Below, in pieces: positions 1-64,000 of a stretch of DNA of 64,000 nt. Positions within the stretch are counted from its first letter, which is position 1; every line of letters starts with the position of its first letter. The DNA is from Leisingera aquimarina DSM 24565 (GTDB lineage: Bacteria > Pseudomonadota > Alphaproteobacteria > Rhodobacterales > Rhodobacteraceae). The notes beneath the pieces were generated by a model. It saw only the letters and a program-made list of their open reading frames with translations, ran no database searches and was not told where the DNA came from. The position numbers and the translations under genes are program-made. The stretch spans positions 1,332,501 to 1,396,500 of the forward strand of contig NZ_KI421504.1 of the NCBI RefSeq assembly GCF_000473165.1, in the 5' to 3' direction.

Positions 1-1902
1 GAGGGCGAGGGGCCGTTTCCGGCAATTTTGGAGTATTTGCCCTACCGCAAGCGCGACGGCACCGCGCCCCGCGATGAGACCACACATCCGGTTTTCGCCG
101 CCGAAGGCTATGCCTGCATCCGGGTGGATATTGCCGGCACCGGCGACAGCGAGGGGGTGTTTGACGACGAATACTCCGAGCAGGAGCTGAGCGACGGCGA
201 GGCGGTGCTGGCTTGGATTGCTGCGCAGTCCTGGTGCACCGGCAGTATCGGTATGATCGGCATCTCTTGGGGCGGTTTCAACGGGCTGCAGCTGGCGTTT
301 CGCCGCCCGGCGGCTTTGAAGGCGGTGGTGTCGGTGGCCTCGACCGTGGACCGTTATGCCGATGATATCCACTACATGGGCGGCTGCCTCTTGAGCGACA
401 ATGCCAACTGGGGCAGCCAGATGTTTGCCTACCAGTCGCGCCCCGCGGATCCGGAGCTGCGCCCGGACTGGCGCGCGGACTGGATCAAGCGGATCGAAGA
501 GATGCCTTTTATGCCCGCTGAATGGCTGCGGCATCAGGAGCGGGACGGGCAGTGGAAGCATGGCTCGGTCTGCGAGGATTGGTCCGCAATCCAAGCGCCG
601 GTGCTGGCGATCACCGGCTGGGCGGATGCCTATGTGAACGCGCCGCCCGCGCTGGCAGCGAACTTGCAGGTGCCCGCCAAGGCGATGATCGGCCCGTGGG
701 AGCACCGCTATGCCCATATTGCCAAGCTGGACCCGGTGGATTTCCATGGCGAGGTGCTGGCCTGGTTCGGCAAATGGCTGAAGGGAGAAGAGACCGGGGC
801 CGAGGATCTGCCCGGCTACCGCGTCTACATGCAAGAGCATTTCAACCCCGCGATGCAGAACAAGCCGCGCCAGGGGCGCTGGGTGGCAGAGGCGCAGTGG
901 CCCTCGCCCAATGTGCAGGAGCGGGTGATGCATCTGGGTGCGGGCGTGCTGGCAGGGGAGGCTGCAAGCGGCACGCAGGCGGTCAGCAGCCCCGCGACGG
1001 TGGGGCAGGCGTCGGGCTACTTCTGTCCAGGGATGAGGTTCGACAATGAGCTGGCGGGCGATCAGGCTGGCGACGATGCGCTTTCAGCCTGTTTTGACAG
1101 CGCACCGCTGGAAAGCCCGCTGGAGCTGCTGGGCCGGCCGCGGGTCAAGGTGGCGTTCAGCGTCGACAGGCCGGTGGCGCAGCTGGTGGCGCGGCTGTGT
1201 GATGTCTCGCCTGAGGGCGTGTCGCAACGGATCACTTTCCGTCCTTTGAATCTGACCTGCCGTAACGGGTTTGAGGCGCCCCGGAAGCTGGTGCCGGGTG
1301 AGCGGTACGAGGCGGAGATCGAGCTGAATGAATGCGCGCACCGTCTGAAGGCGGGGCACATGCTGCGGCTGGCGCTATCGACGTCCTACTGGCCGATTGT
1401 CTGGCCCGCGCCGGAAGCGGCGGAAGTCACGCTGCATCTGGAAAGTTGTACGCTGGCGCTGCCGGAGCGGCGGGTTTCGCAAGAGATCGCGCCGCAGAAC
1501 CCCGGCGCACCGCGCGCCTACCCGCTGCTGCAGGCGGAGCAGCTGCGCGATGCGGGCGGCACCTCCAAGACCTGGACCCGGGAGGACGGCGCGCTGGTGC
1601 TGGATACCTTTGACGATTACGGCAAGGCGGTGGATCCCTACCACAGCATGTGCGTAGGCAGCCATGTCTCCATGCACTACGAGGTGCATCCGGATGATCC
1701 GGCCACGGCTGCCTTTGCAAGCGACTGGAATTTCGAATTCGAGCGTGGCGGCTGGCAGGTGTCGATTGATACTGAAAACAAGGTGACCTGCGACCGGGAT
1801 AATTTCTATCTCTGGCGCCGGGTGACCGCCCTTGAAGGCGTGAATAAGGAAGTTGTCCTGGTCAAGGAGTGGAAAGAGACGATTCCCCGAGGGGTGCTGT
1901 AA
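1..1902 (+). CDS. CocE/NonD family hydrolase, 5' end outside window
   Basis: Serine hydrolase of the CocE/NonD (X-Pro dipeptidyl-peptidase-like) family; the substrate cannot be told from sequence. The reading frame is open from base 1 and begins inside the family's N-terminal block (GPFPAILEYLPYRKRDGT), so the start lies upstream; the TTG at 28 is internal. Visible: the nucleophile elbow GISWGG (Ser about residue 89 of the visible part), the acid in TGWAD (about 209) and the His in GPWEH (about 235), so the catalytic triad looks complete. The C-terminal half matches the family's jelly-roll domain. It ends with TAA and is followed by about 200 bases without a gene. The family also includes cocaine esterase-like, glutaryl-acylase-like and peptidase members. 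Confidence 0.88.
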   Translation, partial: EGEGPFPAILEYLPYRKRDGTAPRDETTHPVFAAEGYACIRVDIAGTGDSEGVFDDEYSEQELSDGEAVLAWIAAQSWCTGSIGMIGISWGGFNGLQLAFRRPAALKAVVSVASTVDRYADDIHYMGGCLLSDNANWGSQMFAYQSRPADPELRPDWRADWIKRIEEMPFMPAEWLRHQERDGQWKHGSVCEDWSAIQAPVLAITGWADAYVNAPPALAANLQVPAKAMIGPWEHRYAHIAKLDPVDFHGEVLAWFGKWLKGEETGAEDLPGYRVYMQEHFNPAMQNKPRQGRWVAEAQWPSPNVQERVMHLGAGVLAGEAASGTQAVSSPATVGQASGYFCPGMRFDNELAGDQAGDDALSACFDSAPLESPLELLGRPRVKVAFSVDRPVAQLVARLCDVSPEGVSQRITFRPLNLTCRNGFEAPRKLVPGERYEAEIELNECAHRLKAGHMLRLALSTSYWPIVWPAPEAAEVTLHLESCTLALPERRVSQEIAPQNPGAPRAYPLLQAEQLRDAGGTSKTWTREDGALVLDTFDDYGKAVDPYHSMCVGSHVSMHYEVHPDDPATAAFASDWNFEFERGGWQVSIDTENKVTCDRDNFYLWRRVTALEGVNKEVVLVKEWKETIPRGVL

Positions 1903-2064
1903 ACCCGGGCGGGATACGGGCGGATTTTTGGCAATTCGTCCGCATTTGCCTTGGTTTTGACATAGTGCGTTACCAAAAGCACACAGGGCCTTAACCATTT
2001 GATTGCAATTTAAACCCTCAGCGGGCTGCCGTTGCCTTGGCTGTGCCGGATCGGTCAGTATCTT

Positions 2065-2082
2065 GGTTAACGAGCGGTTAAC
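2065..2082. repeat. Tandem GGTTAAC repeat upstream of the glycosyltransferase
   Basis: GGTTAAC occurs at 2065-2071 and again at 2076-2082, one helical turn (11 bp) apart. Each holds the palindrome GTTAAC. The pair lies 23 bases before the GTG start at 2105. It could be a regulator site for the gtr cassette; the binding protein is unknown. A TTGACA hexamer at 1957-1962 has no good -10 partner. Confidence 0.35.
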
Positions 2083-2104
2083 AAACAGTATTGGGGGCGA
2101 GAAA

Positions 2105-3079
2105 GTGCAGCTTTCCGTTGTTGTGCCCTGCTACAATGAAGAAGAGTCGGTCCCCATGCTGGTGGAGCGGCTAGTGCAGGCCATTGAACCATGGGCGCAG
2201 GACGCCGAAATCATCCTGGCGGATGACGGATCCAGCGACGAAACCTGGGCGGCGATCGAGGCGGCTCACGCCAGGTACCCTGTGGTGCGCGGCATCCGCC
2301 TGTCGGCGAACCGCGGCCACCAGGTGGCATTGACGGCCGGGCTGGAGGCTGCGCGTGGCGCGCGTATCTTCATGCTGGATGCCGACCTTCAGGACCCGCC
2401 GGAAATCCTGCCCGACATGATGATGATGATGGACCGCGGCTATGACGTGGTATACGGGCGCCGGGCCGAACGGCAGGGGGAAACCCTGTTCAAGAAGGCC
2501 ACCGCCTATCTGTTCTACCGTTTCCTGAACACGCTGTCGGATGTTGATATCCCCAAGGACACCGGCGATTTCCGCCTGGTCAGCCGCCGTGCGCTGGCGG
2601 CGGTGCTGGCGATGCCTGAGCGCGCGCGGTTCATCCGCGGCATGTTTGCTTGGGCAGGGTACAAACAGATCGGTCTGGAATACGTGCGCGATGCACGGGT
2701 TGCAGGTGTCACCAAATACCCGTTCCGCGCCATGCTGCGCTTTGCCACTGACGCGCTGACCGGGTTTTCCACCAAGCCGCTGAAAATGGCGACACGGCTG
2801 GCGTTCCTGAGCCTCTATGTGACCTTCCTGATGGCGGTCTATGTGTTCCTGTCGCTGATCCTTCACAGCACCGCGCCCGGCTGGGCGTCGATGCTGCTGG
2901 CGATTTCCTTTTTCTCGGGCATCCAGCTGCTAACGCTGGGGATCATGGGGGAATACATCGGCAGGCTCTATATGGAGAGCAAGCAACGGCCGATGTATTT
3001 CCTGTCGGAGGAAACCAGCGGTGCGACGGCTGATCCGGTGAACATTGAAACTGCCCCTCGTCATAAGGAAGCGTCGTGA
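2105..3079 (+). CDS. GtrB-like family 2 glycosyltransferase
   Basis: Membrane-anchored GT2 of the DPM1/GtrB type, expected to move a sugar (usually glucose) from a nucleotide donor to polyprenyl phosphate on the cytoplasmic face. About 324 residues: N-terminal GT-A fold with VVVPCYNEE (residues 5-13) and the metal-binding DADLQD (92-97), then two hydrophobic helices at about 233-255 and 265-290, as in GtrB. The GTG at 2105 is preferred because GGGGGCGAG lies just upstream and homologues begin near this point; an in-frame TTG at 2003 would add 34 unlikely residues. It is first in a cassette with GtrA, a methyltransferase and a GtrII-like protein, and its stop overlaps the start of GtrA. The sugar is not determined by the sequence. 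Confidence 0.85.
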   Translation: MQLSVVVPCYNEEESVPMLVERLVQAIEPWAQDAEIILADDGSSDETWAAIEAAHARYPVVRGIRLSANRGHQVALTAGLEAARGARIFMLDADLQDPPEILPDMMMMMDRGYDVVYGRRAERQGETLFKKATAYLFYRFLNTLSDVDIPKDTGDFRLVSRRALAAVLAMPERARFIRGMFAWAGYKQIGLEYVRDARVAGVTKYPFRAMLRFATDALTGFSTKPLKMATRLAFLSLYVTFLMAVYVFLSLILHSTAPGWASMLLAISFFSGIQLLTLGIMGEYIGRLYMESKQRPMYFLSEETSGATADPVNIETAPRHKEAS

Positions 3080-3462
3080 CAATGCGCGATTGGGGGCAAA
3101 TTCTGCGTTTCTCTGCTGTGGGCGCAGTGGTCGCTGGGCTGTATGTGCTAGGCTTTACCGCGCTGTTGACGGCAGGCCTAGCGCAAGCGGCGGCTAATGC
3201 CTTGGCCTTTGCAGCCGCGGTTGCCGTGCAATATGTTCTGCAATCCTGGTGGACCTTCCGCCGCCCATTGGGGTTGCCGGACCAGATGGCGCGCTTCGCC
3301 TGCGCCATTGCCGCGGGTTTTGCCGTCTCGGCGTTGATCACCGGCGCCATCGGTCCGGCGGCTGGCTGGGCAGATTGGATGTCTGCCACCGCTGTCACAG
3401 TGATCCTGCCGGTTCAGAACTTCATCATCTTTCGCCTCTGGGTTTATGCCGCGGCTGGCTGA
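3076..3462 (+). CDS. GtrA family membrane protein (putative polyprenyl-sugar flippase)
   Basis: Small integral membrane protein (128 residues) with four predicted hydrophobic helices, matching the GtrA/DPMS family. Members are thought to flip polyprenyl-phosphate-linked sugar across the inner membrane. GTG at 3076 overlaps the TGA of the upstream GT2 gene; an ATG two codons later (3082) is an equally possible start. Direct coupling to a GtrB-like glycosyltransferase is the classical arrangement, although here gtrB comes first. There is no soluble domain and no catalytic motif, as expected for the family. Confidence 0.82.
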   Translation: MTMRDWGQILRFSAVGAVVAGLYVLGFTALLTAGLAQAAANALAFAAAVAVQYVLQSWWTFRRPLGLPDQMARFACAIAAGFAVSALITGAIGPAAGWADWMSATAVTVILPVQNFIIFRLWVYAAAG

Positions 3463-3480
3463 TTATCGGACGGAGCAAAA

Positions 3481-4245
3481 ATGTCTCATATCTATTCCAA
3501 CGAGTTTTACGATTACATCGACCAAGGCGCGCGAACTTCGGCGCAGGCGGTGATTTCGGCGGTGCAGCCGCATCTGAAAGCAGGTAGTGTGCTGGATCTG
3601 GGCAGCGGCCGCGGTGTTTGGCTGAGCGAATGGATCAAGGCTGGTGTGATGGATGTGGCCGGCGTCGATGGCGATTATGTAGATCGCGACCGGCTGGCAA
3701 TCCCGCGTGAGCAGTTCCACGCTGCTGACCTGACCAAACCTTTTGACCTGAAACGCAAGTTCGATCTGGCCCAAAGTCTGGAAGTGGGTGAACATCTGCC
3801 CGAGGCAGCTTCGGAGCGGCTGGTGGATAGCTTGACCTGCCACGCAGACCGGGTGCTTTTCTCAGCCGCGGTGCCGGGGCAGGGGGGCGAGTTCCACATC
3901 AACGAGAAGCCGCTGTCCTTCTGGCAAGAGATGTTTGCGGCGCGCGGCTTTACCGCCTTTGACTTTGCCCGGCCTCACCTGAAGGAGATGGAGGGCGTCG
4001 AGCCCTGGTACCGCTACAACACCGTGCTTTACGCCAACGAAGCCGGTCGCGAAGGCTTGCCGCAGGCGGTGCTGGCAGCGGAAATCCCGGCTGGCCAGAA
4101 AGTTCCGCTGGCCGGCAGCCTGGGCTGGCGGATGCGGCGCGGGGTTGTCTCGCTGATGCCGCAGCCGATGGTGACCAAGATTGCCCAGGGCCGCGCCGCC
4201 GTGCTGGCCCGCCGTGCCCGACGCCTCCAGGAGGCTGCTGGATGA
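3481..4245 (+). CDS. Class I SAM-dependent methyltransferase in the gtr cassette
   Basis: About 254 residues with a Rossmann-type SAM-binding core: motif I VLDLGSGRG (about residues 38-46), an acidic post-motif region VAGVDGDYVD (about 60-69) and AADL (about 82-85). It resembles the methyltransferase domains found with glycosyltransferases. GGAG lies upstream of the ATG. It sits between gtrA and the GtrII-like gene, and its TGA overlaps the next ATG, so it probably modifies the sugar, its lipid carrier or the final glycan. The acceptor is unknown; the sequence supports only fold and context. Confidence 0.8.
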   Translation: MSHIYSNEFYDYIDQGARTSAQAVISAVQPHLKAGSVLDLGSGRGVWLSEWIKAGVMDVAGVDGDYVDRDRLAIPREQFHAADLTKPFDLKRKFDLAQSLEVGEHLPEAASERLVDSLTCHADRVLFSAAVPGQGGEFHINEKPLSFWQEMFAARGFTAFDFARPHLKEMEGVEPWYRYNTVLYANEAGREGLPQAVLAAEIPAGQKVPLAGSLGWRMRRGVVSLMPQPMVTKIAQGRAAVLARRARRLQEAAG

Positions 4246-5714
4246 CACTGGTCTCCGCCGGCAGCTCCGCTCCGCAGCGGTCTGCAGTGCCGCAGTTGCT
4301 GGTAACAGTTGCTGCGGTTTTTGCCCTGATGCTGTTGGCCGCGCTGTCCCAACTGCATGATCCGATGATCCGGCATGACGACTATCCGGCGCTGCTGGCG
4401 GATCCTGAGCTGTTCTACTCTAAATCCCTGACCGAAGGGCGCTGGGTCAATTATCTGTGGCATTTGCGCGGCGTGGTGACGCCGGCCTGGGCTAATTTCC
4501 TGACCTACCAGCTGCTGTGGGCGATCTATCTGGGCTGTCTGGTTCACAACGCTCTTGGCCGCGAAGCTGAGATCTGGCAGCGGGTGATGGTAGCGTTGAT
4601 TGCCGGGCTGTGTCTGCCATCGGTGCTGATCTCGCTGTGGTTCAACACACTGATCCCTGGGCTAGCCATTTTGGCGCTGTATGGCTGGCTTGCCACCCGG
4701 CTGAGCGAGCGGATGTGCCGCTGGCTGATGCTGGTCTTTGTTCCGGCGGCGCTGATGTCATATACGACCTATCCGTTTCTGGTCCTCGCGATGAGCCTGA
4801 CCCGCGCAGATGCCGCACGTTCTGCAAAGGATCTGGCGGGCTTGCTGGTGCTGTTCATTGCCAGCTTTGCTTTGGGAATGCTGGCAATCTATTCGCTGAA
4901 CTATGCCGAACACGGGGTGTTCGGCGTGCCGATGGCAGATTGGCGCAATCCCAGCCCTGCAACGGATCTGGCCTCGGCATTGAAAAATTCCAAGCTGGCA
5001 GGGGATTTCCTGGTGAACCTGGTGCTGAAGGGCGGTTACAGCATCACTGGGCTGGCGCTGCTGCAGACTGCGCTGCTTGGCTGCGCCGTGTGGGCCGTGT
5101 GGAGCCGGGACAAATGGCGGGCGCTGTACATGCTGTCCGGGGCCGGGCTGGGGCTGGCGCTGATCTGCCTGCAGGTCATTCGCAGCGGCATCGACATGCC
5201 GGTGCGGTCCGGCGGCTTCCTGTGGGCATTTGGTGCAATCTTTGTCGGATTGTTCGCCCTTCAGCTGCGTGACGGCGGGCGGGCCCGGCTGAGCCGCAAC
5301 CTGCTGTTTGGCATCACGGCCCTGTATGTGATCTTTGCCGGGATGACCCACTTCTTCTCTACGGAATGGAACCGCCTGAGCCAGGACATGGCGGCAGAGC
5401 TGACTGGCGGGGAAGGAACGGTTTATGTCACCGGCACCTATCTGTCCCTGGAAGCGGCCAACACATCAGACCTGCAAAAGGATCAGTCGGTCGAGTTCCG
5501 GCTGAATTACCTGACGGGGCGGGACGTCGTGATGTGCGAAAGCCGTCCTGAAGCCTGTGCCGGTCTGCCGGAGGAGCTGCGTGGCGGCTTGCTGGAGGGC
5601 CGGGGCTTTGAAGTGCGCCACATACCCGGCGGGTCGGTGCTGATGCTGTCGCCCAAGGCACTTAGGGAAGGCAAGCTGGAAGCCGCCCGGAAAAAACGCC
5701 AGTCTGACGAATAA
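4242..5714 (+). CDS. GtrII-like membrane glucosyltransferase
   Basis: Polytopic membrane protein of 490 residues with about ten hydrophobic helices. It resembles the glucosyltransferase GtrII family (Glucos_trans_II), the serotype-specific enzymes that transfer a sugar from polyprenyl phosphate to a surface glycan on the periplasmic side. Near the N-terminus an acidic pair (RHDDYPALL, about residues 45-53) lies in the first external loop, where such enzymes keep catalytic Asp. ATG at 4242 overlaps the methyltransferase stop (ATGA), showing translational coupling. With GtrB-like and GtrA-like partners it forms a complete three-component glucosylation module. The acceptor (LPS, capsule or other) is unknown. 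Confidence 0.75.
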   Translation: MTLVSAGSSAPQRSAVPQLLVTVAAVFALMLLAALSQLHDPMIRHDDYPALLADPELFYSKSLTEGRWVNYLWHLRGVVTPAWANFLTYQLLWAIYLGCLVHNALGREAEIWQRVMVALIAGLCLPSVLISLWFNTLIPGLAILALYGWLATRLSERMCRWLMLVFVPAALMSYTTYPFLVLAMSLTRADAARSAKDLAGLLVLFIASFALGMLAIYSLNYAEHGVFGVPMADWRNPSPATDLASALKNSKLAGDFLVNLVLKGGYSITGLALLQTALLGCAVWAVWSRDKWRALYMLSGAGLGLALICLQVIRSGIDMPVRSGGFLWAFGAIFVGLFALQLRDGGRARLSRNLLFGITALYVIFAGMTHFFSTEWNRLSQDMAAELTGGEGTVYVTGTYLSLEAANTSDLQKDQSVEFRLNYLTGRDVVMCESRPEACAGLPEELRGGLLEGRGFEVRHIPGGSVLMLSPKALREGKLEAARKKRQSDE

Positions 5715-5716
5715 CG

Positions 5717-5732
5717 CCGGGCAGCAGCCCGG
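5717..5732. terminator. Weak hairpin between convergent gtrII-like gene and nadC
   Basis: CCGGGC-AGCA-GCCCGG forms a 6-bp GC stem with a 4-nt loop in the 33-bp gap between the convergent stops. There is no T-run on either side, so it is only a candidate bidirectional terminator. Confidence 0.3.
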
Positions 5733-5747
5733 AAATACGCAGCTGAC

Positions 5748-6602
5748 TTAGAAATCGAGGCCCAGATCCAGGGTGCGCGCCGAATGGGTGAGCGCGCCGG
5801 AAGAGATGTAATCCACGCCGGTTGCGGCCACCTCGGCAATGCGGTCCAGACGCATGTTGCCGGAGGCTTCGGTCACCACATTGCTCTTGGCCATCTCCAC
5901 GGCCTTGACCAGAGTGGGGGTGTCCATGTTGTCCAAAAGCACAACATCGGCACCGCCGGTGGCGATCACCTCGTTCAGCTGGTCCAGGGTGTCGACCTCG
6001 ATTTCCACTTTCATCATGTGGCTGACACTGGATTTGGCGGCCTCCAGAACTGCGCGAACCCCGCCAGCGGCGGCGATGTGGTTGTCTTTGATCAGGATGG
6101 CGTCCGACAGGCCAAACCGGTGGTTGTAGCCGCCGCCATGCAGCACCGCCTGTTTTTCGGCAATGCGCAGGCCCGGTGTGGTCTTGCGGGTGCAGGTGAT
6201 GCGGGTGGCGGTGTCCTTGGTCTCCGCTGCAAAGGCGGCGGTGAGGGTGGCAATGCCGGTCAGGCGGCCGGCAAAGTTCAGCGCCACGCGCTCACCCGAC
6301 AGGATCGAGGCGGCGGAGCCTTCGATGGTCATCAGGGTGTCACCCTTTTTGCAATCCGAGCCATCGGACAGGAGGGTTTCGACCTTCAGCCCGGCATCCA
6401 CCAGGTGAAAGGCAATGCGGGCGATCTGCATGCCGGAGACCACGCCGTCCTCCCGCGCGTTCAGCCGGGCGGAGTAGGTTGCGGAGGCCGGGATCACCGC
6501 GCGGGTAGTGATGTCGCCGTTCTGGCCGAGATCCTCCATTAGGGCGGCACGCACCATCGGTTCCAGGATCAGGTCGGGCAGGGTGGCGAATTGGGTGCTC
6601 AT
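5748..6602 (-). CDS. nadC: Nicotinate-nucleotide pyrophosphorylase (carboxylating)
   Basis: Quinolinate phosphoribosyltransferase, the last step of the de novo NAD branch (quinolinate + PRPP to nicotinate mononucleotide, CO2 and PPi). 284 residues, normal length. Hallmarks: TRKTTPGLR with the substrate-binding Arg/Lys, KQAVLHGGGYNHRFGLSDAI, the catalytic KDNH, the EVE/LLDN acidic residues and the C-terminal SSGALTHS phosphate loop. The ATG at 6602 overlaps the nadB stop by 4 bp, so it is the distal gene of nadA-nadB-nadC. All key residues appear intact. Confidence 0.97.
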   Translation of the reverse strand: MSTQFATLPDLILEPMVRAALMEDLGQNGDITTRAVIPASATYSARLNAREDGVVSGMQIARIAFHLVDAGLKVETLLSDGSDCKKGDTLMTIEGSAASILSGERVALNFAGRLTGIATLTAAFAAETKDTATRITCTRKTTPGLRIAEKQAVLHGGGYNHRFGLSDAILIKDNHIAAAGGVRAVLEAAKSSVSHMMKVEIEVDTLDQLNEVIATGGADVVLLDNMDTPTLVKAVEMAKSNVVTEASGNMRLDRIAEVAATGVDYISSGALTHSARTLDLGLDF

Positions 6603-8155
6603 GTCAGTTCCTTTTGAACCTTGGCGCGGATGGCCAGGGCCTCGTTCAGGGAGATGCGCGTGCGATGCGCCTGGGCAGGGTCGGTCTCGGGGAAGTCGTC
6701 ACGGAGATGGCCGCCGCGGCTTTCCTCGCGCTGCAGAGCGGCGGCGGCAATCAGGGTGGCGGTGGCGCACATGTTGACAAAGTTTTCGTCCGCCGCTTGT
6801 TCAGCTTCCAGCTGGGCAATGGCGGTGAGCGCCTGTTTCAGGCCGGCGGCAGTGCGGCGGACGCCGGCGTAAGCGGTCATTGTCTCCCGCAGGTTTTTGA
6901 CAGCGGCCGCATCCAGGTTCTGCCCGCCTGCGGGGAAGCTGGGGTGGATTGCCCTTGCGTCTGCAAGAGCATCCAGAGACGCAATGTCCTGGGCGGCGTT
7001 GCGGGCGTAGACCAACGCTTCCAAGAGGCCGTTTGAGGCGAGGCGGTTGGCGCCGTGCAACCCGGTGGAGGAGGCTTCTCCACAGACCCAGAGGTTTTTC
7101 AGGCTGGTGCGGCCCTGCATGTCGGCCTCGACCCCGCCCATGTGGTAATGGGCGGCGACGGCAACCGGGATGGGGTCCTGCACCGGGTCGATGCCGGCAC
7201 GGGCGCAGGTTTCGGCAACGGTGGGGTAGCGGGTCAGTACCTCGGAGCCCAGTGCTTCACGTGTGTCGAGCATTGGACGGCGGTCGCCTTGTGTTTCGGC
7301 AAAGATTGCACGGGCGACAATGTCGCGGGGGGCCAGTTCGGCGTCCGGGTGTTCCTCCACCATGAAGCGGTCGCCAGCGGCGTTGATCAGCACCGCGCCC
7401 TCGCCACGGAGGGCCTCGGTGGCCAGTGGCGCCGGATCTTCGCCGATGTCGAATGCGGTGGGGTGGAATTGCACGAACTCGGGGTCGGCAATGCGGGCAC
7501 CGGCGCGGGCAGCAAAGCCGATCACCTGGCCGCGGATGCGCGGCGGGTTGGTGGTATGGGCATAAAGCCCGCCAGAGCCGCCGCCGGCCAGCAGCACACC
7601 CGGCGCCTTGATCAACACCGGTGCTGAGGGGACATCGGCGCGGGTGATCCAGATGCCGGTGACGGTGCAGCCTTCGGTTTCCAACCGCACCGCTTGAGTG
7701 TTTTCCAAGACCTGCACCGAAGGTGCTGCGCGCACGGCGGCGATCAGGGTCTGCATGATCTGACCGCCGGCCTGATCGCCCTTCACCCGCACCACGCGGG
7801 CAGCGGAATGTGCGGCCTCGCGGCTCATCACATAGTTGCCGTCGGCGTCGCGGTCGAAAGGCGCGCCAAGCTCGGTAAGGTCGATGATATGCGCGCGGGC
7901 CACCTGTGTGACCATCGCAGCGACATCAGGGTCGACCGTGCCGGCACCCGCCTGCACGGTGTCAACAGCGTGGGCCTCCGGCGTGTCGTGGGTTGCCATG
8001 GCGGCAGCAACACCGCCCTGCGCCCAAGCCGAGCTTGCGCCCTCGCCCAGAGGCTCGGGTGAGATCACCAGAACCGGCCGCGGTGCCAGCTCAAGCGCAG
8101 CGTAGAGCGCGCCGAGTCCTGCGCCGGCAATAACAATGCGGCCGGTTTCGATCAC
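6599..8155 (-). CDS. nadB: L-aspartate oxidase
   Basis: FAD enzyme that oxidises L-aspartate to iminoaspartate, the substrate of NadA. 518 residues. N-terminal dinucleotide fold with AGAGLGALYAAL (about residues 10-21), SSAWAQGG flavin contacts, RGEGAVLINAAGDRFM and the substrate-binding HYHMGGV in the capping domain, then the FAD-closing CGEASSTGLHGANRLASN. The helical C-terminal domain is present. It lies 3 bp after nadA and overlaps nadC by 4 bp, so the three genes are clearly one transcription unit. The slightly divergent GxGxxA start is typical of alphaproteobacterial NadB. Confidence 0.96.
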   Translation of the reverse strand: MIETGRIVIAGAGLGALYAALELAPRPVLVISPEPLGEGASSAWAQGGVAAAMATHDTPEAHAVDTVQAGAGTVDPDVAAMVTQVARAHIIDLTELGAPFDRDADGNYVMSREAAHSAARVVRVKGDQAGGQIMQTLIAAVRAAPSVQVLENTQAVRLETEGCTVTGIWITRADVPSAPVLIKAPGVLLAGGGSGGLYAHTTNPPRIRGQVIGFAARAGARIADPEFVQFHPTAFDIGEDPAPLATEALRGEGAVLINAAGDRFMVEEHPDAELAPRDIVARAIFAETQGDRRPMLDTREALGSEVLTRYPTVAETCARAGIDPVQDPIPVAVAAHYHMGGVEADMQGRTSLKNLWVCGEASSTGLHGANRLASNGLLEALVYARNAAQDIASLDALADARAIHPSFPAGGQNLDAAAVKNLRETMTAYAGVRRTAAGLKQALTAIAQLEAEQAADENFVNMCATATLIAAAALQREESRGGHLRDDFPETDPAQAHRTRISLNEALAIRAKVQKELT

Positions 8156-8158
8156 AGA

Positions 8159-9211
8159 TCAGACGCCAAGTTTCTGGCTGAGGTCAATCATCCGCTGCAC
8201 CGCGACACGGGCCTTTTCGGCCACAGCTTCATCGACCACGACCGGCTCGGACATGGTGTGCAGAGACCACAGGATCTTCTCCAGGGTGATCTTCTTCATG
8301 TAAGGGCACATGTTGCAGGGACCGACAAAATCGACCTCGGGCAGCTGGTCGGCGATGTTCGAGGCCATCGAACATTCGGTGATCAGCATCGCCTTTTCCG
8401 GCTTCTCGTCGGTCACGTACTTCAGAATGCCGCTGGTGGAGCCGGAAAAATCGGCCTCGGCGACCACATCGGGCGGGCATTCCGGATGGGCGATCAGCCG
8501 CGTGCCGGGGTTCCATTCGCGGAAATCGCGAAGATCCTGGGCGGTGTATTGCTCGTGCACGATACAGGAGCCTTCCCACCAGACCACGTTTTTCTGCGGC
8601 ACCTGTTTGGCGACATTCTGCGCCAGGTACTGGTCCGGTGTCATGATGACTGTGTGGCTGTCTTGCGCGGCGACGATCTGTGCCGCGTTCGACGAGGTGC
8701 AGCAGATGTCCGATGCGGCTTTTACCTCAGCCGTGGTGTTCACGTAGGAGACCACCGGCGCGCCGGGATATTTGGCGCGCATCTGTTCGATGCCCTCGGC
8801 GGTGATCGATTCCGCCAGCGAGCAACCGGCCTCCATATCGGGAATCAGCACCGTCTTGTCCGGGCTGAGAATCTTGGAGGTTTCGGCCATGAAATGCACG
8901 CCGCACTGGACGATCACGTCAGCCTCGACATTCGCCGCTTCGATCGCCAGCTGCAGACTGTCGCCAACCACATCCGACACGCCGTGATAGATCTCGGGCG
9001 TCATGTAGTTATGCGCCAGGATCACGGCATTGCGCTGCTTTTTCAGCTCCAGAATGGCCGCAACATACGGCGCATGGGCGACCCATTCGATGGGATTCAC
9101 AACGCGGTTCATCCGCGCGTAAACATCCGTCATCTTTTCGGCAAGGGCAGGATTGGGCGCCAGATCATACTGGCTGGCGAGTTGATCCCGCATGGATTGC
9201 AGGTCGAACAT
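8159..9211 (-). CDS. nadA: Quinolinate synthase A
   Basis: 4Fe-4S enzyme that condenses iminoaspartate with dihydroxyacetone phosphate to quinolinate. 350 residues. The three cluster cysteines can be assigned: one in VQCGVHFMAETSK, one in ICCTSSNA or the nearby EAGCSLAES, and one in GPCNMCPYMKK near the C-terminus; other family signatures are ILAHNYMTPEIY, ITECSMASNI and SYVNTTAEVKA. First gene of the nad operon, divergent from tupB across 289 bp. An inverted repeat 19 bases upstream of the start may be the operator. Confidence 0.97.
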   Translation of the reverse strand: MFDLQSMRDQLASQYDLAPNPALAEKMTDVYARMNRVVNPIEWVAHAPYVAAILELKKQRNAVILAHNYMTPEIYHGVSDVVGDSLQLAIEAANVEADVIVQCGVHFMAETSKILSPDKTVLIPDMEAGCSLAESITAEGIEQMRAKYPGAPVVSYVNTTAEVKAASDICCTSSNAAQIVAAQDSHTVIMTPDQYLAQNVAKQVPQKNVVWWEGSCIVHEQYTAQDLRDFREWNPGTRLIAHPECPPDVVAEADFSGSTSGILKYVTDEKPEKAMLITECSMASNIADQLPEVDFVGPCNMCPYMKKITLEKILWSLHTMSEPVVVDEAVAEKARVAVQRMIDLSQKLGV

Positions 9212-9229
9212 GGCAAGTCCTCAAAGTTG

Positions 9230-9252
9230 CGTCCAAGGGGACACTTTGGACG
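9230..9252 (-). promoter_or_regulatory. Inverted repeat upstream of nadA
   Basis: CGTCCAA (9230-9236), a 9-nt spacer, then TTGGACG (9246-9252) form a perfect 7-bp inverted repeat 19 bases upstream of the nadA start. Its position fits either an operator for an NAD-pathway regulator or a 5'-leader hairpin. No regulator gene is visible nearby. Confidence 0.35.
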
Positions 9253-9500
9253 GGGGTTGTTTCATGTTCATTTGGCGCACGCAAGCGCGCGAGAGGGGTT
9301 TTGCAGCCAAAAGCGGTGATTTGGCGCTAACAGGCGGCATCTTCGGGAAGCCGTTACTTCTCAGATGGGTATCGGGGGCAGAATTTTCCAGCCGGATTGC
9401 CGTTTTTGGCTGTCCCAGCGTCTGCTCCTGTGATTTGGAGCCGCGCAAAGCCATGTTAGACCGGGTCGGCAGTTGGCCTTTGGGAGAGTGACTGGACGCA

Positions 9501-10205
9501 ATGAATGATCTGTGGGCAGGACTGAGCCAGGCCTTTTGGCTGCTGGCGACGCTGGACGCGGATCTGGTCGAAATCACCCTGCGCTCATTGCGGGTGACGC
9601 TGACCGCGCTGGCGATTGCCTGTGCTATTGCACTGCCGCTGGCGGCGTTTCTGGCGGTGCGCAGGTTCCGGCTGCGCCGGGCCACGATAGCGGTGCTGAA
9701 TGCGCTGATGGGGCTGCCGCCGGTGGTGGTGGGGCTTGTGGTTTATGTGTTCCTGTCGCGGGCCGGGCCGTTTGGCGTGTTTGGCCTGCTGTTCACGCCC
9801 ACGGCGATGATCATCGCGCAGGTGATTATTGTTGTTCCCTTGGTGGCTTCGGTTGCGCATCAGTCGCTGCGCGAGCTGTGGAGCGATTACCACGATCTCT
9901 TGATCTCGATGAACGCGACCCAGCTGCAGCGCATCAAGGCGCTGCTATGGGACGGTCGCCGGGCGCTGCTGACAGCGGCACTGGCGGGGTTTGGCCGGGC
10001 GATTGGCGAGGTCGGTGCGATCATGGTGGTGGGCGGCAATATCGACCACGCAACACGGGTGCTGACCACGGCGATTGCACTGGAAACCGGCAAAGGCGAG
10101 TTCGCTATGGCGCTGGGGCTGGGGTTTGTCCTGATCGCGCTGGCAATTGCGGTGAATCTGGCGATTCACTGGCTGGGCCGGACTGAGAGCGAGGGGCGCT
10201 GGTGA
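9501..10205 (+). CDS. tupB: Tungstate ABC transporter permease TupB
   Basis: Inner-membrane permease of a TupABC-type tungstate (possibly molybdate) importer; 234 residues with about five to six helices. The EAA-type coupling region GRAIGEVGAIMVVGGNI (about residues 168-184) is characteristic of the Tup/Wtp permeases. It is followed at once by the ATPase (GTG overlapping the TGA) and then the binding protein. No strong Shine-Dalgarno sequence precedes the ATG. Tungstate or molybdate would feed molybdopterin enzymes. Assignment rests on all three genes together. Confidence 0.88.
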   Translation: MNDLWAGLSQAFWLLATLDADLVEITLRSLRVTLTALAIACAIALPLAAFLAVRRFRLRRATIAVLNALMGLPPVVVGLVVYVFLSRAGPFGVFGLLFTPTAMIIAQVIIVVPLVASVAHQSLRELWSDYHDLLISMNATQLQRIKALLWDGRRALLTAALAGFGRAIGEVGAIMVVGGNIDHATRVLTTAIALETGKGEFAMALGLGFVLIALAIAVNLAIHWLGRTESEGRW

Positions 10206-10915
10206 TGCAGATGTTCCCGCTGGTGGCCAAGGGCGCTGTGGTGCGCCGTCGCAGCAAGGTTTTGGTCGGGCCGGTGGATCTGACACTGGGCGGGCAGGGC
10301 ACCTCGATTGTGATTGGTCCCAACGGGGCGGGCAAGACGACACTGTTGAAGATGCTGCATGGCATTGTGCGGATGAACGGCGGCAGCCTGGACTGGGCCT
10401 GTCCGCTGGACGAAGCGCAGAAACATCAGGCCTTTGTGTTCCAGACCCCGGTGATGATGCGGCGCTCGGTGATTGACAACATCGCCTATCCGCTGCGGTT
10501 GACCGGCATTGCTCGCAAGGAGGCGCGCGCGCGGGCGGCCGATTGGGCAAAACGTGTGGGGCTGGGGGGAATTTTGGAACGCCAGGCGACCATGCTGTCC
10601 GGTGGCGAACGGCAAAAACTGGCTCTTGCGCGCGCCCTGGTGCGTGAGCCGCAAGTCTTGTTTCTGGATGAACCCTGTGCGGCGCTGGATGGCCGTGCCA
10701 CCCGCGAAATCGAGGAAATCCTGGCCCATGCATCCGAGAGCGGCACACGGCTGGTTATGTCCACCCACAACATGGGACAGGCGCGGCGGCTGGCGGATGA
10801 GGTGATCTTTGTCCTGCAGGGCCGCATTCATGAATTCAGCCCGGCGGCGGATTTTTTTGCCGGGCCGCAGACGCCGCAAGGGCGTGCCTTTTTGAACGGA
10901 GATATAGTCGAATGA
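10202..10915 (+). CDS. tupC: Tungstate ABC transporter ATP-binding protein TupC
   Basis: 237-residue ABC ATPase powering the Tup importer. Walker A GPNGAGKTT (about residues 38-46), Q-loop AFVFQTP, signature LSGGERQKLALAR, Walker B VLFLDEP and H-loop STHN are all present. GTG at 10202 overlaps the tupB stop; the ATG at 10205 directly after it is the other possible start. Its own TGA overlaps the tupA ATG, so the three genes are translationally coupled. No regulatory C-terminal extension is visible. Confidence 0.9.
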   Translation: MMQMFPLVAKGAVVRRRSKVLVGPVDLTLGGQGTSIVIGPNGAGKTTLLKMLHGIVRMNGGSLDWACPLDEAQKHQAFVFQTPVMMRRSVIDNIAYPLRLTGIARKEARARAADWAKRVGLGGILERQATMLSGGERQKLALARALVREPQVLFLDEPCAALDGRATREIEEILAHASESGTRLVMSTHNMGQARRLADEVIFVLQGRIHEFSPAADFFAGPQTPQGRAFLNGDIVE

Positions 10916-11715
10916 AACGTCTGATTATTGGTGCAATTGCTTATTTGACCTTGGCCGCTGCCGGGTTGGCGTCAGAGATGAAGATGGCGGTCACAACCTC
11001 TTTCCACAATTCCGGGCTGGCGGAAATCCTGCTGCCGGAAATCAAGAAAGATCTGGGGCTTGATCTGCAGCTGCTGGTCGTCGGCACCGGCCAGGCGATC
11101 CGGCTGGGCGAGGCGGGTGATGTGGATGCCATCCTGGTGCATTCCCGTAAGGCCGAGGAAAAGTTTCTGGCGGGCGGCAATGGCACTCACCGCCGCGAGA
11201 TCATGTACAATGATTTTGTCTTCGTCGGCCCCAAGGCGGATAAGGCGGATATCTCTGCTGCGTCAGATGCCGTCGGCGCGCTGCAGAAAATTGCTGCAGC
11301 CGCGGCCCCATTTGTCAGCCGCGGCGATGACAGCGGCACCCACAAAAAGGAACTGAGCCTGTGGGCTTCGGCAGGTCTTGACCCAGAGGATTTCGGCGAT
11401 TGGCACCGCGCGGTCGGCGCCGGAATGGGGGCGGCCCTGAACACTGCGTCGGGCATGGATGGCTACATCATGTCGGACCGCGCCAGCTGGCTGAACTTTG
11501 GCAATAAGGGCGGGCTGGCACTGCTGTTTGAGGGCGACCCGGTGCTGTTCAACCAATACGCTTACATCCCGGTGAACCCTGAAAAACATGGTCACGCTAA
11601 GAACGGCCTGGCGATGCAGCTGGAGGCGTGGCTGGTGTCTGACAAGGCTAAGAGCTTGATCAATGGCTATCGGATTAATGGCGAGACACTGTTTGTGTTC
11701 AACGCCAAACAGTAA
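10912..11715 (+). CDS. tupA: Tungstate-binding periplasmic protein TupA
   Basis: Periplasmic binding protein, 267 residues, with a signal peptide (KR then a hydrophobic stretch, predicted cleavage near GLAS at residues 18-21). The mature start MAVTTSFHNSGL contains the TTS-type anion-binding loop of TupA. LVVGTGQAIRLGEAGDVDAI and the downstream SRGDDSGTHKKE are typical oxyanion-contact segments of this family. Third gene of tupBCA, overlapping tupC by 4 bp. Tungstate rather than molybdate is inferred from family resemblance; specificity needs binding data. Confidence 0.92.
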   Translation: MKRLIIGAIAYLTLAAAGLASEMKMAVTTSFHNSGLAEILLPEIKKDLGLDLQLLVVGTGQAIRLGEAGDVDAILVHSRKAEEKFLAGGNGTHRREIMYNDFVFVGPKADKADISAASDAVGALQKIAAAAAPFVSRGDDSGTHKKELSLWASAGLDPEDFGDWHRAVGAGMGAALNTASGMDGYIMSDRASWLNFGNKGGLALLFEGDPVLFNQYAYIPVNPEKHGHAKNGLAMQLEAWLVSDKAKSLINGYRINGETLFVFNAKQ

Positions 11716-11766
11716 GGCTTTTTTGACTTGCGCACTGGGCTCCTGCTGTCTGCGGGGGCTTTTGCT

Positions 11767-12480
11767 TCAAGTCCCGCCGTCAACATTCAAAGTGACACGA
11801 TCGCCGGCGAACCATGTGCGGCCAAACTCCACCGGGCGGCCTTTTGGGTCCGTATTGATGCCCGTGGTGCGCAGAATCGGACTGCCTTCGGCGATCTTGA
11901 GGTGCAGCGCCTGAGTGGCAGTGGCAAGTTTGGCAGTGATCCGGGTCTCGGACCGGGTGTAATCTTCGACGCCAAACCGCAGTAGCGCCGCAGTGACGGA
12001 GCGCAGGTCTTCCAGCGCGTCCAGAATTCCGGGAAACCGGTCCGCGGGAAAAATGCTTTGAAACAGGGCGATGGGCTGGCCGTCAGCCAAGGAGAGCCCG
12101 TCATAGACATGCACCTGGGCGCCTGGAATCAGCTGGAGCGCTTTGGCTTCACGGGGGGCCGCGGCGCGGGTTTCCAGGGAGAGGATCTGTTTGGCAGGAC
12201 TGCGCCCCTCGCGCGTCAGGTTCTGGTGAAAGCGCACCCGCTTGCCGATTGGATAATCCGTGGGTTTGGCCGCCACGAACACCCCGGCGCCGCGGCGCGG
12301 GTGCACCAGGCCCTGTTCCGCCATATCGGCCAACGCCCGGCGCACAGTGTGGCGGTTCACCCCGAAACGTGCCGACAGCTGCGCTTCGGCGGGCAGCTTG
12401 CCTCCGGTCTCGTAGCGGCCCTGCGCAATGTCGTCTGTCAGTGCAATGGCGATGGACTTCCAAACGGGGGTGCGGGCCAT
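11767..12480 (-). CDS. phnF: PhnF, GntR-family regulator of phosphonate genes
   Basis: 237-residue GntR/HutC-type repressor. N-terminal winged helix-turn-helix (about residues 5-75: GGKLPAEAQLSARFGVNRHT, then VRRALADMAEQGLVHPRRGAG) and a C-terminal UTRA ligand-binding domain ending FAGDRVTLNVD. It is transcribed divergently from phnG across about 107 bp that contain a three-part TTGTCTA/TAGACAA element, so it probably represses both directions until a phosphonate-pathway ligand or phosphate starvation relieves it. It converges with tupA at its 3' end (51-bp gap). The assignment is by position and family; the ligand is not known. Confidence 0.92.
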   Translation of the reverse strand: MARTPVWKSIAIALTDDIAQGRYETGGKLPAEAQLSARFGVNRHTVRRALADMAEQGLVHPRRGAGVFVAAKPTDYPIGKRVRFHQNLTREGRSPAKQILSLETRAAAPREAKALQLIPGAQVHVYDGLSLADGQPIALFQSIFPADRFPGILDALEDLRSVTAALLRFGVEDYTRSETRITAKLATATQALHLKIAEGSPILRTTGINTDPKGRPVEFGRTWFAGDRVTLNVDGGT

Positions 12481-12536
12481 GTCATGGAACTTTCACAAGT
12501 CTTGGATTGCGCCGGTGGAGGCGACTCAAGTATCAT

Positions 12537-12587
12537 TTGTCTAGTTATATAGAATATGTAGACAACCTGGCCAAGAGGCTTAGACAA
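12537..12587. promoter_or_regulatory. Putative PhnF operator: three half-sites at 22-bp spacing
   Basis: TTGTCTA at 12537-12543, its exact complement TAGACAA at 12559-12565 and again TAGACAA at 12581-12587. Starts are exactly 22 bp apart, two helical turns, so all face one side of the helix. The outer pair extends to CATTTGTCTA/TAGACAAATG, with the last ATG being the phnG start codon. AT-rich bases between the first two half-sites could hold the -10 region. This is the obvious target for the divergent PhnF, and occupancy of the third site would also mask phnG translation initiation DNA. Confidence 0.65.
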
Positions 12588-13040
12588 ATGAACACGAAAT
12601 TTTCCGCAGAGGAGCGCAAGGGCTGGATGAGCTTGCTGGCCTCTGCTGACGAGGTCCGGCTTGCTGAGCTGTGGCAAGAATACGGGGCCGATCCCGCCTG
12701 TGAATGGCTGCGCGCGCCGGAAGCAGGTGGCGTTATGGTCCGGGGGCGCATGGGCGGGTCCGGTGCCTCATTCAATCTGGGTGAGATGACCGTCACCCGT
12801 TGTGCGCTATCGCTGGAGGACGGAACGGTTGGCCACGGCTATGTGCAGGGCCGCAGCAAAGCAAAGGCCGGAATGGCCGCCAAGATTGATGCGCTGATGC
12901 AGACTGGTGCGGCGGCCGGCCTGTCTACCGCAGTGCTGGAACCGCTGGCCGCCGAACGCAAGGCCCGCAAGACGGCCCGGGCCGCCAAGGCGGCGGCAAC
13001 CAAGGTTGAGTTTTTCACAATGGTGCGGGGAGAGGACTGA
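12588..13040 (+). CDS. phnG: PhnG, C-P lyase core subunit
   Basis: Subunit of the PhnGHIJ carbon-phosphorus lyase core, which with PhnI attaches the phosphonate to ribose triphosphate. 150 residues, usual size. Conserved blocks VMVRGRMGGSGASFNLGEMT, TRCAL and GYVQGRSKAKA match the family. ATG at 12588 is chosen because homologues begin here; it abuts the last TAGACAA half-site, so there is almost no room for a normal Shine-Dalgarno sequence and the leader is very short. The stop overlaps the phnH start (TGATG). Confidence 0.94.
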   Translation: MNTKFSAEERKGWMSLLASADEVRLAELWQEYGADPACEWLRAPEAGGVMVRGRMGGSGASFNLGEMTVTRCALSLEDGTVGHGYVQGRSKAKAGMAAKIDALMQTGAAAGLSTAVLEPLAAERKARKTARAAKAAATKVEFFTMVRGED

Positions 13041-13624
13041 TGCCGCAGCAGCTTCAGAACACGGCCTATGTCGGCGGGCTCAGCAATCCGCCGGTGGTCT
13101 CGGCCCAAGCGTTTCGTGCAGCGATGAATGCGATGGCACGGCCCGGCCGGACCGAAGAGATCAACGGCGCCATCCCGCCCGACGGGATCTCGGTTGCCGC
13201 TGGCAGCCTGCTTCTGACCCTGTGCGATCCGGAAACCGGTGTCTATCTGGCCCCGGATGTGGACAGCGAAGTCTTGCGTGGCTGGCTGGCATTTCACACC
13301 GGCGCACCTATTGTGGCGGCGGAGCAGGCGGATTTCGCCCTCGGCAGCTGGGCAGCGCTGACGCCGCTTGACCGCTTCCGGATTGGGACGCCGGAGTATC
13401 CGGATCGCTCCGCCACCCTGATTGTGGAAGTGCCGGGCTTCGGCGCCCCCAATGCCGTCCTGTCGGGGCCCGGCATCAAGGACGCTGCAAAGATGGCGCT
13501 GCCCGATTTGGCGGCCTTTCAGAATAACACGCTGCTTTACCCGCTGGGGGTGGATTTTTTCTTTACCTGCGGGACACAGGTGGCTGCGCTGCCCCGGTCC
13601 ACCCAAATCAGCGCGGAGGCCTGA
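13040..13624 (+). CDS. phnH: PhnH, C-P lyase core subunit
   Basis: 194-residue subunit of the C-P lyase core; it has a fold related to PLP-dependent transferases but no known catalytic residues. The family start (PPVVSAQAFRAAMNAMARPG) and the segment FFFTCG near the C-terminus are visible. The ATG shares one base with the phnG stop, showing tight coupling. Four bases separate it from phnI. Confidence 0.93.
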   Translation: MPQQLQNTAYVGGLSNPPVVSAQAFRAAMNAMARPGRTEEINGAIPPDGISVAAGSLLLTLCDPETGVYLAPDVDSEVLRGWLAFHTGAPIVAAEQADFALGSWAALTPLDRFRIGTPEYPDRSATLIVEVPGFGAPNAVLSGPGIKDAAKMALPDLAAFQNNTLLYPLGVDFFFTCGTQVAALPRSTQISAEA

Positions 13625-13627
13625 ACG

Positions 13628-14728
13628 ATGTATGTGGCAGTAAAAGGCGGTGAGCGGGCGATTGACAACGCCCATGCTTGGCTGGCGGAAGAGCGCCGCG
13701 GCGACACAGATGTTGCTGAACTTTCCTACGCCCAGATCCGCGAACAGCTCAGCCTGGCGGTGAACCGGGTGATGGCGGAAGGATCGCTGTACGATCCGGA
13801 TCTGGCGGCGCTGGCGATCAAGCAATCACGCGGCGATCTGATCGAGGCCATTTTCCTGATCCGCGCCTACCGCACCACCTTGCCGCGGTTTGGCTATACG
13901 CTGCCGGTGGAAACCGGTGAAATGGCCTGCGACCGCCGGATTTCCGCGACCTTCAAGGATGCGCCGGGCGGTCAGGTGCTGGGGCCGACCTTCGACTACA
14001 CCCACCGGCTGCTGGACTTCAAACTGGCCGCGGACGGCGAAGTGCCCGAGGCTCCGGTTGCGGATCCGCGCATGGAAGCAACGCCGCATATCGCAGAGTT
14101 CCTGCAAGGCGAGGACATTATCGAGCGCGAGCCGTCCTCGGACGCAGTGCCGGGGGATCTGACCCGCGAGCCGATGTCTTTCCCTGCTGGGCGTGCGGTA
14201 CGCCTGCAATCGCTGGCCCGCGGGGATGAGGGCTTCATCCTTGGCATGGCTTACTCCACCCAGCGCGGCTATGCCCGCAATCACGCTTTTGTCGGCGAGT
14301 TGCGGATCGGCACCGTGCCGGTGGAGATAGAGATTCCTGAGCTGGGATTTGCCGTCGAGATCGGTGAGGTGGAGCTGACCGAATGCGAGACAGTGAACCA
14401 GTTCAAAGGTTCGAAAACGGTGCCGCCGCAGTTCACCCGCGGCTATGGGCTGGTCTTCGGCCAGTCAGAGCGTAAGTCCATCGCCATGGCGCTGGTCGAC
14501 CGGGCGCTGCGCTGGGAAGAACTGGGCGAGGACAATCTGGGCGCACCTGCGCAGGACGAGGAATTTGTCCTGAGCCACGCCGACAACATCCAGGCCACCG
14601 GCTTTCTGGAGCATATCAAACTGCCGCATTACGTGGATTTTCAGTCCGAGCTGGAGCTGGTTCGCAAACTGCGCCACGAGGCAGCAGAGCTGGCGGAAAC
14701 TCTTGCGGCACGGGAGGCTGCGGAATGA
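13628..14728 (+). CDS. phnI: PhnI, C-P lyase core subunit
   Basis: 366-residue subunit that, with PhnG, H and L, exchanges the adenine of ATP for the phosphonate to give alpha-D-ribose-1-methylphosphonate-5-triphosphate. The start MYVAVKGGERAIDNAHAWLA is highly diagnostic, as are GYARNHAFVGELRIG, the E-rich segment ending TECETVNQFKGS and GLVFGQSERKSI. Complete. It ends 2 bp before the stop of an ORF on the opposite strand, which separates it from phnJ. Confidence 0.96.
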   Translation: MYVAVKGGERAIDNAHAWLAEERRGDTDVAELSYAQIREQLSLAVNRVMAEGSLYDPDLAALAIKQSRGDLIEAIFLIRAYRTTLPRFGYTLPVETGEMACDRRISATFKDAPGGQVLGPTFDYTHRLLDFKLAADGEVPEAPVADPRMEATPHIAEFLQGEDIIEREPSSDAVPGDLTREPMSFPAGRAVRLQSLARGDEGFILGMAYSTQRGYARNHAFVGELRIGTVPVEIEIPELGFAVEIGEVELTECETVNQFKGSKTVPPQFTRGYGLVFGQSERKSIAMALVDRALRWEELGEDNLGAPAQDEEFVLSHADNIQATGFLEHIKLPHYVDFQSELELVRKLRHEAAELAETLAAREAAE

Positions 14729-14730
14729 GT

Positions 14731-14985
14731 TCAGCCGCCGCCTCCGCCAGCGTCTCCTCCGTCGAAGCCTCCACTGTCCTGGTTCTGTCCCCAAGGTCGT
14801 CCAGAGCCGGGGCCACGAGACGCAAGGCTGGCATCAACCGGGTCTATACTTGTGTGACTGTTTTCAGATTGGCGACGGGATGTCTGATCGTACCCGCCAG
14901 CGCGCAGTGTGCGAAAAACTCGGACTATTGCCCAAATCAAGGCACCAAGGCCAATCACCAAGACAAAACCGATAATGTCTTCCAT
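14731..14985 (-). CDS. Small single-helix membrane protein, antisense within the phn operon
   Basis: An 84-residue ORF on the minus strand fills the 312-bp gap between phnI and phnJ. It begins MEDIIGFVLVIGLGALIWAI, a convincing single transmembrane helix (about residues 4-22) followed by VFRTLR, a positively charged cytosolic flank. The middle is polar and the tail is rich in Gly and Asp (GGFDGGDAGGGGG). The ATG at 14985 is chosen because the helix starts there; a TTG at 15018 is possible. Its start lies 55 bp before phnJ on the other strand. No function is recognised. The transmembrane pattern and its fit to an otherwise unexplained gap argue that it is real, but it could be chance. Confidence 0.5.
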   Translation of the reverse strand: MEDIIGFVLVIGLGALIWAIVRVFRTLRAGGYDQTSRRQSENSHTSIDPVDASLASRGPGSGRPWGQNQDSGGFDGGDAGGGGG

Positions 14986-15040
14986 CGAAAATCCGCGCTC
15001 CAAACCGGTTTCGGCCAAAAAACTTTAATGCGAGGTCAGG

Positions 15041-15898
15041 ATGTCTGACTACAACTTTGCATATCTCGACGAACAGACCAAGCGGATGATCCGCCGGGCG
15101 ATCCTCAAAGGTCTGGCGGTGCCGGGCTATCAGGTGCCATTTGCCAGCCGCGAAATGCCGATGCCTTATGGCTGGGGCACCGGCGGGGTGCAGGTCTCAG
15201 CCGCGTCTCTGACGCCGGACGATACGCTGAAAGTGATCGACCAGGGGGCTGACGACACTACAAATGCTGTGTCGATCCGCAAGTTCTTTGAAAAGACTGC
15301 GGGTGTTGAAACCACCGAGGAAACCGAAAAGGCCAGCATCATCCAGACCCGCCATCGGATCCCCGAAGCGGAGCTGACCGAAGATCAAATCTTGGTCTAC
15401 CAGGTGCCGATCCCCGAACCGCTGCGGTTTCTGGAGCCGAGGGAAACCGAGACCCGCAAGATGCATGCCTTGCAGGAATACGGGCTGATGCACGTGAAAC
15501 TTTATGAGGACATCAGCCAGCACGGTGCGATTGCCACCGCCTATGCCTATCCGGTGAAGGTGGAAGGGCGTTATGTGATGGATCCTTCGCCGATCCCGAA
15601 GTTTGACAACCCCAAGATGGAAATGGCGGCGATCCAGCTGTTCGGCGCAGGGCGGGAACAGCGCATCTACGCGGTACCGCCGTACACCAAGGTCGTCTCG
15701 CTGGATTTTGAGGACTATCCGTTTGAAGCAAGCAAGGCCGATCATGCTTGCGATCTATGTGCGGCGAAAGACAGCTATCTGGACGAGGTGATCCTGGATG
15801 ATGCGGGCAACCGGATGTTTGTCTGCTCGGACACCGATTACTGCCGCTCGCGGCGCGACGCAGGCCATACCGGCCGCCTGGGCGAGGAGGCAGCGTGA
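15041..15898 (+). CDS. phnJ: PhnJ, C-P lyase (radical SAM)
   Basis: The catalytic C-P lyase: a radical-SAM 4Fe-4S enzyme that cleaves ribose-1-phosphonate-5-phosphate to the cyclic ribose phosphate and an alkane. 285 residues. It lacks CX3CX2C; instead the diagnostic C-X2-C-X21-C-X5-C near the C-terminus is present exactly (CDLC, then FVCSDTDYC). The N-terminus YNFAYLDEQTKRMIRRAILK and GYQVPFASREMPMPYGWG are strongly conserved. AGG lies just before the ATG. Although separated from phnI by 312 bp, the order G-H-I-J is retained. Confidence 0.97.
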   Translation: MSDYNFAYLDEQTKRMIRRAILKGLAVPGYQVPFASREMPMPYGWGTGGVQVSAASLTPDDTLKVIDQGADDTTNAVSIRKFFEKTAGVETTEETEKASIIQTRHRIPEAELTEDQILVYQVPIPEPLRFLEPRETETRKMHALQEYGLMHVKLYEDISQHGAIATAYAYPVKVEGRYVMDPSPIPKFDNPKMEMAAIQLFGAGREQRIYAVPPYTKVVSLDFEDYPFEASKADHACDLCAAKDSYLDEVILDDAGNRMFVCSDTDYCRSRRDAGHTGRLGEEAA

Positions 15899-16668
15899 TG
15901 ACACCTTTGCTGCAAGTGCAAAACGTCGCCAAATTCTATGGCGCGCGGATCGGCTGCACGGATGTGAGCTTTGATCTCTATCCTGGCGAGGTGATGGGGA
16001 TCGTGGGCGAGAGCGGTTCGGGTAAGTCGACGCTGCTGAACAGCCTGGCGGGCCATCTGCCCCCTGACCAGGGGGAGGTGATCTTTGACACCCGTGCCAA
16101 TGGTCCGGTGGATACCGTCACCATGTCCGAGCCGGAACGCCGGATGCTAAGCCGCACCGACTGGGCGTTTGTCCACCAGCACGCCCGCGATGGACTGCGG
16201 ATGTCCGTGAGCGCTGGCGGCAACATTGGTGAACGGCTGATGGCGGTGGGAGACCGCCATTATGGCGGGATCCGAGCCCAGGCTGCGGATTGGCTGGGCC
16301 GGGTGGAGATTTCCGAAAGCCGCATTGATGACCGTCCGTCGGCTTTTTCCGGCGGCATGCAGCAGCGGCTGCAGATCGCCCGCAATCTGGTGACCGGCCC
16401 GCGCCTGGTGTTCATGGATGAGCCGACCGGCGGCCTTGATGTCTCGGTACAGGCACGGCTGCTGGATCTGTTGCGGGGGCTGGTGCGCGAGATGGGGCTG
16501 AGCGCCATCATCGTCACCCACGACCTGGCGGTGGTGCGTCTCTTGGCGGACCGGCTGATGGTGATGAAGGATGGCCGTGTGGTTGAAACCGGGCTGACCG
16601 ATCAGGTGCTGGATGATCCCCAGCATGGCTATACCCAGCTGCTGGTCTCCAGCGTGCTGCAAGTGTGA
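15898..16668 (+). CDS. phnK: PhnK, C-P lyase ABC-type ATPase
   Basis: ABC-family ATPase that docks on the C-P lyase core rather than on a membrane permease. 256 residues from the ATG at 15898; a GTG one codon earlier is possible, but GAGG spacing favours the ATG. Walker A GESGSGKST, Q-loop VHQHARDG, signature FSGGMQQRLQIARNL, Walker B LVFMDEP and H-loop THD are intact. It overlaps the phnJ stop by one base and is followed by phnL after 7 bp. Confidence 0.94.
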   Translation: MTPLLQVQNVAKFYGARIGCTDVSFDLYPGEVMGIVGESGSGKSTLLNSLAGHLPPDQGEVIFDTRANGPVDTVTMSEPERRMLSRTDWAFVHQHARDGLRMSVSAGGNIGERLMAVGDRHYGGIRAQAADWLGRVEISESRIDDRPSAFSGGMQQRLQIARNLVTGPRLVFMDEPTGGLDVSVQARLLDLLRGLVREMGLSAIIVTHDLAVVRLLADRLMVMKDGRVVETGLTDQVLDDPQHGYTQLLVSSVLQV

Positions 16669-16675
16669 GGGCAGG

Positions 16676-17362
16676 ATGATGATTGAACTGAACAATGTAA
16701 GCAAGAGCTTCACCCTCCACAATCAGGGCAGCGCGGTGATCCCGGTGATGGAAAACGCCACGCTGAGTGTGAAGCCCGGTGAATGCGTTGGCCTGACCGG
16801 GGCCTCGGGGGCCGGTAAGTCCACCTTGATGCGGGTGATCTATGGCAACTATCTGGCAGCGTCCGGCAGTGTGATGGTGGACGGGGTGGATGTCGCCAAA
16901 GCCGAGCCGCGTGAGATCCTGACGCTGCGCGGCGAGACACTGGGGTATGTCAGCCAGTTCCTGCGGGTGGTGCCGCGGGTGCCGGCGCTGGATGTGGTGG
17001 CCGAGCCGCTGCTGGCAGTGGGAACGCCGCTGGAACAGGCGCGCGATACGGCGGCCTCGCTGCTGGCGCAGCTGAACATTCCGGAACGCTTGTGGAATCT
17101 CAGCCCGACCACATTTTCGGGCGGGGAGCAGCAGCGGGTGAATATCGCCCGCGGCTTTGCCTATGGCTATCCGGCGCTGCTGCTGGATGAGCCCACGGCC
17201 AGCCTGGATGCGCAGAACCGCGCTACAGTGCTGGGCTTGATAGAAGGTGCCAAGGCGCGCGGGGCGGCGATCATCGGCATTTTTCATGATGAGACGGCGC
17301 GCCAGCAGGTTTGCGACCGGTTCGTGGATGTGTCGGGCTTTGCGCCCCAGGCCGCGGCATGA
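16676..17362 (+). CDS. phnL: PhnL, C-P lyase ABC-type ATPase
   Basis: Second ABC-family protein of the C-P lyase system, needed with PhnGHI for ATP-dependent phosphonate activation. 228 residues, usual size. Walker A GASGAGKST, Q-loop GYVSQFLRVVPRVP (typical PhnL), signature FSGGEQQRVNIARG, Walker B LLLDEP and H-loop FHD. Start at the first of two ATGs (16676, 16679) after GAGGGCAGG. Its TGA overlaps the phnN ATG. Confidence 0.94.
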   Translation: MMIELNNVSKSFTLHNQGSAVIPVMENATLSVKPGECVGLTGASGAGKSTLMRVIYGNYLAASGSVMVDGVDVAKAEPREILTLRGETLGYVSQFLRVVPRVPALDVVAEPLLAVGTPLEQARDTAASLLAQLNIPERLWNLSPTTFSGGEQQRVNIARGFAYGYPALLLDEPTASLDAQNRATVLGLIEGAKARGAAIIGIFHDETARQQVCDRFVDVSGFAPQAAA

Positions 17363-17919
17363 GTGCGCCTGCTGAAAAGGGGCCCGTCATCGCGGTGGTC
17401 GGGCCATCGGGGGTGGGCAAGGACAGTTTGATGTCTGCCCTGGCGGTCTCCGGCCCCCAGTTGCGGCTGATGCGGCGGGTGATCACCCGCGCGCCCGAGG
17501 CCGGCGGGGAGGACTACCAGGCCGTCACTGAGGCCGAATTTTCCGCCCTCGCGGAGAATGCTGTCTTTGCTTTGCACTGGCAGGCGCATGGGCTGCATTA
17601 CGGCATCCCGCGCGACATAGAAACGGTGCGGGAGGGTGCGGGCGGGGTGCTGGTCAATCTGTCCCGTGCTGTGCTGCTGGAAGCGCAGGAGGTGTTCGGG
17701 GATTTCATCGTGCTGTCGGTGACAGCCGCGCCGGAGGTTCTGGCAGGCCGTCTGCTGGCGCGCGGGCGGGAAGATGCGCAAGAGGTACGGCGCCGTCTGA
17801 CGCGCGCCGCCAACCCGCTTCCCAACGGGCTGTCCCGTGTTCATGAGATTGACAACAGCGGCGCGCTCAGCGCGGCGGTGCAGGCCGCGCTGGCGGCCAT
17901 TCAGCCGGAAAGGGCGTAG
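17359..17919 (+). CDS. phnN: PhnN, ribose 1,5-bisphosphate phosphokinase
   Basis: Guanylate-kinase-like enzyme that phosphorylates ribose 1,5-bisphosphate to PRPP, the last step of phosphonate carbon recycling. 186 residues. P-loop GPSGVGKDS (about residues 16-24), the RxVITR segment and YGIP typical of the guanylate kinase fold are present. ATG at 17359 overlaps the phnL stop. Its last 19 bp overlap the end of the convergent DUF1045 gene. Confidence 0.93.
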   Translation: MSAPAEKGPVIAVVGPSGVGKDSLMSALAVSGPQLRLMRRVITRAPEAGGEDYQAVTEAEFSALAENAVFALHWQAHGLHYGIPRDIETVREGAGGVLVNLSRAVLLEAQEVFGDFIVLSVTAAPEVLAGRLLARGREDAQEVRRRLTRAANPLPNGLSRVHEIDNSGALSAAVQAALAAIQPERA

Positions 17920-18584
17920 CGATGGATCAGGTGGAACCGGCCGTCCGGCGCCTCTCCCATCAGCGCCAGATCCCGGATTGCAAAAGGGGCAGGCAGCAGC
18001 GGGAGGAGATGCGTGTTGAGCGCGTCTTGCACTGCAGGCAGCTGCAGCTTGGGCAGTTTGCCGGTCAATGTGATGTGAAAGCGGAACTGGCCCAGGACAT
18101 AGGGGTAGCCCCAGCGGCTGAGGTTTGCTTCCTGCTCCGGGTTCAGTCCTGCGCCGCGGCGGCGTTCCAGCGCAGCCTCAGACGCGGGCGCGCGAAACGG
18201 GTCAAGCTCTGTCACGCAGGCGGCGGCCAGCGCCATCAGCGCGGTCTCGTCCCCGGCAGGGCGCAGGGCCAGGAAACGGCCCAGCCGCGCCAGCTGCAGA
18301 CCGTCCAGCGTGACCGGTTTTTGCGTGGCGGCCAGCGCTGCGCAGGCGTCTTCAAGCGCCGATCGGGTCTGCCCCTCGGCGAGGCGCATTGGCGGCTTCA
18401 GGGTGGCGTGCAGCCCGTATTTGCGCGGCACATCGGTGATTGCCGCCACATCCAGCCCGTGAACTTGCGGGTGGGACAGGTCCAGACCCGCTTCCATGTC
18501 CCAGCCCAGCCAGCTGGCAGCAAACCGGCTCCACGCTGCCTCGGCAGGCGGGGCGTAATAGATCGCATATCGCGTGAATGTCAC
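17901..18584 (-). CDS. DUF1045 / 2H-phosphoesterase-like phosphonate-operon protein
   Basis: 227-residue protein of the DUF1045 family, which recurs in alphaproteobacterial phn operons. It carries two HxTx-type motifs, YGLHATLKPP (about residues 58-67) and FRFHITLTG (about 171-179), the hallmark of 2H phosphoesterases, so it may hydrolyse a cyclic phosphate such as the cyclic ribose phosphate made by PhnJ. That would replace PhnP, which is not seen in the window; this is inference. It is inverted relative to its neighbours, overlaps phnN by 19 bp tail-to-tail, and is only 50 bp from the divergent phnM. Confidence 0.85.
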   Translation of the reverse strand: MTFTRYAIYYAPPAEAAWSRFAASWLGWDMEAGLDLSHPQVHGLDVAAITDVPRKYGLHATLKPPMRLAEGQTRSALEDACAALAATQKPVTLDGLQLARLGRFLALRPAGDETALMALAAACVTELDPFRAPASEAALERRRGAGLNPEQEANLSRWGYPYVLGQFRFHITLTGKLPKLQLPAVQDALNTHLLPLLPAPFAIRDLALMGEAPDGRFHLIHRYALSG

Positions 18585-18634
18585 ATTGGCCTCCTAAAAG
18601 TGGCCTTCCATAGCTCGAAAGATGTGAAGTTCAG

Positions 18635-19777
18635 ATGACAGATGAATTGATCCTTGCCAATGCCACACTGGTGCTGCCGGGCGAGACCCGGACCGGACGT
18701 GTGAAAATCACCGGCGGTGAAATCACTGATATTGCCGAAGGGGCTTCGATCCCGGCAGGAGCCGTGGATTGCGAAGGAGACTACCTCAGCCCGGGACTGG
18801 TGGAGCTGCACACGGACAATCTGGAACGTCACATACAGCCCCGGCCCAAGGTGGACTGGCCGCATGCCAACGCCATCATTGCCCATGATGCGGAACTGGC
18901 GGGCACGGGGATCACCACGGTGTTTGATGCCATGCGTGTGGGGTCGATCAGCCGCAGGGAAAGCCGCTACGGCGCCTATGCCCGGCAGCTGGCCTCCGAA
19001 CTGCTGGAGCTGCGGGCTGCGGACGCGCTGAAGATCTCGCATTTTCTGCATCTGCGAGCCGAAGTTTGCAGCGATACGCTGCTTGATGAGCTGAATGCGT
19101 TTGGAGATGCGGACCGTGTAGGGCTGGTTTCGCTGATGGATCACACGCCGGGCCAGCGGCAGTTCCGCGATATCGCAAAGCTCGAGCAATACGTGAAGGG
19201 AAAGCATGGGTTTGATGACGCGGCTTTTCAGGCACATGTTGCGCATCTGAAAGAGCTGCGCGAAACCTATGGCGACGTGCATGAAGCTGAGGCGGTGACG
19301 GCGGCCAGGCGGTTCGGTGCCGTGCTGGCCAGTCATGACGACACCACAGCGGATCAAGTGGCTGTTTCAGCCCGGCATGGCATCAGCCTGGCGGAATTTC
19401 CGACAACGGTCGAGGCTGCGCGGACCTGCCATGGGCACGGGATCAAAGTCATGATGGGGGCGCCGAACTTAATCCGCGGCGGCTCGCATTCCGGCAATGT
19501 GGCGGCGCATGAGCTAGCGGAGTTGGAGTTGTTGGACATTCTTTCGTCAGACTATGTCCCTGCGGCATTGCTGATGGCAGCCGTTAAGCTGGGCGATCTC
19601 TGGGGTGACATGGCGCGCGGCCTGGGCACGGTAACCCATGCGCCGGCCAATGCAGTTGCGTTGAGCGATCGCGGGCGGCTGGAAACGGGCAAGCGCGCTG
19701 ATCTGATCCGGTTCCGGCTGAAAGCCGGCGCGCCCGCCCTGCGCGGAGTCTGGTCGCGTGGTGAGCGTGTGGCCTGA
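18635..19777 (+). CDS. phnM: PhnM, ribose 1-methylphosphonate 5-triphosphate diphosphatase
   Basis: Amidohydrolase-superfamily enzyme removing pyrophosphate from the ribosyl-phosphonate triphosphate to make the PhnJ substrate. 380 residues, normal. Metal-binding HTDNLERH (about residues 56-63) replaces the usual HxH strand as in PhnM; SLMDHTPGQRQF, ASHDDTTADQV and GAPNLIRGGSHSGNV are diagnostic. ATG at 18635. It closes the phn cluster and is separated from the main operon by the reversed DUF1045 gene, so it probably has its own promoter in the 50-bp divergent gap. Confidence 0.95.
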   Translation: MTDELILANATLVLPGETRTGRVKITGGEITDIAEGASIPAGAVDCEGDYLSPGLVELHTDNLERHIQPRPKVDWPHANAIIAHDAELAGTGITTVFDAMRVGSISRRESRYGAYARQLASELLELRAADALKISHFLHLRAEVCSDTLLDELNAFGDADRVGLVSLMDHTPGQRQFRDIAKLEQYVKGKHGFDDAAFQAHVAHLKELRETYGDVHEAEAVTAARRFGAVLASHDDTTADQVAVSARHGISLAEFPTTVEAARTCHGHGIKVMMGAPNLIRGGSHSGNVAAHELAELELLDILSSDYVPAALLMAAVKLGDLWGDMARGLGTVTHAPANAVALSDRGRLETGKRADLIRFRLKAGAPALRGVWSRGERVA

Positions 19778-19861
19778 GCAGCCCGCAATCCGGAAGGGGG
19801 AGAAGCGCCCGCCCTCTTGGGGCGTGCGCTGCCTGGCCAAAGGGCGGGGCGGGTACCGACA

Positions 19862-20341
19862 TCAGCCGGCCCGGTAGAACATGTAACGTCCCGGCGGGAT
19901 ACCGTCCGGGCCATCGAGCTCTTCAAAACCCGCCAGCGGCTGGCCGGAAACGATGATGCCGCCCGGCGCCATGACCCGGCTAATAACCGGGGAAAGCGCA
20001 GCAGCCTCGGCGACGTCCTGTTCTTTGACGCCATATCCGAAGTCGTAATGCGCCAGAACGATTTTGCGCCCCTCGGCTGCCAGCCGTTCCAGCATTGGTT
20101 TTGCCTCGCCTTGCAGGAAATCCTGTTCCGGCGGCAGGCAGGAGGGGTGGCATTGCAGCAGCCGGTCAATGACCCAGACCCGGCGGTTGGACAGGGTTTC
20201 ACGCAGGTGGTCATAGGTGCGGCCGTTGCCAAGCCCCATGTCCAGGACATCGCCGTCCAGCGGGGTGACCTGATCTGCGGCCCAGTTCAACCCGTCGCGC
20301 TGGGCAGTGAGGCGGCGCAGCATGGAATCAAGACGGCTCAT
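19862..20341 (-). CDS. SAM-dependent methyltransferase, last gene of glycan operon
   Basis: 159-residue protein with a SAM-binding core: VLDMGLGNGRTYDHLRE (about residues 31-47), acidic WVIDR strand and a late HYDFGYG. It is shorter than usual methyltransferases and may be a minimal single-domain form. It begins directly after the polysaccharide deacetylase stop and is the seventh and last gene of the operon beginning at 26376. The acceptor is unknown; context suggests methylation of a glycan or its precursor. Confidence 0.75.
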   Translation of the reverse strand: MSRLDSMLRRLTAQRDGLNWAADQVTPLDGDVLDMGLGNGRTYDHLRETLSNRRVWVIDRLLQCHPSCLPPEQDFLQGEAKPMLERLAAEGRKIVLAHYDFGYGVKEQDVAEAAALSPVISRVMAPGGIIVSGQPLAGFEELDGPDGIPPGRYMFYRAG

Positions 20342-21100
20342 TCAGGACATCCTTTCATCATAGATCCAGGCCTCTGCCGGGCCGTCCAGCAGGCGCCTTG
20401 CAAGGGCGGCGGTAAAGTCCCAGACTGCTTCGTCATGCACCAGATGGTGGGTCAGAAGGCCGTAAGGTTCTGCATTGTCGGCATCGCCAAGCCGGCGGTC
20501 GCGCAGCTGGCATGCAACCTGATTGATCAGCTGTTCCGGCGGCACCAGGCTGCGGGCGCCTTTCCAGTTGATCGGGTCGAGATGGGTGTTCACCCGCAGC
20601 AGCCCTGAGGCGGGTTTGGCGCTTTTACGCGGCGTAAAAGTGGAGACCGCAGTGAAACCGGCACCGGCCAGCCAGGTCAGCATCTCCGGAGAAATCCGGT
20701 TCCAGGGCGGCACAAACATCGGGCGCAAGCCAGTGCCGAACATCTCTTGCAGAGCGGTCAGCCCACGTTCGGCGTCGTCCAGCAATTCCTCCAGCGGGCG
20801 GTGCGCTCCAAACTCGGCTTTCTTCTCGCCGGCGGGGGCATGGTTCTGGTGTGCCCATCCATGCACCACCGGGATCAGTTGCTGATGATCTGCAACAAAA
20901 CGGCCAAGGTCCGGGGTGACACCGTGCGGGATCACCGCAAGATGCACCGGAAGGTCCAGGTCTGCAGATAGTTCTGTCAAACGCTCCAGCTCGGTTGAGT
21001 GGGACATCGCGTCGTCGTCCCGCCACCACAAAGGCAGCGTCAATCCCCCCGTCTGCCAGTGCTCCAGTTCCCGGTCGAGACCGCTCCAATCCGGTGTCAT
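20342..21100 (-). CDS. Polysaccharide deacetylase (NodB-like)
   Basis: 252-residue carbohydrate esterase 4-like protein, expected to remove acetyl groups from an N-acetyl sugar. Visible motifs: WWRDDDAMS with the catalytic Asp pair (about residues 25-33), VVHGWAHQNH with the metal His (about 78-87) and PPWNRIS (about 130-136). There is no signal peptide, so it probably acts in the cytoplasm, unlike many NodB proteins. It overlaps the upstream glycosyltransferase by 4 bp (ATGA). In this cluster it likely deacetylates a lipid- or nucleotide-linked intermediate; that is inference. Confidence 0.82.
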   Translation of the reverse strand: MTPDWSGLDRELEHWQTGGLTLPLWWRDDDAMSHSTELERLTELSADLDLPVHLAVIPHGVTPDLGRFVADHQQLIPVVHGWAHQNHAPAGEKKAEFGAHRPLEELLDDAERGLTALQEMFGTGLRPMFVPPWNRISPEMLTWLAGAGFTAVSTFTPRKSAKPASGLLRVNTHLDPINWKGARSLVPPEQLINQVACQLRDRRLGDADNAEPYGLLTHHLVHDEAVWDFTAALARRLLDGPAEAWIYDERMS

Positions 21101-22233
21101 TCGCGCCCTCCCGCAAGTTCTGCGGCAATCTCCACACTCCGGGCGGCGCCGTCAAACCTGAAACCGCCTGTAACCCGCGGCGGTGCGTGCAATACCGCCT
21201 TGACCGCAGCGCATAGCCTCTCAGCCGAGAGGTCCGCGGTCTTCACAACCTGGATGCCGTTCAACGGGGCCAGGCTGGCGGCGCGCAGGCCTTGTTCGGT
21301 TTCATTTCCGGCATCGAACGGGATCAGCACAGCGGGCGTGCCGGCTTGCAGCAAGTCCAGCGCAGTGTTGTAGCCGCACATGCTGACTGAGGCTGCGGCG
21401 TGGGAAAGCATCTGGCGGAAGTCCTTGCGCGCCGGTTCCAGCAGGACGGGGGAGCCGGCCTTGGCAAAATCTGCAATGCGCTGGCGGGCGTCTGATCCGC
21501 CAACCAGCAGCCGCCAGGACGTGTCCGGCATCAGCTTTGCCGCGTCAAGTGCCGCCTGGTAAAGCGGTGCACCGACGCTGCCGCCGCCGGCACTGACCAG
21601 CACCTCGCCGCTGCCTGCCTGCTCCGGGTGCTGGCCAGCAGCCGGCGGGGCAACGTAACCCGTATAGCGCAGCTTGCCGGCCAGCATGCGGGAGACCGGC
21701 CAGCTGGCCTCCAGCTTTGTTGCTGCAGGGTCGGAGTGGACCAGCACTGCGTCATAGAACCGGGCGACCATAGTATCGGCTTTGTCCGCTTTCCCGGGTT
21801 TGGAGGGCGGGGCGAGAATGTCACGGATAGAGGAAAGGATCACGGGCCGCCGGGACAACGAATGGGCGGCGTCAAGCAGCGCCAGAAACTCCTTGCGCAG
21901 GGAACGGCGGCCAAAGGGGTACAGCTCGGTAATCAGCACATCGGGCTGCATTTCGTTCAGAGTTGCACGGAGAATATCTTGGCGCCGGATCAAATAGGCC
22001 GCATCCGCCAGTGTTCCGTCCTCCGCCAGCAGCCGGGTGAAATTAACCCCGTCAGAGCGCAACGGCGGCAGCTGGATCAACTCGGTCCCGCCTGTGTCAA
22101 GCTGCGGGGTGGGGAAGCCGCCTGAAACCACCTGAACCTTGTGGCCGGCAGCGGAGAAGGCGCGCGCGAGCGTCAGCGCACGGGCCAGGTGGCCGGTGCC
22201 AAGCAGATGAGTGACGGCAATCAGGACTTTCAT
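21097..22233 (-). CDS. MurG-like (GT28-type) glycosyltransferase
   Basis: 378-residue GT-B glycosyltransferase. N-terminal MKVLIAVTHLLGTGHLARAL has the Gly-rich GTGH loop of GT28/MurG-like enzymes, and the C-terminal half has the donor-site block SMCGYNTALDLLQAGTPAVL followed by PFDAGNETEQ. ATG at 22233 overlaps the histidine phosphatase stop by 4 bp and is preceded by a purine-rich stretch. It resembles the first gene of the operon (25150-26376), suggesting two related transfers. Sugar donor and acceptor unknown. Confidence 0.8.
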   Translation of the reverse strand: MKVLIAVTHLLGTGHLARALTLARAFSAAGHKVQVVSGGFPTPQLDTGGTELIQLPPLRSDGVNFTRLLAEDGTLADAAYLIRRQDILRATLNEMQPDVLITELYPFGRRSLRKEFLALLDAAHSLSRRPVILSSIRDILAPPSKPGKADKADTMVARFYDAVLVHSDPAATKLEASWPVSRMLAGKLRYTGYVAPPAAGQHPEQAGSGEVLVSAGGGSVGAPLYQAALDAAKLMPDTSWRLLVGGSDARQRIADFAKAGSPVLLEPARKDFRQMLSHAAASVSMCGYNTALDLLQAGTPAVLIPFDAGNETEQGLRAASLAPLNGIQVVKTADLSAERLCAAVKAVLHAPPRVTGGFRFDGAARSVEIAAELAGGRE

Positions 22234-22817
22234 GGTGCGCCCTTGCGGATCAGCCGGACCGGTTCGGGCCAAGGCATAAGGGCGGAGCCGCTGATTTCCA
22301 CCACAAACAGCCGGTTGCGTTTGATGCGGAAGGGCGCGGGGCCGTCGAAATCCCAGCCATGGGCGCGGGCCAGGATCATTCGCATGATGCCGATGTGGCA
22401 GACCGCGACTGTGTCCCGTGTCAGGCTGCGCAACCAGGGTTCAATGCGGGTCCAGACCTCTGCCGGGGATTCTCCGCCGGGCGGGCGGTAGTGCCAGCCC
22501 CAATCCTCGATATCGCGGAAACCGCTGGCTGGGTCGGTCTTCAGGTCCAGCCCGTGCAGCCCCTCCCAGTCGCCCCAGTTCATTTCGGTCAGTTCCTCTG
22601 CGGTGCTAGGTGCGCGGCCTGTGATCAGTTCTGCGGTTTCCGCCGCGCGCATCAGCGGGCTGGACCAAAGACCGGCCTGCTGCCAGTCAGCGGGCAAGGC
22701 ATAGCCGGGCAGCTCTTCGCGGGCTTGGTCATCCAGCGGGATGTCGCTGCGACCCTGGATGCGGCCGGCGCGGTTCCAGGCGGTGTGGCCATGGCGCAAA
22801 AGGGCAACGCGGATCAT
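22230..22817 (-). CDS. Histidine phosphatase family protein
   Basis: 195-residue phosphoglycerate-mutase-like phosphatase. The catalytic LLRHGHTAWNRAGRIQGRSD (residues 7-26) carries the RHG phospho-histidine motif; the second His is in AVCHIG (about residue 146), with the acid residue in EMNWGDWEG. CobC/SixA-like proteins share this layout. It is encoded between two glycosyltransferases with 4-bp overlaps on both sides, so a sugar phosphate or polyprenyl phosphate substrate is plausible. No cobalamin genes are nearby to support an alpha-ribazole phosphatase role. Confidence 0.85.
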   Translation of the reverse strand: MIRVALLRHGHTAWNRAGRIQGRSDIPLDDQAREELPGYALPADWQQAGLWSSPLMRAAETAELITGRAPSTAEELTEMNWGDWEGLHGLDLKTDPASGFRDIEDWGWHYRPPGGESPAEVWTRIEPWLRSLTRDTVAVCHIGIMRMILARAHGWDFDGPAPFRIKRNRLFVVEISGSALMPWPEPVRLIRKGAP

Positions 22818-23902
22818 GCGCGTGTCTCCATCAGCGGTAAAACAGTTGCCCAGAATTGCCGGGCAGCGGCGGGTGCGAGATGGCGGGAAGATATGAAGTC
22901 ACGTGCATCCTGGCCAGCTTCGGTGCGGAGCGCGCGGTTTGCAAGCAGGTGTCCGGTAAAGGCTGCGAGAGCCTCCGGGCCGTTTTCCGGCGCCGGGCAG
23001 CCAGCGGGCAGCAGCACGTCCCGCACGCCGGGGCGGTCCTGGGCCGCGATGGGCAGACCGTGAGCCTGGGCTTCAAGGTAGACCATGCCAAAGGCTTCAT
23101 TGACGCCGGGCCAAAGGAACAGGCTGGCGTTGGCATAGGCGGCAGCCAGCTCCATGCGGGAAAGCTGGCCGAGGAAGCGCACTTTGCCGCCGTAAGGCGC
23201 CATCAGCGCCTCGACGCCGCCTCGGGCGGGGCCGTCGCCTGCAATGTCCAGCTGCCAATCGCCAGGCAGATGAGAGAGCGTTTCGGAGATGATTTGGTAG
23301 GAGGCCAGCTTGTCGCCTTTGCGCATCATGCCGGCCGTCAGCATCGGGCCGTCAAGCGAGGAGGCTTCGGGCAGCTGATCCCGCGGCAGGAAAGGGCGCA
23401 GGTGGGCCACTGCCTGAGTACCGCAGCGGTCGCGCTCCAATGCAAAATGGTCCTGTTCCGTGAAATAGAAGATCGCCGCGGCAGCATCGGCAGCGGCATG
23501 GGCTGTCTCGGCAAAGCCGCCCCATGGTCCGGTCAGGCGCTTCTTGGCGCGGGTGGACTCGATCTGCACATAGGGAATGCCGCGGGCGCGGGCGACGGCA
23601 GGGCCGATCAGATCGGGCGCCTTGTAATAATTGTGATAGCTGACCCAGAGGTCTGTTTCCGGAAGACCGCGGATTAGCCGTTTAACCTCGGCGTCTGCCT
23701 GATTGCGCAGACTTGCCTGCAGCGCCGCGTCGCCATGCTTGTCATAGATCCGCAAGTCGGAAGCCAGCTGCACATCCGCGCTGCTGCCGCTGAGCAGGTC
23801 CATCAGGTTGCGGGCAATCTCGCGGTCGCCGGAGGGCACCGGGTGATGCGGCGGTTTCATCGGTGCGTAGAAGGCAACCCGCGTTCCGGCTCCCGGCTGC
23901 AT
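22814..23902 (-). CDS. Family 4 glycosyltransferase
   Basis: 362-residue GT-B retaining glycosyltransferase. The C-terminal domain has the GT4 E-x7-E motif (NEAFGMVYLEAQAHGLP) and the preceding RFLGQLSRMELAAAY; the N-terminal half contains VAFYAPMKPPHHPVPSGDRE, a family-specific acceptor-side loop. The stop lies 4 bp inside the phosphatase gene; the upstream gene ends 6 bp before this start. It is one of two GT4 genes in the operon. No signal sequence or membrane helix. Confidence 0.82.
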   Translation of the reverse strand: MQPGAGTRVAFYAPMKPPHHPVPSGDREIARNLMDLLSGSSADVQLASDLRIYDKHGDAALQASLRNQADAEVKRLIRGLPETDLWVSYHNYYKAPDLIGPAVARARGIPYVQIESTRAKKRLTGPWGGFAETAHAAADAAAAIFYFTEQDHFALERDRCGTQAVAHLRPFLPRDQLPEASSLDGPMLTAGMMRKGDKLASYQIISETLSHLPGDWQLDIAGDGPARGGVEALMAPYGGKVRFLGQLSRMELAAAYANASLFLWPGVNEAFGMVYLEAQAHGLPIAAQDRPGVRDVLLPAGCPAPENGPEALAAFTGHLLANRALRTEAGQDARDFISSRHLAPAAARQFWATVLPLMETRA

Positions 23903-23908
23903 GGCCGG

Positions 23909-25153
23909 TCAGCTTCCCTGCAGCATGGCATGCAGCCGGCTGGACAGCTGGGCGATGCCGGGATCCATTCCGAAATCACTGCGCAGGCGGGCCAGCGCGG
24001 CATCGGCCATATCTGCCAGCCGCTGCGGGTGCCGGGCAGCATAGAGCAGGGTTTCGGCCAGCGCCTCAGGGCCGTCCTCGCTCAGCAGGCCATGGGTGCC
24101 ATGTGTGATGAACTCGGGGATGGCAGAAACCGGCGTCGACAGGATCGGCAGGGATTGCGAGGCGGCTTCCATCAGCACGTTGGGCAGCCCGTCGCGGTCG
24201 CCGTCCGCGGCGACCCGGCTGGGCAGCACAAACAGGTCCGAGCGGCGCATTGCCTCGATCACCTCGGGCTGGTCGCAGGCGCCGCGCCAGGTGATGCGGT
24301 TGGCAATTCCCGCATCCTCAGCCATGCCCTGCAGCAGGTCGCCCAAACCGCCGCCGCCGATATGGGTCCAGTGCCATTCCAGCCCCGCGGGAAGCAGAGC
24401 CAGAGCGGCGATCAGCCGGTCAAAGCCTTTTTTCTCAACCAAACGCCCTACTGACATGAAGCGGACCGGGTCCTGCGGCTGGCGCGGAAGGCGCTCCGGC
24501 GGCGCGGGGAAGCGCGACAGGTCGAGCCCGTGATAGACCAGATCAACCCGGTCCGGCGTATCGGCCATCTGTTGCAGATGTTTGGCGCCAAAACCGGTGC
24601 ACGTGGCGCCAAAGGCCGCGCCGTGATGGGCGGCGGAGAGCTTTTCCTTAAGCTCCCAATCCGGCGATGTCCAAATGTCCTTGGCGTGGGCCGAAAAGCT
24701 CCACGGCAGCCCGCGCATGATAGCGGCATAACGCGCAACGGAGGAAGGCGTGTGCAGGAAGTGCGCATAAAGCCCCAACACTTCCGCGGGCATTTCTGCG
24801 GCCAGCACACAGGCCTGGCCAAAGCGGCGGATGCGGTTGGGTGTCAGATCACGGCGCAGATCGGCACGCCAAACTCTATAGGCTTCAGCATAGCCGGGCA
24901 GCCGTTGAGCCATCGCGCGCGCGCTCCAGACCCGCTCTGGCTCCTCGTAAAGGTATTCGGGAAGGTAGTTCACCGGTGCCTGCAGCCGCGCATGCAGCGG
25001 GTGGCGCTTGACGTCTGTGGGGTGGCGCAGAGACCAGATCTCAAGCGCGTGGCCGACGGCCTCCAGGGCCACCAGTTCCTGTGCAATGAAGGTTTCGGAC
25101 AGCCGCGGCCAGCCCTTGACCACCACTGCAAGCGGCGGGCGGGGCGTGCTCAT
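23909..25153 (-). CDS. Family 4 glycosyltransferase (colanic-acid-type)
   Basis: 414-residue GT4 enzyme. The N-terminus VVKGWPRLSETFIAQEL is the acceptor-side motif typical of WcaK/WcaL-like exopolysaccharide glycosyltransferases. The C-terminal half holds FMSVGRLVEKKGFDRLI, GGGGL and the E-x7-E region DGLPNVLMEAASQSLP. ATG at 25153 overlaps the previous gene by 4 bp, and this was preferred over a far-upstream in-frame ATG inside the neighbour. It acts in a cytoplasmic or membrane-peripheral glycan assembly line with its neighbours. Confidence 0.83.
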   Translation of the reverse strand: MSTPRPPLAVVVKGWPRLSETFIAQELVALEAVGHALEIWSLRHPTDVKRHPLHARLQAPVNYLPEYLYEEPERVWSARAMAQRLPGYAEAYRVWRADLRRDLTPNRIRRFGQACVLAAEMPAEVLGLYAHFLHTPSSVARYAAIMRGLPWSFSAHAKDIWTSPDWELKEKLSAAHHGAAFGATCTGFGAKHLQQMADTPDRVDLVYHGLDLSRFPAPPERLPRQPQDPVRFMSVGRLVEKKGFDRLIAALALLPAGLEWHWTHIGGGGLGDLLQGMAEDAGIANRITWRGACDQPEVIEAMRRSDLFVLPSRVAADGDRDGLPNVLMEAASQSLPILSTPVSAIPEFITHGTHGLLSEDGPEALAETLLYAARHPQRLADMADAALARLRSDFGMDPGIAQLSSRLHAMLQGS

Positions 25154-26376
25154 TCGGCGGCCTCTTGATGTGTGTTCTGCAGCAATGCGTCCACCCGGCG
25201 GGTGACATAGTCCAGCCCGTCCAGCAGACCCTCTGAGCCGGCCGCGGAGGGCGGCGGCTGGTTGGCCAGCGCGCGGATCGCCTTGGCCAGCGCCGGGGCG
25301 TTCCACCCGTCGCGGGTTTCGTCCAGCATAGTGGTGAGGCCGATTTCCTCGGCCCGGCTGGCGCGGATCCATTGTTCCAGCCGCGGCGTGGTGCGGGGCA
25401 CGATCACTGCGGGTTTGTCAAAGGACAAGACTTCGCAGAACGTATTGTAGCCGCCCATGCAGACAACGCCCTGGGCGCCGGCAAACAGGGTTTCGATCTG
25501 TGATTCAAAACCGACGGCGGTGACCCGGCCATTCAGCCGGGCGACCCGCTCCTCGAAATCCTCGCGGGTTTCTCCGGACAGGAAGGGGCCATAGACCAGT
25601 ACAGCGCGCGGGGAGAGTTCCGTGTCGGCTTCATAGGCCGACAGCACCAGGTCCACCATCATTTCGCCATCGCCGCCGCCGCCGGGGGTGACCAGCAGAT
25701 AGGGCTGTTCGGGCGGCTCCCCCACCTGGCCAAGATCGCGGCGCAAGTAGCCGGTCCAGTGCATCCGGGCCTGCATCTGCGGGGTGAACGGCAGCCCCGC
25801 CGTCGGATCGTACACAGACCGCGGCCCGTAAACCCAGATTTCATCATAGAAATCGCGTGTGGCCTCAACCGCGTGCTTGCGCTCCCATTCGGCAGCCAGC
25901 ACTTCGGGCTCATCCAGTACATCACGCAGGCCCAGCACCATCTTGCAGCGGCCCCGCGATTTCAGCAGGTCCAGCGCCGGCATCAGCTCGCCGCGAAAAC
26001 CAGTGGGTTCCTTGTCGGCCACCAGCACATCGGGGTCGTACTGCTCCACTGTCGAGCGGATCAGCGCGGCGCGCAAGTCGGCGGTTTCCTCAATGCTCAT
26101 GCCCATGGTGCGCGAAGCATAAGAGCCGTCGGAGCGCTTGATCACACCCGGCAGGCGGACATGGTCGACCCGCGTCGGAAACGAGAACCGGCCGGCAACC
26201 GGTGAACCAGTCAGGATCAGCGCCGAGGCGTCGGGGTTGGCAGCGGTGAGGGCACCTGCCAGCGCGCGTGAACGGCGCAGATGCCCCAGCCCAAAAGTGT
26301 CGTGGCTGTAGAACATGATCCGCGGTCCGCGCGTGCCTGTGCCCGCTGCTGTCTGTGTGGTGCTTGCGGTCGTCAT
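25150..26376 (-). CDS. GT28-like glycosyltransferase, first gene of glycan operon
   Basis: 408-residue GT-B protein. MFYSHDTFGLGHLRRSRALA (about residues 21-40) has the Gly-rich nucleotide-sugar loop seen in MurG-like enzymes, and VCMGGYNTFCEVLSFDKPAV is the C-terminal donor-binding block. LLVTPGGGGDGE is a further conserved loop. The ATG at 26376 was chosen because the conserved region starts 20 residues later; the frame stays open upstream, but that part is low-complexity and unconvincing. It opens a seven-gene operon, divergent from mscS-like across 397 bp. Confidence 0.8.
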   Translation of the reverse strand: MTTASTTQTAAGTGTRGPRIMFYSHDTFGLGHLRRSRALAGALTAANPDASALILTGSPVAGRFSFPTRVDHVRLPGVIKRSDGSYASRTMGMSIEETADLRAALIRSTVEQYDPDVLVADKEPTGFRGELMPALDLLKSRGRCKMVLGLRDVLDEPEVLAAEWERKHAVEATRDFYDEIWVYGPRSVYDPTAGLPFTPQMQARMHWTGYLRRDLGQVGEPPEQPYLLVTPGGGGDGEMMVDLVLSAYEADTELSPRAVLVYGPFLSGETREDFEERVARLNGRVTAVGFESQIETLFAGAQGVVCMGGYNTFCEVLSFDKPAVIVPRTTPRLEQWIRASRAEEIGLTTMLDETRDGWNAPALAKAIRALANQPPPSAAGSEGLLDGLDYVTRRVDALLQNTHQEAAE

Positions 26377-26773
26377 TGGATTGCCTGATCGGGTTGCCGG
26401 GCATCGGATGTCCTGAATCCTGGACCGGCGGCGCAGAAACCAGGCCAGCCGGTACTGGCGCTCGTCCCCGGGCGCATGCTTTTCTGCTCCGCCATCTTCC
26501 GCCTCAGTTTGCGCGCCCCTGAAGCCAGCTGCGGCGGGGGCACGGTCAGTATTTGCCTTTGCTGCTGTTCTGGTCGGGAAGTTGATCTGCCTGGCCAGGA
26601 TTTGCAGCTGTCCGCCCCAGGGGGCGGGAATATGAATTTGTATAGCCCGGAGCCTGTGCGCATGCAATCATGCGCCTTTGCTGCCTGGCGCACAGGAATT
26701 TGCGCCCGCGCCATTTGCGCAACGCTCCGTCGCGTGGTTAATTTGACGCAAGTTTCCAAAAGGATAAGCGTTC
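26377..26773. other. Divergent intergenic region with several inverted repeats
   Basis: 397 bp between the glycan operon (-) and the MscS-type gene (+); no convincing gene. It holds CCTGTGCGC/GCGCACAGG (26653-26661 and 26688-26696), inside it the hairpin GCGCATG-CAAT-CATGCGC (26658-26675), and a tandem ATTTGCGC (26698-26705 and 26713-26720). AAGGAT just before 26774 serves as ribosome-binding site for the channel gene. The repeats are candidate operators for one or both directions. Confidence 0.5.
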
Positions 26774-29158
26774 ATGCTGCAGTATTTGTTCCGGGTTCTC
26801 TTTTGCGGCCTGCTGAGTATCGGGCTCGCGGCTCACGCTGACGCGCAGGAAAGTGACGCAGGCGGAGCGGATAGGCTGTCCAGGGCGATCGAGCAGGCGG
26901 CTGAAAGCGGTGTCAGTGTGGTCGTGGTGGACAGCAGCGGCCAGTTGCTGAACGCGCCTCCGGACGAGGAACAGGAAACGGACCATCCTGCATCCGACAC
27001 GATGGAGCAGCCTTCGGCGCTGATGAAAGCGCAGTCCAGGGTTGCCGCCTTTCGGGCAGAGTTGAACAGCCGGCTTGAGGCGCTGCCCTATTCGATTTTT
27101 GAGATGCAGTACATTCTGCGCCAAACCAGCCCGGACGGCCGCATCACGACCTATGCCGAAGTGCTGGGCTGGAGTGTTTTGTTCCTGCTGATCGGGCGCT
27201 GGCTGTCGACAGAGATTTACGGCAAGCGCATCGCCAAGCGCTTTGTGGTTGCACGGATCCAGGCCAACCCGGAAGGCTATCAGGAAAAGATGCCATTCCT
27301 TGTCTACCGCTTTCTGATGGGGATCGGGGCAACCGTTTTTGCGATGGTTTTTGCAGCTCTCATTTCCTATCTGATCTTCGGCGCTTCGGGCGACCCATCA
27401 ATCGAATTCACGGCGACGGCTGTCTACACGGCCTTTTTCCTGGCCCGCACGGTGTCCGATCTGTGGCGGATGGTGCTGTCGCCGTTCCTCGCTCAGTACC
27501 GGATACCGGTGTTTTCAGACCGTGACGCAAAGCGGCTCTATATCTGGGCGTCCCTGCTGGCGACCTATGACATCTCCTCGACGCTGTTTGCCACCTGGGT
27601 CGGCGATTTCGGGCTGAACTACAATGTCTATGCGCTGGTGTACGGAGTTCTGGCGCTGGCGGGGATGCTGGGCAACCTGCTGATGGTACTGGTCAACGGG
27701 CGCGCCATTTCCAACGCCATCCGCGCAGGCCGCGTGCCGGAAAAATGTTCCTGGCTGGTGCGTGTTCTGGCAGTGGCCTGGGCGCCGGTTCTGATGGCAT
27801 ACATGGCTTTTGGCTGGCTTAAACTGGCTTTTGACCTGGTGCTGGAAAAGGATATTTCGATCCCGCTGATGGCGGGCAGCTATTTTGTGCTGACCACGAT
27901 CCTGATTGTCTACGGGGCGATCAACTACTTCATCGAACGTTATTTCAACCGCACCCGGCGAATGCAACCTGCCATGGCGGCAACCGGGCTGGAAGGACCC
28001 GCGGCGGAAGCAAAGGCCATTTCTGAGCAACCGGGCGAAGAGGCTGTTCCGGATGAGGCGGAAACCGATGCGGAAGGCACCGAGGCTCTGGCCGCAAGAC
28101 ATCCTATTGCCACCTACCAGGATCTCGCCCGCAGAGTGGCTGGCATTCTGGCCTTTGTGGTCGGGGCCTATTCACTGGTGATCGTCTGGAACCCGGACGC
28201 CAGATGGACTGAAACCACGGCCGCCGAACGGGTGATCGATGTGACAGTGATCCTGTTCATCGGATACATCGTCTATCACCTGTTCCGGATCTGGATCGAC
28301 AGTAAGATCGACGAGGAAGCCGGCGATGTTTCGGAGGCCGAGCTGGGCGATGAAGGCGGTGCCGGGGGCGCCAGCCGTCTGGCCACTCTGCTGCCCTTGT
28401 TCCGGGGCGCGATCCTGGCGGTTGTGCTGGTCTCGATCGTGCTAATCGTGCTGCTGGAACTGGGTATCAATGTCAGCCCGCTGTTCGCCGGTGCCGGTGT
28501 TGTCGGTCTGGCGGTTGGCTTCGGCTCGCAGACGCTGGTACGGGACATTTTCTCGGGCGCGTTCTTCCTGATCGATGACGCGTTCCGCAAGGGCGAATAC
28601 ATCGACATCGGTGATGTGAAGGGCACGGTCGAGAAGATCTCGGTGCGATCCTTCCAGCTGCGCCATCATCTGGGCGCGCTGCACACGATCCCCTTTGGCG
28701 AGATCAAGGTTCTGACCAATTATTCGCGGGACTGGGTGATGATGAAACTGCCGATGCGCGTGACGTATGACACGGACGTGGAGAAGGTTCGTAAGCTGAT
28801 CAAGAAGCTTGGCCAGAAGCTGATGGATGACCCGGTAATCGGACATACATTTATCCAGCCGCTGAAATCCCAAGGTGTGATCGAGATGCAGGATTCGGCG
28901 ATGATCATCCGCGTGAAATTCATGACCAAACCGGGGGATCAGTGGATTGTCCGCAAGCGGGTGTATCAGGAAATCCGTGAATTGTTTGCCAGCGAAGGCA
29001 TCAGATTTGCTCATCGCGAGGTCACCGTGCGGCTGGCGCCGGACCAGGCCGATGAGATGACGCCAAAGCAGAAAGAGGCCGCCGCGGGGGCAGTGCAGGC
29101 TGCGATTGACGAAGATCTTCTGGACGAGATGGGCGGCCCGGGCGGCGATGACCGCTGA
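26774..29158 (+). CDS. Large MscS-family mechanosensitive channel
   Basis: 794-residue inner-membrane channel. It has a signal peptide (residues 1 to about 24, ending ADAQ), a periplasmic N-terminal segment, about ten helices, a long charged linker at about residues 395-440, and a C-terminal MscS core. The pore helix is GAGVVGLAVGFGSQTLVRDIFSG (TM3, Gly/Ala packing), followed by the beta domain GEYIDIGDVKGTVEKI and the alpha/beta cage. Large MscK/YbdG-like members release solutes under osmotic shock. Alone, divergent from the glycan operon. Everything conserved appears intact. Confidence 0.9.
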   Translation: MLQYLFRVLFCGLLSIGLAAHADAQESDAGGADRLSRAIEQAAESGVSVVVVDSSGQLLNAPPDEEQETDHPASDTMEQPSALMKAQSRVAAFRAELNSRLEALPYSIFEMQYILRQTSPDGRITTYAEVLGWSVLFLLIGRWLSTEIYGKRIAKRFVVARIQANPEGYQEKMPFLVYRFLMGIGATVFAMVFAALISYLIFGASGDPSIEFTATAVYTAFFLARTVSDLWRMVLSPFLAQYRIPVFSDRDAKRLYIWASLLATYDISSTLFATWVGDFGLNYNVYALVYGVLALAGMLGNLLMVLVNGRAISNAIRAGRVPEKCSWLVRVLAVAWAPVLMAYMAFGWLKLAFDLVLEKDISIPLMAGSYFVLTTILIVYGAINYFIERYFNRTRRMQPAMAATGLEGPAAEAKAISEQPGEEAVPDEAETDAEGTEALAARHPIATYQDLARRVAGILAFVVGAYSLVIVWNPDARWTETTAAERVIDVTVILFIGYIVYHLFRIWIDSKIDEEAGDVSEAELGDEGGAGGASRLATLLPLFRGAILAVVLVSIVLIVLLELGINVSPLFAGAGVVGLAVGFGSQTLVRDIFSGAFFLIDDAFRKGEYIDIGDVKGTVEKISVRSFQLRHHLGALHTIPFGEIKVLTNYSRDWVMMKLPMRVTYDTDVEKVRKLIKKLGQKLMDDPVIGHTFIQPLKSQGVIEMQDSAMIIRVKFMTKPGDQWIVRKRVYQEIRELFASEGIRFAHREVTVRLAPDQADEMTPKQKEAAAGAVQAAIDEDLLDEMGGPGGDDR

Positions 29159-29260
29159 TCAGGCCGGCTAACCCCATACGGAGCTCTCCCGCCCCCGCGC
29201 CGGATCGCCTGCGCGCTCCGCGTGGGGTTGGGCATGGCGCCGCGCTGGCGCGCGCCGCTG

Positions 29261-29337
29261 CCTCCGGCGGAGGTATTTTTCCCAGAAAGAAGCCGTCGCC
29301 GCGGAAACCCTTTCGTTCTGGTTGAAAATACTCCGGG
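29261..29337. repeat. Convergent-junction inverted repeat, copy A
   Basis: CCTCC-GGC-GGAGG (29261-29273) runs into GGTATTTTTCCCAGAAAGAAG (29272-29292); an imperfect reverse-complement copy, CTTTCGTTCTGGTTGAAAA then TACTCC, follows at 29310-29334. The unit sits between the convergent mscS-like and CoA-transferase genes and probably terminates both. Related elements occur at 41755 and 63490, also between convergent genes. Confidence 0.5.
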
Positions 29338-29382
29338 ATGAATTGGCTGTAAGCCAAGACGGGAGCGCCCCTTCTTCATGGG

Positions 29383-30729
29383 CTATTCCGGCCAGTATGC
29401 CGGTGCGCTGCCGCAACGGGAGGCGGGCCGGTCCCAGCGCATTTGGCTGGTGTCCAGGGCGAGCGGCGCAGCAAGGCGGCGGCCCGGCCCCCAGCCGCTG
29501 TTTTCGATCTCTTGGGCGAAGTCGCTGTTTGCCGGTTTGGTGACATCCGGTCCTTCGGCACATTTCTGCATTCCGGCCAGTAGCTCTGCGGTGCGGGCAA
29601 GCGACAGGCAGGCTGCGGGCACTGCTACCCCTTGGGCAGCAGTTGCCAAGGCCGAGAGCACCGCTGCAGCCATCAAATAGCCCGTGGCATGGTCCAGCGC
29701 TTGCACCGGTAAAGGGTGCGGATCGCCCGCCTTGGCCTGAACGCGGCCTGTATCGGCGATGCCTGCACTCATCTGCACGAGGCTGTCAAAACCGCGCCGC
29801 AGGGCCCAGGGACCGGTCCAGCCATAGGCATCCAGAGACACTTCAACTGCATTGGGAGAGATCCGGCGGCGGGCGTCCGCGCCGTAGCCCAGACCATCCA
29901 GCGCACAGGGACGATAGCCATGCACCAGCACATCGGCATTGGACAGCAACACCTCAAACCGCTGGCGGTCTTGGAAGTTGCACAGGTCCAGGGACGCCAT
30001 GCGCTTGCCGAGCGAAACATCGGATATAACCCCCGGTTCGTCCCAGCCGGGCGGGTCTATGCGCAGTACGTCAGCTCCGAAGCCGGCCAGCGTGCGGGTC
30101 GAGACCGGTCCGGCCAGAACCCGGGTGAGATCGAGCACTCTGAGCCCGGCAAGCGGGCGGTCTGCCGTTGCCTGAAGCCTGTCCCGCAGCTGGATCTTGC
30201 GCGGCGAGGTCCAGTGGATCAGCGGTTCGGAGGCAACAGCGCGGCCTTGCGGGTGCGCCAGCCAGTCTGCGCGGCTGCGCATGGCGGCGGCTGCACCGCC
30301 TGCGGTCACGATCTGATTTTCGAGAAGACCGGCCTGCCATTGCTTTACTGCAACTGCCACGGCCGCGCGGCTTCCTGCGCAGTCTAATACTTTCAGGGCA
30401 GATTGCCGGTGGTGCGGCAGGTTGGTGTGCAGGCGGATCCAGCCGTCTGCAGTTTCATAATTGCCGGCAACCGGATCCCACAGGCTGGGAAGCTCCCAGC
30501 CCTCGGGGCGGAAACTATAGCTGAACCAAAGTGACGCCAGGCGCTGGTCGACCGTGACCTCCGGCGAAACGGGCGCCAGGTTCAGCGCATTCACCAGCCG
30601 CGCCAGTTCCAGCCCCACTGCGGCGATTGAAGCAGTGGCAAGTTCCGTAACCGCAAAGGCACTGCGCCAGCGCCCTGTGCCGGTCAGGCGGTAGCTGCCA
30701 GGCGCGGACAGGGCAGCGAGCAAGGTCAT
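29383..30729 (-). CDS. CaiB/BaiF-family CoA transferase with permuted domain order
   Basis: 448-residue class III acyl-CoA transferase. The canonical N-terminal block RPLAGLRVLDLTRVLAGP appears only at residue 191; the catalytic Asp is in ALDHATGY (about residue 393). Residues about 85-175, including WLAHPQGRAVASEPLIHW, look like the C-terminal part of ordinary CaiB proteins, so the order is swapped. The acyl acceptor is unknown. Its start overlaps the yejE-like stop by 4 bp, making it the last gene of a peptide-transporter operon, an unusual partnership. Confidence 0.8.
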   Translation of the reverse strand: MTLLAALSAPGSYRLTGTGRWRSAFAVTELATASIAAVGLELARLVNALNLAPVSPEVTVDQRLASLWFSYSFRPEGWELPSLWDPVAGNYETADGWIRLHTNLPHHRQSALKVLDCAGSRAAVAVAVKQWQAGLLENQIVTAGGAAAAMRSRADWLAHPQGRAVASEPLIHWTSPRKIQLRDRLQATADRPLAGLRVLDLTRVLAGPVSTRTLAGFGADVLRIDPPGWDEPGVISDVSLGKRMASLDLCNFQDRQRFEVLLSNADVLVHGYRPCALDGLGYGADARRRISPNAVEVSLDAYGWTGPWALRRGFDSLVQMSAGIADTGRVQAKAGDPHPLPVQALDHATGYLMAAAVLSALATAAQGVAVPAACLSLARTAELLAGMQKCAEGPDVTKPANSDFAQEIENSGWGPGRRLAAPLALDTSQMRWDRPASRCGSAPAYWPE

Positions 30730-31880
30730 TGCTGGTAGGGATCCAAGCTGTCGCGCAACCCGTCGCCAAGAAAGTTGAAAGCCAAGACGACAATCACAAT
30801 CGGCAGCATCGGGATCGCGGTCCAGGGATAGATCTCGATCGAGGCCAGGTTTTGCGCGTCATTCAGCATCACCCCCCAGCTGACCGCCGGCGCGCGCAGG
30901 CCAAGGCCGAGGAACGACAGAGCGGTCTCACCCAGAATCATCGCCGGGATCGAGAGGGTGGCCGAGGCGATCAGATGCGACATGAAGTTTGGCAGCAGAT
31001 GCTTGCGGATGACGCGGCCGGAAGAGGCCCCCATCATCTCAGCGGCGCGCACGTATTCCTCTTCGCGCAAGGACAGGAATTTCGCCCGCACCGATCTTGC
31101 AAGCCCTGGCCAGTCAAGAATGCCGAGGATGATCGAGATGACGAAGAACACCGCAACCGGCGACCAGTTCGAGGGCACCGCCGCTGACAGCGCCAGCCAT
31201 AGGGGCAGCTCAGGCAGGGACCGCAGGACTTCGATCACCCGGTTGATCAGCCAATCGGTCTTGCCGCCGAAATACCCGGCCAATGAGCCAAAGAAGATGC
31301 CGAGAACAAAAGACACGGAAATGCCGATCAGCCCCACTGTAAGCGACAGCTGGGCGCCATAGGAAACGCGGCTGAAGATGTCGCGGCCCAGCCGGTCGGA
31401 CCCTAGGATAAAGATCGTCGCCTCTTCGGTTGCGCAGAACAGGTGGCGGTTGCTTTCGATGATACCGGCCAGATTATAGGTTTTGCCTTCACAGAAGAAT
31501 TCAAGCTTCAGCGGACGCGAGGTGTCGGGACTGAACTCCCACTGGAAGGTTTCCAGATTGGCCTCGGACGTCATCGGGTAAACGAAGGGTCCCACGAATT
31601 CGCCCTCGTGGAACAGCTTGATCGATTGCGGCGGGGAATACAGATGCTCTGAAAAGCGCTGGTTTGGCCCGTAGGGAGCGATGAAGCCAGCGAACGGGAT
31701 CATGAGGTAGGCGACCAACAGGAATATGCCCGAGATCAGCCCCAGTTTGTGGGTTTTGAACTTGCGCCAGACCAGCAGCCAATTGGGCGCGTCAAGGTCT
31801 TTGCGCTCCAGCTCCAGAATCGAGGCCCGCGGGTCGAAAGGTTCGTCATCGACAAAACGTCCATCAGCCAGCCGGGTCAT
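30726..31880 (-). CDS. yejE: Peptide ABC transporter permease, YejE-like
   Basis: 384-residue inner-membrane permease of the DppC/OppC type with an N-terminal extension as in YejE. One helix near residue 50, a long periplasmic loop, then five helices; the EAA coupling loop is EYVRAAEMMGASSGRVIRKHLLPN (quoted in parts: EYVRAAEMMGAS and RVIRKHLLPN). Its ATG overlaps the yejB-like stop by 4 bp. It should pair with the YejB-like permease to import oligopeptides, possibly microcin-like peptides as in E. coli Yej. Confidence 0.86.
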   Translation of the reverse strand: MTRLADGRFVDDEPFDPRASILELERKDLDAPNWLLVWRKFKTHKLGLISGIFLLVAYLMIPFAGFIAPYGPNQRFSEHLYSPPQSIKLFHEGEFVGPFVYPMTSEANLETFQWEFSPDTSRPLKLEFFCEGKTYNLAGIIESNRHLFCATEEATIFILGSDRLGRDIFSRVSYGAQLSLTVGLIGISVSFVLGIFFGSLAGYFGGKTDWLINRVIEVLRSLPELPLWLALSAAVPSNWSPVAVFFVISIILGILDWPGLARSVRAKFLSLREEEYVRAAEMMGASSGRVIRKHLLPNFMSHLIASATLSIPAMILGETALSFLGLGLRAPAVSWGVMLNDAQNLASIEIYPWTAIPMLPIVIVVLAFNFLGDGLRDSLDPYQQ

Positions 31881-32905
31881 GTGCCGCGCCCCTCATACCG
31901 GATCCTCGGGTCAAGCAGCACCAGCAGAACATCTGAAACCATGGTGCCGATCAAAGTAAGCAAAGCGACGAACATCAGCACGAAGCCCGACAGGAACATG
32001 TCTTGGGTCTTCAATGCGGTCAGCAGGGTCGGACCGATGGTTTGCAATCCTAGCACGACCGACACCAGAACGGAGCCTGAGATCATTGCCGGCAGCAGGT
32101 TGCCGATGTCGGCGACAAAGGGGTTGAAGGCGACGCGCAGCGGATACTTGGCCAGCATCCGCGAGGGTTTCATGCCCTTAGCGATGGCAGTTTCCACATA
32201 TGGCTTGCCAAGTTCATCCAGCATGTTGGCGCGTAACCGCTGCATCATCGCCGAAGCGCCGGCGGTGCCGATCACGAAGGTCGGCACGATCAGGTGGACG
32301 AGGATGGACTTCACTTTGTCCCAGTTCATCGGCACACCTTCGTATTCGGGGGCCATCAGCCCGCCGATCGGCAGATCAAACCAGCGGTGGCCATAGTAGA
32401 ACAAGATCAGTGCGAGCAGAAAGTTAGGCGTGGCGAGTCCCAGATAACCGATAAAGGCCGAGGTGTAATCAATCCAGGTCCGGGCCCGCGCAGCGGCTAA
32501 AACACCCAGCGGCAGCGCCACCGCATAGACAAAGATTACGGCGGACAAGTTTACCAGAACTGTAAGCCACAGGCTGTCGCCGACAATATCGGCAACCGGG
32601 CTGTCGAACTCGAAAGACCAGCCGAAATTGCCTTGGATCATGCCGGAAAACCCGTGCGGGCCGGGCATGAAACCCATCCAGATCATGTATTGCTGCCACA
32701 GGGGTTTATCGAGCGCATATTCCTGTCTTAGGAATTCCGCCTTGGCGACGCCTGCGGACTGGCCGGTGGCCTGCAGCTCGGCAATCTGGTTCGACAGATA
32801 GTCGCCCGGCGGCAGGTTGATGATGGCAAAGACCAGCACCGACACCACCAGAAGCGTAAGCAGCATGGTGCCAAACCGGTAAATGGCGTAACGCAGAATT
32901 TCCAT
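31877..32905 (-). CDS. yejB: Peptide ABC transporter permease, YejB-like
   Basis: 342-residue DppB/OppB-type permease with six helices. N-terminal YAIYRFGTMLLTLLVVSVLV is the usual first helix; the EAA loop YVETAIAKGMKPSRMLAKYP is conserved. A long segment after helix 1 (PPGDYLSNQIAELQATGQSA) is typical of this subgroup. The start overlaps the binding-protein stop by one base, and the stop overlaps yejE. Substrate class by family only. Confidence 0.87.
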   Translation of the reverse strand: MEILRYAIYRFGTMLLTLLVVSVLVFAIINLPPGDYLSNQIAELQATGQSAGVAKAEFLRQEYALDKPLWQQYMIWMGFMPGPHGFSGMIQGNFGWSFEFDSPVADIVGDSLWLTVLVNLSAVIFVYAVALPLGVLAAARARTWIDYTSAFIGYLGLATPNFLLALILFYYGHRWFDLPIGGLMAPEYEGVPMNWDKVKSILVHLIVPTFVIGTAGASAMMQRLRANMLDELGKPYVETAIAKGMKPSRMLAKYPLRVAFNPFVADIGNLLPAMISGSVLVSVVLGLQTIGPTLLTALKTQDMFLSGFVLMFVALLTLIGTMVSDVLLVLLDPRIRYEGRGT

Positions 32906-34818
32906 CAGCCCTGGCCATCCTCAAAAAAGAACTCATCCGGACGGTAAAGACCGAAATGGGCGCCGGGATCCCAGGCCCATATTGCTTGATTGGGCACATT
33001 ACGCAGGCGGTTGCTGACCACGACGGGCTGCGGCGCGGCGGCCACGACGCCGATGGCAAAAACCTGATCAGCGTGGATCTGCAGCATGGCGCGCCAGGCT
33101 GTAGCACGCTCGGCATCTGTCGTGGCCATGTTCCAGTCCTGCATCAGATCCATCAGTTGCCGGGCCGGGGCCATGTCAGGCGGCTCCCCCGCATCGCCGC
33201 CGGTTTGATAGAACTGGCCCCACTTCGGCCAGGAAAGGAACACCTGATCCGTTGGAGCCAGATAGGCAGGCGAGGTGTAGACCTGCGGCAAGCCATTATC
33301 CCAGCCGAACCAGGCAGAAGCCATGGTGCTGCCAGAAAACACGCGGTTGCGCAGGATGTCGCGGTCCAGCGGGCGCATAACCAGTTTGACCCCGACATCA
33401 CGCCAGTCGTCCGAAATTATCTGAAGTGCATTCTCGACTTCCTGACGTTCGCCTGCTGTTTCCACGACCAACTCCATCAGCCGCCCGTCGGCCAGATAGC
33501 GGATCCCATAGGCGTCTTTCTCTGTAAGGCCGGCCTCGTCCAGAAGCCAGTTGGCCTGCTCCGGGTCAAAATCCGCCCAGGCGGCACGCAGGGCAGGGTC
33601 AAAGAACTCGCTCTGTTCCAGCACAGTCATGGCGCCGGGCTTGGCCAGGTTGAAATATAGCGCCCTGTTGATGGCACGGCGGTTGATAGCCAGCGACAGC
33701 GCCCGGCGTACCCGGACATCGCGCAGCACCTCGCGCCAGACCGGATCCTTGGCATTCAGGTTCGGATAGATCGCGATCTGCGAGGCTGCACCGGACCCCC
33801 AGAGATATGTCTTGTAGTTTGCGCCGTCCTTTTCACCCTTGCGCAGGATCGGAATATCACGAAAACCGAGGCCGCGGGCCTGCAGGTCGGCCTCTCCGGC
33901 GTTGGATTTGGCCGCAACCAGGCCGGCAGTCACGATCTCCATTTCCACGGTGTCGATGTAGGGCAGTTGCACGCCGCGGCTGTCGATCCGGTGGTAATAG
34001 GGATTGCGCACGAACTGGTGGCGGATCTTCTTGCCGGGCGAGGCGTTTATCCAGGGCTGCAGTGTTGGAAGCTCGTGGTTATCGAACTTGTACATGTTGT
34101 CGTATTTGTTGTGCAGCGCGGCCCAGCTTTTTACGCGGGCATAATCGACTTCTTCCTCCAGCACGCCCGGGTCAGCGTAATCGGCATGGAATTGCTTCAA
34201 GTATTCCGCCGGCCGGTAGATGAAAGGCGGGCGCGCCTGGGCCAGCATGTGCAGGAAGCTGGGGTTGGGGTCGTCCCATTCGTAGATGATTGTGGCTTCG
34301 TCCGGGAAGCTTACGCGCGGCAGCTTGCCGTTCACGCGCAGGAAATCCGGCGGACCGGCCGGGCTGAGCAGCTCGTGGTTGGCTACATCTTCCCACCAGT
34401 AGCGGAAATCGGCAGAAGTGAAGGGATCACCGCTGGACCAGCGGTGGCCGGGCCGCAGCTTCAGTGTGTAGCGCCGGTTCTCTTCGTTCTCATAGCCTAG
34501 CAGAATGTCAGGCTGCAGCCGGTAGCTTTCGTCATAGCCCGCCAGCCGCGCATAGCCATAGACCACCATCTGGCGGATGTCCTTGGAACGGGTAACCATG
34601 GTGTTCAGTGTGCCACCCTCAGTGCCGAAGGCCCGGCCTTTGGCAGCCAAATCGACCACCAGCGGCACCTCTGGCAGGCGTTTGGCCACTGGGGGCAAGT
34701 AGCCCGCCTTGACTTCGGAGCTCCAGAATTTGCTTTCCTGGACCTCGGGGCCGCAAAGGGCAGAAATCGGGGCAAGGCATAGAACAACCGCCAAAAAGGG
34801 TTTCAGGGCATCAAGCAT
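32905..34818 (-). CDS. yejA: Extracellular solute-binding protein family 5, YejA-like
   Basis: 637-residue periplasmic peptide-binding protein, with an N-terminal hydrophobic signal (about residues 5-22, LCG near the cleavage site). SBP_bac_5 features: LKLRPGHRWSSGDPFTSADF, VRRALSLAINR and the late DRDILRN segment. The length exceeds DppA (about 530) and matches YejA-like proteins. It lies between the ATPase and the two permeases, so the order here is F-A-B-E rather than A-B-E-F as in E. coli. Confidence 0.87.
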   Translation of the reverse strand: MLDALKPFLAVVLCLAPISALCGPEVQESKFWSSEVKAGYLPPVAKRLPEVPLVVDLAAKGRAFGTEGGTLNTMVTRSKDIRQMVVYGYARLAGYDESYRLQPDILLGYENEENRRYTLKLRPGHRWSSGDPFTSADFRYWWEDVANHELLSPAGPPDFLRVNGKLPRVSFPDEATIIYEWDDPNPSFLHMLAQARPPFIYRPAEYLKQFHADYADPGVLEEEVDYARVKSWAALHNKYDNMYKFDNHELPTLQPWINASPGKKIRHQFVRNPYYHRIDSRGVQLPYIDTVEMEIVTAGLVAAKSNAGEADLQARGLGFRDIPILRKGEKDGANYKTYLWGSGAASQIAIYPNLNAKDPVWREVLRDVRVRRALSLAINRRAINRALYFNLAKPGAMTVLEQSEFFDPALRAAWADFDPEQANWLLDEAGLTEKDAYGIRYLADGRLMELVVETAGERQEVENALQIISDDWRDVGVKLVMRPLDRDILRNRVFSGSTMASAWFGWDNGLPQVYTSPAYLAPTDQVFLSWPKWGQFYQTGGDAGEPPDMAPARQLMDLMQDWNMATTDAERATAWRAMLQIHADQVFAIGVVAAAPQPVVVSNRLRNVPNQAIWAWDPGAHFGLYRPDEFFFEDGQG

Positions 34819-36592
34819 GGCAGCGCACCTTATGGCCGGGTTCCAGGTGTTTCAGGTTAACCAGGCGCGGGGCATCGGATCCGTTAAAGCGGAATTCCTC
34901 GGGCCAGCAGTCCGGCGCGCCTGCGCCTTGGGCTACCATTTTTAAGTCGATGGGCCGGTCGATATCAGGTTCCGGCTGGGCCGCGATCAGCGCCTTGGTG
35001 TAGGGGTGCTGTGGATTGTAGAATAAGGTTTCCGGCGGCGCCTGCTCGACAATCAATCCGCGCCGCATCACGGCGACCTCATCTGCTATGCGGGCGACCA
35101 CGGCCAAATCATGGCTGATGAAAAGATAAGACAGGTTCTGCCGGTCGCGAATTTCCTCCAGCAACAGAAGGATCTGCTCCTGCACCGAAACATCCAGCGC
35201 CGAGGTCGGTTCGTCGCAGACGATCAGCGCCGGCTCCAGCATCAGCGCGCGCGCTATCGACAGACGCTGGCGCTGACCGCCGGAAAACGCGTGCGGGTAG
35301 CGTTTCAGCATGTCCGGGGACAGGCCAACCAGCCGCAGCATGTCCGCCGCCTTGTCCCGGCGTTCGGCACGAGAACCGATGCGGTGGATTTCCAGGGGTT
35401 CCACCAAAGTGTCCTGAATGCGCATCCTGGGCGAAAGTGAGGAGTAAGGGTCCTGGAACACCATCTGGGCTTGCCGCTGAAAGGCGGTGCGCGCGGCACG
35501 GTCCATGCTGTGCACTGTAACCGCCGGCTGATCAGGATTAGGGCGGAACAGCACTTCGCCGCCGGGATCAGGAAGTTCTGCCCCCAATGCAATTCGTGCG
35601 GCTGTGGTCTTGCCCGAGCCGCTTTCACCGACAACAGCCAGGGTTTTTCCGCGGGTTAACCGCAGATCAACCTCGCGGCAGGCGTGGATCAGGGTCGGAG
35701 CTTGCCAGCCCTTGCTGGCTCTTAGAGTGTAGGTCTTGGAAACCGACTTCATCTCCATGATCAGGTCATCGCGTGACGGCGGGATTGCGACGACGGCTTC
35801 ATCCGGGATTTCCGGTGCTGCATTAAACAGGGCCTTGGTATACGGATGGGCAGGGGTGCGCAGCATCGGCTCCGCACGGCCGGATTCCATCACCCGGCCC
35901 TTGTGCATCACCACCACCTGCTCTGCCATATTGGCGACCACGCCCAAGTCGTGGGTCACCAGGATCATCGCCATGCCGCTTTCGCGTTGCAGCTCTTTCA
36001 TCAGCCCCAGCACCTGGGCCTGTGTGGTCACGTCCAGCGCCGTGGTCGGCTCATCCGCAATCAGCAGGTCCGGCTTTGCCACCATGGCCATGGCGATCAT
36101 TGCCCGCTGGCGCATTCCGCCGGACAGTTCGAAGGGGTAGGATCTGTAGGTGCGTTCCGGCTCGGGAAACCCGACCCGCTCAAAGCATTCAAGGACCTCC
36201 TTGCGTGCCTCGCGTTCGGACTTGCGGCCATGCAGCCACAGCACTTCTGACACCTGATTTCCGATCCGGTGCAGCGGGGAAAGCGAGCGCATCGGCTCCT
36301 GAAAAATCATCGCGACGGTATTGCCGCGCACGTCGCGCATCCGCCGTTCATCAAGCGTCGCAAGGTCAAGTTCGCTGCCGCGGGTGTTCAGCAAAATACG
36401 CCCGGTGCGCAACTGCGCCACCTTTGGCAGGATGCGCAGCACGGCCCGGCAAGAAACCGTTTTCCCTGAGCCGCTTTCCCCGACCAGGGCGAGTGTTTCG
36501 CCTGGCTGCACAGCAAAGCTCACGTCCTTCACGACGGAGTCGCCCTTGCCAAATCCAATGCTGAGATTTTCAACGGACAGCAGCGGGCGCAT
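34811..36592 (-). CDS. yejF: Dual-domain peptide ABC transporter ATPase, YejF-like
   Basis: 593-residue fusion of two ABC ATPase domains. N-terminal domain: Walker [24 protein letters not shown] and LLIADEP; C-terminal domain: [24 protein letters not shown] and LIVCDEP, H-loops THD and SHD. Both sites look active. It is the promoter-proximal gene and overlaps the binding-protein gene by 8 bp. The linker and the C-terminal Cys-containing oligopeptide tail (residues about 555-593) are as in Opp/Dpp-type ATPases. Confidence 0.9.
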
Positions 36593-37026
36593 TCAGAATT
36601 GTCCGCCCGGCCGGTTCAAGGCACTCATGAGATCGTGTTTTCCCCTGTTTTTTTGCCTCACCTTCGCGCGCTGAAGGCTGCTTAGTCAAACCCCATTTGC
36701 CCAGATGCCCGTTGTGCAAGGGAAAATTGATCGGCTTTCCGGTTGTTCTGATGGGCGCCTCCCAGTGCTGTCAGCCCGCAATCGCCCTGCATTTCCGGTG
36801 TTTTCGGTCCGGTGTCGCAGGGGGAGTAACAATTTCTCACATTCGCGTGCCGGCAGGTGTTTTAAGGAGCAATGCAAATCCCGCCCTCCAGAAGCAGCGG
36901 ACCTGCTGTGGCCCCCGCGCCACTCGGTCATTGCCGCAAATGGCTGCTGAAAGGATTGTCGTGTTGGCGCCAGCAGTCAGCCCGGCATAGGATGCCAGGG
37001 AACGCACGCATTCCGAAAGGCCGCAC
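36593..37026. other. Intergenic region between yejF-like operon and TetR gene
   Basis: 434 bp between divergent genes; presumably carries both promoters. I see no convincing gene. CCTTC-GCGCGCT-GAAGG (36661-36677) is a short inverted repeat, and a minus-strand TTGACT at 36684-36689 is a possible -35 for the transporter operon without a clear -10. An 80-codon ORF at 36872 follows AAGGAG but looks non-coding. Confidence 0.5.
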
Positions 37027-37692
37027 ATGGCGCAAAAACCTGTTCTGCACCGGGACGATCCGGAAGCCGAGCCGCTGGTCGGCAACATTAAGGTCACCCG
37101 CAACGACTGGCTGAATGTCGCGATGGATGTTCTGATCTCGGACGGGGTGGAGCAAGTGAAAGTGCTGGCGCTTGCCGAGCGGATGCAGGTTTCGCGCTCG
37201 TCGTTCTACTGGTATTTCAAATCACGTCAGGACTTGCTGGATGCGCTGCTAAAGAAATGGGAGCAGACAAATACCGTCGGCATGGTGCGCCAGGCCGAAG
37301 CGCCGGCCAAGACCATTACTGGCGCGGTCCTGAATGTGTTCCACTGCATCACCAACCCTGATCTGTTCAACACTGCGCTGGACTTTGCCGTGCGAGACTG
37401 GTCGCGCCGTTCCGGCAAGGTGCGCAGCCTGCTGGACCGCTCGGACCGGCGCCGGGTCGAGGCGCTGACGGGAATGTTTGCCCGCTACGGCTATGCAGAC
37501 CGGGAAGCAGTGACCCGGGCCAAGGTGCTGTACTACATGCAGCTCGGCTATGAGATGGCGGATCCGAATGAGAGCCACGCGCATCGGCTGGAGGTGACGC
37601 CCGAGTACCTCAAGGTCTTTACCGGGCGCGAGCCGTTGTCCGAAGAGATGGCGGACTTCACCGAATTCACCAAACAGCACTGGGACGTCTGA
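37027..37692 (+). CDS. TetR-family transcriptional regulator
   Basis: 221-residue TetR/AcrR-type protein. The N-terminal helix-turn-helix (about residues 30-70) is clear: LALAERMQVSRSSFYWYFKS, with the recognition helix ending FYWYFKSRQDLLDALL. The C-terminal ligand domain is not recognised. It lies 434 bp from the divergent peptide-transporter operon and 31 bp from the convergent ferredoxin oxidoreductase gene; the transporter is the more likely target by position. Ligand unknown. Confidence 0.87.
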   Translation: MAQKPVLHRDDPEAEPLVGNIKVTRNDWLNVAMDVLISDGVEQVKVLALAERMQVSRSSFYWYFKSRQDLLDALLKKWEQTNTVGMVRQAEAPAKTITGAVLNVFHCITNPDLFNTALDFAVRDWSRRSGKVRSLLDRSDRRRVEALTGMFARYGYADREAVTRAKVLYYMQLGYEMADPNESHAHRLEVTPEYLKVFTGREPLSEEMADFTEFTKQHWDV

Positions 37693-37722
37693 GGCGCCAG
37701 CCGCGGCCGCGGGCGTGTGGTT

Positions 37723-40700
37723 TTATAGGTTATGGAGCAAATCTTCAGCCTGCGCGCGCGCGTCCACAGCCGCTTTCAGCCTTACCGGGCCATATCCGCG
37801 GATATCCATCGGCGCTTTCAGTACCTTCAGGCAGGCCTCATGCGCATCGGGGCGATAACGGCTGGCGATGGTCTGCAGCGCGGCTTCAAACCAGGCCAGC
37901 AGATCGCGGTGCAGGCGGGCTTCCTCGTGATAGCCGAAGATGTTGAAGGCCGAACCGCGCAACGTCTTGGCCTTGGCCAGCAAGTGCATCGCCGGTCGCA
38001 GCCAGGGCCCAAAGGCCCGTTTCGCCGGGCGTCCGCGGGCATCCTTTTTCCAGCTCAGCAAAGGCGGTGCGAGGTGGTATTTGACGCTGAAATCCCCCTC
38101 GAACTCATCCTCAAGCTGGTGCTGGAAGGCGTCGCTGGTCAGCAGCCGGGCAACTTCATATTCGTCCTTGTAAGCCATCAGTTTGAATAGCGCCCGCGCC
38201 GCGGCGGTGGTCAGTTCTTCCTGCGCCTCCGCAGGCAGTGCGTCGCGAAACAGGTTCAAAGCAGCGGTGTAGCGTCCCGCATAAGCCATGTTCTGATAGC
38301 CGGTGAGGAAAGTGGCGCGGCGTTCGATCAGTGCGTCCAATGTTTCCGTCTTTGCGTGCGTCTCCTCAAAGTGGCTGGCGACCAGTTTCGGGTCCTCCGC
38401 CATGGCACGGCCTATGGCAAAGGCGAGGCGGTTTCTTTCAATGGCAACGCCGTTCAGCTCAATCGCCTGGTCCAGCGCCCCTGCACTGACCGGCACCAGC
38501 CCTTGCTGCCAGGCAAAACCCAGCATCATGACATTTGCCAGCACAGCGTCGCCCAGCATTGTTTCCGCGGCCTCATTGGCGTTGAAACCGGACAGGTTTT
38601 GCTCTCCAACGGCCTCGGCAATGGTTCTTTCCCGCAGGCCTGCCATCAGATCTGCATCGCGGCGCAGCACCAGATCGCCAGTGGGCATTTCAGCCCGGTT
38701 CAGCACCACCTTGGTGCCTGCGCGGTAATGGGCCGAGGCCTTGGGCGCCGAACTGACCACCACGTCGCAGCCGATAACCGCATCCGCGCCGCCCTGTTCG
38801 ATGCGCACCTGGTTCAAGGTGCCGGGTTCTTTGGACAGCCGGATGTAGCTGAGGACAGTTCCGAACTTCTGCGCAAAGCCGGTAAAATCCAGCACGCTTG
38901 ATCCTTTGCCTTCCAGGTGTGCCGCCATGGTGATCAACGCGCCGACGGTGACAACACCGGTGCCGCCCACTCCGGTGACCAGCAGGTCGAACGGCACCTT
39001 GAGAGAGGGCAGTTCCGGCGCTGGCAGCTTGGCGTTCAATGCGGCAGCGTCCAGACCAGCGGGCTTTTTCTTCTTCCTGGTGCCCCCCTCGACGGTGACG
39101 AAGGAGGGGCAGAAGCCGTTCAGGCAGGAGAAATCCTTGTTACAAGTGGACAGGTTGATCTTGCGCTTGCGGCCAAAGGGCGTTTCCTTCGGCTCGACGC
39201 TCAGGCAGTTGGATTCAAGCGAGCAATCGCCGCAACCCTCACAGACAAGATCGTTGATGAAAGCGAAGCGTTGCGGGTCCTCCATCTTGCCCCGCTTTCG
39301 GCGGCGGCGTTTTTCAGTGGCGCAGGTTTGTTCGTAGATCAGAACGGTGACGCCGGAGATGTCGCGCAACTCACGCTGCACTGTGTCCAGCGCGCTGCGG
39401 TCATGGAAGGTGGTGCCGGCGGGGAAGTCGCCGCGGATAAACTTGCCGATGTCGTCCGAGATCAATGCAATCCGTTCCACCCCCTCGGCGCGGCAGGTCT
39501 GCGCGATACCATGCACCGAAACCGGCCCGTCCACCGGCTGGCCGCCCGTCATCGCCACCGCATCATTATATAGGATTTTGTATGTGATATTGGTGCCTGC
39601 CGCGACTGCCTGGCGGATCGCAAGCGAGCCAGAATGATACCAGGTGCCTTCGCCCAGGTTCTGGAACACATGTTTGTTTCCATTGAACTGCGAGGCCACG
39701 GTCCAGGGCACGCCTTCGCCGCCCATCTGCGCATAGCCGGCTGTATCGCGGTCCATCCAGCTGGCCATCACATGGCAGCCGATGCCGGAAAACGCTTTGG
39801 AGCCATCCGGCAGCTTGGTCGAGCTGTTGTGCGGGCAGCCGGAGCAGAAATAGGGCGTACGGGCGGCGCCGGGCACGTTCAGAAGCTTCGGCGGTTCCGC
39901 CGTGAGTGCTGCGGCCTTGGCTGGCAGGTTCTCCTCCGGGAAGAAGCTGTCCAGCCGCGCGGCAACGATGGGGGCAAGCAGCAGCGGGCTCAGCTCGCCG
40001 GTCCAGGGGATCAGCGGTTCGCCCTTGCTGTCGTATTTGCCGACCATCTTTTCGGGTTTGCTGCCGGGCCAGTCATAGAAGTTTTCCTTGAACTGGCTTT
40101 CAATGATGCCGCGCTTTTCCTCGACGACCAGCACCTCCTGCTTGCCCTTCACGAATTTCAGCGCATCGGTGCGGTCCAGCGGCCAGACCATGCCGACTTT
40201 GTAAATGTCGATCTTCAGGCGGCGGCAGGCGGCCTCATCCAGCCCAAGAAGGCGCAGCGCTTCCATCAGATCAAGATGACCCTTGCCGGTGGAAACAAAG
40301 CCAAAGCGCGCGTCCTTGATATCGTAAATCCGCTTGTCGATCGGGTTGGCCTCGGCAAAGGCGCGCACGGCGTCGAGCTTGGCGTGGATGCGGGTCTCAA
40401 TCTCGGGCGAGGGCAGGTCGGAGCGGCGGATATGCAGCCCGCCAGGATAATCTGGCAAATCGGGGCAGGCAAATTCCCGGTCCGGGCGCAGGTCAACCGA
40501 ACGCGCGCTTTCCACGGTTTCCGACACCGCCTTGAACCCAACCCAAGTGCCGGAGTAGCGCGATAGTGCAAAGCCGTATTCGCCAAAAGCCAGATACTCT
40601 GACACATCTGCGGGGTTCAGCACCGGCATGAACCAGGACATGAACGCCACATCCGACTGATGCGGCATCGAGGAGCTGACACAGCCGTGGTCGTCACCAG

Positions 40701-41145
40701 CCACCACCAGCACACCGCCCTTTGCAGAGGAGCCGTAGGCGTTGCCATGTTTCAGCGCATCGCCGGACCGGTCCACGCCCGGGCCCTTTCCGTACCACAT
40801 GGAAAACACGCCTTCGACCTCGCAATGCGGGTCCAGCACTGCCTGCTGCGCACCCAGGACAGCCGTGGCGCCAAGGTCCTCGTTCACCGCAGGCATGAAC
40901 TTGATCCGGTTTGCCTGCATCCGGTCCTTGGCGCGCCAGAATTCCAGATCGACTGCACCCAAGGGCGAGCCGCGGTAACCAGAGACAAAACCCGCGGTGT
41001 TCAAGCCGGCTTCCTGATCGCGACGCGCCTGATCGAACATGATCCGGGCCAAGGCCTGGGTGCCGGTCAGGAAAACCCGGCCCTGGGTCATTTCGTACCG
41101 GTCGTCCAGCTTGTAGCTGCGAAAATCATGGCTCAGCTTGGTCAT
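37723..41145 (-). CDS. Indolepyruvate ferredoxin oxidoreductase family protein
   Basis: 1140-residue fused 2-oxoacid:ferredoxin oxidoreductase (IorAB-like) that oxidatively decarboxylates aryl or branched 2-oxo acids to acyl-CoA. The N-terminal part has pyruvate-flavodoxin-type domains; the TPP-binding region contains CSGCPHNSSTK and GIGCHVMASWMDRDT (about residues 425-460); a ferredoxin segment has CEGCGDCSLESNC and further cysteines in LSTCNKDFSCLNGFC; a C-terminal gamma domain starts LLVTGVGGTGVVTVG. It is divergent from an Lrp/AsnC regulator 146 bp upstream. This single-chain form is common in alphaproteobacteria; substrate inferred from family. Confidence 0.9.
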   Translation of the reverse strand: MTKLSHDFRSYKLDDRYEMTQGRVFLTGTQALARIMFDQARRDQEAGLNTAGFVSGYRGSPLGAVDLEFWRAKDRMQANRIKFMPAVNEDLGATAVLGAQQAVLDPHCEVEGVFSMWYGKGPGVDRSGDALKHGNAYGSSAKGGVLVVAGDDHGCVSSSMPHQSDVAFMSWFMPVLNPADVSEYLAFGEYGFALSRYSGTWVGFKAVSETVESARSVDLRPDREFACPDLPDYPGGLHIRRSDLPSPEIETRIHAKLDAVRAFAEANPIDKRIYDIKDARFGFVSTGKGHLDLMEALRLLGLDEAACRRLKIDIYKVGMVWPLDRTDALKFVKGKQEVLVVEEKRGIIESQFKENFYDWPGSKPEKMVGKYDSKGEPLIPWTGELSPLLLAPIVAARLDSFFPEENLPAKAAALTAEPPKLLNVPGAARTPYFCSGCPHNSSTKLPDGSKAFSGIGCHVMASWMDRDTAGYAQMGGEGVPWTVASQFNGNKHVFQNLGEGTWYHSGSLAIRQAVAAGTNITYKILYNDAVAMTGGQPVDGPVSVHGIAQTCRAEGVERIALISDDIGKFIRGDFPAGTTFHDRSALDTVQRELRDISGVTVLIYEQTCATEKRRRRKRGKMEDPQRFAFINDLVCEGCGDCSLESNCLSVEPKETPFGRKRKINLSTCNKDFSCLNGFCPSFVTVEGGTRKKKKPAGLDAAALNAKLPAPELPSLKVPFDLLVTGVGGTGVVTVGALITMAAHLEGKGSSVLDFTGFAQKFGTVLSYIRLSKEPGTLNQVRIEQGGADAVIGCDVVVSSAPKASAHYRAGTKVVLNRAEMPTGDLVLRRDADLMAGLRERTIAEAVGEQNLSGFNANEAAETMLGDAVLANVMMLGFAWQQGLVPVSAGALDQAIELNGVAIERNRLAFAIGRAMAEDPKLVASHFEETHAKTETLDALIERRATFLTGYQNMAYAGRYTAALNLFRDALPAEAQEELTTAAARALFKLMAYKDEYEVARLLTSDAFQHQLEDEFEGDFSVKYHLAPPLLSWKKDARGRPAKRAFGPWLRPAMHLLAKAKTLRGSAFNIFGYHEEARLHRDLLAWFEAALQTIASRYRPDAHEACLKVLKAPMDIRGYGPVRLKAAVDARAQAEDLLHNL

Positions 41146-41237
41146 CTCGAGAGAGTCCTTGCGCGGTAAATGTGCTTTCCGGAAAAGTAATCCGCAATGC
41201 TTGAAAAGATTTGCCTGAGTTGCTGCTTTTGTGGAAA

Positions 41238-41251
41238 ATTATGGTCATAAT
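41238..41251. promoter_or_regulatory. Palindrome in the Lrp/IOR divergent promoter
   Basis: ATTATG-GT-CATAAT is a perfect 14-bp palindrome located 40 bp before the Lrp/AsnC start and about 92 bp upstream of the oxidoreductase start on the other strand. Its size and AT-richness suit an Lrp/AsnC-family dimer site, so autoregulation and control of the oxidoreductase are plausible. Confidence 0.4.
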
Positions 41252-41291
41252 GTTCGGATCTCAGTGGTCCAGTGAAGAAAGTGACCGGAAT

Positions 41292-41750
41292 ATGAAACTT
41301 GACGACCGCGATTCCCGTATTCTCACCCTGCTGCAGGAAGACTCCCGCATCTCCAACGCCGATCTGGCTGAGGCAGTGGGCATGTCGCCGTCGGCTCTGT
41401 GGCGCCGGGTGCGGGCGTTGGAGGAGGCGGGCATTATTGAACGTTACGGTGCGGTGGTGAATGCACCGGCAATGGGGCTGGGGTTCCAGGCTATCGTGCA
41501 TGTGCACTTAACCCGCCACGATCCGGACAAGCTGGTGGAATTCATTCGCGCGGTGGAGAGCAGCCCGCTGGTTCAGGAATGTTACGCAACGACTGGGCAG
41601 TCTGATTATCACCTGCGGGTCCTGGCTCCGGATCTGGATGCCTATAACCGGTTTCTGGAGGATTTCCTGTTCCGCCTGCCAGCAGTTGCCAGTGCCCAGA
41701 CCAATGTGGTGCTGCGCACGATCAAACGGGACAGGCCCGTTGTGCCTTAG
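41292..41750 (+). CDS. Lrp/AsnC-family transcriptional regulator
   Basis: 152-residue feast/famine regulator. Starts MKLDDRDSRILTLLQEDSRI; the helix-turn-helix is NADLAEAVGMSPSALWRRVR (about residues 22-41) and the C-terminal RAM ligand domain includes CYATTGQSDYHLRV (about 97-110). ATG at 41292 is used because family members begin MxLDxxD; an in-frame ATG 81 bp upstream would add a poor extension. Divergent from the indolepyruvate oxidoreductase, so it probably senses an amino acid whose oxo acid is the enzyme's substrate. Confidence 0.9.
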   Translation: MKLDDRDSRILTLLQEDSRISNADLAEAVGMSPSALWRRVRALEEAGIIERYGAVVNAPAMGLGFQAIVHVHLTRHDPDKLVEFIRAVESSPLVQECYATTGQSDYHLRVLAPDLDAYNRFLEDFLFRLPAVASAQTNVVLRTIKRDRPVVP

Positions 41751-41754
41751 AAGG

Positions 41755-41832
41755 TCCGCCTGCGGCGGAAGTGCTGTTGGAAGGAAGAAACGAGGACCAT
41801 CTATCAATTTCATCTTTGCAACAATACTCCGG
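41755..41832. repeat. Convergent-junction inverted repeat, copy B
   Basis: TCCGCC-TGC-GGCGGA (41755-41769) followed by an arm GGAAGTGCTGTTG (41767-41779) whose imperfect complement CAACAATACTCC lies at 41819-41830, with AAGGAAGAAACG in between. Layout and motifs resemble the element at 29261. It separates the convergent Lrp and DUF3307 genes and may terminate both. Confidence 0.4.
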
Positions 41833-41867
41833 GGGTCTGGGGGGCGGCCCCCAGCTTGCGGGTTTTG

Positions 41868-42260
41868 TCACATCGCTGCGTATTTCACCCAGGCCCAGGC
41901 CATGGCGATATAGGTCAGCTGGTGCAACGCCTGATCCGATCCCATGGCCTGCCAGAACATCGCTTGCTGCGGGTTCAGTTTTTTGCGCTCCGAAAACCGG
42001 GCTTTGCCGAAGTCGATGTGAAAATGCACGACCCATTCCAGCGCCGCCAGCACCAGGATGAACGGCACAGGTGCGCTGAACAACGCATAGACAATGGCCG
42101 AGCCGATCACGTGGACACCGGCATGCTGGGCTCGCCCCATATGGGCATAGGCGCAGCGGCCGGACAGCATCTTGGGCGTTTGCAGAAAGAAGTCGGCAAA
42201 CAGGTGCTTGACCTGCAAAGCGCAGAGCAGCAGCAGAACGGATCCGACATATTCCGGCAA
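41868..42260 (-). CDS. DUF3307 membrane protein
   Basis: About 130 residues with three to four hydrophobic helices and the DUF3307 opening LLCALQVKHLFADFFLQTPK, followed by His residues at helix ends (GVHVIGSA, VVHFHIDF). Function unknown. A TTG at 42260 is preferred as the start: GGAGG lies 9 bases upstream, and the frame beyond it is Arg-rich and does not look like protein. It is divergent from the ABC-like gene, with only a short shared leader. Moderate certainty for the start, higher for the family. Confidence 0.7.
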   Translation of the reverse strand: MPEYVGSVLLLLCALQVKHLFADFFLQTPKMLSGRCAYAHMGRAQHAGVHVIGSAIVYALFSAPVPFILVLAALEWVVHFHIDFGKARFSERKKLNPQQAMFWQAMGSDQALHQLTYIAMAWAWVKYAAM

Positions 42261-42322
42261 ACCGATTGACCTCCAGCATGGATACCTCGCTGGAACCTTA
42301 CGGATTTTTCGCCGTCTGGCAA

Positions 42323-45300
42323 ATGCCGCGCCGGCAGGGTGCCGCAACGGGACAAGGCGGTCTTCTGCCCATTGCCTGTGCCTGCCAAACCGCGCTACCC
42401 ATAAGGCAGACCACATCCGAAGCCGCCATTTATGGAGCTTTCCCCATCGAACGCTCTTTGTTCCGTTTCATCTGGAAGTACTCGAAACGCGACCAGCTGG
42501 TGCTGCTGCTGGTCACGGCCTGCCTGTTCCCGCTGCTGTACCTGACGCTGGAGCTGCCGAAACGGATCATCAACGATGCGATCGGTGCCGAGACCTCCAC
42601 TATCACACTGCTCGGGCAGAGCTTTGATCAGCTGACGTTCCTGTGGATCCTTTGCGGCGGTTTTCTGTTGTCGGTGCTGTGCCACGGCCTGCTGAAAATG
42701 CGCATCAACACGATGAAGGGCGTACTGGCCGAGCGGATGCTGCGCCGCTTCCGCTATCAATTGATTGCCCGGGTGCTCCGCTTTCCGCAGCCTTATTTCG
42801 AGCGGGTGAGCCAGGGCGAACTGGTGTCGATGGTCACTTCCGAATCCGAACCTATGGGCGGGCTGATGGGCGATGCGGTCAGCCAGCCGGTGCTGCAAGC
42901 GGGGCAGATGCTGACCATCCTGTTCTTCCTGTTCCTGCAGAATTTCTGGTTCGGCATGGCAGCTATTGCTCTCATCCCGTTGCAGGGCTGGCTGATTCCG
43001 ATGCTGCAGCGCCAGATCAACCTGTTGAACAAAAAACGCATCAAACAGGTGCGGGCGCTGGCCACTGAGATCGGCGAAAGCGCTGCAGGCGCCGCGACGC
43101 TGCGGATCAATGGCGGCTGGCGTTACCGGATGGCGATCATCACGGCTAGGCTGGGGCGGCTGTATGACATCCGCTTCGAGATCTACCAGAAAAAATTCTT
43201 CATGAAGTTTCTCAATAACTTCATCACGCAGCTCACGCCGTTCTTCTTCTATGCTGTCGGCGGCTTTCTTGTGCTGCAGGGCAAAGTCTCGCTGGGCGCG
43301 CTGGTGGCGGCGCTTGCGGCCTACAAGGATCTGGCATCGCCCTGGAAAGAATTGCTGACCTACTACAACCAGACTCAGGACATGGGTTTGCGCTGGGAGG
43401 TGATCCTGGAGCGCTTTGCGCCGCAGGGCATGGTGGATGAGAAGCTGCTGAGCGGCGAGCCGGCGGAGCTGGAACGCCTGCGCGGCGATGTGGTTCTGGA
43501 TGCGGTCAATGTGCGTGATACCGATGGCAATCTGGTGCTGGAGGAGCTGAGCGCAACTTTCCCCGCAGGGCAGGTTATCGGTATTGCAGCCCCCTCCGAG
43601 GAAGACCGCCGGGCCCTGGCGGAACTGCTGACGCGGGAAATCCTTCCGTCAACCGGAACCGTGTCAGTGGCAGATCAGAACCTCAGCGGGCTGCACCAGG
43701 CAACGGTGGCGGCGCGGATCGGCTATGCCACCTCGCGGCCGGTTCTGTTCCAAGGGTCTTTTGGCGACAACGTGATGATGCCAATGCGGCTGCGGCCGCT
43801 GGGCGCGGCTCAGAACCTGCAGCAGCTGAAGATTGCCAAACGCGCGGGCAATAGCCCGGACCCCTTTGATGCGCCCTGGCTTGATCCCAAACTGGCTGGT
43901 TTCTCCAGCGAAGCGGAGCTGCGGAGCTGGTGGTTGCAGCTGGTTGAAGGGATTGGGTCTGATACCGCCCTGTTCCGCCGCGGTATCGAACAATGCTTCG
44001 AGGCGCCCGCCCACCCGGATTTGGCGGAACGGCTGGTCGGGCTGCGCCCATCGGTGCGCCAGGCCATTTTGGACGCCGGTCTGGACGTGCATGTGCATTT
44101 TCTGGAGCCGGAAACATACAATCCGGCCCTGCCGGTTGCGGAAAACCTGCTGTTTGCGGCTTCGCAACAAGCAATGACCGGAGAGATTCTGCATGGGCAT
44201 GCAGAATTTCTTGATCAGCTCAAGCAGCTGGAACTGGACGAAGGACTGGTGGCACTGACCCGTGATGTGGTGGAGATGCTGCGCCAAATCTTCGGCATGG
44301 ATGGCACTGGCCACCCGCTGTTTCGTAAGTTGGGATTGGATGTGGGCGCCTATGAAACAGCACTGTCGCTGGTCGACCGGCCCGGCACCGTCAATGCGGC
44401 GGCGCTCAGCCGCGAGGAGCTGGCGCAGCTGCTGATCGTGCCTTTCACCATTTCGGCGGAACAGATCGGTCCGGCCTTTGAAGAGGCAATGAAGGAGCGG
44501 ATTCTTGGTTTCCGCCGCAGCCACGGGCAAAACTTGCTAAAAGCTTTGGGAGCCGGCTTTGTGCCGTTTGCAGAAGAGGCAATCGCCCCCACGCTGACGG
44601 TTCTGGAAAACGCTCTGTTCGGCAAAATATCGGATGCAGCAGGGGCCAAGGGCGATGAGGTGCGAAAACTGGTCTCGGAACTGATGGTGCGCGAAGGTCT
44701 GCGTGACCAGGTGGTGGAGCTGATCTTTGACATGCCGATTGCGGTGGGCGGGCAGGGGTTGGCTGCCAGCTTTGCCGAACCGCTGGCCTTTTGCCGGGCC
44801 ACAATCAAGAAACCGGATATCCTGATCCTTGATTCCGCGATGGCAAGCTATGACTTGGAAACCCGGGTCGCAGTGCATAAGAACCTGCGCAAGCTGCTGC
44901 CCGGAACCACGCTGATCTATCTTGCCCCCAGCTTCCAGAGTCCAGATGTTTTTGATGTCTTCTTTGAGCTGCGCCAGGGCCGTCTGGTCAGCGACGAGGC
45001 GCAGGTTGCGGCGGCTGGCGACGGTGCGGCGAGCCAGGATCTCGCCCGCAAACTGAGGGCTCTGGAGCAAACTGAACTGTTCTCGGGCCTGAACCGGCGT
45101 CAGTTGCGCCTGCTGGCGTTTGGCGCCCGCTGGTATGATGCCGCAGCGGGCGAAGTGGTATTCCTGAAGGATGATGAAGCGTCGGACGGGGCCTATATGA
45201 TCCTTGAAGGCGAGGCAGAACTTTACTTGCCGCAGCCTGGCGGTGAGGACCGGCTGATCACCACGGTTGGCCCCGGGCGGCTGGTGGGGGAATTGGGTCT

Positions 45301-45454
45301 GATCCGCCATGAAGCCCGGGCGCTGAGCATGATCGCGGCGACGGACCTTAGCTGCTTGCGAATTGGCGAAGAAGAATTTCTGGCAGTGGTGGAAAATGAC
45401 GCCTCCACGGCATTCAAGCTTTTGCAGGTTGTGGCGGGCTACGTCTCCAATTGA
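42323..45454 (+). CDS. ABC-exporter-like protein with degenerate ATPase and cNMP-binding domain
   Basis: About 1043 residues from ATG 42323; the start is unresolved. Residues about 45-340 form a type I ABC exporter membrane domain (LELPKRIINDAIGA; FFYAVGGFLVLQGKVSLGAL). The nucleotide-binding domain follows, but the P-loop position reads GIAAPSEEDRRAL (about 419-431) with no GKS/T; Walker B is ILILDSAMASYD (833-844), lacking the catalytic Glu; the H-loop position is IYLAPSF, with no His. Walker A and B positions are 410 residues apart, about 290 more than usual. Residues about 913-1043 are a cNMP-binding domain with GELGLIRHEARALS. It probably does not hydrolyse ATP. Canonical starts (42278, 42323) lack ribosome-binding sites; an ATC at 42446 has GGAG 8 bases upstream and would give IERSLFRFIWKYS. 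Confidence 0.8.
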   Translation: MPRRQGAATGQGGLLPIACACQTALPIRQTTSEAAIYGAFPIERSLFRFIWKYSKRDQLVLLLVTACLFPLLYLTLELPKRIINDAIGAETSTITLLGQSFDQLTFLWILCGGFLLSVLCHGLLKMRINTMKGVLAERMLRRFRYQLIARVLRFPQPYFERVSQGELVSMVTSESEPMGGLMGDAVSQPVLQAGQMLTILFFLFLQNFWFGMAAIALIPLQGWLIPMLQRQINLLNKKRIKQVRALATEIGESAAGAATLRINGGWRYRMAIITARLGRLYDIRFEIYQKKFFMKFLNNFITQLTPFFFYAVGGFLVLQGKVSLGALVAALAAYKDLASPWKELLTYYNQTQDMGLRWEVILERFAPQGMVDEKLLSGEPAELERLRGDVVLDAVNVRDTDGNLVLEELSATFPAGQVIGIAAPSEEDRRALAELLTREILPSTGTVSVADQNLSGLHQATVAARIGYATSRPVLFQGSFGDNVMMPMRLRPLGAAQNLQQLKIAKRAGNSPDPFDAPWLDPKLAGFSSEAELRSWWLQLVEGIGSDTALFRRGIEQCFEAPAHPDLAERLVGLRPSVRQAILDAGLDVHVHFLEPETYNPALPVAENLLFAASQQAMTGEILHGHAEFLDQLKQLELDEGLVALTRDVVEMLRQIFGMDGTGHPLFRKLGLDVGAYETALSLVDRPGTVNAAALSREELAQLLIVPFTISAEQIGPAFEEAMKERILGFRRSHGQNLLKALGAGFVPFAEEAIAPTLTVLENALFGKISDAAGAKGDEVRKLVSELMVREGLRDQVVELIFDMPIAVGGQGLAASFAEPLAFCRATIKKPDILILDSAMASYDLETRVAVHKNLRKLLPGTTLIYLAPSFQSPDVFDVFFELRQGRLVSDEAQVAAAGDGAASQDLARKLRALEQTELFSGLNRRQLRLLAFGARWYDAAAGEVVFLKDDEASDGAYMILEGEAELYLPQPGGEDRLITTVGPGRLVGELGLIRHEARALSMIAATDLSCLRIGEEEFLAVVENDASTAFKLLQVVAGYVSN

Positions 45455-45482
45455 TTCAGGAATTGAGACAGGGAAAAGTAAC

Positions 45483-46331
45483 ATGAAACTGCTGCGGTAC
45501 CGCGCGGGCGGGGAAGTACGGCCTGGCCTTCTGGACAGCACAGGCGCAGTCCGGGATTTATCGGCGCATGTGCCAGACATCACCGGTGCGGTGCTGGGGG
45601 ACGAAGCCTTGGCCCGGCTGGCAGCGCTGGACCCGACAGAGTTGCCGCTGGTGGAAGGAAACCTGGAGCTGGCGCCTTGTACCGGACAGACAGGGAAGTT
45701 CCTTGGCATCGGCCTCAACTACACCGATCACGCAGAAGAGATGGGTATGGCGCTGCCGGAGCATCCGATCCTGTTTCTCAAGGCGACCTCTTCCATTTGC
45801 GGACCGGATGATGACGTGATCCTGCCGCGCGGCTCAATGGCGGCGGATTGGGAGGTCGAGCTGGGCGTTGTGATCGGCACTGCAGCCAAATATGTCACCG
45901 AAGAAGATGCATTGAACCATGTGGCGGGGTATTGCGTGGTCAATGATGTGTCCGAGCGCGACTATCAGACCAAGCTGACCGGCCAATGGACCAAGGGCAA
46001 GAGCTGCGACACCTTTGGGCCAATCGGTCCCTGGCTGGTGACGCGGGACGAGGTGCCGGATCCGCAGAACCTGTGGCTGACCTGTAATGTGAACGGCGCG
46101 CGCCAGCAAGCTGGAACGACGGCCACGATGGTGTTCACCGTGGCACAGATCATCTCGCATCTCAGCCAGCTGATGACCTTGCAGCCGGGCGATGTGATCG
46201 CTACCGGCACACCGCCGGGCGTCGGAATGGGGCGCAAGCCGCAGCCGGCCTATCTGCAGCCCGGCGATGTGATGCGGCTGGAGATCGAAGGGCTAGGTGT
46301 GCAGACCCAAACGGTGCGGGCTGACGCGTGA
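45483..46331 (+). CDS. Fumarylacetoacetate hydrolase family protein
   Basis: 282-residue FAH-superfamily enzyme, of the group that includes 2-hydroxyhepta-2,4-dienedioate isomerase, ureidoglycolate lyase and acylpyruvases. Metal ligands are in the family's E-x-E...D pattern: DWEVELGVVIG (about residues 120-130) and NDVSERDYQ (about 152-160). GIGLNYTDHAEEMG and ATGTPPGVGMG are diagnostic. The ATG at 45483 is supported by a conserved MKLLRYRAGGEVRPGLLD start; it follows the ABC-like gene by 28 bp, so co-transcription is likely though a functional link is unclear. Confidence 0.88.
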   Translation: MKLLRYRAGGEVRPGLLDSTGAVRDLSAHVPDITGAVLGDEALARLAALDPTELPLVEGNLELAPCTGQTGKFLGIGLNYTDHAEEMGMALPEHPILFLKATSSICGPDDDVILPRGSMAADWEVELGVVIGTAAKYVTEEDALNHVAGYCVVNDVSERDYQTKLTGQWTKGKSCDTFGPIGPWLVTRDEVPDPQNLWLTCNVNGARQQAGTTATMVFTVAQIISHLSQLMTLQPGDVIATGTPPGVGMGRKPQPAYLQPGDVMRLEIEGLGVQTQTVRADA

Positions 46332-46356
46332 CGGACCGCAGGCGGGTTCTTCCGGA

Positions 46357-46411
46357 GCATTCGCAGAATGCGCCTCCCCGGTTGGGCGTGGCGCTGCGCC
46401 ATGCGCAGCGC
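46357..46411. terminator. Hairpins between convergent FAH-family and ArsR genes
   Basis: GCATTC-GCA-GAATGC (46357-46371) and the stronger GCGCTGCGC-CAT-GCGCAGCGC (46391-46411, perfect 9-bp stem) lie in the 154-bp gap between convergent stops. There is no T-run, so intrinsic termination is uncertain, but no other terminator is visible. Confidence 0.4.
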
Positions 46412-46485
46412 GGGCCTGAATTCAGCGGCGCTAAAGCGGAACATACCGAATCTGCCTGGCCGCCCGCGGCCGCGGAAACAAGCGT

Positions 46486-46818
46486 TCAAGCGCCGCTGCA
46501 GAATTGCTTGTACAGCAACGCTATCAATTCTTGTGTGTTGCCGTCAGTCAGGGAATAGAAAACCGTCTTACCTTCCCGCCGCGTGGTAACCAGATCATCT
46601 TCACGCAACCGGGCGAGCATTTGGCTCACCGCGGCCTGGCGCATGTTTAAAAGGGCTTCCAGCTCGCCCACAGACTTCTCGCCGGTGCCAAGATGGCATA
46701 GGATCATCAGCCGCCCTTCATGGGCAAGTGTTTTGAGGAAAGCCGCCGCTGCGGCGGCGCGTTCCTGCATGTCGATTGGCGTTTCCGGTTTGAAGAGGTC
46801 GTTGTTCTGGGCAGGCAA
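46486..46818 (-). CDS. ArsR-family repressor with SqrR/BigR-like cysteines
   Basis: 110-residue ArsR/SmtB winged-helix regulator. Helix-turn-helix SVGELEALLNMRQAAVSQML (about residues 49-68), wing TTRREGKTVFYSL. Two cysteines, Cys41 (RLMILCHL) and Cys107 (YKQFC), match the pair used by the persulfide sensors SqrR, BigR and YgaV; no metal-binding ELCVCDL-type motif is present. The numbering assumes the TTG at 46818; an ATG at 46770 would shorten it by 16. A 16-bp inverted repeat overlaps the TTG and may be its own operator. Sulfide response is inferred. No sulfide-oxidation genes are next to it. Confidence 0.85.
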   Translation of the reverse strand: MPAQNNDLFKPETPIDMQERAAAAAAFLKTLAHEGRLMILCHLGTGEKSVGELEALLNMRQAAVSQMLARLREDDLVTTRREGKTVFYSLTDGNTQELIALLYKQFCSGA

Positions 46819-46857
46819 TATGCGGCATCCTGGCTGGTCGTATGCCGCATATTGCCT
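46813..46857. promoter_or_regulatory. 16-bp inverted repeat over the ArsR start
   Basis: AGGCAATATGCGGCAT (46813-46828) and its exact reverse complement ATGCCGCATATTGCCT (46842-46857) are separated by 13 bp. The left arm covers the TTG start of the ArsR gene. The length and perfect symmetry fit a dimer operator for autoregulation; as RNA it could also form a leader hairpin. The shared sequence is not an obvious ATTC-N8-GAAT type SqrR box. Confidence 0.6.
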
Positions 46858-46864
46858 TTATTCT

Positions 46865-46882
46865 CCGGGTAGAGTCACCCGG
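46865..46882 (-). terminator. Hairpin after enolase-superfamily gene
   Basis: CCGGGT-AGAGTC-ACCCGG (6-bp stem, 6-nt loop) lies 11 bases past the stop of the enolase-superfamily gene, in its direction of transcription, and before the ArsR promoter region. There is no T-tract; weak terminator candidate. Confidence 0.4.
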
Positions 46883-46893
46883 GAATTACAGTC

Positions 46894-48126
46894 TCAGTCC
46901 ACGATCGGCGGAGAGCCACCGGCAAAGGCGTTGCCATTGGCGTAATCACAGGGCGCTTCTTGCATATTGAGGTGCAAGTCAGTTCCGGTGAACGGGTGGG
47001 CACGGGCAAGGTCTTCGTCCACCTCGATGCCCAGTCCCGGTGCCTCTGGCGGGATGACAAATCCGTTCTCTATCCGGATGGATCCCTTGATCAGCTGATC
47101 GTGGAAGGGGGTTTCGATGGTTTCCAGCAGCAAAATGTTCGGGATTGAGGCTGCCAAGTGGATGTTGGCCGCCCATTCCACCGGTCCGGCATAAAGATGC
47201 GGCGCCATCTGTGCGTTGAACACTTCTGCGATGGCCGCGACCTTCTTCATTTCCCAGATCCCGCCTGCGCGGCCCAAGGCAGGCTGCAGAATCTCGGCTG
47301 CACCAGCCCGCAGCACAGCGGCAAATTCCGCCTTTGTGGTCAGTCGTTCACCTGTGGCCACAGGAATGCGCACGTTTCGGGCAACGCGGGCCATGTCTTC
47401 GATATTGTCGGGCGGGGTAGGCTCTTCAAACCAGAGCGGGGAATAGGGCTCTATTGCCTGGCCCAGGCGGATGGCACCTGCCGTGCTGAACTGGCCATGG
47501 GTGCCAAACAGCAGATCCGCCTTGTCGCCCACCGCATCGCGGATCGCTCTGCAGAAGGCCACCGACATCGAGATGTCCGACATCGCAGGCATATGCCCGC
47601 CGCGCATCGTATACGGGCCTGCGGGGTCGAATTTCAGCGCGGTGTAGCCTTCGCTCACCTTTTGTGCTGCGGCCTCGGCAGCCATTTCAGGCGAGGTCCA
47701 GAACTCCGTGATGTCCTGATGCGGCAGCGGGTAGAGATAAGTATAGGCGCGGATGCGGTCATTCATCCGCCCGCCAAGCAAGGCATACACCGGGCGGCCG
47801 CGGTCCTTGCCCAATATGTCCCAACAGGCGATTTCCAAGCCCGAGAACGCCCCCATCACCGTCAGGTCCGGGCGCTGGGTAAAACCCGAGGAATAGGCGC
47901 GGCGGAACATCAGTTCGATGTTTTCCGGATTCTCACCCTCCACGTGGCGCTCGAATACGTCGCGGATCACATGGGTCATCGCATCTGGGCCGACGGATGA
48001 CGCGTAGCATTCGCCCCAGCCGGTAACACCGGTGTCCGTGGTGACCTTTACCAGAATCCAATAACGCCCGCCCCAGCCAGGGGCAGGTGGGGCGGTTACG
48101 ATGATATCCAGATCTTGCAGTTTCAT
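46894..48126 (-). CDS. Enolase-superfamily (mandelate racemase/muconate lactonizing) protein
   Basis: 410-residue sugar-acid dehydratase/cycloisomerase-like enzyme. N-terminal capping domain, then the barrel with ALKFDP (Lys about residue 165), FGTHGQFSTAGA, WFEEP (metal Glu), VATGER (metal Glu) and MAPHLY (catalytic His). The place where most members have a metal-binding Asp (D-x-H/N-G) reads Gly-Thr-His-Gly here, so the first metal ligand is either supplied differently or altered. The tail GTDLHLNM is family-typical. Substrate unknown; galactarolactone-cycloisomerase-like enzymes are the closest I recall. It precedes a hairpin and follows a small unknown gene in the same direction. Confidence 0.82.
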   Translation of the reverse strand: MKLQDLDIIVTAPPAPGWGGRYWILVKVTTDTGVTGWGECYASSVGPDAMTHVIRDVFERHVEGENPENIELMFRRAYSSGFTQRPDLTVMGAFSGLEIACWDILGKDRGRPVYALLGGRMNDRIRAYTYLYPLPHQDITEFWTSPEMAAEAAAQKVSEGYTALKFDPAGPYTMRGGHMPAMSDISMSVAFCRAIRDAVGDKADLLFGTHGQFSTAGAIRLGQAIEPYSPLWFEEPTPPDNIEDMARVARNVRIPVATGERLTTKAEFAAVLRAGAAEILQPALGRAGGIWEMKKVAAIAEVFNAQMAPHLYAGPVEWAANIHLAASIPNILLLETIETPFHDQLIKGSIRIENGFVIPPEAPGLGIEVDEDLARAHPFTGTDLHLNMQEAPCDYANGNAFAGGSPPIVD

Positions 48127-48129
48127 AGT

Positions 48130-48498
48130 CTAGGTCTCCGAATCCTCGGCAAAGGCTGTTAGCTCTTTGTCGATCTCAACAATTGCGGCCTTTGTGCTGG
48201 AAAAGGCCAGGTCAGGGGCCTCTGTATCATCCATGAAAACCTCGATCTCGATCTGCACTCGCGACCCGTCAAATGCGCCGTCAACCCGCCAGCGGCGGGT
48301 TTCGTCCAACGCCATGTCCTGGATCGCGCCGGTAACGGAAGCGGTGAAACCCGCAGGCAGGCCGAAACGGGGATTGTTGGCCAGCCGGGTCAGGAAAGGG
48401 CCGACGCTGCCTGCATCAAAGTTCATCGATGTCTCAGACGTGATCGGCGGAGCCTTCGGGGCCTCGGGTTTGAAGAGATCGGTCAGAAATTTCAGCAC
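48130..48498 (-). CDS. Hypothetical protein, 122 residues
   Basis: Not recognised. 122 residues, acidic, no membrane helix or signal peptide. N-terminus MLKFLTDLFKPEAPKAPPIT looks like an amphipathic helix plus linker; the rest (about residues 28-115) predicts a compact alpha/beta domain resembling polyketide-cyclase/SRPBCC-like or other small folds only vaguely. The codon use matches neighbours. It lies 3 bp upstream of the enolase-family gene in the same orientation and 24 bp after the alcohol dehydrogenase, suggesting one operon of three. Confidence 0.65.
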   Translation of the reverse strand: MLKFLTDLFKPEAPKAPPITSETSMNFDAGSVGPFLTRLANNPRFGLPAGFTASVTGAIQDMALDETRRWRVDGAFDGSRVQIEIEVFMDDTEAPDLAFSSTKAAIVEIDKELTAFAEDSET

Positions 48499-48522
48499 GC
48501 CTTGCGCTCCGCTTTGAAAGTG

Positions 48523-49611
48523 TCAGCCGAAGACAATCACATTGCGTTTGGCTGAACCAGTCTTGGTGTCGGCGATGGCCTCGTTGATCTGCTCCAAAGA
48601 CCAGCGCCCCGAGATCAGCTCGTCCAGTTTCAGGCGGCCCTGCTGGTAGAGATCCACCATCCACGGGATATCGCGCTGGATCACCACGTCCCCCATTTTG
48701 GACCCGATCAGCCCCTGGCCCACAGCCGCCAGAACCACCGGTTCGTAGGCAGCCTTGGCACCGGAGTGCGGCATCCCGATCAGCACCGCCTTGCCGCCGC
48801 GCGCCAGGTAGCGGGGGGCCTGGTCATAGGCCGGTATGGCGCCAACGGTGATCAGCACCGCATCAGCGCTGCGGCCGCCAAGCGCCTTGTATGCAGACTT
48901 CCAGGGTTTTTCTTCGGTGGCGAGAACACCATGGGTGGCGCCGAATTCCTTGGCGATTTCCAGCTTCTCGGGGCTCATATCCACTGCAACGATGCGGCGG
49001 GCGCCGGCGATGCGGGCGCCCTGAATGGCATTGAGGCCGACGCCGCCCGCGCCGATCACCACCACATCCTGACCCGCGCGGAGCTGAGCAGCATTGACCA
49101 CCGCACCCACGCCGGTGATTACCCCGCAGGAGACCAGCGCCGCGACATCCTTGCCCATGTCTTCCGGGATCTTCACGATCTGGCGCTGGTCCACCACGAC
49201 CTTCTCGGCAAAGGCGCCGCAGGCCATGGCCTGATCCAGCGGCTTGCCGTCGGCGGTTGTCAGCGGGCCGCGCACGGTGTCATGCGGCGTTTCACAAATT
49301 ACCGGCCTGCCGCTTGCGCAGGAGGGGCAGGTGCCGCAGCTGCGGATCAGGGTCACGACGACCGGGTCGCCGGTCTTGAATCCGGTGATGCCGCTGCCCA
49401 GGGCGGTGATCACACCGGCAGCCTCATGCCCGTAGACGGCAGGCAGATGCCCGCCCCAGGCGCCTTCGGCATAGGAAATGTCACTGTGGCAAATGGCGAC
49501 TGCGTCCAGCGTGACCTCGATCTCGCCCATCCCAGGAGGCGCCAGCTGGACCTCCTCGATTACCAGCGGGGCGCCGAATTCATGGCAGACGGCAGCTTTG
49601 ATGGTTTGCAT
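48523..49611 (-). CDS. Zinc-dependent alcohol dehydrogenase (class III-like)
   Basis: 362-residue medium-chain dehydrogenase. Catalytic zinc ligands CHSD (Cys about residue 43) and GHEAAGVI (His/Glu about 62-63) with a later Cys (SCGVITG); the structural zinc site is C-x2-C-x7-C: SCGTCPSCASGRPVIC (about 92-107). NAD-binding GAGGVGLNAIQG (about 186-197), followed by VAVDMS with the NAD-selecting Asp. ATG at 49611 follows GGGGAGAGAG. Substrate not determined; S-(hydroxymethyl)mycothiol or glutathione dehydrogenase-like relatives exist. Possibly the first gene of an operon with the small unknown protein and the enolase-family enzyme. Confidence 0.9.
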   Translation of the reverse strand: MQTIKAAVCHEFGAPLVIEEVQLAPPGMGEIEVTLDAVAICHSDISYAEGAWGGHLPAVYGHEAAGVITALGSGITGFKTGDPVVVTLIRSCGTCPSCASGRPVICETPHDTVRGPLTTADGKPLDQAMACGAFAEKVVVDQRQIVKIPEDMGKDVAALVSCGVITGVGAVVNAAQLRAGQDVVVIGAGGVGLNAIQGARIAGARRIVAVDMSPEKLEIAKEFGATHGVLATEEKPWKSAYKALGGRSADAVLITVGAIPAYDQAPRYLARGGKAVLIGMPHSGAKAAYEPVVLAAVGQGLIGSKMGDVVIQRDIPWMVDLYQQGRLKLDELISGRWSLEQINEAIADTKTGSAKRNVIVFG

Positions 49612-49700
49612 GTTCTCTCTCCCCGTTTTCAAACAGGGTGGCGCGGAGGGTGCCCCGCAAGCAAGCCGGAATGCGGCAGCGGCGCGACAGAGCGGTGCTT

Positions 49701-50951
49701 TTACGCGACGGAAGATTTGCTGCGCAGGAACACTACGCAGCCGACGGCCATCAGAAGCAGCGCCAGCAGGAACGGCGCGCCAGGCATGTAATAACCAGAG
49801 CCTTCGCCGGTGAAGCGGGCGAATACTGCTGTCATCATAAGCGGCGACAGGATCATTGCCAGCGCATTCACGGCAGTTATGACACCTTGCAGTTCACCCT
49901 GCTGGCTGTCGTCAACCGCTTTGGACATCATCCCTTGCAGCGCCGGTTGGACAACTGCCCCTAGCGCCGAGACCGGGATCAGCAGCATCGCCAATGTGCC
50001 ATTGGAGATGAAGGCAAGGATGCCAAAGGCGATGAAATCAAACAGCTGCCCCCAGACCACTGTCCGCCGCGCGCCGAACCAGATCACCGTATAGCGCAGC
50101 AGCCACCCCTGCACCAACGCCATCGAGATCCCGTAAACCGCCAGCGACAAGCCGATCACTTGCGGTTGCCAGCTGAAGCGTTCCAGCGTGAAATAGGCCC
50201 AGATTGCAGGGTAGACATAGATCGCAACAGAATAGAGGAAATAGACCCACAACAGCGGTTTGATGCCTGGAATGCGCGCGACCGCACGAAAGGCGCCGAA
50301 CGGGTTGGCGCGGCGCCATTCAAAGGGGCGGCGGTTCTTGTCCTGAACCGTTTCGCCCATCACAAACCAGCCGAGCGCGAAATTCGCCAGCACCAGAACC
50401 GCAGCGGCATAGAATGGCGCCCGGGTGCCCAGTTCGCCCAGCAGCCCGCCTGTCAGCGGACCAAGTACAAATCCGGCACCAAAGGCAGCACCCAGCAGGC
50501 CGAAATTGGCGGCCTTCTTTTCCGCTGGTGAGATGTCAGCGATGTACGCCCCTGCCGTTGAATGGGTTGCGGCGGTGATACCGCCCAGGACGCGGCCCAA
50601 AAGCAGCAGCCACATGGTGCCGGCAAGAGCCATGATCAGGTAATCCAGCGCCATCACAAACAACGAGACCAGCAGCACGGGCCTGCGTCCGACCGCGTCG
50701 GACAGGCTCCCGAGGATCGGGCTGAACAGGAATTGCATCACCGCAAAAACGGTGCTGAGCACGCCCCCCCAAACCGCCGCCTGCGCCAGCGAGCCGCCCT
50801 GTACCTCGGTGATCAGGCCGGGCATCACCGGCATAATCAGCCCAATGCCCATGGCATCAATCATCACAGTCGCCAGGACAAAGACAAGAGCCTGGCGGTT
50901 ACGGCTCTTTGTCCCGCCATCATCGTCGTTTTCTGCTGACAGAGCGGGCAA
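49701..50951 (-). CDS. MFS transporter, Tet/TCR-like exporter
   Basis: 416-residue proton antiporter with twelve helices. The MFS loop 2-3 motif GSLSDAVGRRPVLL (about residues 82-95) and the antiporter motif C-type GAAFGAGFVLGPLTGG (about 154-169) are clear; the N-terminal tail is acidic. It resembles tetracycline-type TetA exporters, but resistance should not be inferred from this. The start is a TTG at 50951; GTGs or ATGs further in would cut into helix 1. It follows pcaB by 21 bp, so it may be the last gene of the pca operon, possibly exporting or importing an aromatic acid. Confidence 0.84.
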   Translation of the reverse strand: MPALSAENDDDGGTKSRNRQALVFVLATVMIDAMGIGLIMPVMPGLITEVQGGSLAQAAVWGGVLSTVFAVMQFLFSPILGSLSDAVGRRPVLLVSLFVMALDYLIMALAGTMWLLLLGRVLGGITAATHSTAGAYIADISPAEKKAANFGLLGAAFGAGFVLGPLTGGLLGELGTRAPFYAAAVLVLANFALGWFVMGETVQDKNRRPFEWRRANPFGAFRAVARIPGIKPLLWVYFLYSVAIYVYPAIWAYFTLERFSWQPQVIGLSLAVYGISMALVQGWLLRYTVIWFGARRTVVWGQLFDFIAFGILAFISNGTLAMLLIPVSALGAVVQPALQGMMSKAVDDSQQGELQGVITAVNALAMILSPLMMTAVFARFTGEGSGYYMPGAPFLLALLLMAVGCVVFLRSKSSVA

Positions 50952-50972
50952 TCCTGCTTTCCTTAGCGGTTT

Positions 50973-52310
50973 CTATTCGCCGCCCAGTTCTTCCGCCTTC
51001 CTGGCAAATTGCAAGGCGTCCCACGGCGCCTGGCCCATTTGCCGCGCCGGATCAAACAGGGCCGCCGCGTCCAGACCGGGATGGTCCCGCGCAACCAACT
51101 CCTGCAGCGAATTTTGTGTCGATTGGGCTTCTTGGCACAACATCTTGACTGCATCCTGCGCATCGGGCCGCGGCATTTCAGCAGCCAGGGCGAAACTCAG
51201 CGCCTCGGCGTGGATCATACCCAGCCCGTCCGACAGTGAGGATGCCATGGCCGCCGCATTGGGTGCGAGACCGGCGCAAAGCGCCTTGCCGGCCATTGCC
51301 GCACTGGCTGCACCCAATACAATCTGAGGCAGACACATCCATTCGGTGAACCAGGCGGCTCCGTCGCGCTGATGCCGCTGCATCGAGGCGCCCTGCAGGA
51401 CGGAAAGCAAACCGCTGCCCTGCCGTGCCAACGCCACCAGCACCGAAGGTGCCACCGGGTTCTGCTTCTGCGGCATGGTCGAGGAGGCGCCTGCACCGCC
51501 CAGATAAACCTCCCCGATACCGCTTTGCACCAGTGCGATGCAGTCATCGCCGAGCTTGCCAAGGGAGAGGTTCACCCGCACCAGCCAGTTCGCAATCTGC
51601 AAGACCGGTGTGCGGTCAGTATGCCAGCTGCACCCGGGATCGCTTAGCGCTAGCCCCTTGGCCACGGCTGCGCGCACTTCCGCCCCTTGCGGCCCCAAGG
51701 CAGATGAGGTTCCCGCAGCTCCCGACAGAGACACCAGCAGGCAGCTCCGGCGCAGGCCGGGCAGTTCCTCCAGCAGCCCCAGAAGCGGGGCGCCCCAGCC
51801 CGCCGCAACCGCGCCGAAACTGGTAGGGGTAGCGTGCTGGCCATATGTGCGGGCGGCCATGGGCAGCTCCGCATGTGTTTTGGACAATACGCCAAGGGCT
51901 TTCACACTTGCGGTCAAATCCTTTTCCACCAACGCCAGCACTTGGCGCAGCCGCAGCATCAGCGCGCTGTCCATGATGTCTTGCGAGGTGGCGCCCCAAT
52001 GCACGTACTGCGCATGTTCCGGCGCCTTCATCTCTTCCCGGAAGGCGGCCACCAGCCCCGGCACCGGCACGCCGTTCTGCCCAGTCGGCCGCTTCAGAAC
52101 GCCGGGGTCGACAGCGATTTCCACCACTGCCCGGCCGATTGCTGCAGCGCTCTCCTGCGGGATCACCCCGGCCACGCCCTGGGCCTTGGCCAGAGCACCT
52201 TCCACCAGCAGCATGGCGCGCACCTCTGCGCTGTCAGAGAACAGGCGGCTGGCCTCGCCGCTGCTGAAGAGATCACTGTAAATCTGGCTGTCAAAGACGG
52301 AACCTGCCAT
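50973..52310 (-). CDS. pcaB: 3-Carboxy-cis,cis-muconate cycloisomerase
   Basis: Fumarase/argininosuccinate-lyase superfamily enzyme of the protocatechuate branch of the beta-ketoadipate pathway, converting carboxymuconate to 4-carboxymuconolactone. 445 residues. The signature loop GGAGASSTMPQKQNPVAPSV (about residues 273-292) holds the catalytic Ser; HWGATSQDIMDSAL and RTYGQHATPTSFGA are also conserved. Its start overlaps the stop of the upstream alpha/beta hydrolase by one base. The ring-cleaving dioxygenase (pcaHG) and pcaC are not in the window. Confidence 0.93.
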   Translation of the reverse strand: MAGSVFDSQIYSDLFSSGEASRLFSDSAEVRAMLLVEGALAKAQGVAGVIPQESAAAIGRAVVEIAVDPGVLKRPTGQNGVPVPGLVAAFREEMKAPEHAQYVHWGATSQDIMDSALMLRLRQVLALVEKDLTASVKALGVLSKTHAELPMAARTYGQHATPTSFGAVAAGWGAPLLGLLEELPGLRRSCLLVSLSGAAGTSSALGPQGAEVRAAVAKGLALSDPGCSWHTDRTPVLQIANWLVRVNLSLGKLGDDCIALVQSGIGEVYLGGAGASSTMPQKQNPVAPSVLVALARQGSGLLSVLQGASMQRHQRDGAAWFTEWMCLPQIVLGAASAAMAGKALCAGLAPNAAAMASSLSDGLGMIHAEALSFALAAEMPRPDAQDAVKMLCQEAQSTQNSLQELVARDHPGLDAAALFDPARQMGQAPWDALQFARKAEELGGE

Positions 52311-53020
52311 CAGAAATCCTTTGCAGTCTGCCCGATCAGATCGGCGAGCCCCTCGGGGTCCGCAAAGAAGGGCGAATGGGATGTTTGCATGTCATAGACT
52401 CGCTGCGGCGGCAGTTGCGCAGCCATTTGCGCCTGGTATTCTGGAGGGATCACCCGGTCGCCAGAGCAGCGGATATAGGTCTTGGGCACGCTCTTGAACC
52501 GTTCAGTCAGCTGGACTGGCGTGTCCTGAGGCTGGATCGGTTGCAGGCAGAGGTTTTGCAGAGCAAAGCGCACCGCCTCCGCCGGGCAATCGTGATAGAA
52601 CAGGTGCGGCGCGGTATCGGACAGGAACCTGTAGCCTGTGCCGGCCGGGTTCTTGGCGGTTGCCCCGAACAGCGTTTGCCGCGGTCCGGCCTTGCGCATA
52701 TCGATCAGGGAGCTGCCGCTGACAGGGATGTAGGCGCAGAGATAGATCAATCCGCGCAGGTTTTCCGGGGCGGCCTCAGCCGCGGCGGAAATGGGAAAAC
52801 CGCCCCAGGAATGCCCCAGCACAAGGGTGTTCGGAGTGGAGGCTGCTGTGATGGCTTCAGCCGTTTCTGCCAAAGTGACGCTTGCCGGATCCCGGCCGTC
52901 GCTATGGCCGGGCAGGGTCATAGCCCGGGCGCTGTGGCCGCGGGCTTTCAGCGCCGGGATCACGTCGCGCCAGCACCAGGCGCCATGGCAGGATCCATGG
53001 ATCAGAAGAACCTCAGCCAA
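52310..53020 (-). CDS. Alpha/beta hydrolase inserted between pcaD and pcaB
   Basis: 236-residue alpha/beta hydrolase resembling plant-type methylesterase/hydroxynitrile-lyase folds. HGSCHGAWCWRDVIP is the oxyanion region; the nucleophile elbow is GHSWGG (Ser about residue 71); catalytic His in SHSPFF (about 215) and Asp in CSGDRVIPP (about 186). It overlaps pcaD by 8 bp and pcaB by 1 bp, so it is translated with the pathway enzymes; an ester-side-chain aromatic substrate could be its target, which is inference. Confidence 0.83.
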   Translation of the reverse strand: MAEVLLIHGSCHGAWCWRDVIPALKARGHSARAMTLPGHSDGRDPASVTLAETAEAITAASTPNTLVLGHSWGGFPISAAAEAAPENLRGLIYLCAYIPVSGSSLIDMRKAGPRQTLFGATAKNPAGTGYRFLSDTAPHLFYHDCPAEAVRFALQNLCLQPIQPQDTPVQLTERFKSVPKTYIRCSGDRVIPPEYQAQMAAQLPPQRVYDMQTSHSPFFADPEGLADLIGQTAKDF

Positions 53021-53804
53021 TGTGCCCGGTCTCTTGCAGGAAAGCGGTCAGGTGCTCAGCGTATTCCTCAGGCTGCTCGACGCAAGGGATATGGCCTGCA
53101 CGGCGGATCAGGTGGAACCGGCTGCCGGGGATCAGATCGACCGTCTCGCGCACCAAATCGGGCGGGGTGGCGCCATCCTCCGATCCCGAGATGCCAAGGC
53201 AGGGAAGCCGTAGACCGCTGGTAGGCGTATAGAAATCTGTGCCCGCAATTGCCGCGCAGCAGCCGGCATAGCCATCGCGGGACTGTTGAACCAGCATGTT
53301 GTGCCAAAGCTGCAGTTGAGGCGACGCGCGAAAGCCGCGGGAGAACCAGCGCTCCATCACGGCATCGGCCAGTGCGCCGATACCCTGCGCTTGCACAATC
53401 TGCACGCGATTTTCCCACATCTCTGCTGTGCCGATCTTGGCCGCGGTGTTCGACAGCACCAGCGCCCGGATCTGGTCCAGCCGCTTCACTGCCAGCCCTT
53501 GCGCAATCATGCCGCCAATCGACAGCCCTACGAAAACACAATCGCGCACTTCCAGAAAATCCAGCAACCGTTCTGCATCGCGCACCAGCGAGCCCATCGA
53601 ATAGGGGGCTGGCGGGCAAGACGACAGCCCATGGCCGCGCTTGTCATAGCGGATAGCGCGCAGGCCCGCTGGCAGCAGGTCCACTACCGCATCCCAAACC
53701 CTGAGGTCTGTGCCCAGCGAATTGGCAAAGACGATGGGCGGGCCATCCGCGTCGCCGTCAATGCGGTAGTGAAGCTGGACATCGCCCAGGTCTGCGATCT
53801 GCAT
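53013..53804 (-). CDS. pcaD: 3-Oxoadipate enol-lactonase
   Basis: Hydrolyses 3-oxoadipate enol-lactone to 3-oxoadipate. 263 residues from the ATG at 53804, which has GAGG six bases upstream; an ATG at 53816 (adding MRHS) is possible. Motifs: FANSLGTDLRVWD (oxyanion hole and signature of PcaD), RYDKRGHGLS, the nucleophile GLSIGG (Ser about residue 91) and the His in AGHIPCVEQP. First visible gene of pcaD-hydrolase-pcaB(-MFS). Upstream lie tandem hairpins, then the convergent-side exonuclease gene. Confidence 0.92.
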   Translation of the reverse strand: MQIADLGDVQLHYRIDGDADGPPIVFANSLGTDLRVWDAVVDLLPAGLRAIRYDKRGHGLSSCPPAPYSMGSLVRDAERLLDFLEVRDCVFVGLSIGGMIAQGLAVKRLDQIRALVLSNTAAKIGTAEMWENRVQIVQAQGIGALADAVMERWFSRGFRASPQLQLWHNMLVQQSRDGYAGCCAAIAGTDFYTPTSGLRLPCLGISGSEDGATPPDLVRETVDLIPGSRFHLIRRAGHIPCVEQPEEYAEHLTAFLQETGHIG

Positions 53805-53883
53805 GGAGTGCCTCATTGCTGTTCCGCGGCAGTCTACCTGCGCCGGGGCGGCGAGGTAAACCAACCTCTGGCCGCAGGCGGTG

Positions 53884-53930
53884 AATTTTCTTGAGTAAGA
53901 AAATTGGCCGGAAAAATCGGATTTTTCCGG
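53884..53930 (-). terminator. Tandem AT-rich hairpins after the exonuclease-family gene
   Basis: CCGGAAAAAT-CGG-ATTTTTCCGG (53908-53930, perfect 10-bp stem) begins 7 bases past the stop of the exonuclease/phosphatase-family gene, followed by AATTTTCTT-GAGT-AAGAAAATT (53884-53905, perfect 9-bp stem). Both lie between that gene and pcaD, which run in the same direction. They likely end the upstream transcript, and the second one could also influence the pca leader. Confidence 0.6.
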
Positions 53931-53936
53931 TGCTCC

Positions 53937-55133
53937 TCAGCTGCGCAGCTCCATATGGGCCAGGATCTGCCCATGGTCTGATGCTAGCTTGTTATAGGGC
54001 GCCTCCGGGTGACTGCCGTCGGTCAGATGATCGTTGAATACACTGTAGTACTGCATCTCCCCCAGCGCGCCGTGCCAGGCGGGGTCGAAATGGCGCGACA
54101 TGTAGATCTGGTCGATGCTTTCATGCACTCCGCCAAAAGCGGTGGTGTAGACCACATCACGCAAGCTCTTCTTCAGGAACATTTTCTCAGCCGGGCGCAG
54201 CCGCACCCGGTCGATGGCTTCGTGAATCTGCCTGTCTTCTTCTTCGCTGTAGCGGTCACCGCTGTGCCGGGCATCATGGCGCAGCATCCAGGCGTAGTTC
54301 TTGAATGGCGCCTCACCCGAGATGATTTCGCTGCTGACCGCGTTTTCGCCGTCATTGAAATCCCCCAGCACCATCACCGGGTGGCCCTGTTCCAACTCGT
54401 CCAGCACCGCACGGCGCAGCACCCAGGCTTCCCCCATCCGCCGCAACGCTGCGCGCAAGGACCCCAGGGCACGGCCCGCGGCGTCATATGCCGTCAGCAC
54501 GGATTCCGGAGCGTAAGACGCCCCTTGCGGGGTGATGAATTCACCCAGCTTCGACTTTAAATGGCAGTTGAAGACCGTGATGACCAAATTGCCAACCGGC
54601 ACGCGCACTTTCAGAATCGGACGCGACAGGCGGCGCAGGGTATAGAATCCAGCGTCGTCATCTTCGCCCAGGCAAGCCATCGGAATGTCCAGCGGCTGAG
54701 CCAGCTCCTGGATCACCTCTGCCTCGCCTTGGAAGCCGAACCGCGACAGCACGGCGAGCCCCGGGCGCCGCTTTCCAGGCTCACCTGTGTCATTGACGTT
54801 CGGGGCAAAGGCCAGCGCGGCTCCGGCATAAGACCCATAGGCCAGTTTCTGAAAAATCGCCTTGCGGTGGTAGCGCTTAGAGGGGTCGGGGATACTGGCT
54901 GCATTTGCTTCCGCCCCGCGCCGGTCAGCCTCGGCAATAACCTGGCGCAGCGGAGCTTCTTCAAAGATCTCTTGAAATCCAAGGATATCGGCATTCAGCG
55001 TCAGCAGCTGATCCGCCATCCAATCAGCCTTCCACGCATATTCCTCGGGCGTGTAGCTTTGAAAACGGTAGTATTCCCGCTCGGGTCCTATCAGATTTTT
55101 GACGTTGAACGAGGCGATGGTGAAACGTGTCAT
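53937..55133 (-). CDS. Endonuclease/exonuclease/phosphatase family protein
   Basis: 398-residue DNase I/inositol-phosphatase-fold protein. Motifs: FTIASFNVKNL (Asn of the active site), GFQEIFEE (metal Glu about residue 57), VFNCHLKSK, VLGDFNDGEN (catalytic D-F-N) and the C-terminal SDHGQI (catalytic Asp-His). The insert from about residue 65 to 130 is longer than in sphingomyelinase-like members. ATG at 55133 is used; an ATG 24 bp upstream is inside the preceding hairpin. Substrate unknown; nuclease or phosphodiesterase. It follows a hairpin after the threonine dehydratase gene. Confidence 0.84.
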   Translation of the reverse strand: MTRFTIASFNVKNLIGPEREYYRFQSYTPEEYAWKADWMADQLLTLNADILGFQEIFEEAPLRQVIAEADRRGAEANAASIPDPSKRYHRKAIFQKLAYGSYAGAALAFAPNVNDTGEPGKRRPGLAVLSRFGFQGEAEVIQELAQPLDIPMACLGEDDDAGFYTLRRLSRPILKVRVPVGNLVITVFNCHLKSKLGEFITPQGASYAPESVLTAYDAAGRALGSLRAALRRMGEAWVLRRAVLDELEQGHPVMVLGDFNDGENAVSSEIISGEAPFKNYAWMLRHDARHSGDRYSEEEDRQIHEAIDRVRLRPAEKMFLKKSLRDVVYTTAFGGVHESIDQIYMSRHFDPAWHGALGEMQYYSVFNDHLTDGSHPEAPYNKLASDHGQILAHMELRS

Positions 55134-55151
55134 GAACGGCCCCCCTGGCTG

Positions 55152-55171
55152 CCGCACGGACTTCCGTGCGG
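55152..55171 (-). terminator. Perfect 9-bp inverted repeat between dehydratase and exonuclease genes
   Basis: CCGCACGGA-CT-TCCGTGCGG is a near-continuous palindrome 7 bases past the dehydratase stop and 18 bases before the exonuclease-family start. It could end or attenuate transcription, or hide the downstream ribosome-binding site. No T-run follows. Confidence 0.4.
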
Positions 55172-55178
55172 TCAGAGT

Positions 55179-56156
55179 TCAAGCATAGCGTGACAGCGCT
55201 TCCTGGAACAGCGCTGCATCCACATTGCCGCCTGTGGCGACTGCAATCACGGCTTCGCCGCCGATCTTGTCAGGGCGGAACAAGGCGGCGGCCAACGATG
55301 CAGCCCCACCGGGTTCTAGGACGATCTTAAGCCGCAAAAAGGCCAACGCCATCGCCCGCATCGCTTCTTCTTCGGTGATGACCAGGCCCGGCCCGCACAG
55401 GCGGCTGAGGATGGGGAAGGTGATCTCACCCGGCTGCGGGGTCAGGATCGCGTCGCAGATCGAGCCGGATTGGCTGGGATTCTGCCGGATTTCACCAGCG
55501 GCCAGCGAACGGGTGACGTCATCAAATCCTTCCGGTTCCACCGGGCGCACCCGCAGGTCCGGTGCGCGCGCCTCAAGGGCCAGAGCGATCCCCGACGACA
55601 ATCCGCCGCCGCCGCAGTTGACCAGAATATCCGCCCTTGTGATGCCTTCGGCAGCGGCCTGTTCCGCAATCTCCAACCCGCAGGTGCCCTGACCGGCAAT
55701 GACCAGCGGTTCGTCGTAGGGTTTGATCAGAGCCAGCCCGCGTTCCCCAGCTTGCCGGGCGCCAACGGCTTCGCGGCTTTCCCCGCCGACGCGGTCGTAC
55801 AGCACAACCTCAGCGCCCAGATCACGGGTGTTCTGGATTTTCAGCTGCGGCGCATCAGCGGGCATCACGATCACAGCAGGCGCTTTGTGCGCTTTGGCTG
55901 CCGCGGCCACGCCTTGCGCATGGTTGCCGCTGGAATAGGCAAGCACACCCCGCGCGCGGGCCTCGCTTGGCAGCGCCGATACCGCGGACCAGCCGCCGCG
56001 GAACTTGAAGGATCCGGTGTGCTGCAGGCATTCGGCCTTCACAAACACACGGCGCCCGGCGATTTCGTCCAGAAACGGCGAAGAAAGCATCGGAGTAAGA
56101 CGGGCATGGCCCTTCAGCCGCGCTGCCGCAGCTTCAATCATAGCAATTGAGGTCAT
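55179..56156 (-). CDS. Threonine/serine dehydratase (PLP fold II)
   Basis: 325-residue PLP-dependent lyase. Schiff-base Lys in GSFKFRG (about residue 51), the SSGNHAQGVA phosphate/substrate loop (about 75-84) and CGGGGLSSG PLP-phosphate loop (about 181-189). It lacks the C-terminal ACT regulatory domain of IlvA, so it resembles catabolic or serine-racemase/dehydratase-type enzymes. It overlaps the downstream-named alpha/beta hydrolase gene by 4 bp. L-threonine or L-serine to 2-oxo acid and ammonia is the likely reaction. Confidence 0.88.
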   Translation of the reverse strand: MTSIAMIEAAAARLKGHARLTPMLSSPFLDEIAGRRVFVKAECLQHTGSFKFRGGWSAVSALPSEARARGVLAYSSGNHAQGVAAAAKAHKAPAVIVMPADAPQLKIQNTRDLGAEVVLYDRVGGESREAVGARQAGERGLALIKPYDEPLVIAGQGTCGLEIAEQAAAEGITRADILVNCGGGGLSSGIALALEARAPDLRVRPVEPEGFDDVTRSLAAGEIRQNPSQSGSICDAILTPQPGEITFPILSRLCGPGLVITEEEAMRAMALAFLRLKIVLEPGGAASLAAALFRPDKIGGEAVIAVATGGNVDAALFQEALSRYA

Positions 56157-56983
56157 TTGATCTGCCCCAGAACTGAATGGATAAGGCCGAGCGCCTCCGG
56201 CTCATCCAGAAAGGGCACATGGCCTCGGTTTGGAACTTCCACGGCTTGCAGCGCGGGCAGGCGGTGCTGCATTTCCGTATAGGTTCCGGCGCTCAAAATG
56301 TCCGAGTTTGCACCGCGGATCACCCCGCTGGGCAGGCCTTCCAGCGCCAGAAACAAGGGCCAGAGGTCCGGTGCCGGGCCCGCCTCTGCTTGTGCCAGCG
56401 GCGCGTCCCGCAGGCGCGGATCATAGCGCAGGCTGAGCCCGTCGGCGTCTTCATCGTAGAATGCCTCGGCTTCCTCGCGCCAGCGTGCAGCGGGGACGCC
56501 GGGAAAGGCTGGCGCCATCAGGGCAGCAAGCGCTTCTGCGGCCTGTGCATGTGTCTTTGCAGCCGGGCGTCGGCCAACGTAGTCCATGATCCGGGCACTG
56601 CCGCCTGCGGGGATCTCCGGGCCCACATCGTTCAAGACCACCGCTGCAAGCCGGTCTTTGGCGATGGCAGCCAGTGTCATCGCCACCAATCCGCCGCGCG
56701 AAGTGCCAAGAATGGCAGTGCGGTCCAATCCCAAATGATCCAGCAGCTCCAGCACATCCTGCGCTTCGCGCAGAACATTGTAGGTCATGAAATCCGGATC
56801 ATGATCCGACTGTCCCCGTCCGCGGGCGTCCAGAGCGATCATCCGGCAGCCTGTGGCATGAGGCGCAAAGTAGCGAAAATCGCGGCTGTCCCGGGTCAGG
56901 CCCGCCAAGCACAGCAGCGGCACACCCTCCCCGGCATCGGAGTAATGCAGCTGCAACCCGTCTGAGGTTTCAAAAAACGGCAT
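56153..56983 (-). CDS. Alpha/beta hydrolase
   Basis: 276-residue esterase-like alpha/beta hydrolase. MPFFETSDGLQLHYSDAGEG start, LLCLAGLTRDSRDF (HG-like oxyanion loop), ALDARGRGQSD, nucleophile GTSRGG (Ser about residue 98) and the late His in NRGHVPFLDEP (about 256). The acid residue is not obvious. ATG at 56983 is chosen; the frame stays open upstream but reads into the dehalogenase gene. It is linked by overlap to the threonine dehydratase and lies 10 bp after the dehalogenase, suggesting an operon. Confidence 0.84.
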   Translation of the reverse strand: MPFFETSDGLQLHYSDAGEGVPLLCLAGLTRDSRDFRYFAPHATGCRMIALDARGRGQSDHDPDFMTYNVLREAQDVLELLDHLGLDRTAILGTSRGGLVAMTLAAIAKDRLAAVVLNDVGPEIPAGGSARIMDYVGRRPAAKTHAQAAEALAALMAPAFPGVPAARWREEAEAFYDEDADGLSLRYDPRLRDAPLAQAEAGPAPDLWPLFLALEGLPSGVIRGANSDILSAGTYTEMQHRLPALQAVEVPNRGHVPFLDEPEALGLIHSVLGQIK

Positions 56984-56993
56984 GTGTGAACGT

Positions 56994-57680
56994 TTATCCC
57001 TTGGCCAGATCGGGAATTGTGGTGAGGTCCGGCAGGATATGCGCCGGCTTCCAGGGCAGCCTGTCAACAGGCTCGCCCGCCCGGTTGACCCAGGCGGTGA
57101 CAAACCCGTAGCCGGATGCCCCGGCCGCGTCCCAGCCGTTGGAGGAGACAAACAACACCTCTTCGCGGGCGCAATTGAACCGGGCACCAACCAGATCGTA
57201 GACGCGGGCGTCGGGCTTGAAGATGCCGACGCTCTCCACCGACAGCACGCCGTCCAGCACATCGCCCAGCCCGGCTGATTGTACTGCACCGTGCAGCATG
57301 GCAGGGGATCCATTGGACAGGATTGCGGTGTTCATGCCGGCGGACTTCAGCGTGTTCAGCATTGCGGGCACTTCCGGATAGGCCTGCAGCTGCCAGTAAA
57401 GATCGAGCAACCGCTGGCGCAAAGCGGCATCCGCTGCCAGCCCGGCCGCCTCCATCGCCCAATCAAGCCCATCCTGCGTCACATCCCAGAAATCGGCATG
57501 GGCATTGGTGATCGCCCGCAGCCAGGTGTATTGAAGCTGCTTCAGCCGCCAGTGATTGGCCAGCTCCGCCCAGCTGTCCTGCAGATGCGGAAACTCCGGT
57601 TCGCTGGCGGCCTGCCGCGCCGCAGCGGCCACATCGAACAAGGTTCCGTAGGCGTCAAAGATACAGGTGGTAATTGGCAT
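56994..57680 (-). CDS. Haloacid dehalogenase type II
   Basis: 228-residue HAD-superfamily enzyme related to L-2-haloacid dehalogenases. Nucleophile in FDAYGTLFDV (Asp about residue 9), Ser/Thr in ILSNGSP (about 118-124), Lys in KPDARVYDL (about 155) and the acidic FVSSNGWDAAGA (about 175-186), the SSNxWD pattern of type II dehalogenases. ATG at 57680 follows GGAGAGCCCC. It starts an apparent operon with the alpha/beta hydrolase and dehydratase, divergent from the FKBP gene. The halogenated substrate is not known; some family members are phosphatases. Confidence 0.87.
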   Translation of the reverse strand: MPITTCIFDAYGTLFDVAAAARQAASEPEFPHLQDSWAELANHWRLKQLQYTWLRAITNAHADFWDVTQDGLDWAMEAAGLAADAALRQRLLDLYWQLQAYPEVPAMLNTLKSAGMNTAILSNGSPAMLHGAVQSAGLGDVLDGVLSVESVGIFKPDARVYDLVGARFNCAREEVLFVSSNGWDAAGASGYGFVTAWVNRAGEPVDRLPWKPAHILPDLTTIPDLAKG

Positions 57681-57816
57681 GGGGCTCTCCATTTGCCGAA
57701 GCGTTGCACGAAGTCCTGGGCGGGCAAAGCGGGAAATTGTACCCATACGGGTTTACATCACGTCCGCGGGCGCTAGGCTGCGCCCCTTTATGAACCCGCA
57801 ACCAATTGGAGGTCAT

Positions 57817-58245
57817 ATGACCGGGGTAAAGAACGGCGACACCGTGCGCATCCATTACACAGGCAAGCTGACGGATGGCACCGTTTTCGACAGTTCCGAA
57901 GGCCGTGATCCGCTGGAGTTCACCGTCGGTGCGGGTCATGTGATTGCGGGCATGGATGCGGGGCTTGAAGGCATGGCCGTGGGGGAGAATAAGACGCTGG
58001 ATATCCCGTGCGCCGAGGCATATGGCCCGATCAGCCCCGCTGCGCGCCAGGAGATCCCCCGCGAGGGCATCCCCGAGGATATCCCGCTGGAACTGGGTAC
58101 TCAGCTGCAGATGCAAAGCCCGGACGGTCAAGTGCTGCCGGTGACCGTGGTCGAGGTCGGCGACGAGACTGTCACTTTGGATGCCAATCATTTCCTGGCG
58201 GGCAAAGATCTGATTTTCGACATCGAGCTGGTCTCGGTATCCTGA
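57817..58245 (+). CDS. FKBP-type peptidyl-prolyl isomerase (SlyD-like)
   Basis: 142-residue FKBP with the SlyD layout: GDTVRIHYTGKLTDGTVFDS (about residues 7-26) and, near the C-terminus, LAGKDLIFDIELVSV. The insert-in-flap chaperone domain (about residues 70-120) is present, as is MDAGLEGMAVGE. A perfect GGAGG precedes the ATG. There is no His-rich metal tail as in E. coli SlyD. It probably assists folding of nascent or metallo-proteins in the cytoplasm. It ends before a strong bidirectional terminator. Confidence 0.92.
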   Translation: MTGVKNGDTVRIHYTGKLTDGTVFDSSEGRDPLEFTVGAGHVIAGMDAGLEGMAVGENKTLDIPCAEAYGPISPAARQEIPREGIPEDIPLELGTQLQMQSPDGQVLPVTVVEVGDETVTLDANHFLAGKDLIFDIELVSVS

Positions 58246-58267
58246 CGTTTTGTCTGCGGGCAGGCGG

Positions 58268-58355
58268 CACTCCCGCGCCCGCAGGTTCCCCGGCTGCGCC
58301 GGAAAACGTCCAACGGAAGCCGGCTTTGCCAGAAGCCCGGCGACGGGCGGGAGTG
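58268..58355. repeat. Long-range inverted repeat downstream of the FKBP gene
   Basis: CACTCCCGC (58268-58276) pairs perfectly with GCGGGAGTG (58347-58355), enclosing about 70 nt that contain the smaller hairpin CCGGC-TGC-GCCGG (58290-58302). The 235-bp gap to fabI has no gene. The role is unknown; possibly a structured 3' UTR. Confidence 0.25.
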
Positions 58356-58428
58356 TGCCGGATCAAAGGCTAATCGGTTCCGCACGTGAGCTTTCGGCAG
58401 GTTGACGCTACAGAGCGGTGAACACACA

Positions 58429-58455
58429 AAAAAGGCGCCTCTCAGGCGCCTTTTT
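58429..58455. terminator. Bidirectional rho-independent terminator, FKBP and fabI
   Basis: AAAAAGGCGCCT-CTC-AGGCGCCTTTTT, a perfect 12-bp stem with a 3-nt loop. A and T runs on both flanks let it serve both the FKBP gene (+) and fabI (-), which ends 25 bp further on. The clearest terminator in the window. Confidence 0.88.
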
Positions 58456-58480
58456 CTACATGCCAGCGTTGCCGGGCGGC

Positions 58481-59272
58481 TTACAAGTAATCTTGTTGCG
58501 GCATTCCTAGCACGTGGAAACCGCCATCGACCCGGATAATTTCACCGGTCGTGCAAGCGCCTGCATCGGACGCAAGGTAAACCGCGGTGCCGCCCACCGC
58601 CTCCAGCGTGGCGTTGTCGCGCATTGGCGCGTTCTGGGCCGTGTGCTTGAAGGTCTTGCGCGCACCGCCGATGGCGGCTCCGGCCAGCGTCTTCATCGGT
58701 CCAGGCGAAATTGCGTTCACCCGGATACTTTCGGGGCCCAGGTCATTGGCCAGGTAGCGGGTCGCCGATTCCAGCGCTGCCTTGGCCACGCCCATCACAT
58801 TGTAGTTCGGCACCACCTGGTTCGATCCTTGATAGGTCAGCGTCAGCAGGGTGCCGCCGTTTTCCTTCATCAGCGGATACGCCCGGCGCGCCACTTCGAT
58901 GAAGGAATAGGCAGAGATATCCAGCGAGTTCTTGAAGTTCGCCCGGCTGGTGTCCAGGAATCGGCCCGTAAGCTCGGACTTGTCCGAATAAGCAATTGCA
59001 TGCACCACAAAATCGATCGCGGGCCAGCGGCCGCCAAGCTGTTCAAATGCTGCATCCAGCGAGGCGTCGTCTGTCACATCCACATCGACCATGAAATCCG
59101 AGCCGACGCTTTGCGCCAGCGGTTCCAACCGCTTGCCAAAGGCTTCGCCCTGATAGGTAAAGGCCAGCTCAGCCCCGGCTTCCGCCATGGCTTTGGCAAT
59201 GCCCCAGGCGATGGAGCGGTCATTGGCAACGCCCATAATCAGGCCGCGTTTGCCGGTCAGCAGTCCCGCCAT
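58481..59272 (-). CDS. fabI: Enoyl-ACP reductase
   Basis: NADH-dependent enoyl-[acyl-carrier-protein] reductase, the last step of each fatty-acid elongation cycle. 263 residues from the ATG at 59272; a GTG two codons earlier (59278) is possible. SDR fold with GVANDRSIAWGIAKA at the nucleotide site, FVVHAIAYSDKSEL, and catalytic Tyr-x6-Lys in NYNVMGVAK (the active Tyr about residue 159 and Lys about 165); the C-terminus HVLGMPQ is usual. The start lies just after the fabB stop (6 bp). It is the usual FabI class targeted by triclosan-type inhibitors in other bacteria. Confidence 0.95.
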   Translation of the reverse strand: MAGLLTGKRGLIMGVANDRSIAWGIAKAMAEAGAELAFTYQGEAFGKRLEPLAQSVGSDFMVDVDVTDDASLDAAFEQLGGRWPAIDFVVHAIAYSDKSELTGRFLDTSRANFKNSLDISAYSFIEVARRAYPLMKENGGTLLTLTYQGSNQVVPNYNVMGVAKAALESATRYLANDLGPESIRVNAISPGPMKTLAGAAIGGARKTFKHTAQNAPMRDNATLEAVGGTAVYLASDAGACTTGEIIRVDGGFHVLGMPQQDYL

Positions 59273-59278
59273 CGTCAC

Positions 59279-60508
59279 TTATCCCTTGTATCTGCTCAGA
59301 ACCATCGAGCCATTGGTGCCGCCAAAGCCGAAGCTGTTGGTCATCACCGAGTCGAGGCCTGCGTTTTCCACCAGTGCAGTGGCAATCTCGCCAGGCTGAA
59401 TGCCTTCGGCGAGGGTGTCGACATTGATCGACGGCGTGATGAAATCATTGTCCAGCATCAACAGGCAAAAGATCGCCTCCAGAGCGCCGGCAGCGCCCTG
59501 GGCGTGGCCGGTCATCGACTTGGTCGAGGAAATCGGCGGCACCTGGCCTTCGCCGAATACGCGGCGGGCCGCCTCGACCTCACCGACGTCGCCGACAGGG
59601 GTCGAGGTGCCATGCGCATTGATGTAATCCACCTTGCGGCCTTCAGGCAGGGTCGACAGCGCCAGGCGCATCGCCCGCTCGCCACCTTCACCAGAGGGCG
59701 CCACCATGTCGTGGCCGTCGGACGTGGCGGCAAAGCCGGTCACTTCCGCGTAGATCTTCGCACCGCGGGCCAGCGCGTGGTCCAGATCTTCCAGCACCAC
59801 TATGCCGCCGCCGCCGGAGATCACAAACCCGTCGCGGTCCTGATCGAAGGCGCGGCTGGCTGCGGTGGGGGCGTCGTTTTTCTTAGAGGACATCGCGCCC
59901 ATGGCGTCGAACAGACAGGACAGGGTCCAGTCCAGTTCCTCGCCGCCGCCGGCAAACATCACGTCCTGCTTACCCATCATGATCTGCTCAGACGCATTGC
60001 CGATGCAATGCAGCGAGGTCGAGCAGGCCGAGGTGATTGAATAATTGATGCCCTTGATCTTGAACGCTGTCGCCAGATTGGCGGAAATGGTCGAAGACAT
60101 GCATTTTGGCACAGCAAACGGGCCGATCCGCTTGGTAGCGCCGGTCTTTGCGACGACCTGATGCGCTGCCAGCATGGCCGAGGTTGACGGGCCGCCCGAG
60201 CCTGCCACCAGGCCGGTGCGCTCGTTTACGACCTGATCTTCCGAGAGACCTGCATCGGCAATCGCCTGGCTCATCGCGATATGGGCATAAGCCGCACCTG
60301 GTCCCATGAAACGCAAGGTGCGCTTGTCCACATGTTCCGCGGTGTCGATCTTCAGCGTGCCGGCCACCTGGCTGCGAAAGCCGTGCTCAGCCATTTCGGG
60401 GCTGGCTTCAATGCCGGATTTGCCGGCTTTCAACGAGGCGGTGACCTCTTCAGCATTGTTCCCGATGGAGGACACAATCCCCAAACCGGTGACGACGACG
60501 CGACGCAT
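59279..60508 (-). CDS. fabB: 3-Oxoacyl-ACP synthase I
   Basis: Beta-ketoacyl-ACP synthase that elongates unsaturated chains after FabA. 409 residues. The catalytic triad is Cys162 in SACSTSLH, His in NAHGTSTPVGD (about 297) and His in TKSMTGHAQGAAGALE (about 332), all intact. MRRVVVTGLGIVSSIG and FGFGGTNGSMV are typical. It sits between fabA (37-bp gap) and fabI (6 bp), the classic FabA-FabB-FabI unit for unsaturated fatty-acid synthesis. Confidence 0.95.
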   Translation of the reverse strand: MRRVVVTGLGIVSSIGNNAEEVTASLKAGKSGIEASPEMAEHGFRSQVAGTLKIDTAEHVDKRTLRFMGPGAAYAHIAMSQAIADAGLSEDQVVNERTGLVAGSGGPSTSAMLAAHQVVAKTGATKRIGPFAVPKCMSSTISANLATAFKIKGINYSITSACSTSLHCIGNASEQIMMGKQDVMFAGGGEELDWTLSCLFDAMGAMSSKKNDAPTAASRAFDQDRDGFVISGGGGIVVLEDLDHALARGAKIYAEVTGFAATSDGHDMVAPSGEGGERAMRLALSTLPEGRKVDYINAHGTSTPVGDVGEVEAARRVFGEGQVPPISSTKSMTGHAQGAAGALEAIFCLLMLDNDFITPSINVDTLAEGIQPGEIATALVENAGLDSVMTNSFGFGGTNGSMVLSRYKG

Positions 60509-60545
60509 AGGCGTACTCCTTGGATTAGATCAAAGGGAAAAAGGG

Positions 60546-61055
60546 TCAGCTTTCGTCTGCCAGCCCGACCTTCATGTCCTTGACCTGATAGATTTCTTCA
60601 CCATCCGCCAGCACGCGGCCATTGGCAACGCCAAGCTTGAGCTTGCGGTCAATGACACGGGTGAAATCCACGAAATAGGTGAGCATTTTACGGTCGGGTT
60701 TGACCATGCCCTTCAGCTTGACCTCGCCAACACCCATGGCCATGCCCTTGCCGGTCATGCCGCGCCAGCCCAGATTGAAGCCGGTCAGCTGCCACAACCC
60801 GTCCAAACCCAAGCAACCGGGCATAATCGGGTTGCCGGGGAAATGGCAGTCAAAGAACCACAGGTCCGGAGTAATGTCGAATTCTGCAATAACATGGCCT
60901 TTGCCGAATTCGCCGCCGTCCGCACTGATGTCTGTAATACGGTCCATCATCAGCATCGGCGGGGCCGGCAGCTGGGCGTTGCCCGGCCCAAACAGCTCGC
61001 CCCGCGCGCATTTCAGCAAATCGTCCTTGTCAAAGCTGCTCGGGTAATCGGCCAT
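60546..61055 (-). CDS. fabA: 3-Hydroxydecanoyl-ACP dehydratase/isomerase
   Basis: Bifunctional dehydratase-isomerase that creates the cis double bond for unsaturated fatty acids. 169 residues from the ATG at 61055, with AGGAG eight bases upstream; the frame stays open further upstream but that extension is not FabA-like. Catalytic His71 in [14 protein letters not shown] and Asp85 in [10 protein letters not shown]. First gene of fabA-fabB-fabI, divergent from irr across about 218 bp. A palindrome in that gap may link lipid synthesis and iron regulation. Confidence 0.96.
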
Positions 61056-61200
61056 TCGGGCGTATCTCCTGCCTAGGGTCTGGTCTATAAGTATATCTGG
61101 CCTCCTGTAACACCCGGCCAAAGGGTCCCGCAAGGGGACCCCGCGTCACTTCCTGCGCTGAATGTGCCACATGCACGCAAGAAACACCTGCCTAGCTGCG

Positions 61201-61242
61201 AATGAATTTCATTTGAAAAACCCTGGGTGTTGCTCCTATATA
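61201..61242 (+). promoter_or_regulatory. irr promoter with overlapping palindrome
   Basis: -35 TTGAAA (61213-61218), 18-bp spacer, -10 TATATA (61237-61242), 32 bp before the preferred irr ATG. A 13-bp odd palindrome AATGAA-T-TTCATT (61201-61213) abuts the -35. Its 6-1-6 symmetry is the same as that of alphaproteobacterial Fur-family boxes (ICE: TTTAGAA-N-TTCTAAA), so a Fur-family protein, possibly Irr itself, may bind. Confidence 0.55.
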
Positions 61243-61273
61243 TACGGTCAGCAACGCGATGCAGGATCTGCTC

Positions 61274-61690
61274 ATGACGCCAAACAGCGAAGACACAGCC
61301 ACACGCTGGCTGACAGAGGCCGGGCTAAGGCCCACCCGGCAGCGGGTGGCGCTTGCCGAATTGCTGGTCGGCGACGGCAAACACCGCCATATCACTGCCG
61401 AAAGCCTGTTCGAGTCGGCCAAGAAAAAAGGCGCCGCTGTATCGCTGGCCACTGTCTATAATACTCTGCGCGCCTTTTGCGACGCCGGCGTGCTGCAAGA
61501 GATCCCGCTGGACGGCTCCAAAAGCTATTTCGACACCAACACCCATGATCATCCGCATTTCTTTTGGGAGGATGAGGGCCGCGTCAGCGACGCGCCCGCA
61601 CAGGAACTGGTGATTCACAAACTGCCGGAGGCGCCGGAAGGGATGGAGATCGCCTCAGTCGATGTGGTGATCCGCCTGCGCAAGGTCTGA
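61274..61690 (+). CDS. irr: Irr, iron-responsive Fur-family regulator
   Basis: 138-residue Fur-family protein of the Irr subgroup, which in alphaproteobacteria senses haem and controls iron genes. Winged-helix LRPTRQRVALAELLVGDGKH and SLATVYNTLRAFCDAGVLQE (about residues 58-77). The haem/metal-binding motif HDHPHFFWED (about 91-100) replaces the HHDH of Fur, diagnostic for Irr. ATG at 61274 has AGGA seven bases upstream; an ATG at 61259 is possible. It is divergent from fabA-fabB-fabI and overlaps the convergent LysR gene by 36 bp. An upstream palindrome may be its own operator. Confidence 0.93.
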   Translation: MTPNSEDTATRWLTEAGLRPTRQRVALAELLVGDGKHRHITAESLFESAKKKGAAVSLATVYNTLRAFCDAGVLQEIPLDGSKSYFDTNTHDHPHFFWEDEGRVSDAPAQELVIHKLPEAPEGMEIASVDVVIRLRKV

Positions 61691-62587
61691 TCTGCCGGCA
61701 TTGAGCACTGTGCGCAGAATTTCACGTGCCTTAAAGGCCGGCGAAGCGTCCGGCAATTGCGTATGCGTCGCAAGAATAACCGGCTCCTCTGCGGCTTGGT
61801 CTATGATCCGTACAGCGCACAGTGGTTTGCCATCATAACTCCTCCCGCCAGGCGGCAGGCTGTAGCTGATGCCGACCCCTTCGCCATTGGCCGTCAAGCT
61901 GCGCAGAAGCTCTAGCGAATCTGCCCGGTGTGCAATCTGCGGCACCAGTCCCTGCGCCTTGAACAGCCCCAGCATGTGCTGCACCGACAGCCCCTCCTGC
62001 GACAACACCAGCGGATGCAACGTCACCTCTGCCAGGGAAAGATGGCTGCGCTCCGCCAGCGGATGTTCAGGCGGCACCAGTGCATGAGGCGAAAACCGGT
62101 CCAGCTCCACCCGGCTGAACCCGGCATCCAAACCCAGGTCATAGGTAATGGCCAGATCCGCCTCACCCTCGGTCAGCGCGGTGATCAGCGGCTCGAACCC
62201 GCAGGCGCGGTGTCTGATCTCCACTCCAGGCAAGGCCTTGCGCAAGGCCTTCAGTGCGGGGGCCAGCAGGAACGGCGCAAGGTCCGAGAAACAGACCAGC
62301 ATAAGCCGTTGCTGCCCGGAACCGGCCCCTTCAGGGCCTTCCAGGCGCTTGGCTCGATCCAGCAGTTTCTGCGCCTGTGCTGCGAAATACCGGCCCTGCG
62401 GTGTCAATGCCAGCGCCGCGCCGCGGCGGCGCAGGAACAGTGCATGGCCCAAGCGATCTTCGATCCGGCTGAGGGCTGCAGACAGGGCAGGCTGGCTTAC
62501 ATGCACAGCCTCAGCCGCTGCTGACAGGCTGCCATGCTGCGCCACAGCGCAGACGTACTCATAGTGACGCAATGTGATATATAACAT
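61655..62587 (-). CDS. LysR-family regulator
   Basis: 310-residue LTTR. N-terminal winged helix (residues about 1-65) with the typical SLSAAAEAVHVSQPALSAAL recognition helix and a RIEDRLGHALFLRR linker; the C-terminal periplasmic-protein-like sensor starts after GSGQQRLMLVCFSDLAPFLL. It is convergent with irr, overlapping by 36 bp, and divergent from the phytanoyl-CoA dioxygenase-like gene 100 bp away, which is the likely target. OxyR-like relatives exist, but the regulatory Cys pair is not clear. Ligand unknown. Confidence 0.88.
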   Translation of the reverse strand: MLYITLRHYEYVCAVAQHGSLSAAAEAVHVSQPALSAALSRIEDRLGHALFLRRRGAALALTPQGRYFAAQAQKLLDRAKRLEGPEGAGSGQQRLMLVCFSDLAPFLLAPALKALRKALPGVEIRHRACGFEPLITALTEGEADLAITYDLGLDAGFSRVELDRFSPHALVPPEHPLAERSHLSLAEVTLHPLVLSQEGLSVQHMLGLFKAQGLVPQIAHRADSLELLRSLTANGEGVGISYSLPPGGRSYDGKPLCAVRIIDQAAEEPVILATHTQLPDASPAFKAREILRTVLNAGRSDLAQADHHID

Positions 62588-62686
62588 GAAGTGAAGGGTA
62601 TATTAGGGAGATATGATTTGAAACTATGCCCTTTGACCGGCAGGAATAACGCATCAGAATTGCATCATTCACCAGCGGAGGCAGCA

Positions 62687-63484
62687 ATGGTTCACCCCCT
62701 TATCACCCAGGAACATGTCGAACAGTTTCAGCGCGACGGTGTTGTCCTGATCCGCGGCCTTTTTGCCGAACAGGTCGAGCTGCTGCGCGCCGGGGTTGCT
62801 GCCAATATGGATAATCCGGGACCCTATGCGTCCAACAACGAAAAGGCAGGCCAGACCGGGCGGTTCTTTGACGATTACTGCAACTGGACCCGCATCCCCG
62901 AGTTCCAGCAGGCGATCGAACAATCGCCAGCGGACGAAGTCGCCGCTGACCTGATGAAATCCACGTCGGTGCAAATGTTCCACGACCATGTTCTGGTCAA
63001 GGAACCGGGCACCTCAATGCCGACCCCGTGGCATCAGGACGGGCCTTATTACTTTGTTGAGGGGCAGCAGACCATCAGCTTCTGGTCGCCGCTTGATGAG
63101 GTGAAGGAAGCCGCATTGCGCTGCGTCGCAGGTTCACACAAATGGGAGAAGGAAGTGCTGCCAACCCGTTGGGTCTCCGAGGAGGACTTCTTTGCGGACG
63201 AAGGGCAGTATATGCCTGTTCCTGATCCTGACGCCGAAGGCATGACCGTAGTCGAATATCCGATGCAACCGGGTGATGCGATCGCCTTTAACTACAAGAC
63301 ACTGCACGGATCCCGCGGCAACACCTCAACTGCGCGCCGCCGTGCGTTTTCGCTTCGGCTGGTGGGCGATGATGCACGCTATGTTGAACGTCCCGGCCCC
63401 ACATCGCCGCCATTCCCGGGTCACGAAATGCAGCCCGGCCAGCGGCTGCGTGAGGATTGGTTTCCGGTCCTGCTGCAGCGGTAA
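62687..63484 (+). CDS. Phytanoyl-CoA dioxygenase family protein
   Basis: 265-residue Fe(II)/2-oxoglutarate-dependent oxygenase of the PhyH family. Metal ligands are His and Asp in WHQDGPYYF (about residues 110-118) and the distal His in YKTLHGSRGN (about 205-214); the 2-oxoglutarate Arg is in RRAFSLRLVGDD. The ATG at 62687 has GGAGG upstream and starts the conserved MVHPLITQEHVEQFQRDGV block. Many roseobacter members hydroxylate small metabolites. Divergent from the LysR gene, so likely its target. Substrate not determined. Confidence 0.87.
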   Translation: MVHPLITQEHVEQFQRDGVVLIRGLFAEQVELLRAGVAANMDNPGPYASNNEKAGQTGRFFDDYCNWTRIPEFQQAIEQSPADEVAADLMKSTSVQMFHDHVLVKEPGTSMPTPWHQDGPYYFVEGQQTISFWSPLDEVKEAALRCVAGSHKWEKEVLPTRWVSEEDFFADEGQYMPVPDPDAEGMTVVEYPMQPGDAIAFNYKTLHGSRGNTSTARRRAFSLRLVGDDARYVERPGPTSPPFPGHEMQPGQRLREDWFPVLLQR

Positions 63485-63489
63485 CAGGG

Positions 63490-63562
63490 GAGGGGGCTTT
63501 GCCCTCTCAGGCCTGACGGCCTTCATCCCAGGGTATTTCTGACCAGAAAGAAGCAGAAGCGG
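63490..63562. repeat. Convergent-junction element, copy C
   Basis: A hairpin GAGGGGGC-TTT-GCCCTCTC (63490-63508), a second AGGCC-TGAC-GGCCT (63509-63522), then GGTATTTCTGACCAGAAAGAAG (63532-63553, quoted here in parts: GGTATTTCTGACC and AGAAAGAAG), which matches copy A at 29272-29292 but for one indel and a substitution. It lies between convergent phyH-like and SPASM genes and probably terminates both. Confidence 0.45.
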
Positions 63563-63580
63563 GCAGCCTTGGTTGCGCGC

Positions 63581-64000
63581 TTATTTTTTCAGATCACGGC
63601 GGATGCCCATGTTTTCGGCGTTGGAAAACGAACAGGTTTTGCAGATGCTGAACTGTTTGAGGAAGCCGCGCTTGCGAGCGCGGGCGGCCTCGTCCGAACG
63701 GTAGGCGGCGAGAAAGCCGTCCTGCTCAACATTGGGCAGCTGGATCACCTGGTCATAGTCGATACAGCACAGGCCCAGGTCGCCGTTCCAGAACACCACC
63801 GACTGAAACAGCGGCACCGTGCACATCGCATGGCTGGTGTGGCGCGGGTGGCGCCGCAATTCCTTTTGGCGGGGCAGGAAATGCGCAAACTCTCGTTTCT
63901 GGTCGGCAGATGTGTAAGAGCCGATCGAGAATGTTTTGAACCGCACCCGGTCAAAACCCGCCTCCTTTGCCCAGCCTTCCATCTCGTCCATCTGAGGCTC
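63581..64000 (-). CDS. Radical SAM/SPASM protein, C-terminal part only
   Basis: The C-terminal 139 codons of a protein that continues past the right edge; the frame is open to base 64000. SPASM-type auxiliary cluster region: CTVPLFQSVVFWNGDLGLCC then SICKTCSFS near the end, with the cysteine spacing of SPASM/twitch domains. The radical-SAM CX3CX2C core should lie further upstream, outside the window. SPASM enzymes often modify peptides or complete cofactor or glycan structures; nothing here decides which. It converges with the phyH-like gene. Confidence 0.78.
   Translation of the reverse strand, partial: EPQMDEMEGWAKEAGFDRVRFKTFSIGSYTSADQKREFAHFLPRQKELRRHPRHTSHAMCTVPLFQSVVFWNGDLGLCCIDYDQVIQLPNVEQDGFLAAYRSDEAARARKRGFLKQFSICKTCSFSNAENMGIRRDLKK

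Follow-up and report, generated by a model that had tools for sequence, protein, structure and literature searches.

The ABC exporters that most resemble the protein described here are of type I (ABCB-like), such as MsbA, BmrA and P-glycoprotein, with which it shares the membrane fold, the coupling to a nucleotide-binding domain (NBD) and the domain order. Unlike them, it is without Walker A, the catalytic Glu, the H-loop His, the Q-loop Gln and LSGGQ, and it has some 290 extra residues and ends in a cNMP domain. Heterodimeric exporters such as BmrCD, TM287/288, TAP and TmrAB have one degenerate NBD while the partner keeps a working site. The present protein is like these in having a degenerate NBD in an exporter and in its structural matches, but no exporter partner was seen for it in 50 loci, and in a homodimer neither site would work. 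The exporter fold is also shared by SUR and CFTR, which serve as regulator or channel; however, these are eukaryotic, keep ATP binding and have no cNMP domain.

An exporter carrying a cNMP-type domain has been described in Nostoc. According to the available text on HetC, a cNMP-C39 peptidase-ABC exporter, its cNMP-type domain is needed in vivo and has been reported to bind ppGpp; it differs from the present case in that the domain is N-terminal rather than C-terminal and that HetC includes a peptidase and an ATPase residue that is essential (PMC10986499). Searches of the open-licence literature found no description of the pseudo-exporter family or its locus, nor of the AUA and infC starts of its group.

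Architecture of the pseudo-exporter

The window, that is the whole stretch of 64,000 nucleotides of Leisingera aquimarina DSM 24565 analysed here, holds an intact coding sequence for a 1002-residue protein (Table 1). The original prediction had described an exporter membrane domain, a motif-less NBD with a 290-residue insertion, and a cNMP domain at the end of the protein; its coordinates, frame and motifs were recovered on re-reading, and Pfam and motif placement confirmed the layout. As in the type I exporter fold, a six-helix ABC_membrane domain (residues 40-290, 1.3e-15) precedes an ABC NBD, which Pfam places only under the ABC_tran cut-off (365-460, 22 of 25 bits), and a cNMP_binding match closes the protein (900-985, 4.9e-16). 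The original prediction was silent on how the insertion arose from repeats, on relatives that divide the protein over two genes, on the partner loci and on the non-canonical start.

Table 1. Features of the pseudo-exporter gene and its co-occurring partners in the window
Feature	Position	Strand	Remarks
Whole CDS	42446..45454	+	1002 aa plus TGA
GGAG Shine-Dalgarno-like core	42434..42437	+	8 nt before start codon
Putative non-canonical start codon ATC	42446..42448	+	ATA or ATC in 102/105 clade genes, ATG in 3
Type I exporter membrane domain	42446..43435	+	residues 1-330; lowest dN/dS, 0.040
Pseudo-NBD front half	43481..43783	+	residues 346-446
Walker A place GIAAPSEEDRRA	43580..43615	+	residues 379-390; R388 at Lys place
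Q-loop place	43733..43735	+	Ser430 instead of Gln
Insertion, part of duplicated Q-loop/alpha-subdomain	43784..44557	+	residues 447-704
Repeat 2 core FLEPETYNPALPVAENLLFAASQQ	44099..44170	+	residues 552-575
Repeat 3 core ...TVLENALFGKIS...	44558..44635	+	residues 705-730
LSGGQ signature place GGQGLAASFA	44747..44776	+	residues 768-777
Walker B place ILILDSA	44819..44839	+	residues 792-798; S797 at catalytic Glu
H-loop place TLIYLAPS	44909..44932	+	residues 822-829; no His, P828 at H-loop place
cNMP-binding domain	45041..45445	+	residues 866-1000; Pfam
Phosphate-binding cassette LVGELGLIRHEARALSM	45281..45331	+	residues 946-962; E949, R958
Glycan cluster	19862..26667	-	matches cluster beside far relatives
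Methyltransf_17 gene	19862-20341	-	glycan cluster
Deacetylase-like gene	20342-21100	-	glycan cluster
MurG-like GT	21097-22272	-	glycan cluster
Histidine phosphatase	22230-22817	-	glycan cluster
GT4	22814-23902	-	glycan cluster
EpsE-like GT4	23909-25372	-	glycan cluster
GT28-like	25150-26667	-	glycan cluster
Oligopeptide-type ABC importer	30726..36592	-	four genes; co-occurring
Importer permeases	30726-31880, 31877-32905	-	
Importer SBP_bac_5 protein	32905-34818	-	
Importer double-NBD ATPase	34811-36592	-	two intact Walker A (GESGSGKT)

All five segments of the protein are under purifying selection (dN/dS 0.040-0.083; 150 pairs drawn, 116-142 usable per segment), and the exporter membrane domain is under the strongest constraint, with a mean identity of 0.92. 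Stand-alone membrane-domain paralogues are also present, two of them in copper modules. Although the loss of catalytic motifs could suggest a decaying pseudogene, the probability of this is negligible because purifying selection is strong; more than 900 residues are in frame in 79 of the 80 loci examined (L081 stops at 538 and L087 is cut by a contig end), so that the earlier claim of a frame kept intact over more than 1000 codons and not decaying is borne out. A frameshifted ordinary NBD was likewise rejected, as the insertion is common to the alignments and Walker A, Glu and His are never kept together in any relative.

The insertion is flanked on both sides by sequence matching ABC NBDs of solved structure, and it derives from a duplication of the Q-loop/alpha-subdomain of the NBD itself. 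Repeats 2 and 3 align in hhalign at 98% (E 1.7e-13), and repeat 1 aligns weakly with them (24% and 35%; row L091 left out of both comparisons). The predicted model of residues 340-862 (pLDDT 80.9) matches ABC NBDs, with a TM-score by target of up to 0.63, for the TAP1 NBD, among the 50 matches listed; the whole-protein model is moderate (pLDDT 73.8, pTM 0.58).

Loss of the ATPase motifs

The P-loop place of the window protein reads GIAAPSEEDRRAL, with R388 where the Walker A Lys belongs, while the signature position reads LAASF and the Walker B Asp is D796. The predicted spacing of 410 residues between Walker A and Walker B is close to the 408 measured from R388 to D796. Motifs were counted in 192 family members, comprising 104 of the protein's own clade (clade A), 16 of clade B and 72 far relatives, after L081 and L187 had been excluded as too short and after L174 and L189 had been reassigned from the far relatives to clade A. 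Arg occupies the Lys place in all 104 own-clade sequences, none of which has Walker A, the catalytic Glu or the H-loop His. The full GxxGxGK[ST] motif is also missing from clade B (0/16) and is found in 3/72 far relatives; across the family GK[S/T] is kept in 3/192, and Walker A, Glu and His occur together in none (0/192). The original prediction had named orthologues with normal Walker motifs as its own test, and it survives these counts. Judged by its residues, the own-clade NBD appears to be catalytically dead though folded.

Far relatives keep the Walker A Lys in 36/72, the catalytic Glu in 35/72 and the H-loop His in 20/72, with GKS and VVDEG in L154, L180 and L183 and GK[D/E] in others. 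Since Lys and Glu persist in these sequences, members outside the own clade may have kept ATP binding and perhaps also hydrolysis.

Cyclic-nucleotide domain and nearby cyclases

Relatives with a two-gene form have a gene of its own for the homologue of the cNMP domain, and the window protein combines the Pfam match with the cassette Glu and Arg of a CAP_ED domain. E949 and R958 are each invariant in the own clade (104/104), and Asp replaces the Glu in 16/16 clade B sequences. Ala follows the cassette Arg in 96/104 own-clade sequences. Such an Ala favours cAMP.

A cyclase gene directly precedes the pseudo-exporter gene in the same orientation in L123, L124 and L211 and is divergent in L207, and a Mesorhizobium locus has two. 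A cyclase HMM, built from eight cyclases of the loci on which it was then run, found none in the window, and one nearby in 16/105 clade A loci (most sharing one synteny, with three duplicate loci kept in), 0/16 clade B and 5/40 far loci. The organism's own genome has 17 PF00211 matches; the count covered ten genomes, nine of them picked for having a cyclase close to the locus. The metallo-hydrolase encoded next to rhizobial copies is a plain Lactamase_B_2, so that a phosphodiesterase role was rejected for it. The original prediction proposed an exporter-derived, ligand-gated regulator or scaffold, or else a channel-like membrane sensor; its gating part stands as plausible because of the invariant E949 and R958 and the cyclase genes beside some relatives, while the sequence fits a regulator, scaffold, channel or transporter equally.

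Non-canonical start codon

Non-canonical starts are known for infC and pcnB of E. coli (AUU) and, in S. aureus, for infC (AUA), cvfC1 (AUU) and ccpN (AUA), where near-cognate start reporters gave about 10% of the AUG yield, according to the available text of PMC13009471 and PMC9410913. The pseudo-exporter resembles these genes in its conserved near-cognate start and good Shine-Dalgarno sequence; unlike them, which do not encode large membrane proteins, it carries AUA/AUC on a 1002-residue alphaproteobacterial membrane protein.

The putative start is ATA in 71, ATC in 31 and ATG in 3 of 105 clade genes, so that an infC-type AUU/AUC/AUA start is conserved at the homologous position in 102/105. 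The Shine-Dalgarno sequence is conserved as well, with G at -11 in 95/102 loci and at -10 in 98/102. In infC of the same bacterial family, taken as a control, ATA was read 26 times and ATC twice (n=28 of 30 loci). The longest open reading frame in the window runs further upstream, opening at TTG 42266, whereas the conserved protein opens exactly at 42446, and RefSeq places the start of the TM1040 copy at a TTG that lies 17 codons further in. One could therefore suppose that translation begins at TTG 42266 or at an inner TTG or ATG and that the Ile is an ordinary residue. This is very improbable: 63/105 loci have no ATG, GTG or TTG between the upstream stop and the start codon, ATA makes up 70% at the putative start Ile but 3.3% of internal Ile codons (185/5530), the homologous position is ATG in 16/16 clade B and ATG, GTG or TTG in 38/40 far relatives, and the Shine-Dalgarno sequence is conserved. 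The truncation in TM1040, the one annotated copy examined, would be explained by the AUA/AUC start. By analogy with infC, such a start would keep the pseudo-exporter scarce and be discriminated by IF3.

Co-occurring glycan and uptake genes

The pseudo-exporter is separated from the importer by 6 kb and from the glycan cluster by 16-22 kb. With its SBP_bac_5 protein, two permeases and one double-NBD ATPase, the importer is like YejABEF/Opp-type systems, but the ATPase, although closest to the YejF and GsiA models, falls below both cut-offs. Homologues of the cluster found beside far relatives lie at 20.1-26.3 kb of the window (37-59%; 26% for the second GT28). As the neighbour gene caller gives spurious antisense ORFs, only clusters with a Pfam-scanned representative or a window homologue are named.

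Among 385 alphaproteobacterial genomes the pseudo-exporter was found in 129, the window's solute-binding protein in 124 and both in 119, and among 295 of its own bacterial family in 67, 65 and 63, respectively; presence of the pseudo-exporter was called at 1e-30, which also counts membrane-domain-only and partial matches, and neither sample is corrected for phylogeny. The two genes are at most 20 kb apart in 63/119 genomes (median 10.8 kb), more than 20 kb apart in 13/119 and on different contigs in 43/119. When the first 40 positive and first 40 negative genomes by number were compared (not a random sample; G017 left out), the GT28-like gene was present in 39/40 genomes with both genes and 0/40 without; an unrelated window protein was also enriched, but far less (19/40 vs 2/40), and genome size differs too in these 80, with a median of 1.7 Mb where the genes are absent and 4.2 Mb where they are present. 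The pseudo-exporter appears to be passed on in evolution together with an uptake system and a cluster of genes for a sugar polymer.

Possible functions

The most likely reading, though a tentative one, is a cyclic-nucleotide-switched exporter-fold protein without ATP hydrolysis of its own, acting in a surface-glycan and uptake system and kept scarce by an IF3-discriminated start. Alongside the observed anatomy, conservation and co-occurrence, we infer its transport, ligand and substrate. The protein would form part of a conserved group that also includes glycosyltransferases, a methyltransferase and an importer dependent on an SBP, and its cNMP domain, elsewhere encoded next to the exporter part, would be the switch. 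The cell has many class III cyclases, whose cAMP or cGMP could bind this domain and move the pseudo-NBD dimer, whereupon the coupling helices would open or close the membrane part. The cluster's glycan product, a glycolipid or oligosaccharide, could then cross or be flipped down its gradient and the oligomer be returned to the cell by the ATP-driven importer, while the near-cognate start would tie synthesis to IF3. A more doubtful, though possible, extension is that second-messenger gating has replaced ATP hydrolysis in a cyclic-nucleotide-gated transporter or flippase with a duplication-remodelled NBD, within an undescribed alphaproteobacterial glycan export-and-reuptake system of glycosyltransferases, methyltransferase and SBP importer, its dose set by IF3 through the AUA/AUC start shared with infC.

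A dead NBD with extra alpha modules and co-occurring glycosyltransferases would also suit a SUR-like cyclic-nucleotide receptor or scaffold without transport, whose membrane domain anchors and dimerises while the pseudo-NBD binds partners such as glycosyltransferases. We consider this somewhat unlikely, as the membrane domain is the most conserved segment, more than a pure anchor needs, and has stand-alone paralogues. An ATP-driven exporter after all, using an unconventional P-loop or a working site on another subunit, could draw on the Lys and Glu of far relatives, on the GKS and VVDEG of three of them and on the two intact Walker A motifs of the co-occurring ATPase. It is nevertheless unlikely: with the signature and the residues Lys, Glu, His and Gln all lost from the own clade, a homodimer would have no functional composite site, and the co-occurring ATPase is of the oligopeptide-importer type with its own permeases adjoining. 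No recurrent exporter-type partner gene with a working NBD was found beside the pseudo-exporter in the 50 loci examined; one encoded farther off may exist. A second match at 1e-30 was missing from at least nine clade A genomes, where scoring covered the two best candidates of each genome. An obligate heterodimer of clades A and B was rejected, as clade A occurs without B.

The neighbouring cyclases match PycC models in PADLOC (1.1e-23, 8.6e-28), and Pycsar TIR-effector models are hit by the cNMP part of one separate cNMP protein (2.7e-17), which would be compatible with an anti-phage effector activated by a dedicated cyclase. These matches are to general cyclase and cNMP folds, however, and the window protein matches only at 1.3e-4, in its cNMP part; most loci, the window included, have no cyclase nearby, and the co-occurring genes are for glycan and uptake. 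A Pycsar-like role is therefore highly improbable, and filing the locus there was rejected on the patchy cyclase proximity and the PADLOC results.

Conclusion

ABC transporters are the textbook example of ATP-driven transport, and this family keeps the exporter membrane domain and discards the ATPase. Marine roseobacters and many other alphaproteobacteria appear to carry an ATPase-dead exporter-like membrane protein tied to a cyclic-nucleotide sensor, with family matches, some partial or of the membrane domain only, in about a third of the genomes sampled (129/385). The far relatives with GKS and Glu, and those with GK[D/E], form a graded series of motor loss, and the almost invariant AUA/AUC start offers a natural case for testing how start codons are discriminated. 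That an importer and a glycosyltransferase cluster co-occur with the family almost without fail suggests a complete system, of which the open-licence literature yielded no description. What an exporter fold does without its motor is the question raised, and the ligand class and partner genes make it testable.

Domain architecture and distribution of the pseudo-exporter

The genome around the window measures 5.34 Mb, and the closest relatives found are from Leisingera at 91% identity. Pfam places ABC_membrane at residues 40-290 and cNMP_binding at 900-985 of the pseudo-exporter, with ABC_tran at 365-460 below threshold, and in profile searches solved ABC exporters match in two pieces, up to residue ~446 and from ~761, which the insertion separates. 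No NCBIfam model is specific to the window protein: the best 25 of the 79 matching families lie far under their cut-offs; a member from the far relatives (other alphaproteobacterial homologues) behaves likewise, judged on the best 25 of 95 matching families. In RefSeq the annotated copies examined carry the name "ABC transporter transmembrane domain-containing protein" or "ABC transporter ATP-binding protein"; one is entered as "cyclic nucleotide-binding domain-containing protein".

Matches were found in 129/385 genomes of a class-level sample at 1e-30 and in 67/295 of a bacterial-family-level sample, both counts taking in some matches that are partial or cover the membrane domain alone. At phylum level, a query with a far member matched 29 of 398 genomes at 1e-40, 28 of them from the same class; the sole exception (G780, L187) matches in the membrane domain only, and its assembly may be contaminated. 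Among 40 far loci, a separate small gene (147-181 residues, one cluster) directly follows an ABC gene of ~880 residues in 27, the two are fused in 7, and the gene caller left 6 unresolved. Both of the small separate proteins scanned are cNMP_binding. A quick tree, with a midpoint root only, puts the fused lineages on one side together with clade A (the orthologues of the window protein) and clade B (a second copy in many roseobacters, about 47-54% identity), with SH-aLRT of 98%.

Membrane-domain copies without an NBD also occur alone (table). Two of these, on plasmids, sit in copper modules with TolC, a copper oxidase and a plastocyanin-like protein; the L237 module also has cytochrome c and CusA-type RND genes, and the L002 copy adjoins transposase-like frames. 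One clade A copy among 80 loci (L081) is ended early by an in-frame stop (538 aa), and a contig labelled Nocardioides marinus (L015, JAHVJD010000004.1) carries a Leisingera-like copy (88%), so the record name looks wrong. The DUF3307 neighbour is matched at 101/105 clade A loci, 0/16 clade B loci and 0/40 far loci.

Coordinates of features in the window and at comparison loci
Feature	Position	Strand	Remark
Pseudo-exporter CDS	42446-45454	+	single open frame, 1002 codons
DUF3307 gene	41868-42416	-	divergent neighbour of pseudo-exporter
Glycan cluster	19.9-26.7 kb (19862-26667)	-	homologues of all the far-locus glycan genes named in the text
MscS-family mechanosensitive channel gene, large	26774-29158	+	between glycan cluster and importer
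Oligopeptide-type importer	30.7-36.6 kb (30726-36592)	-	match to importers beside pseudo-exporter elsewhere
Control protein, unrelated	46894-48126
Stand-alone membrane domain	L003:1198-2538		no NBD
Stand-alone membrane domain	L002:1237-2475		no NBD
Stand-alone membrane domain	L236:5773-7266		no NBD
Stand-alone membrane domain	L237:5773-7077		no NBD
PKD-repeat protein	L041:25-3531
dCache-HAMP-class III cyclase	L041:3607-5358
RefSeq-omitted stretch	L231:8001-8052		Ruegeria sp. TM1040 megaplasmid

Loss of the ATPase motifs and origin of the insertion

Aligned to BmrA, the pseudo-exporter has R388 and R389 in place of the Walker A Lys and Ser/Thr, S430 for the Q-loop Gln, LAASF for the signature, S797 for the catalytic Glu and P828 for the His. 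The motif losses that the original prediction described in one protein extend to its clade, where all 104 sequences (window included) have Arg at the Lys place and none has the Glu or the His. In clade B (n=16) the Lys place holds 15 Arg and one Ala, and Glu and His are absent throughout. Among 72 far relatives (identity 28-43%, measured for 40), Lys is kept in 36, Glu in 35, His in 20 and Gln in 10, and 58 have Asp/Glu and 5 have Ser at the position after the Lys place. Just 3/192 family sequences (L154, L180, L183) pair the Lys with a following Ser/Thr, and these three retain the Walker B Asp and Glu and miss the His; Walker A, Glu and His are jointly present in 0/192. Degeneration of the motor is therefore graded across the whole family and complete in clade A.

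The gene is under selection. Median dN/dS is lowest in the membrane domain (0.040), followed by the cNMP domain (0.045), the NBD back (0.055), the insertion (0.080) and the NBD front (0.083), as computed from 150 pairs sharing 80-95% identity, of which 116-142 could be used for each segment.

We read the insertion as a duplication of the NBD's own Q-loop/alpha-subdomain. In far relatives it carries a repeated signature, of which one copy reads ...RYNxNATVAENLLFG... and a further copy (...RYNAAATLQDNILFG...) lies directly ahead of the NBD back half; a weaker copy sits at their true Q-loop. Comparison of profile segments by hhalign joins repeats 2 and 3 at 98% probability (E 1.7e-13); repeat 1 aligns with repeat 3 weakly but in register (35%, E 4e-4), and its match to repeat 2 reaches 24%. 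An AlphaFold model of residues 340-862 (pLDDT 80.9, pTM 0.77) matches ABC NBDs, the top TM-score by target among the 50 matches listed being 0.63, to TAP1.

A non-canonical start codon

The conserved protein begins IER(S/T)(L/I)F, and at the start position 105 distinct clade A genes, the window's included, have ATA (71), ATC (31) or ATG (3), with ATT, GTG and TTG in 0/105. All 105 have an in-frame stop upstream, and in 63 the interval from stop to start is free of ATG, GTG and TTG. Internal Ile codons are ATA in 185/5530 cases, which sets 71/102 at the start at a binomial P of 8e-80 (nominal, as the rows are related); in the 26 other columns with at least 70 Ile (79 sequences) ATA never exceeds 7.6%. 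Of 102 leaders, 95 have G at -11 and 98 have G at -10. At the homologous position clade B has ATG in 16/16 and far relatives ATG/GTG/TTG in 38/40; the CTC of far loci L148 and L149 is possibly a further non-canonical start. For the TM1040 copy (TM1040_RS03855), RefSeq sets the start at a TTG that lies 17 codons into the conserved frame and leaves out the ATA.

As a control from the same bacterial family, infC has ATA (26) or ATC (2) ahead of the ARRPH motif by which 28 of 30 loci (L230, L239-L267) were readable. Published work describes infC with an AUA start and, in S. aureus, AUA/AUU starts with yields down to about 10% of AUG (PMC13009471), and discrimination by IF3 against the AUU start of its own gene (PMC9410913). 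By analogy, the pseudo-exporter start may be under IF3 control.

Co-occurring glycan cluster and importer, and cyclases at some loci

Two glycosyltransferase families lie near the pseudo-exporter gene in 24-25 of 40 far loci, along with a histidine phosphatase (24), a deacetylase-like protein (21) and a Methyltransf_17 gene (17). Their window homologues share 59% (EpsE-like GT4), 53% (GT28-like), 49% (Methyltransf_17), 39% (histidine phosphatase), 37% (deacetylase-like) and 26% (MurG-like GT) identity. Importers next to the pseudo-exporter in other genomes likewise match the parts of the window importer, at 52-65% in Azospirillum, 43-55% in R. leguminosarum and 46-48% in Mesorhizobium; in Rhizobium sp. 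ACO-34A the permeases match at 54-56%. The ATPase of the window importer is matched (>=40% over 200 residues) in 18/40 far loci. That ATPase has two Walker A motifs, both intact, so the whole system would be ATP-driven on the uptake side.

Within its own genome, the importer's solute-binding protein lacks a close duplicate (next match 23%, 1.6e-4). Among 385 class genomes, 129 have the pseudo-exporter, 124 the solute-binding protein (1e-80), 119 both and 251 neither (Fisher 4e-80); for 295 genomes of its own bacterial family the counts are 67, 65, 63 and 226 (Fisher 1e-56), P values that ignore phylogeny. In the 119 genomes with both, the genes lie within 20 kb in 63 (median 10.8 kb), farther apart on one contig in 13 and on different contigs in 43. 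The GT28-like gene is present in 39/40 genomes with both and 0/40 with neither. Since the control protein gives 19/40 and 2/40 in the same sets, genome size (median 4.2 Mb with the genes, 1.7 Mb without) accounts for part of such bias, yet not for that of the GT28-like gene.

At L123, L124 and L211 a class III cyclase gene immediately precedes the pseudo-exporter gene and has the same orientation, and at L207 one is divergent; the accessory domains of these cyclases differ. A Mesorhizobium plasmid locus has two cyclases. Cyclases are present at 16/105 clade A loci (mostly one synteny, with three duplicate loci still counted), 0/16 clade B and 5/40 far loci, and none was found within the window. 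The link to the pseudo-exporter is suggestive; with 17 cyclase matches in the own genome, a neighbouring gene is not required as ligand source. Some roseobacters have a PKD-repeat protein and a dCache-HAMP-class III cyclase upstream (L041, L057, L071, L074).

Proposed mechanism

ABCB-type exporters share the fold of the pseudo-exporter, but their motor is live. SUR/CFTR and heterodimeric exporters with one dead site are among the nearest named comparisons, although in the latter the partner is live. HetC has a cNMP domain too, but on a live exporter (PMC10986499).

The membrane domain is the most conserved part of the pseudo-exporter, the NBD has kept its fold and lost its chemistry, the cassette of the cNMP domain is preserved intact (E949 and R958 in 104/104 own-clade sequences), and the partner genes are predicted to make and move sugars or oligomers. 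Taken together, these features favour a putative mechanism in which a second messenger would gate the passage of a glycan through an exporter fold, and reuptake driven by ATP would operate beside it.
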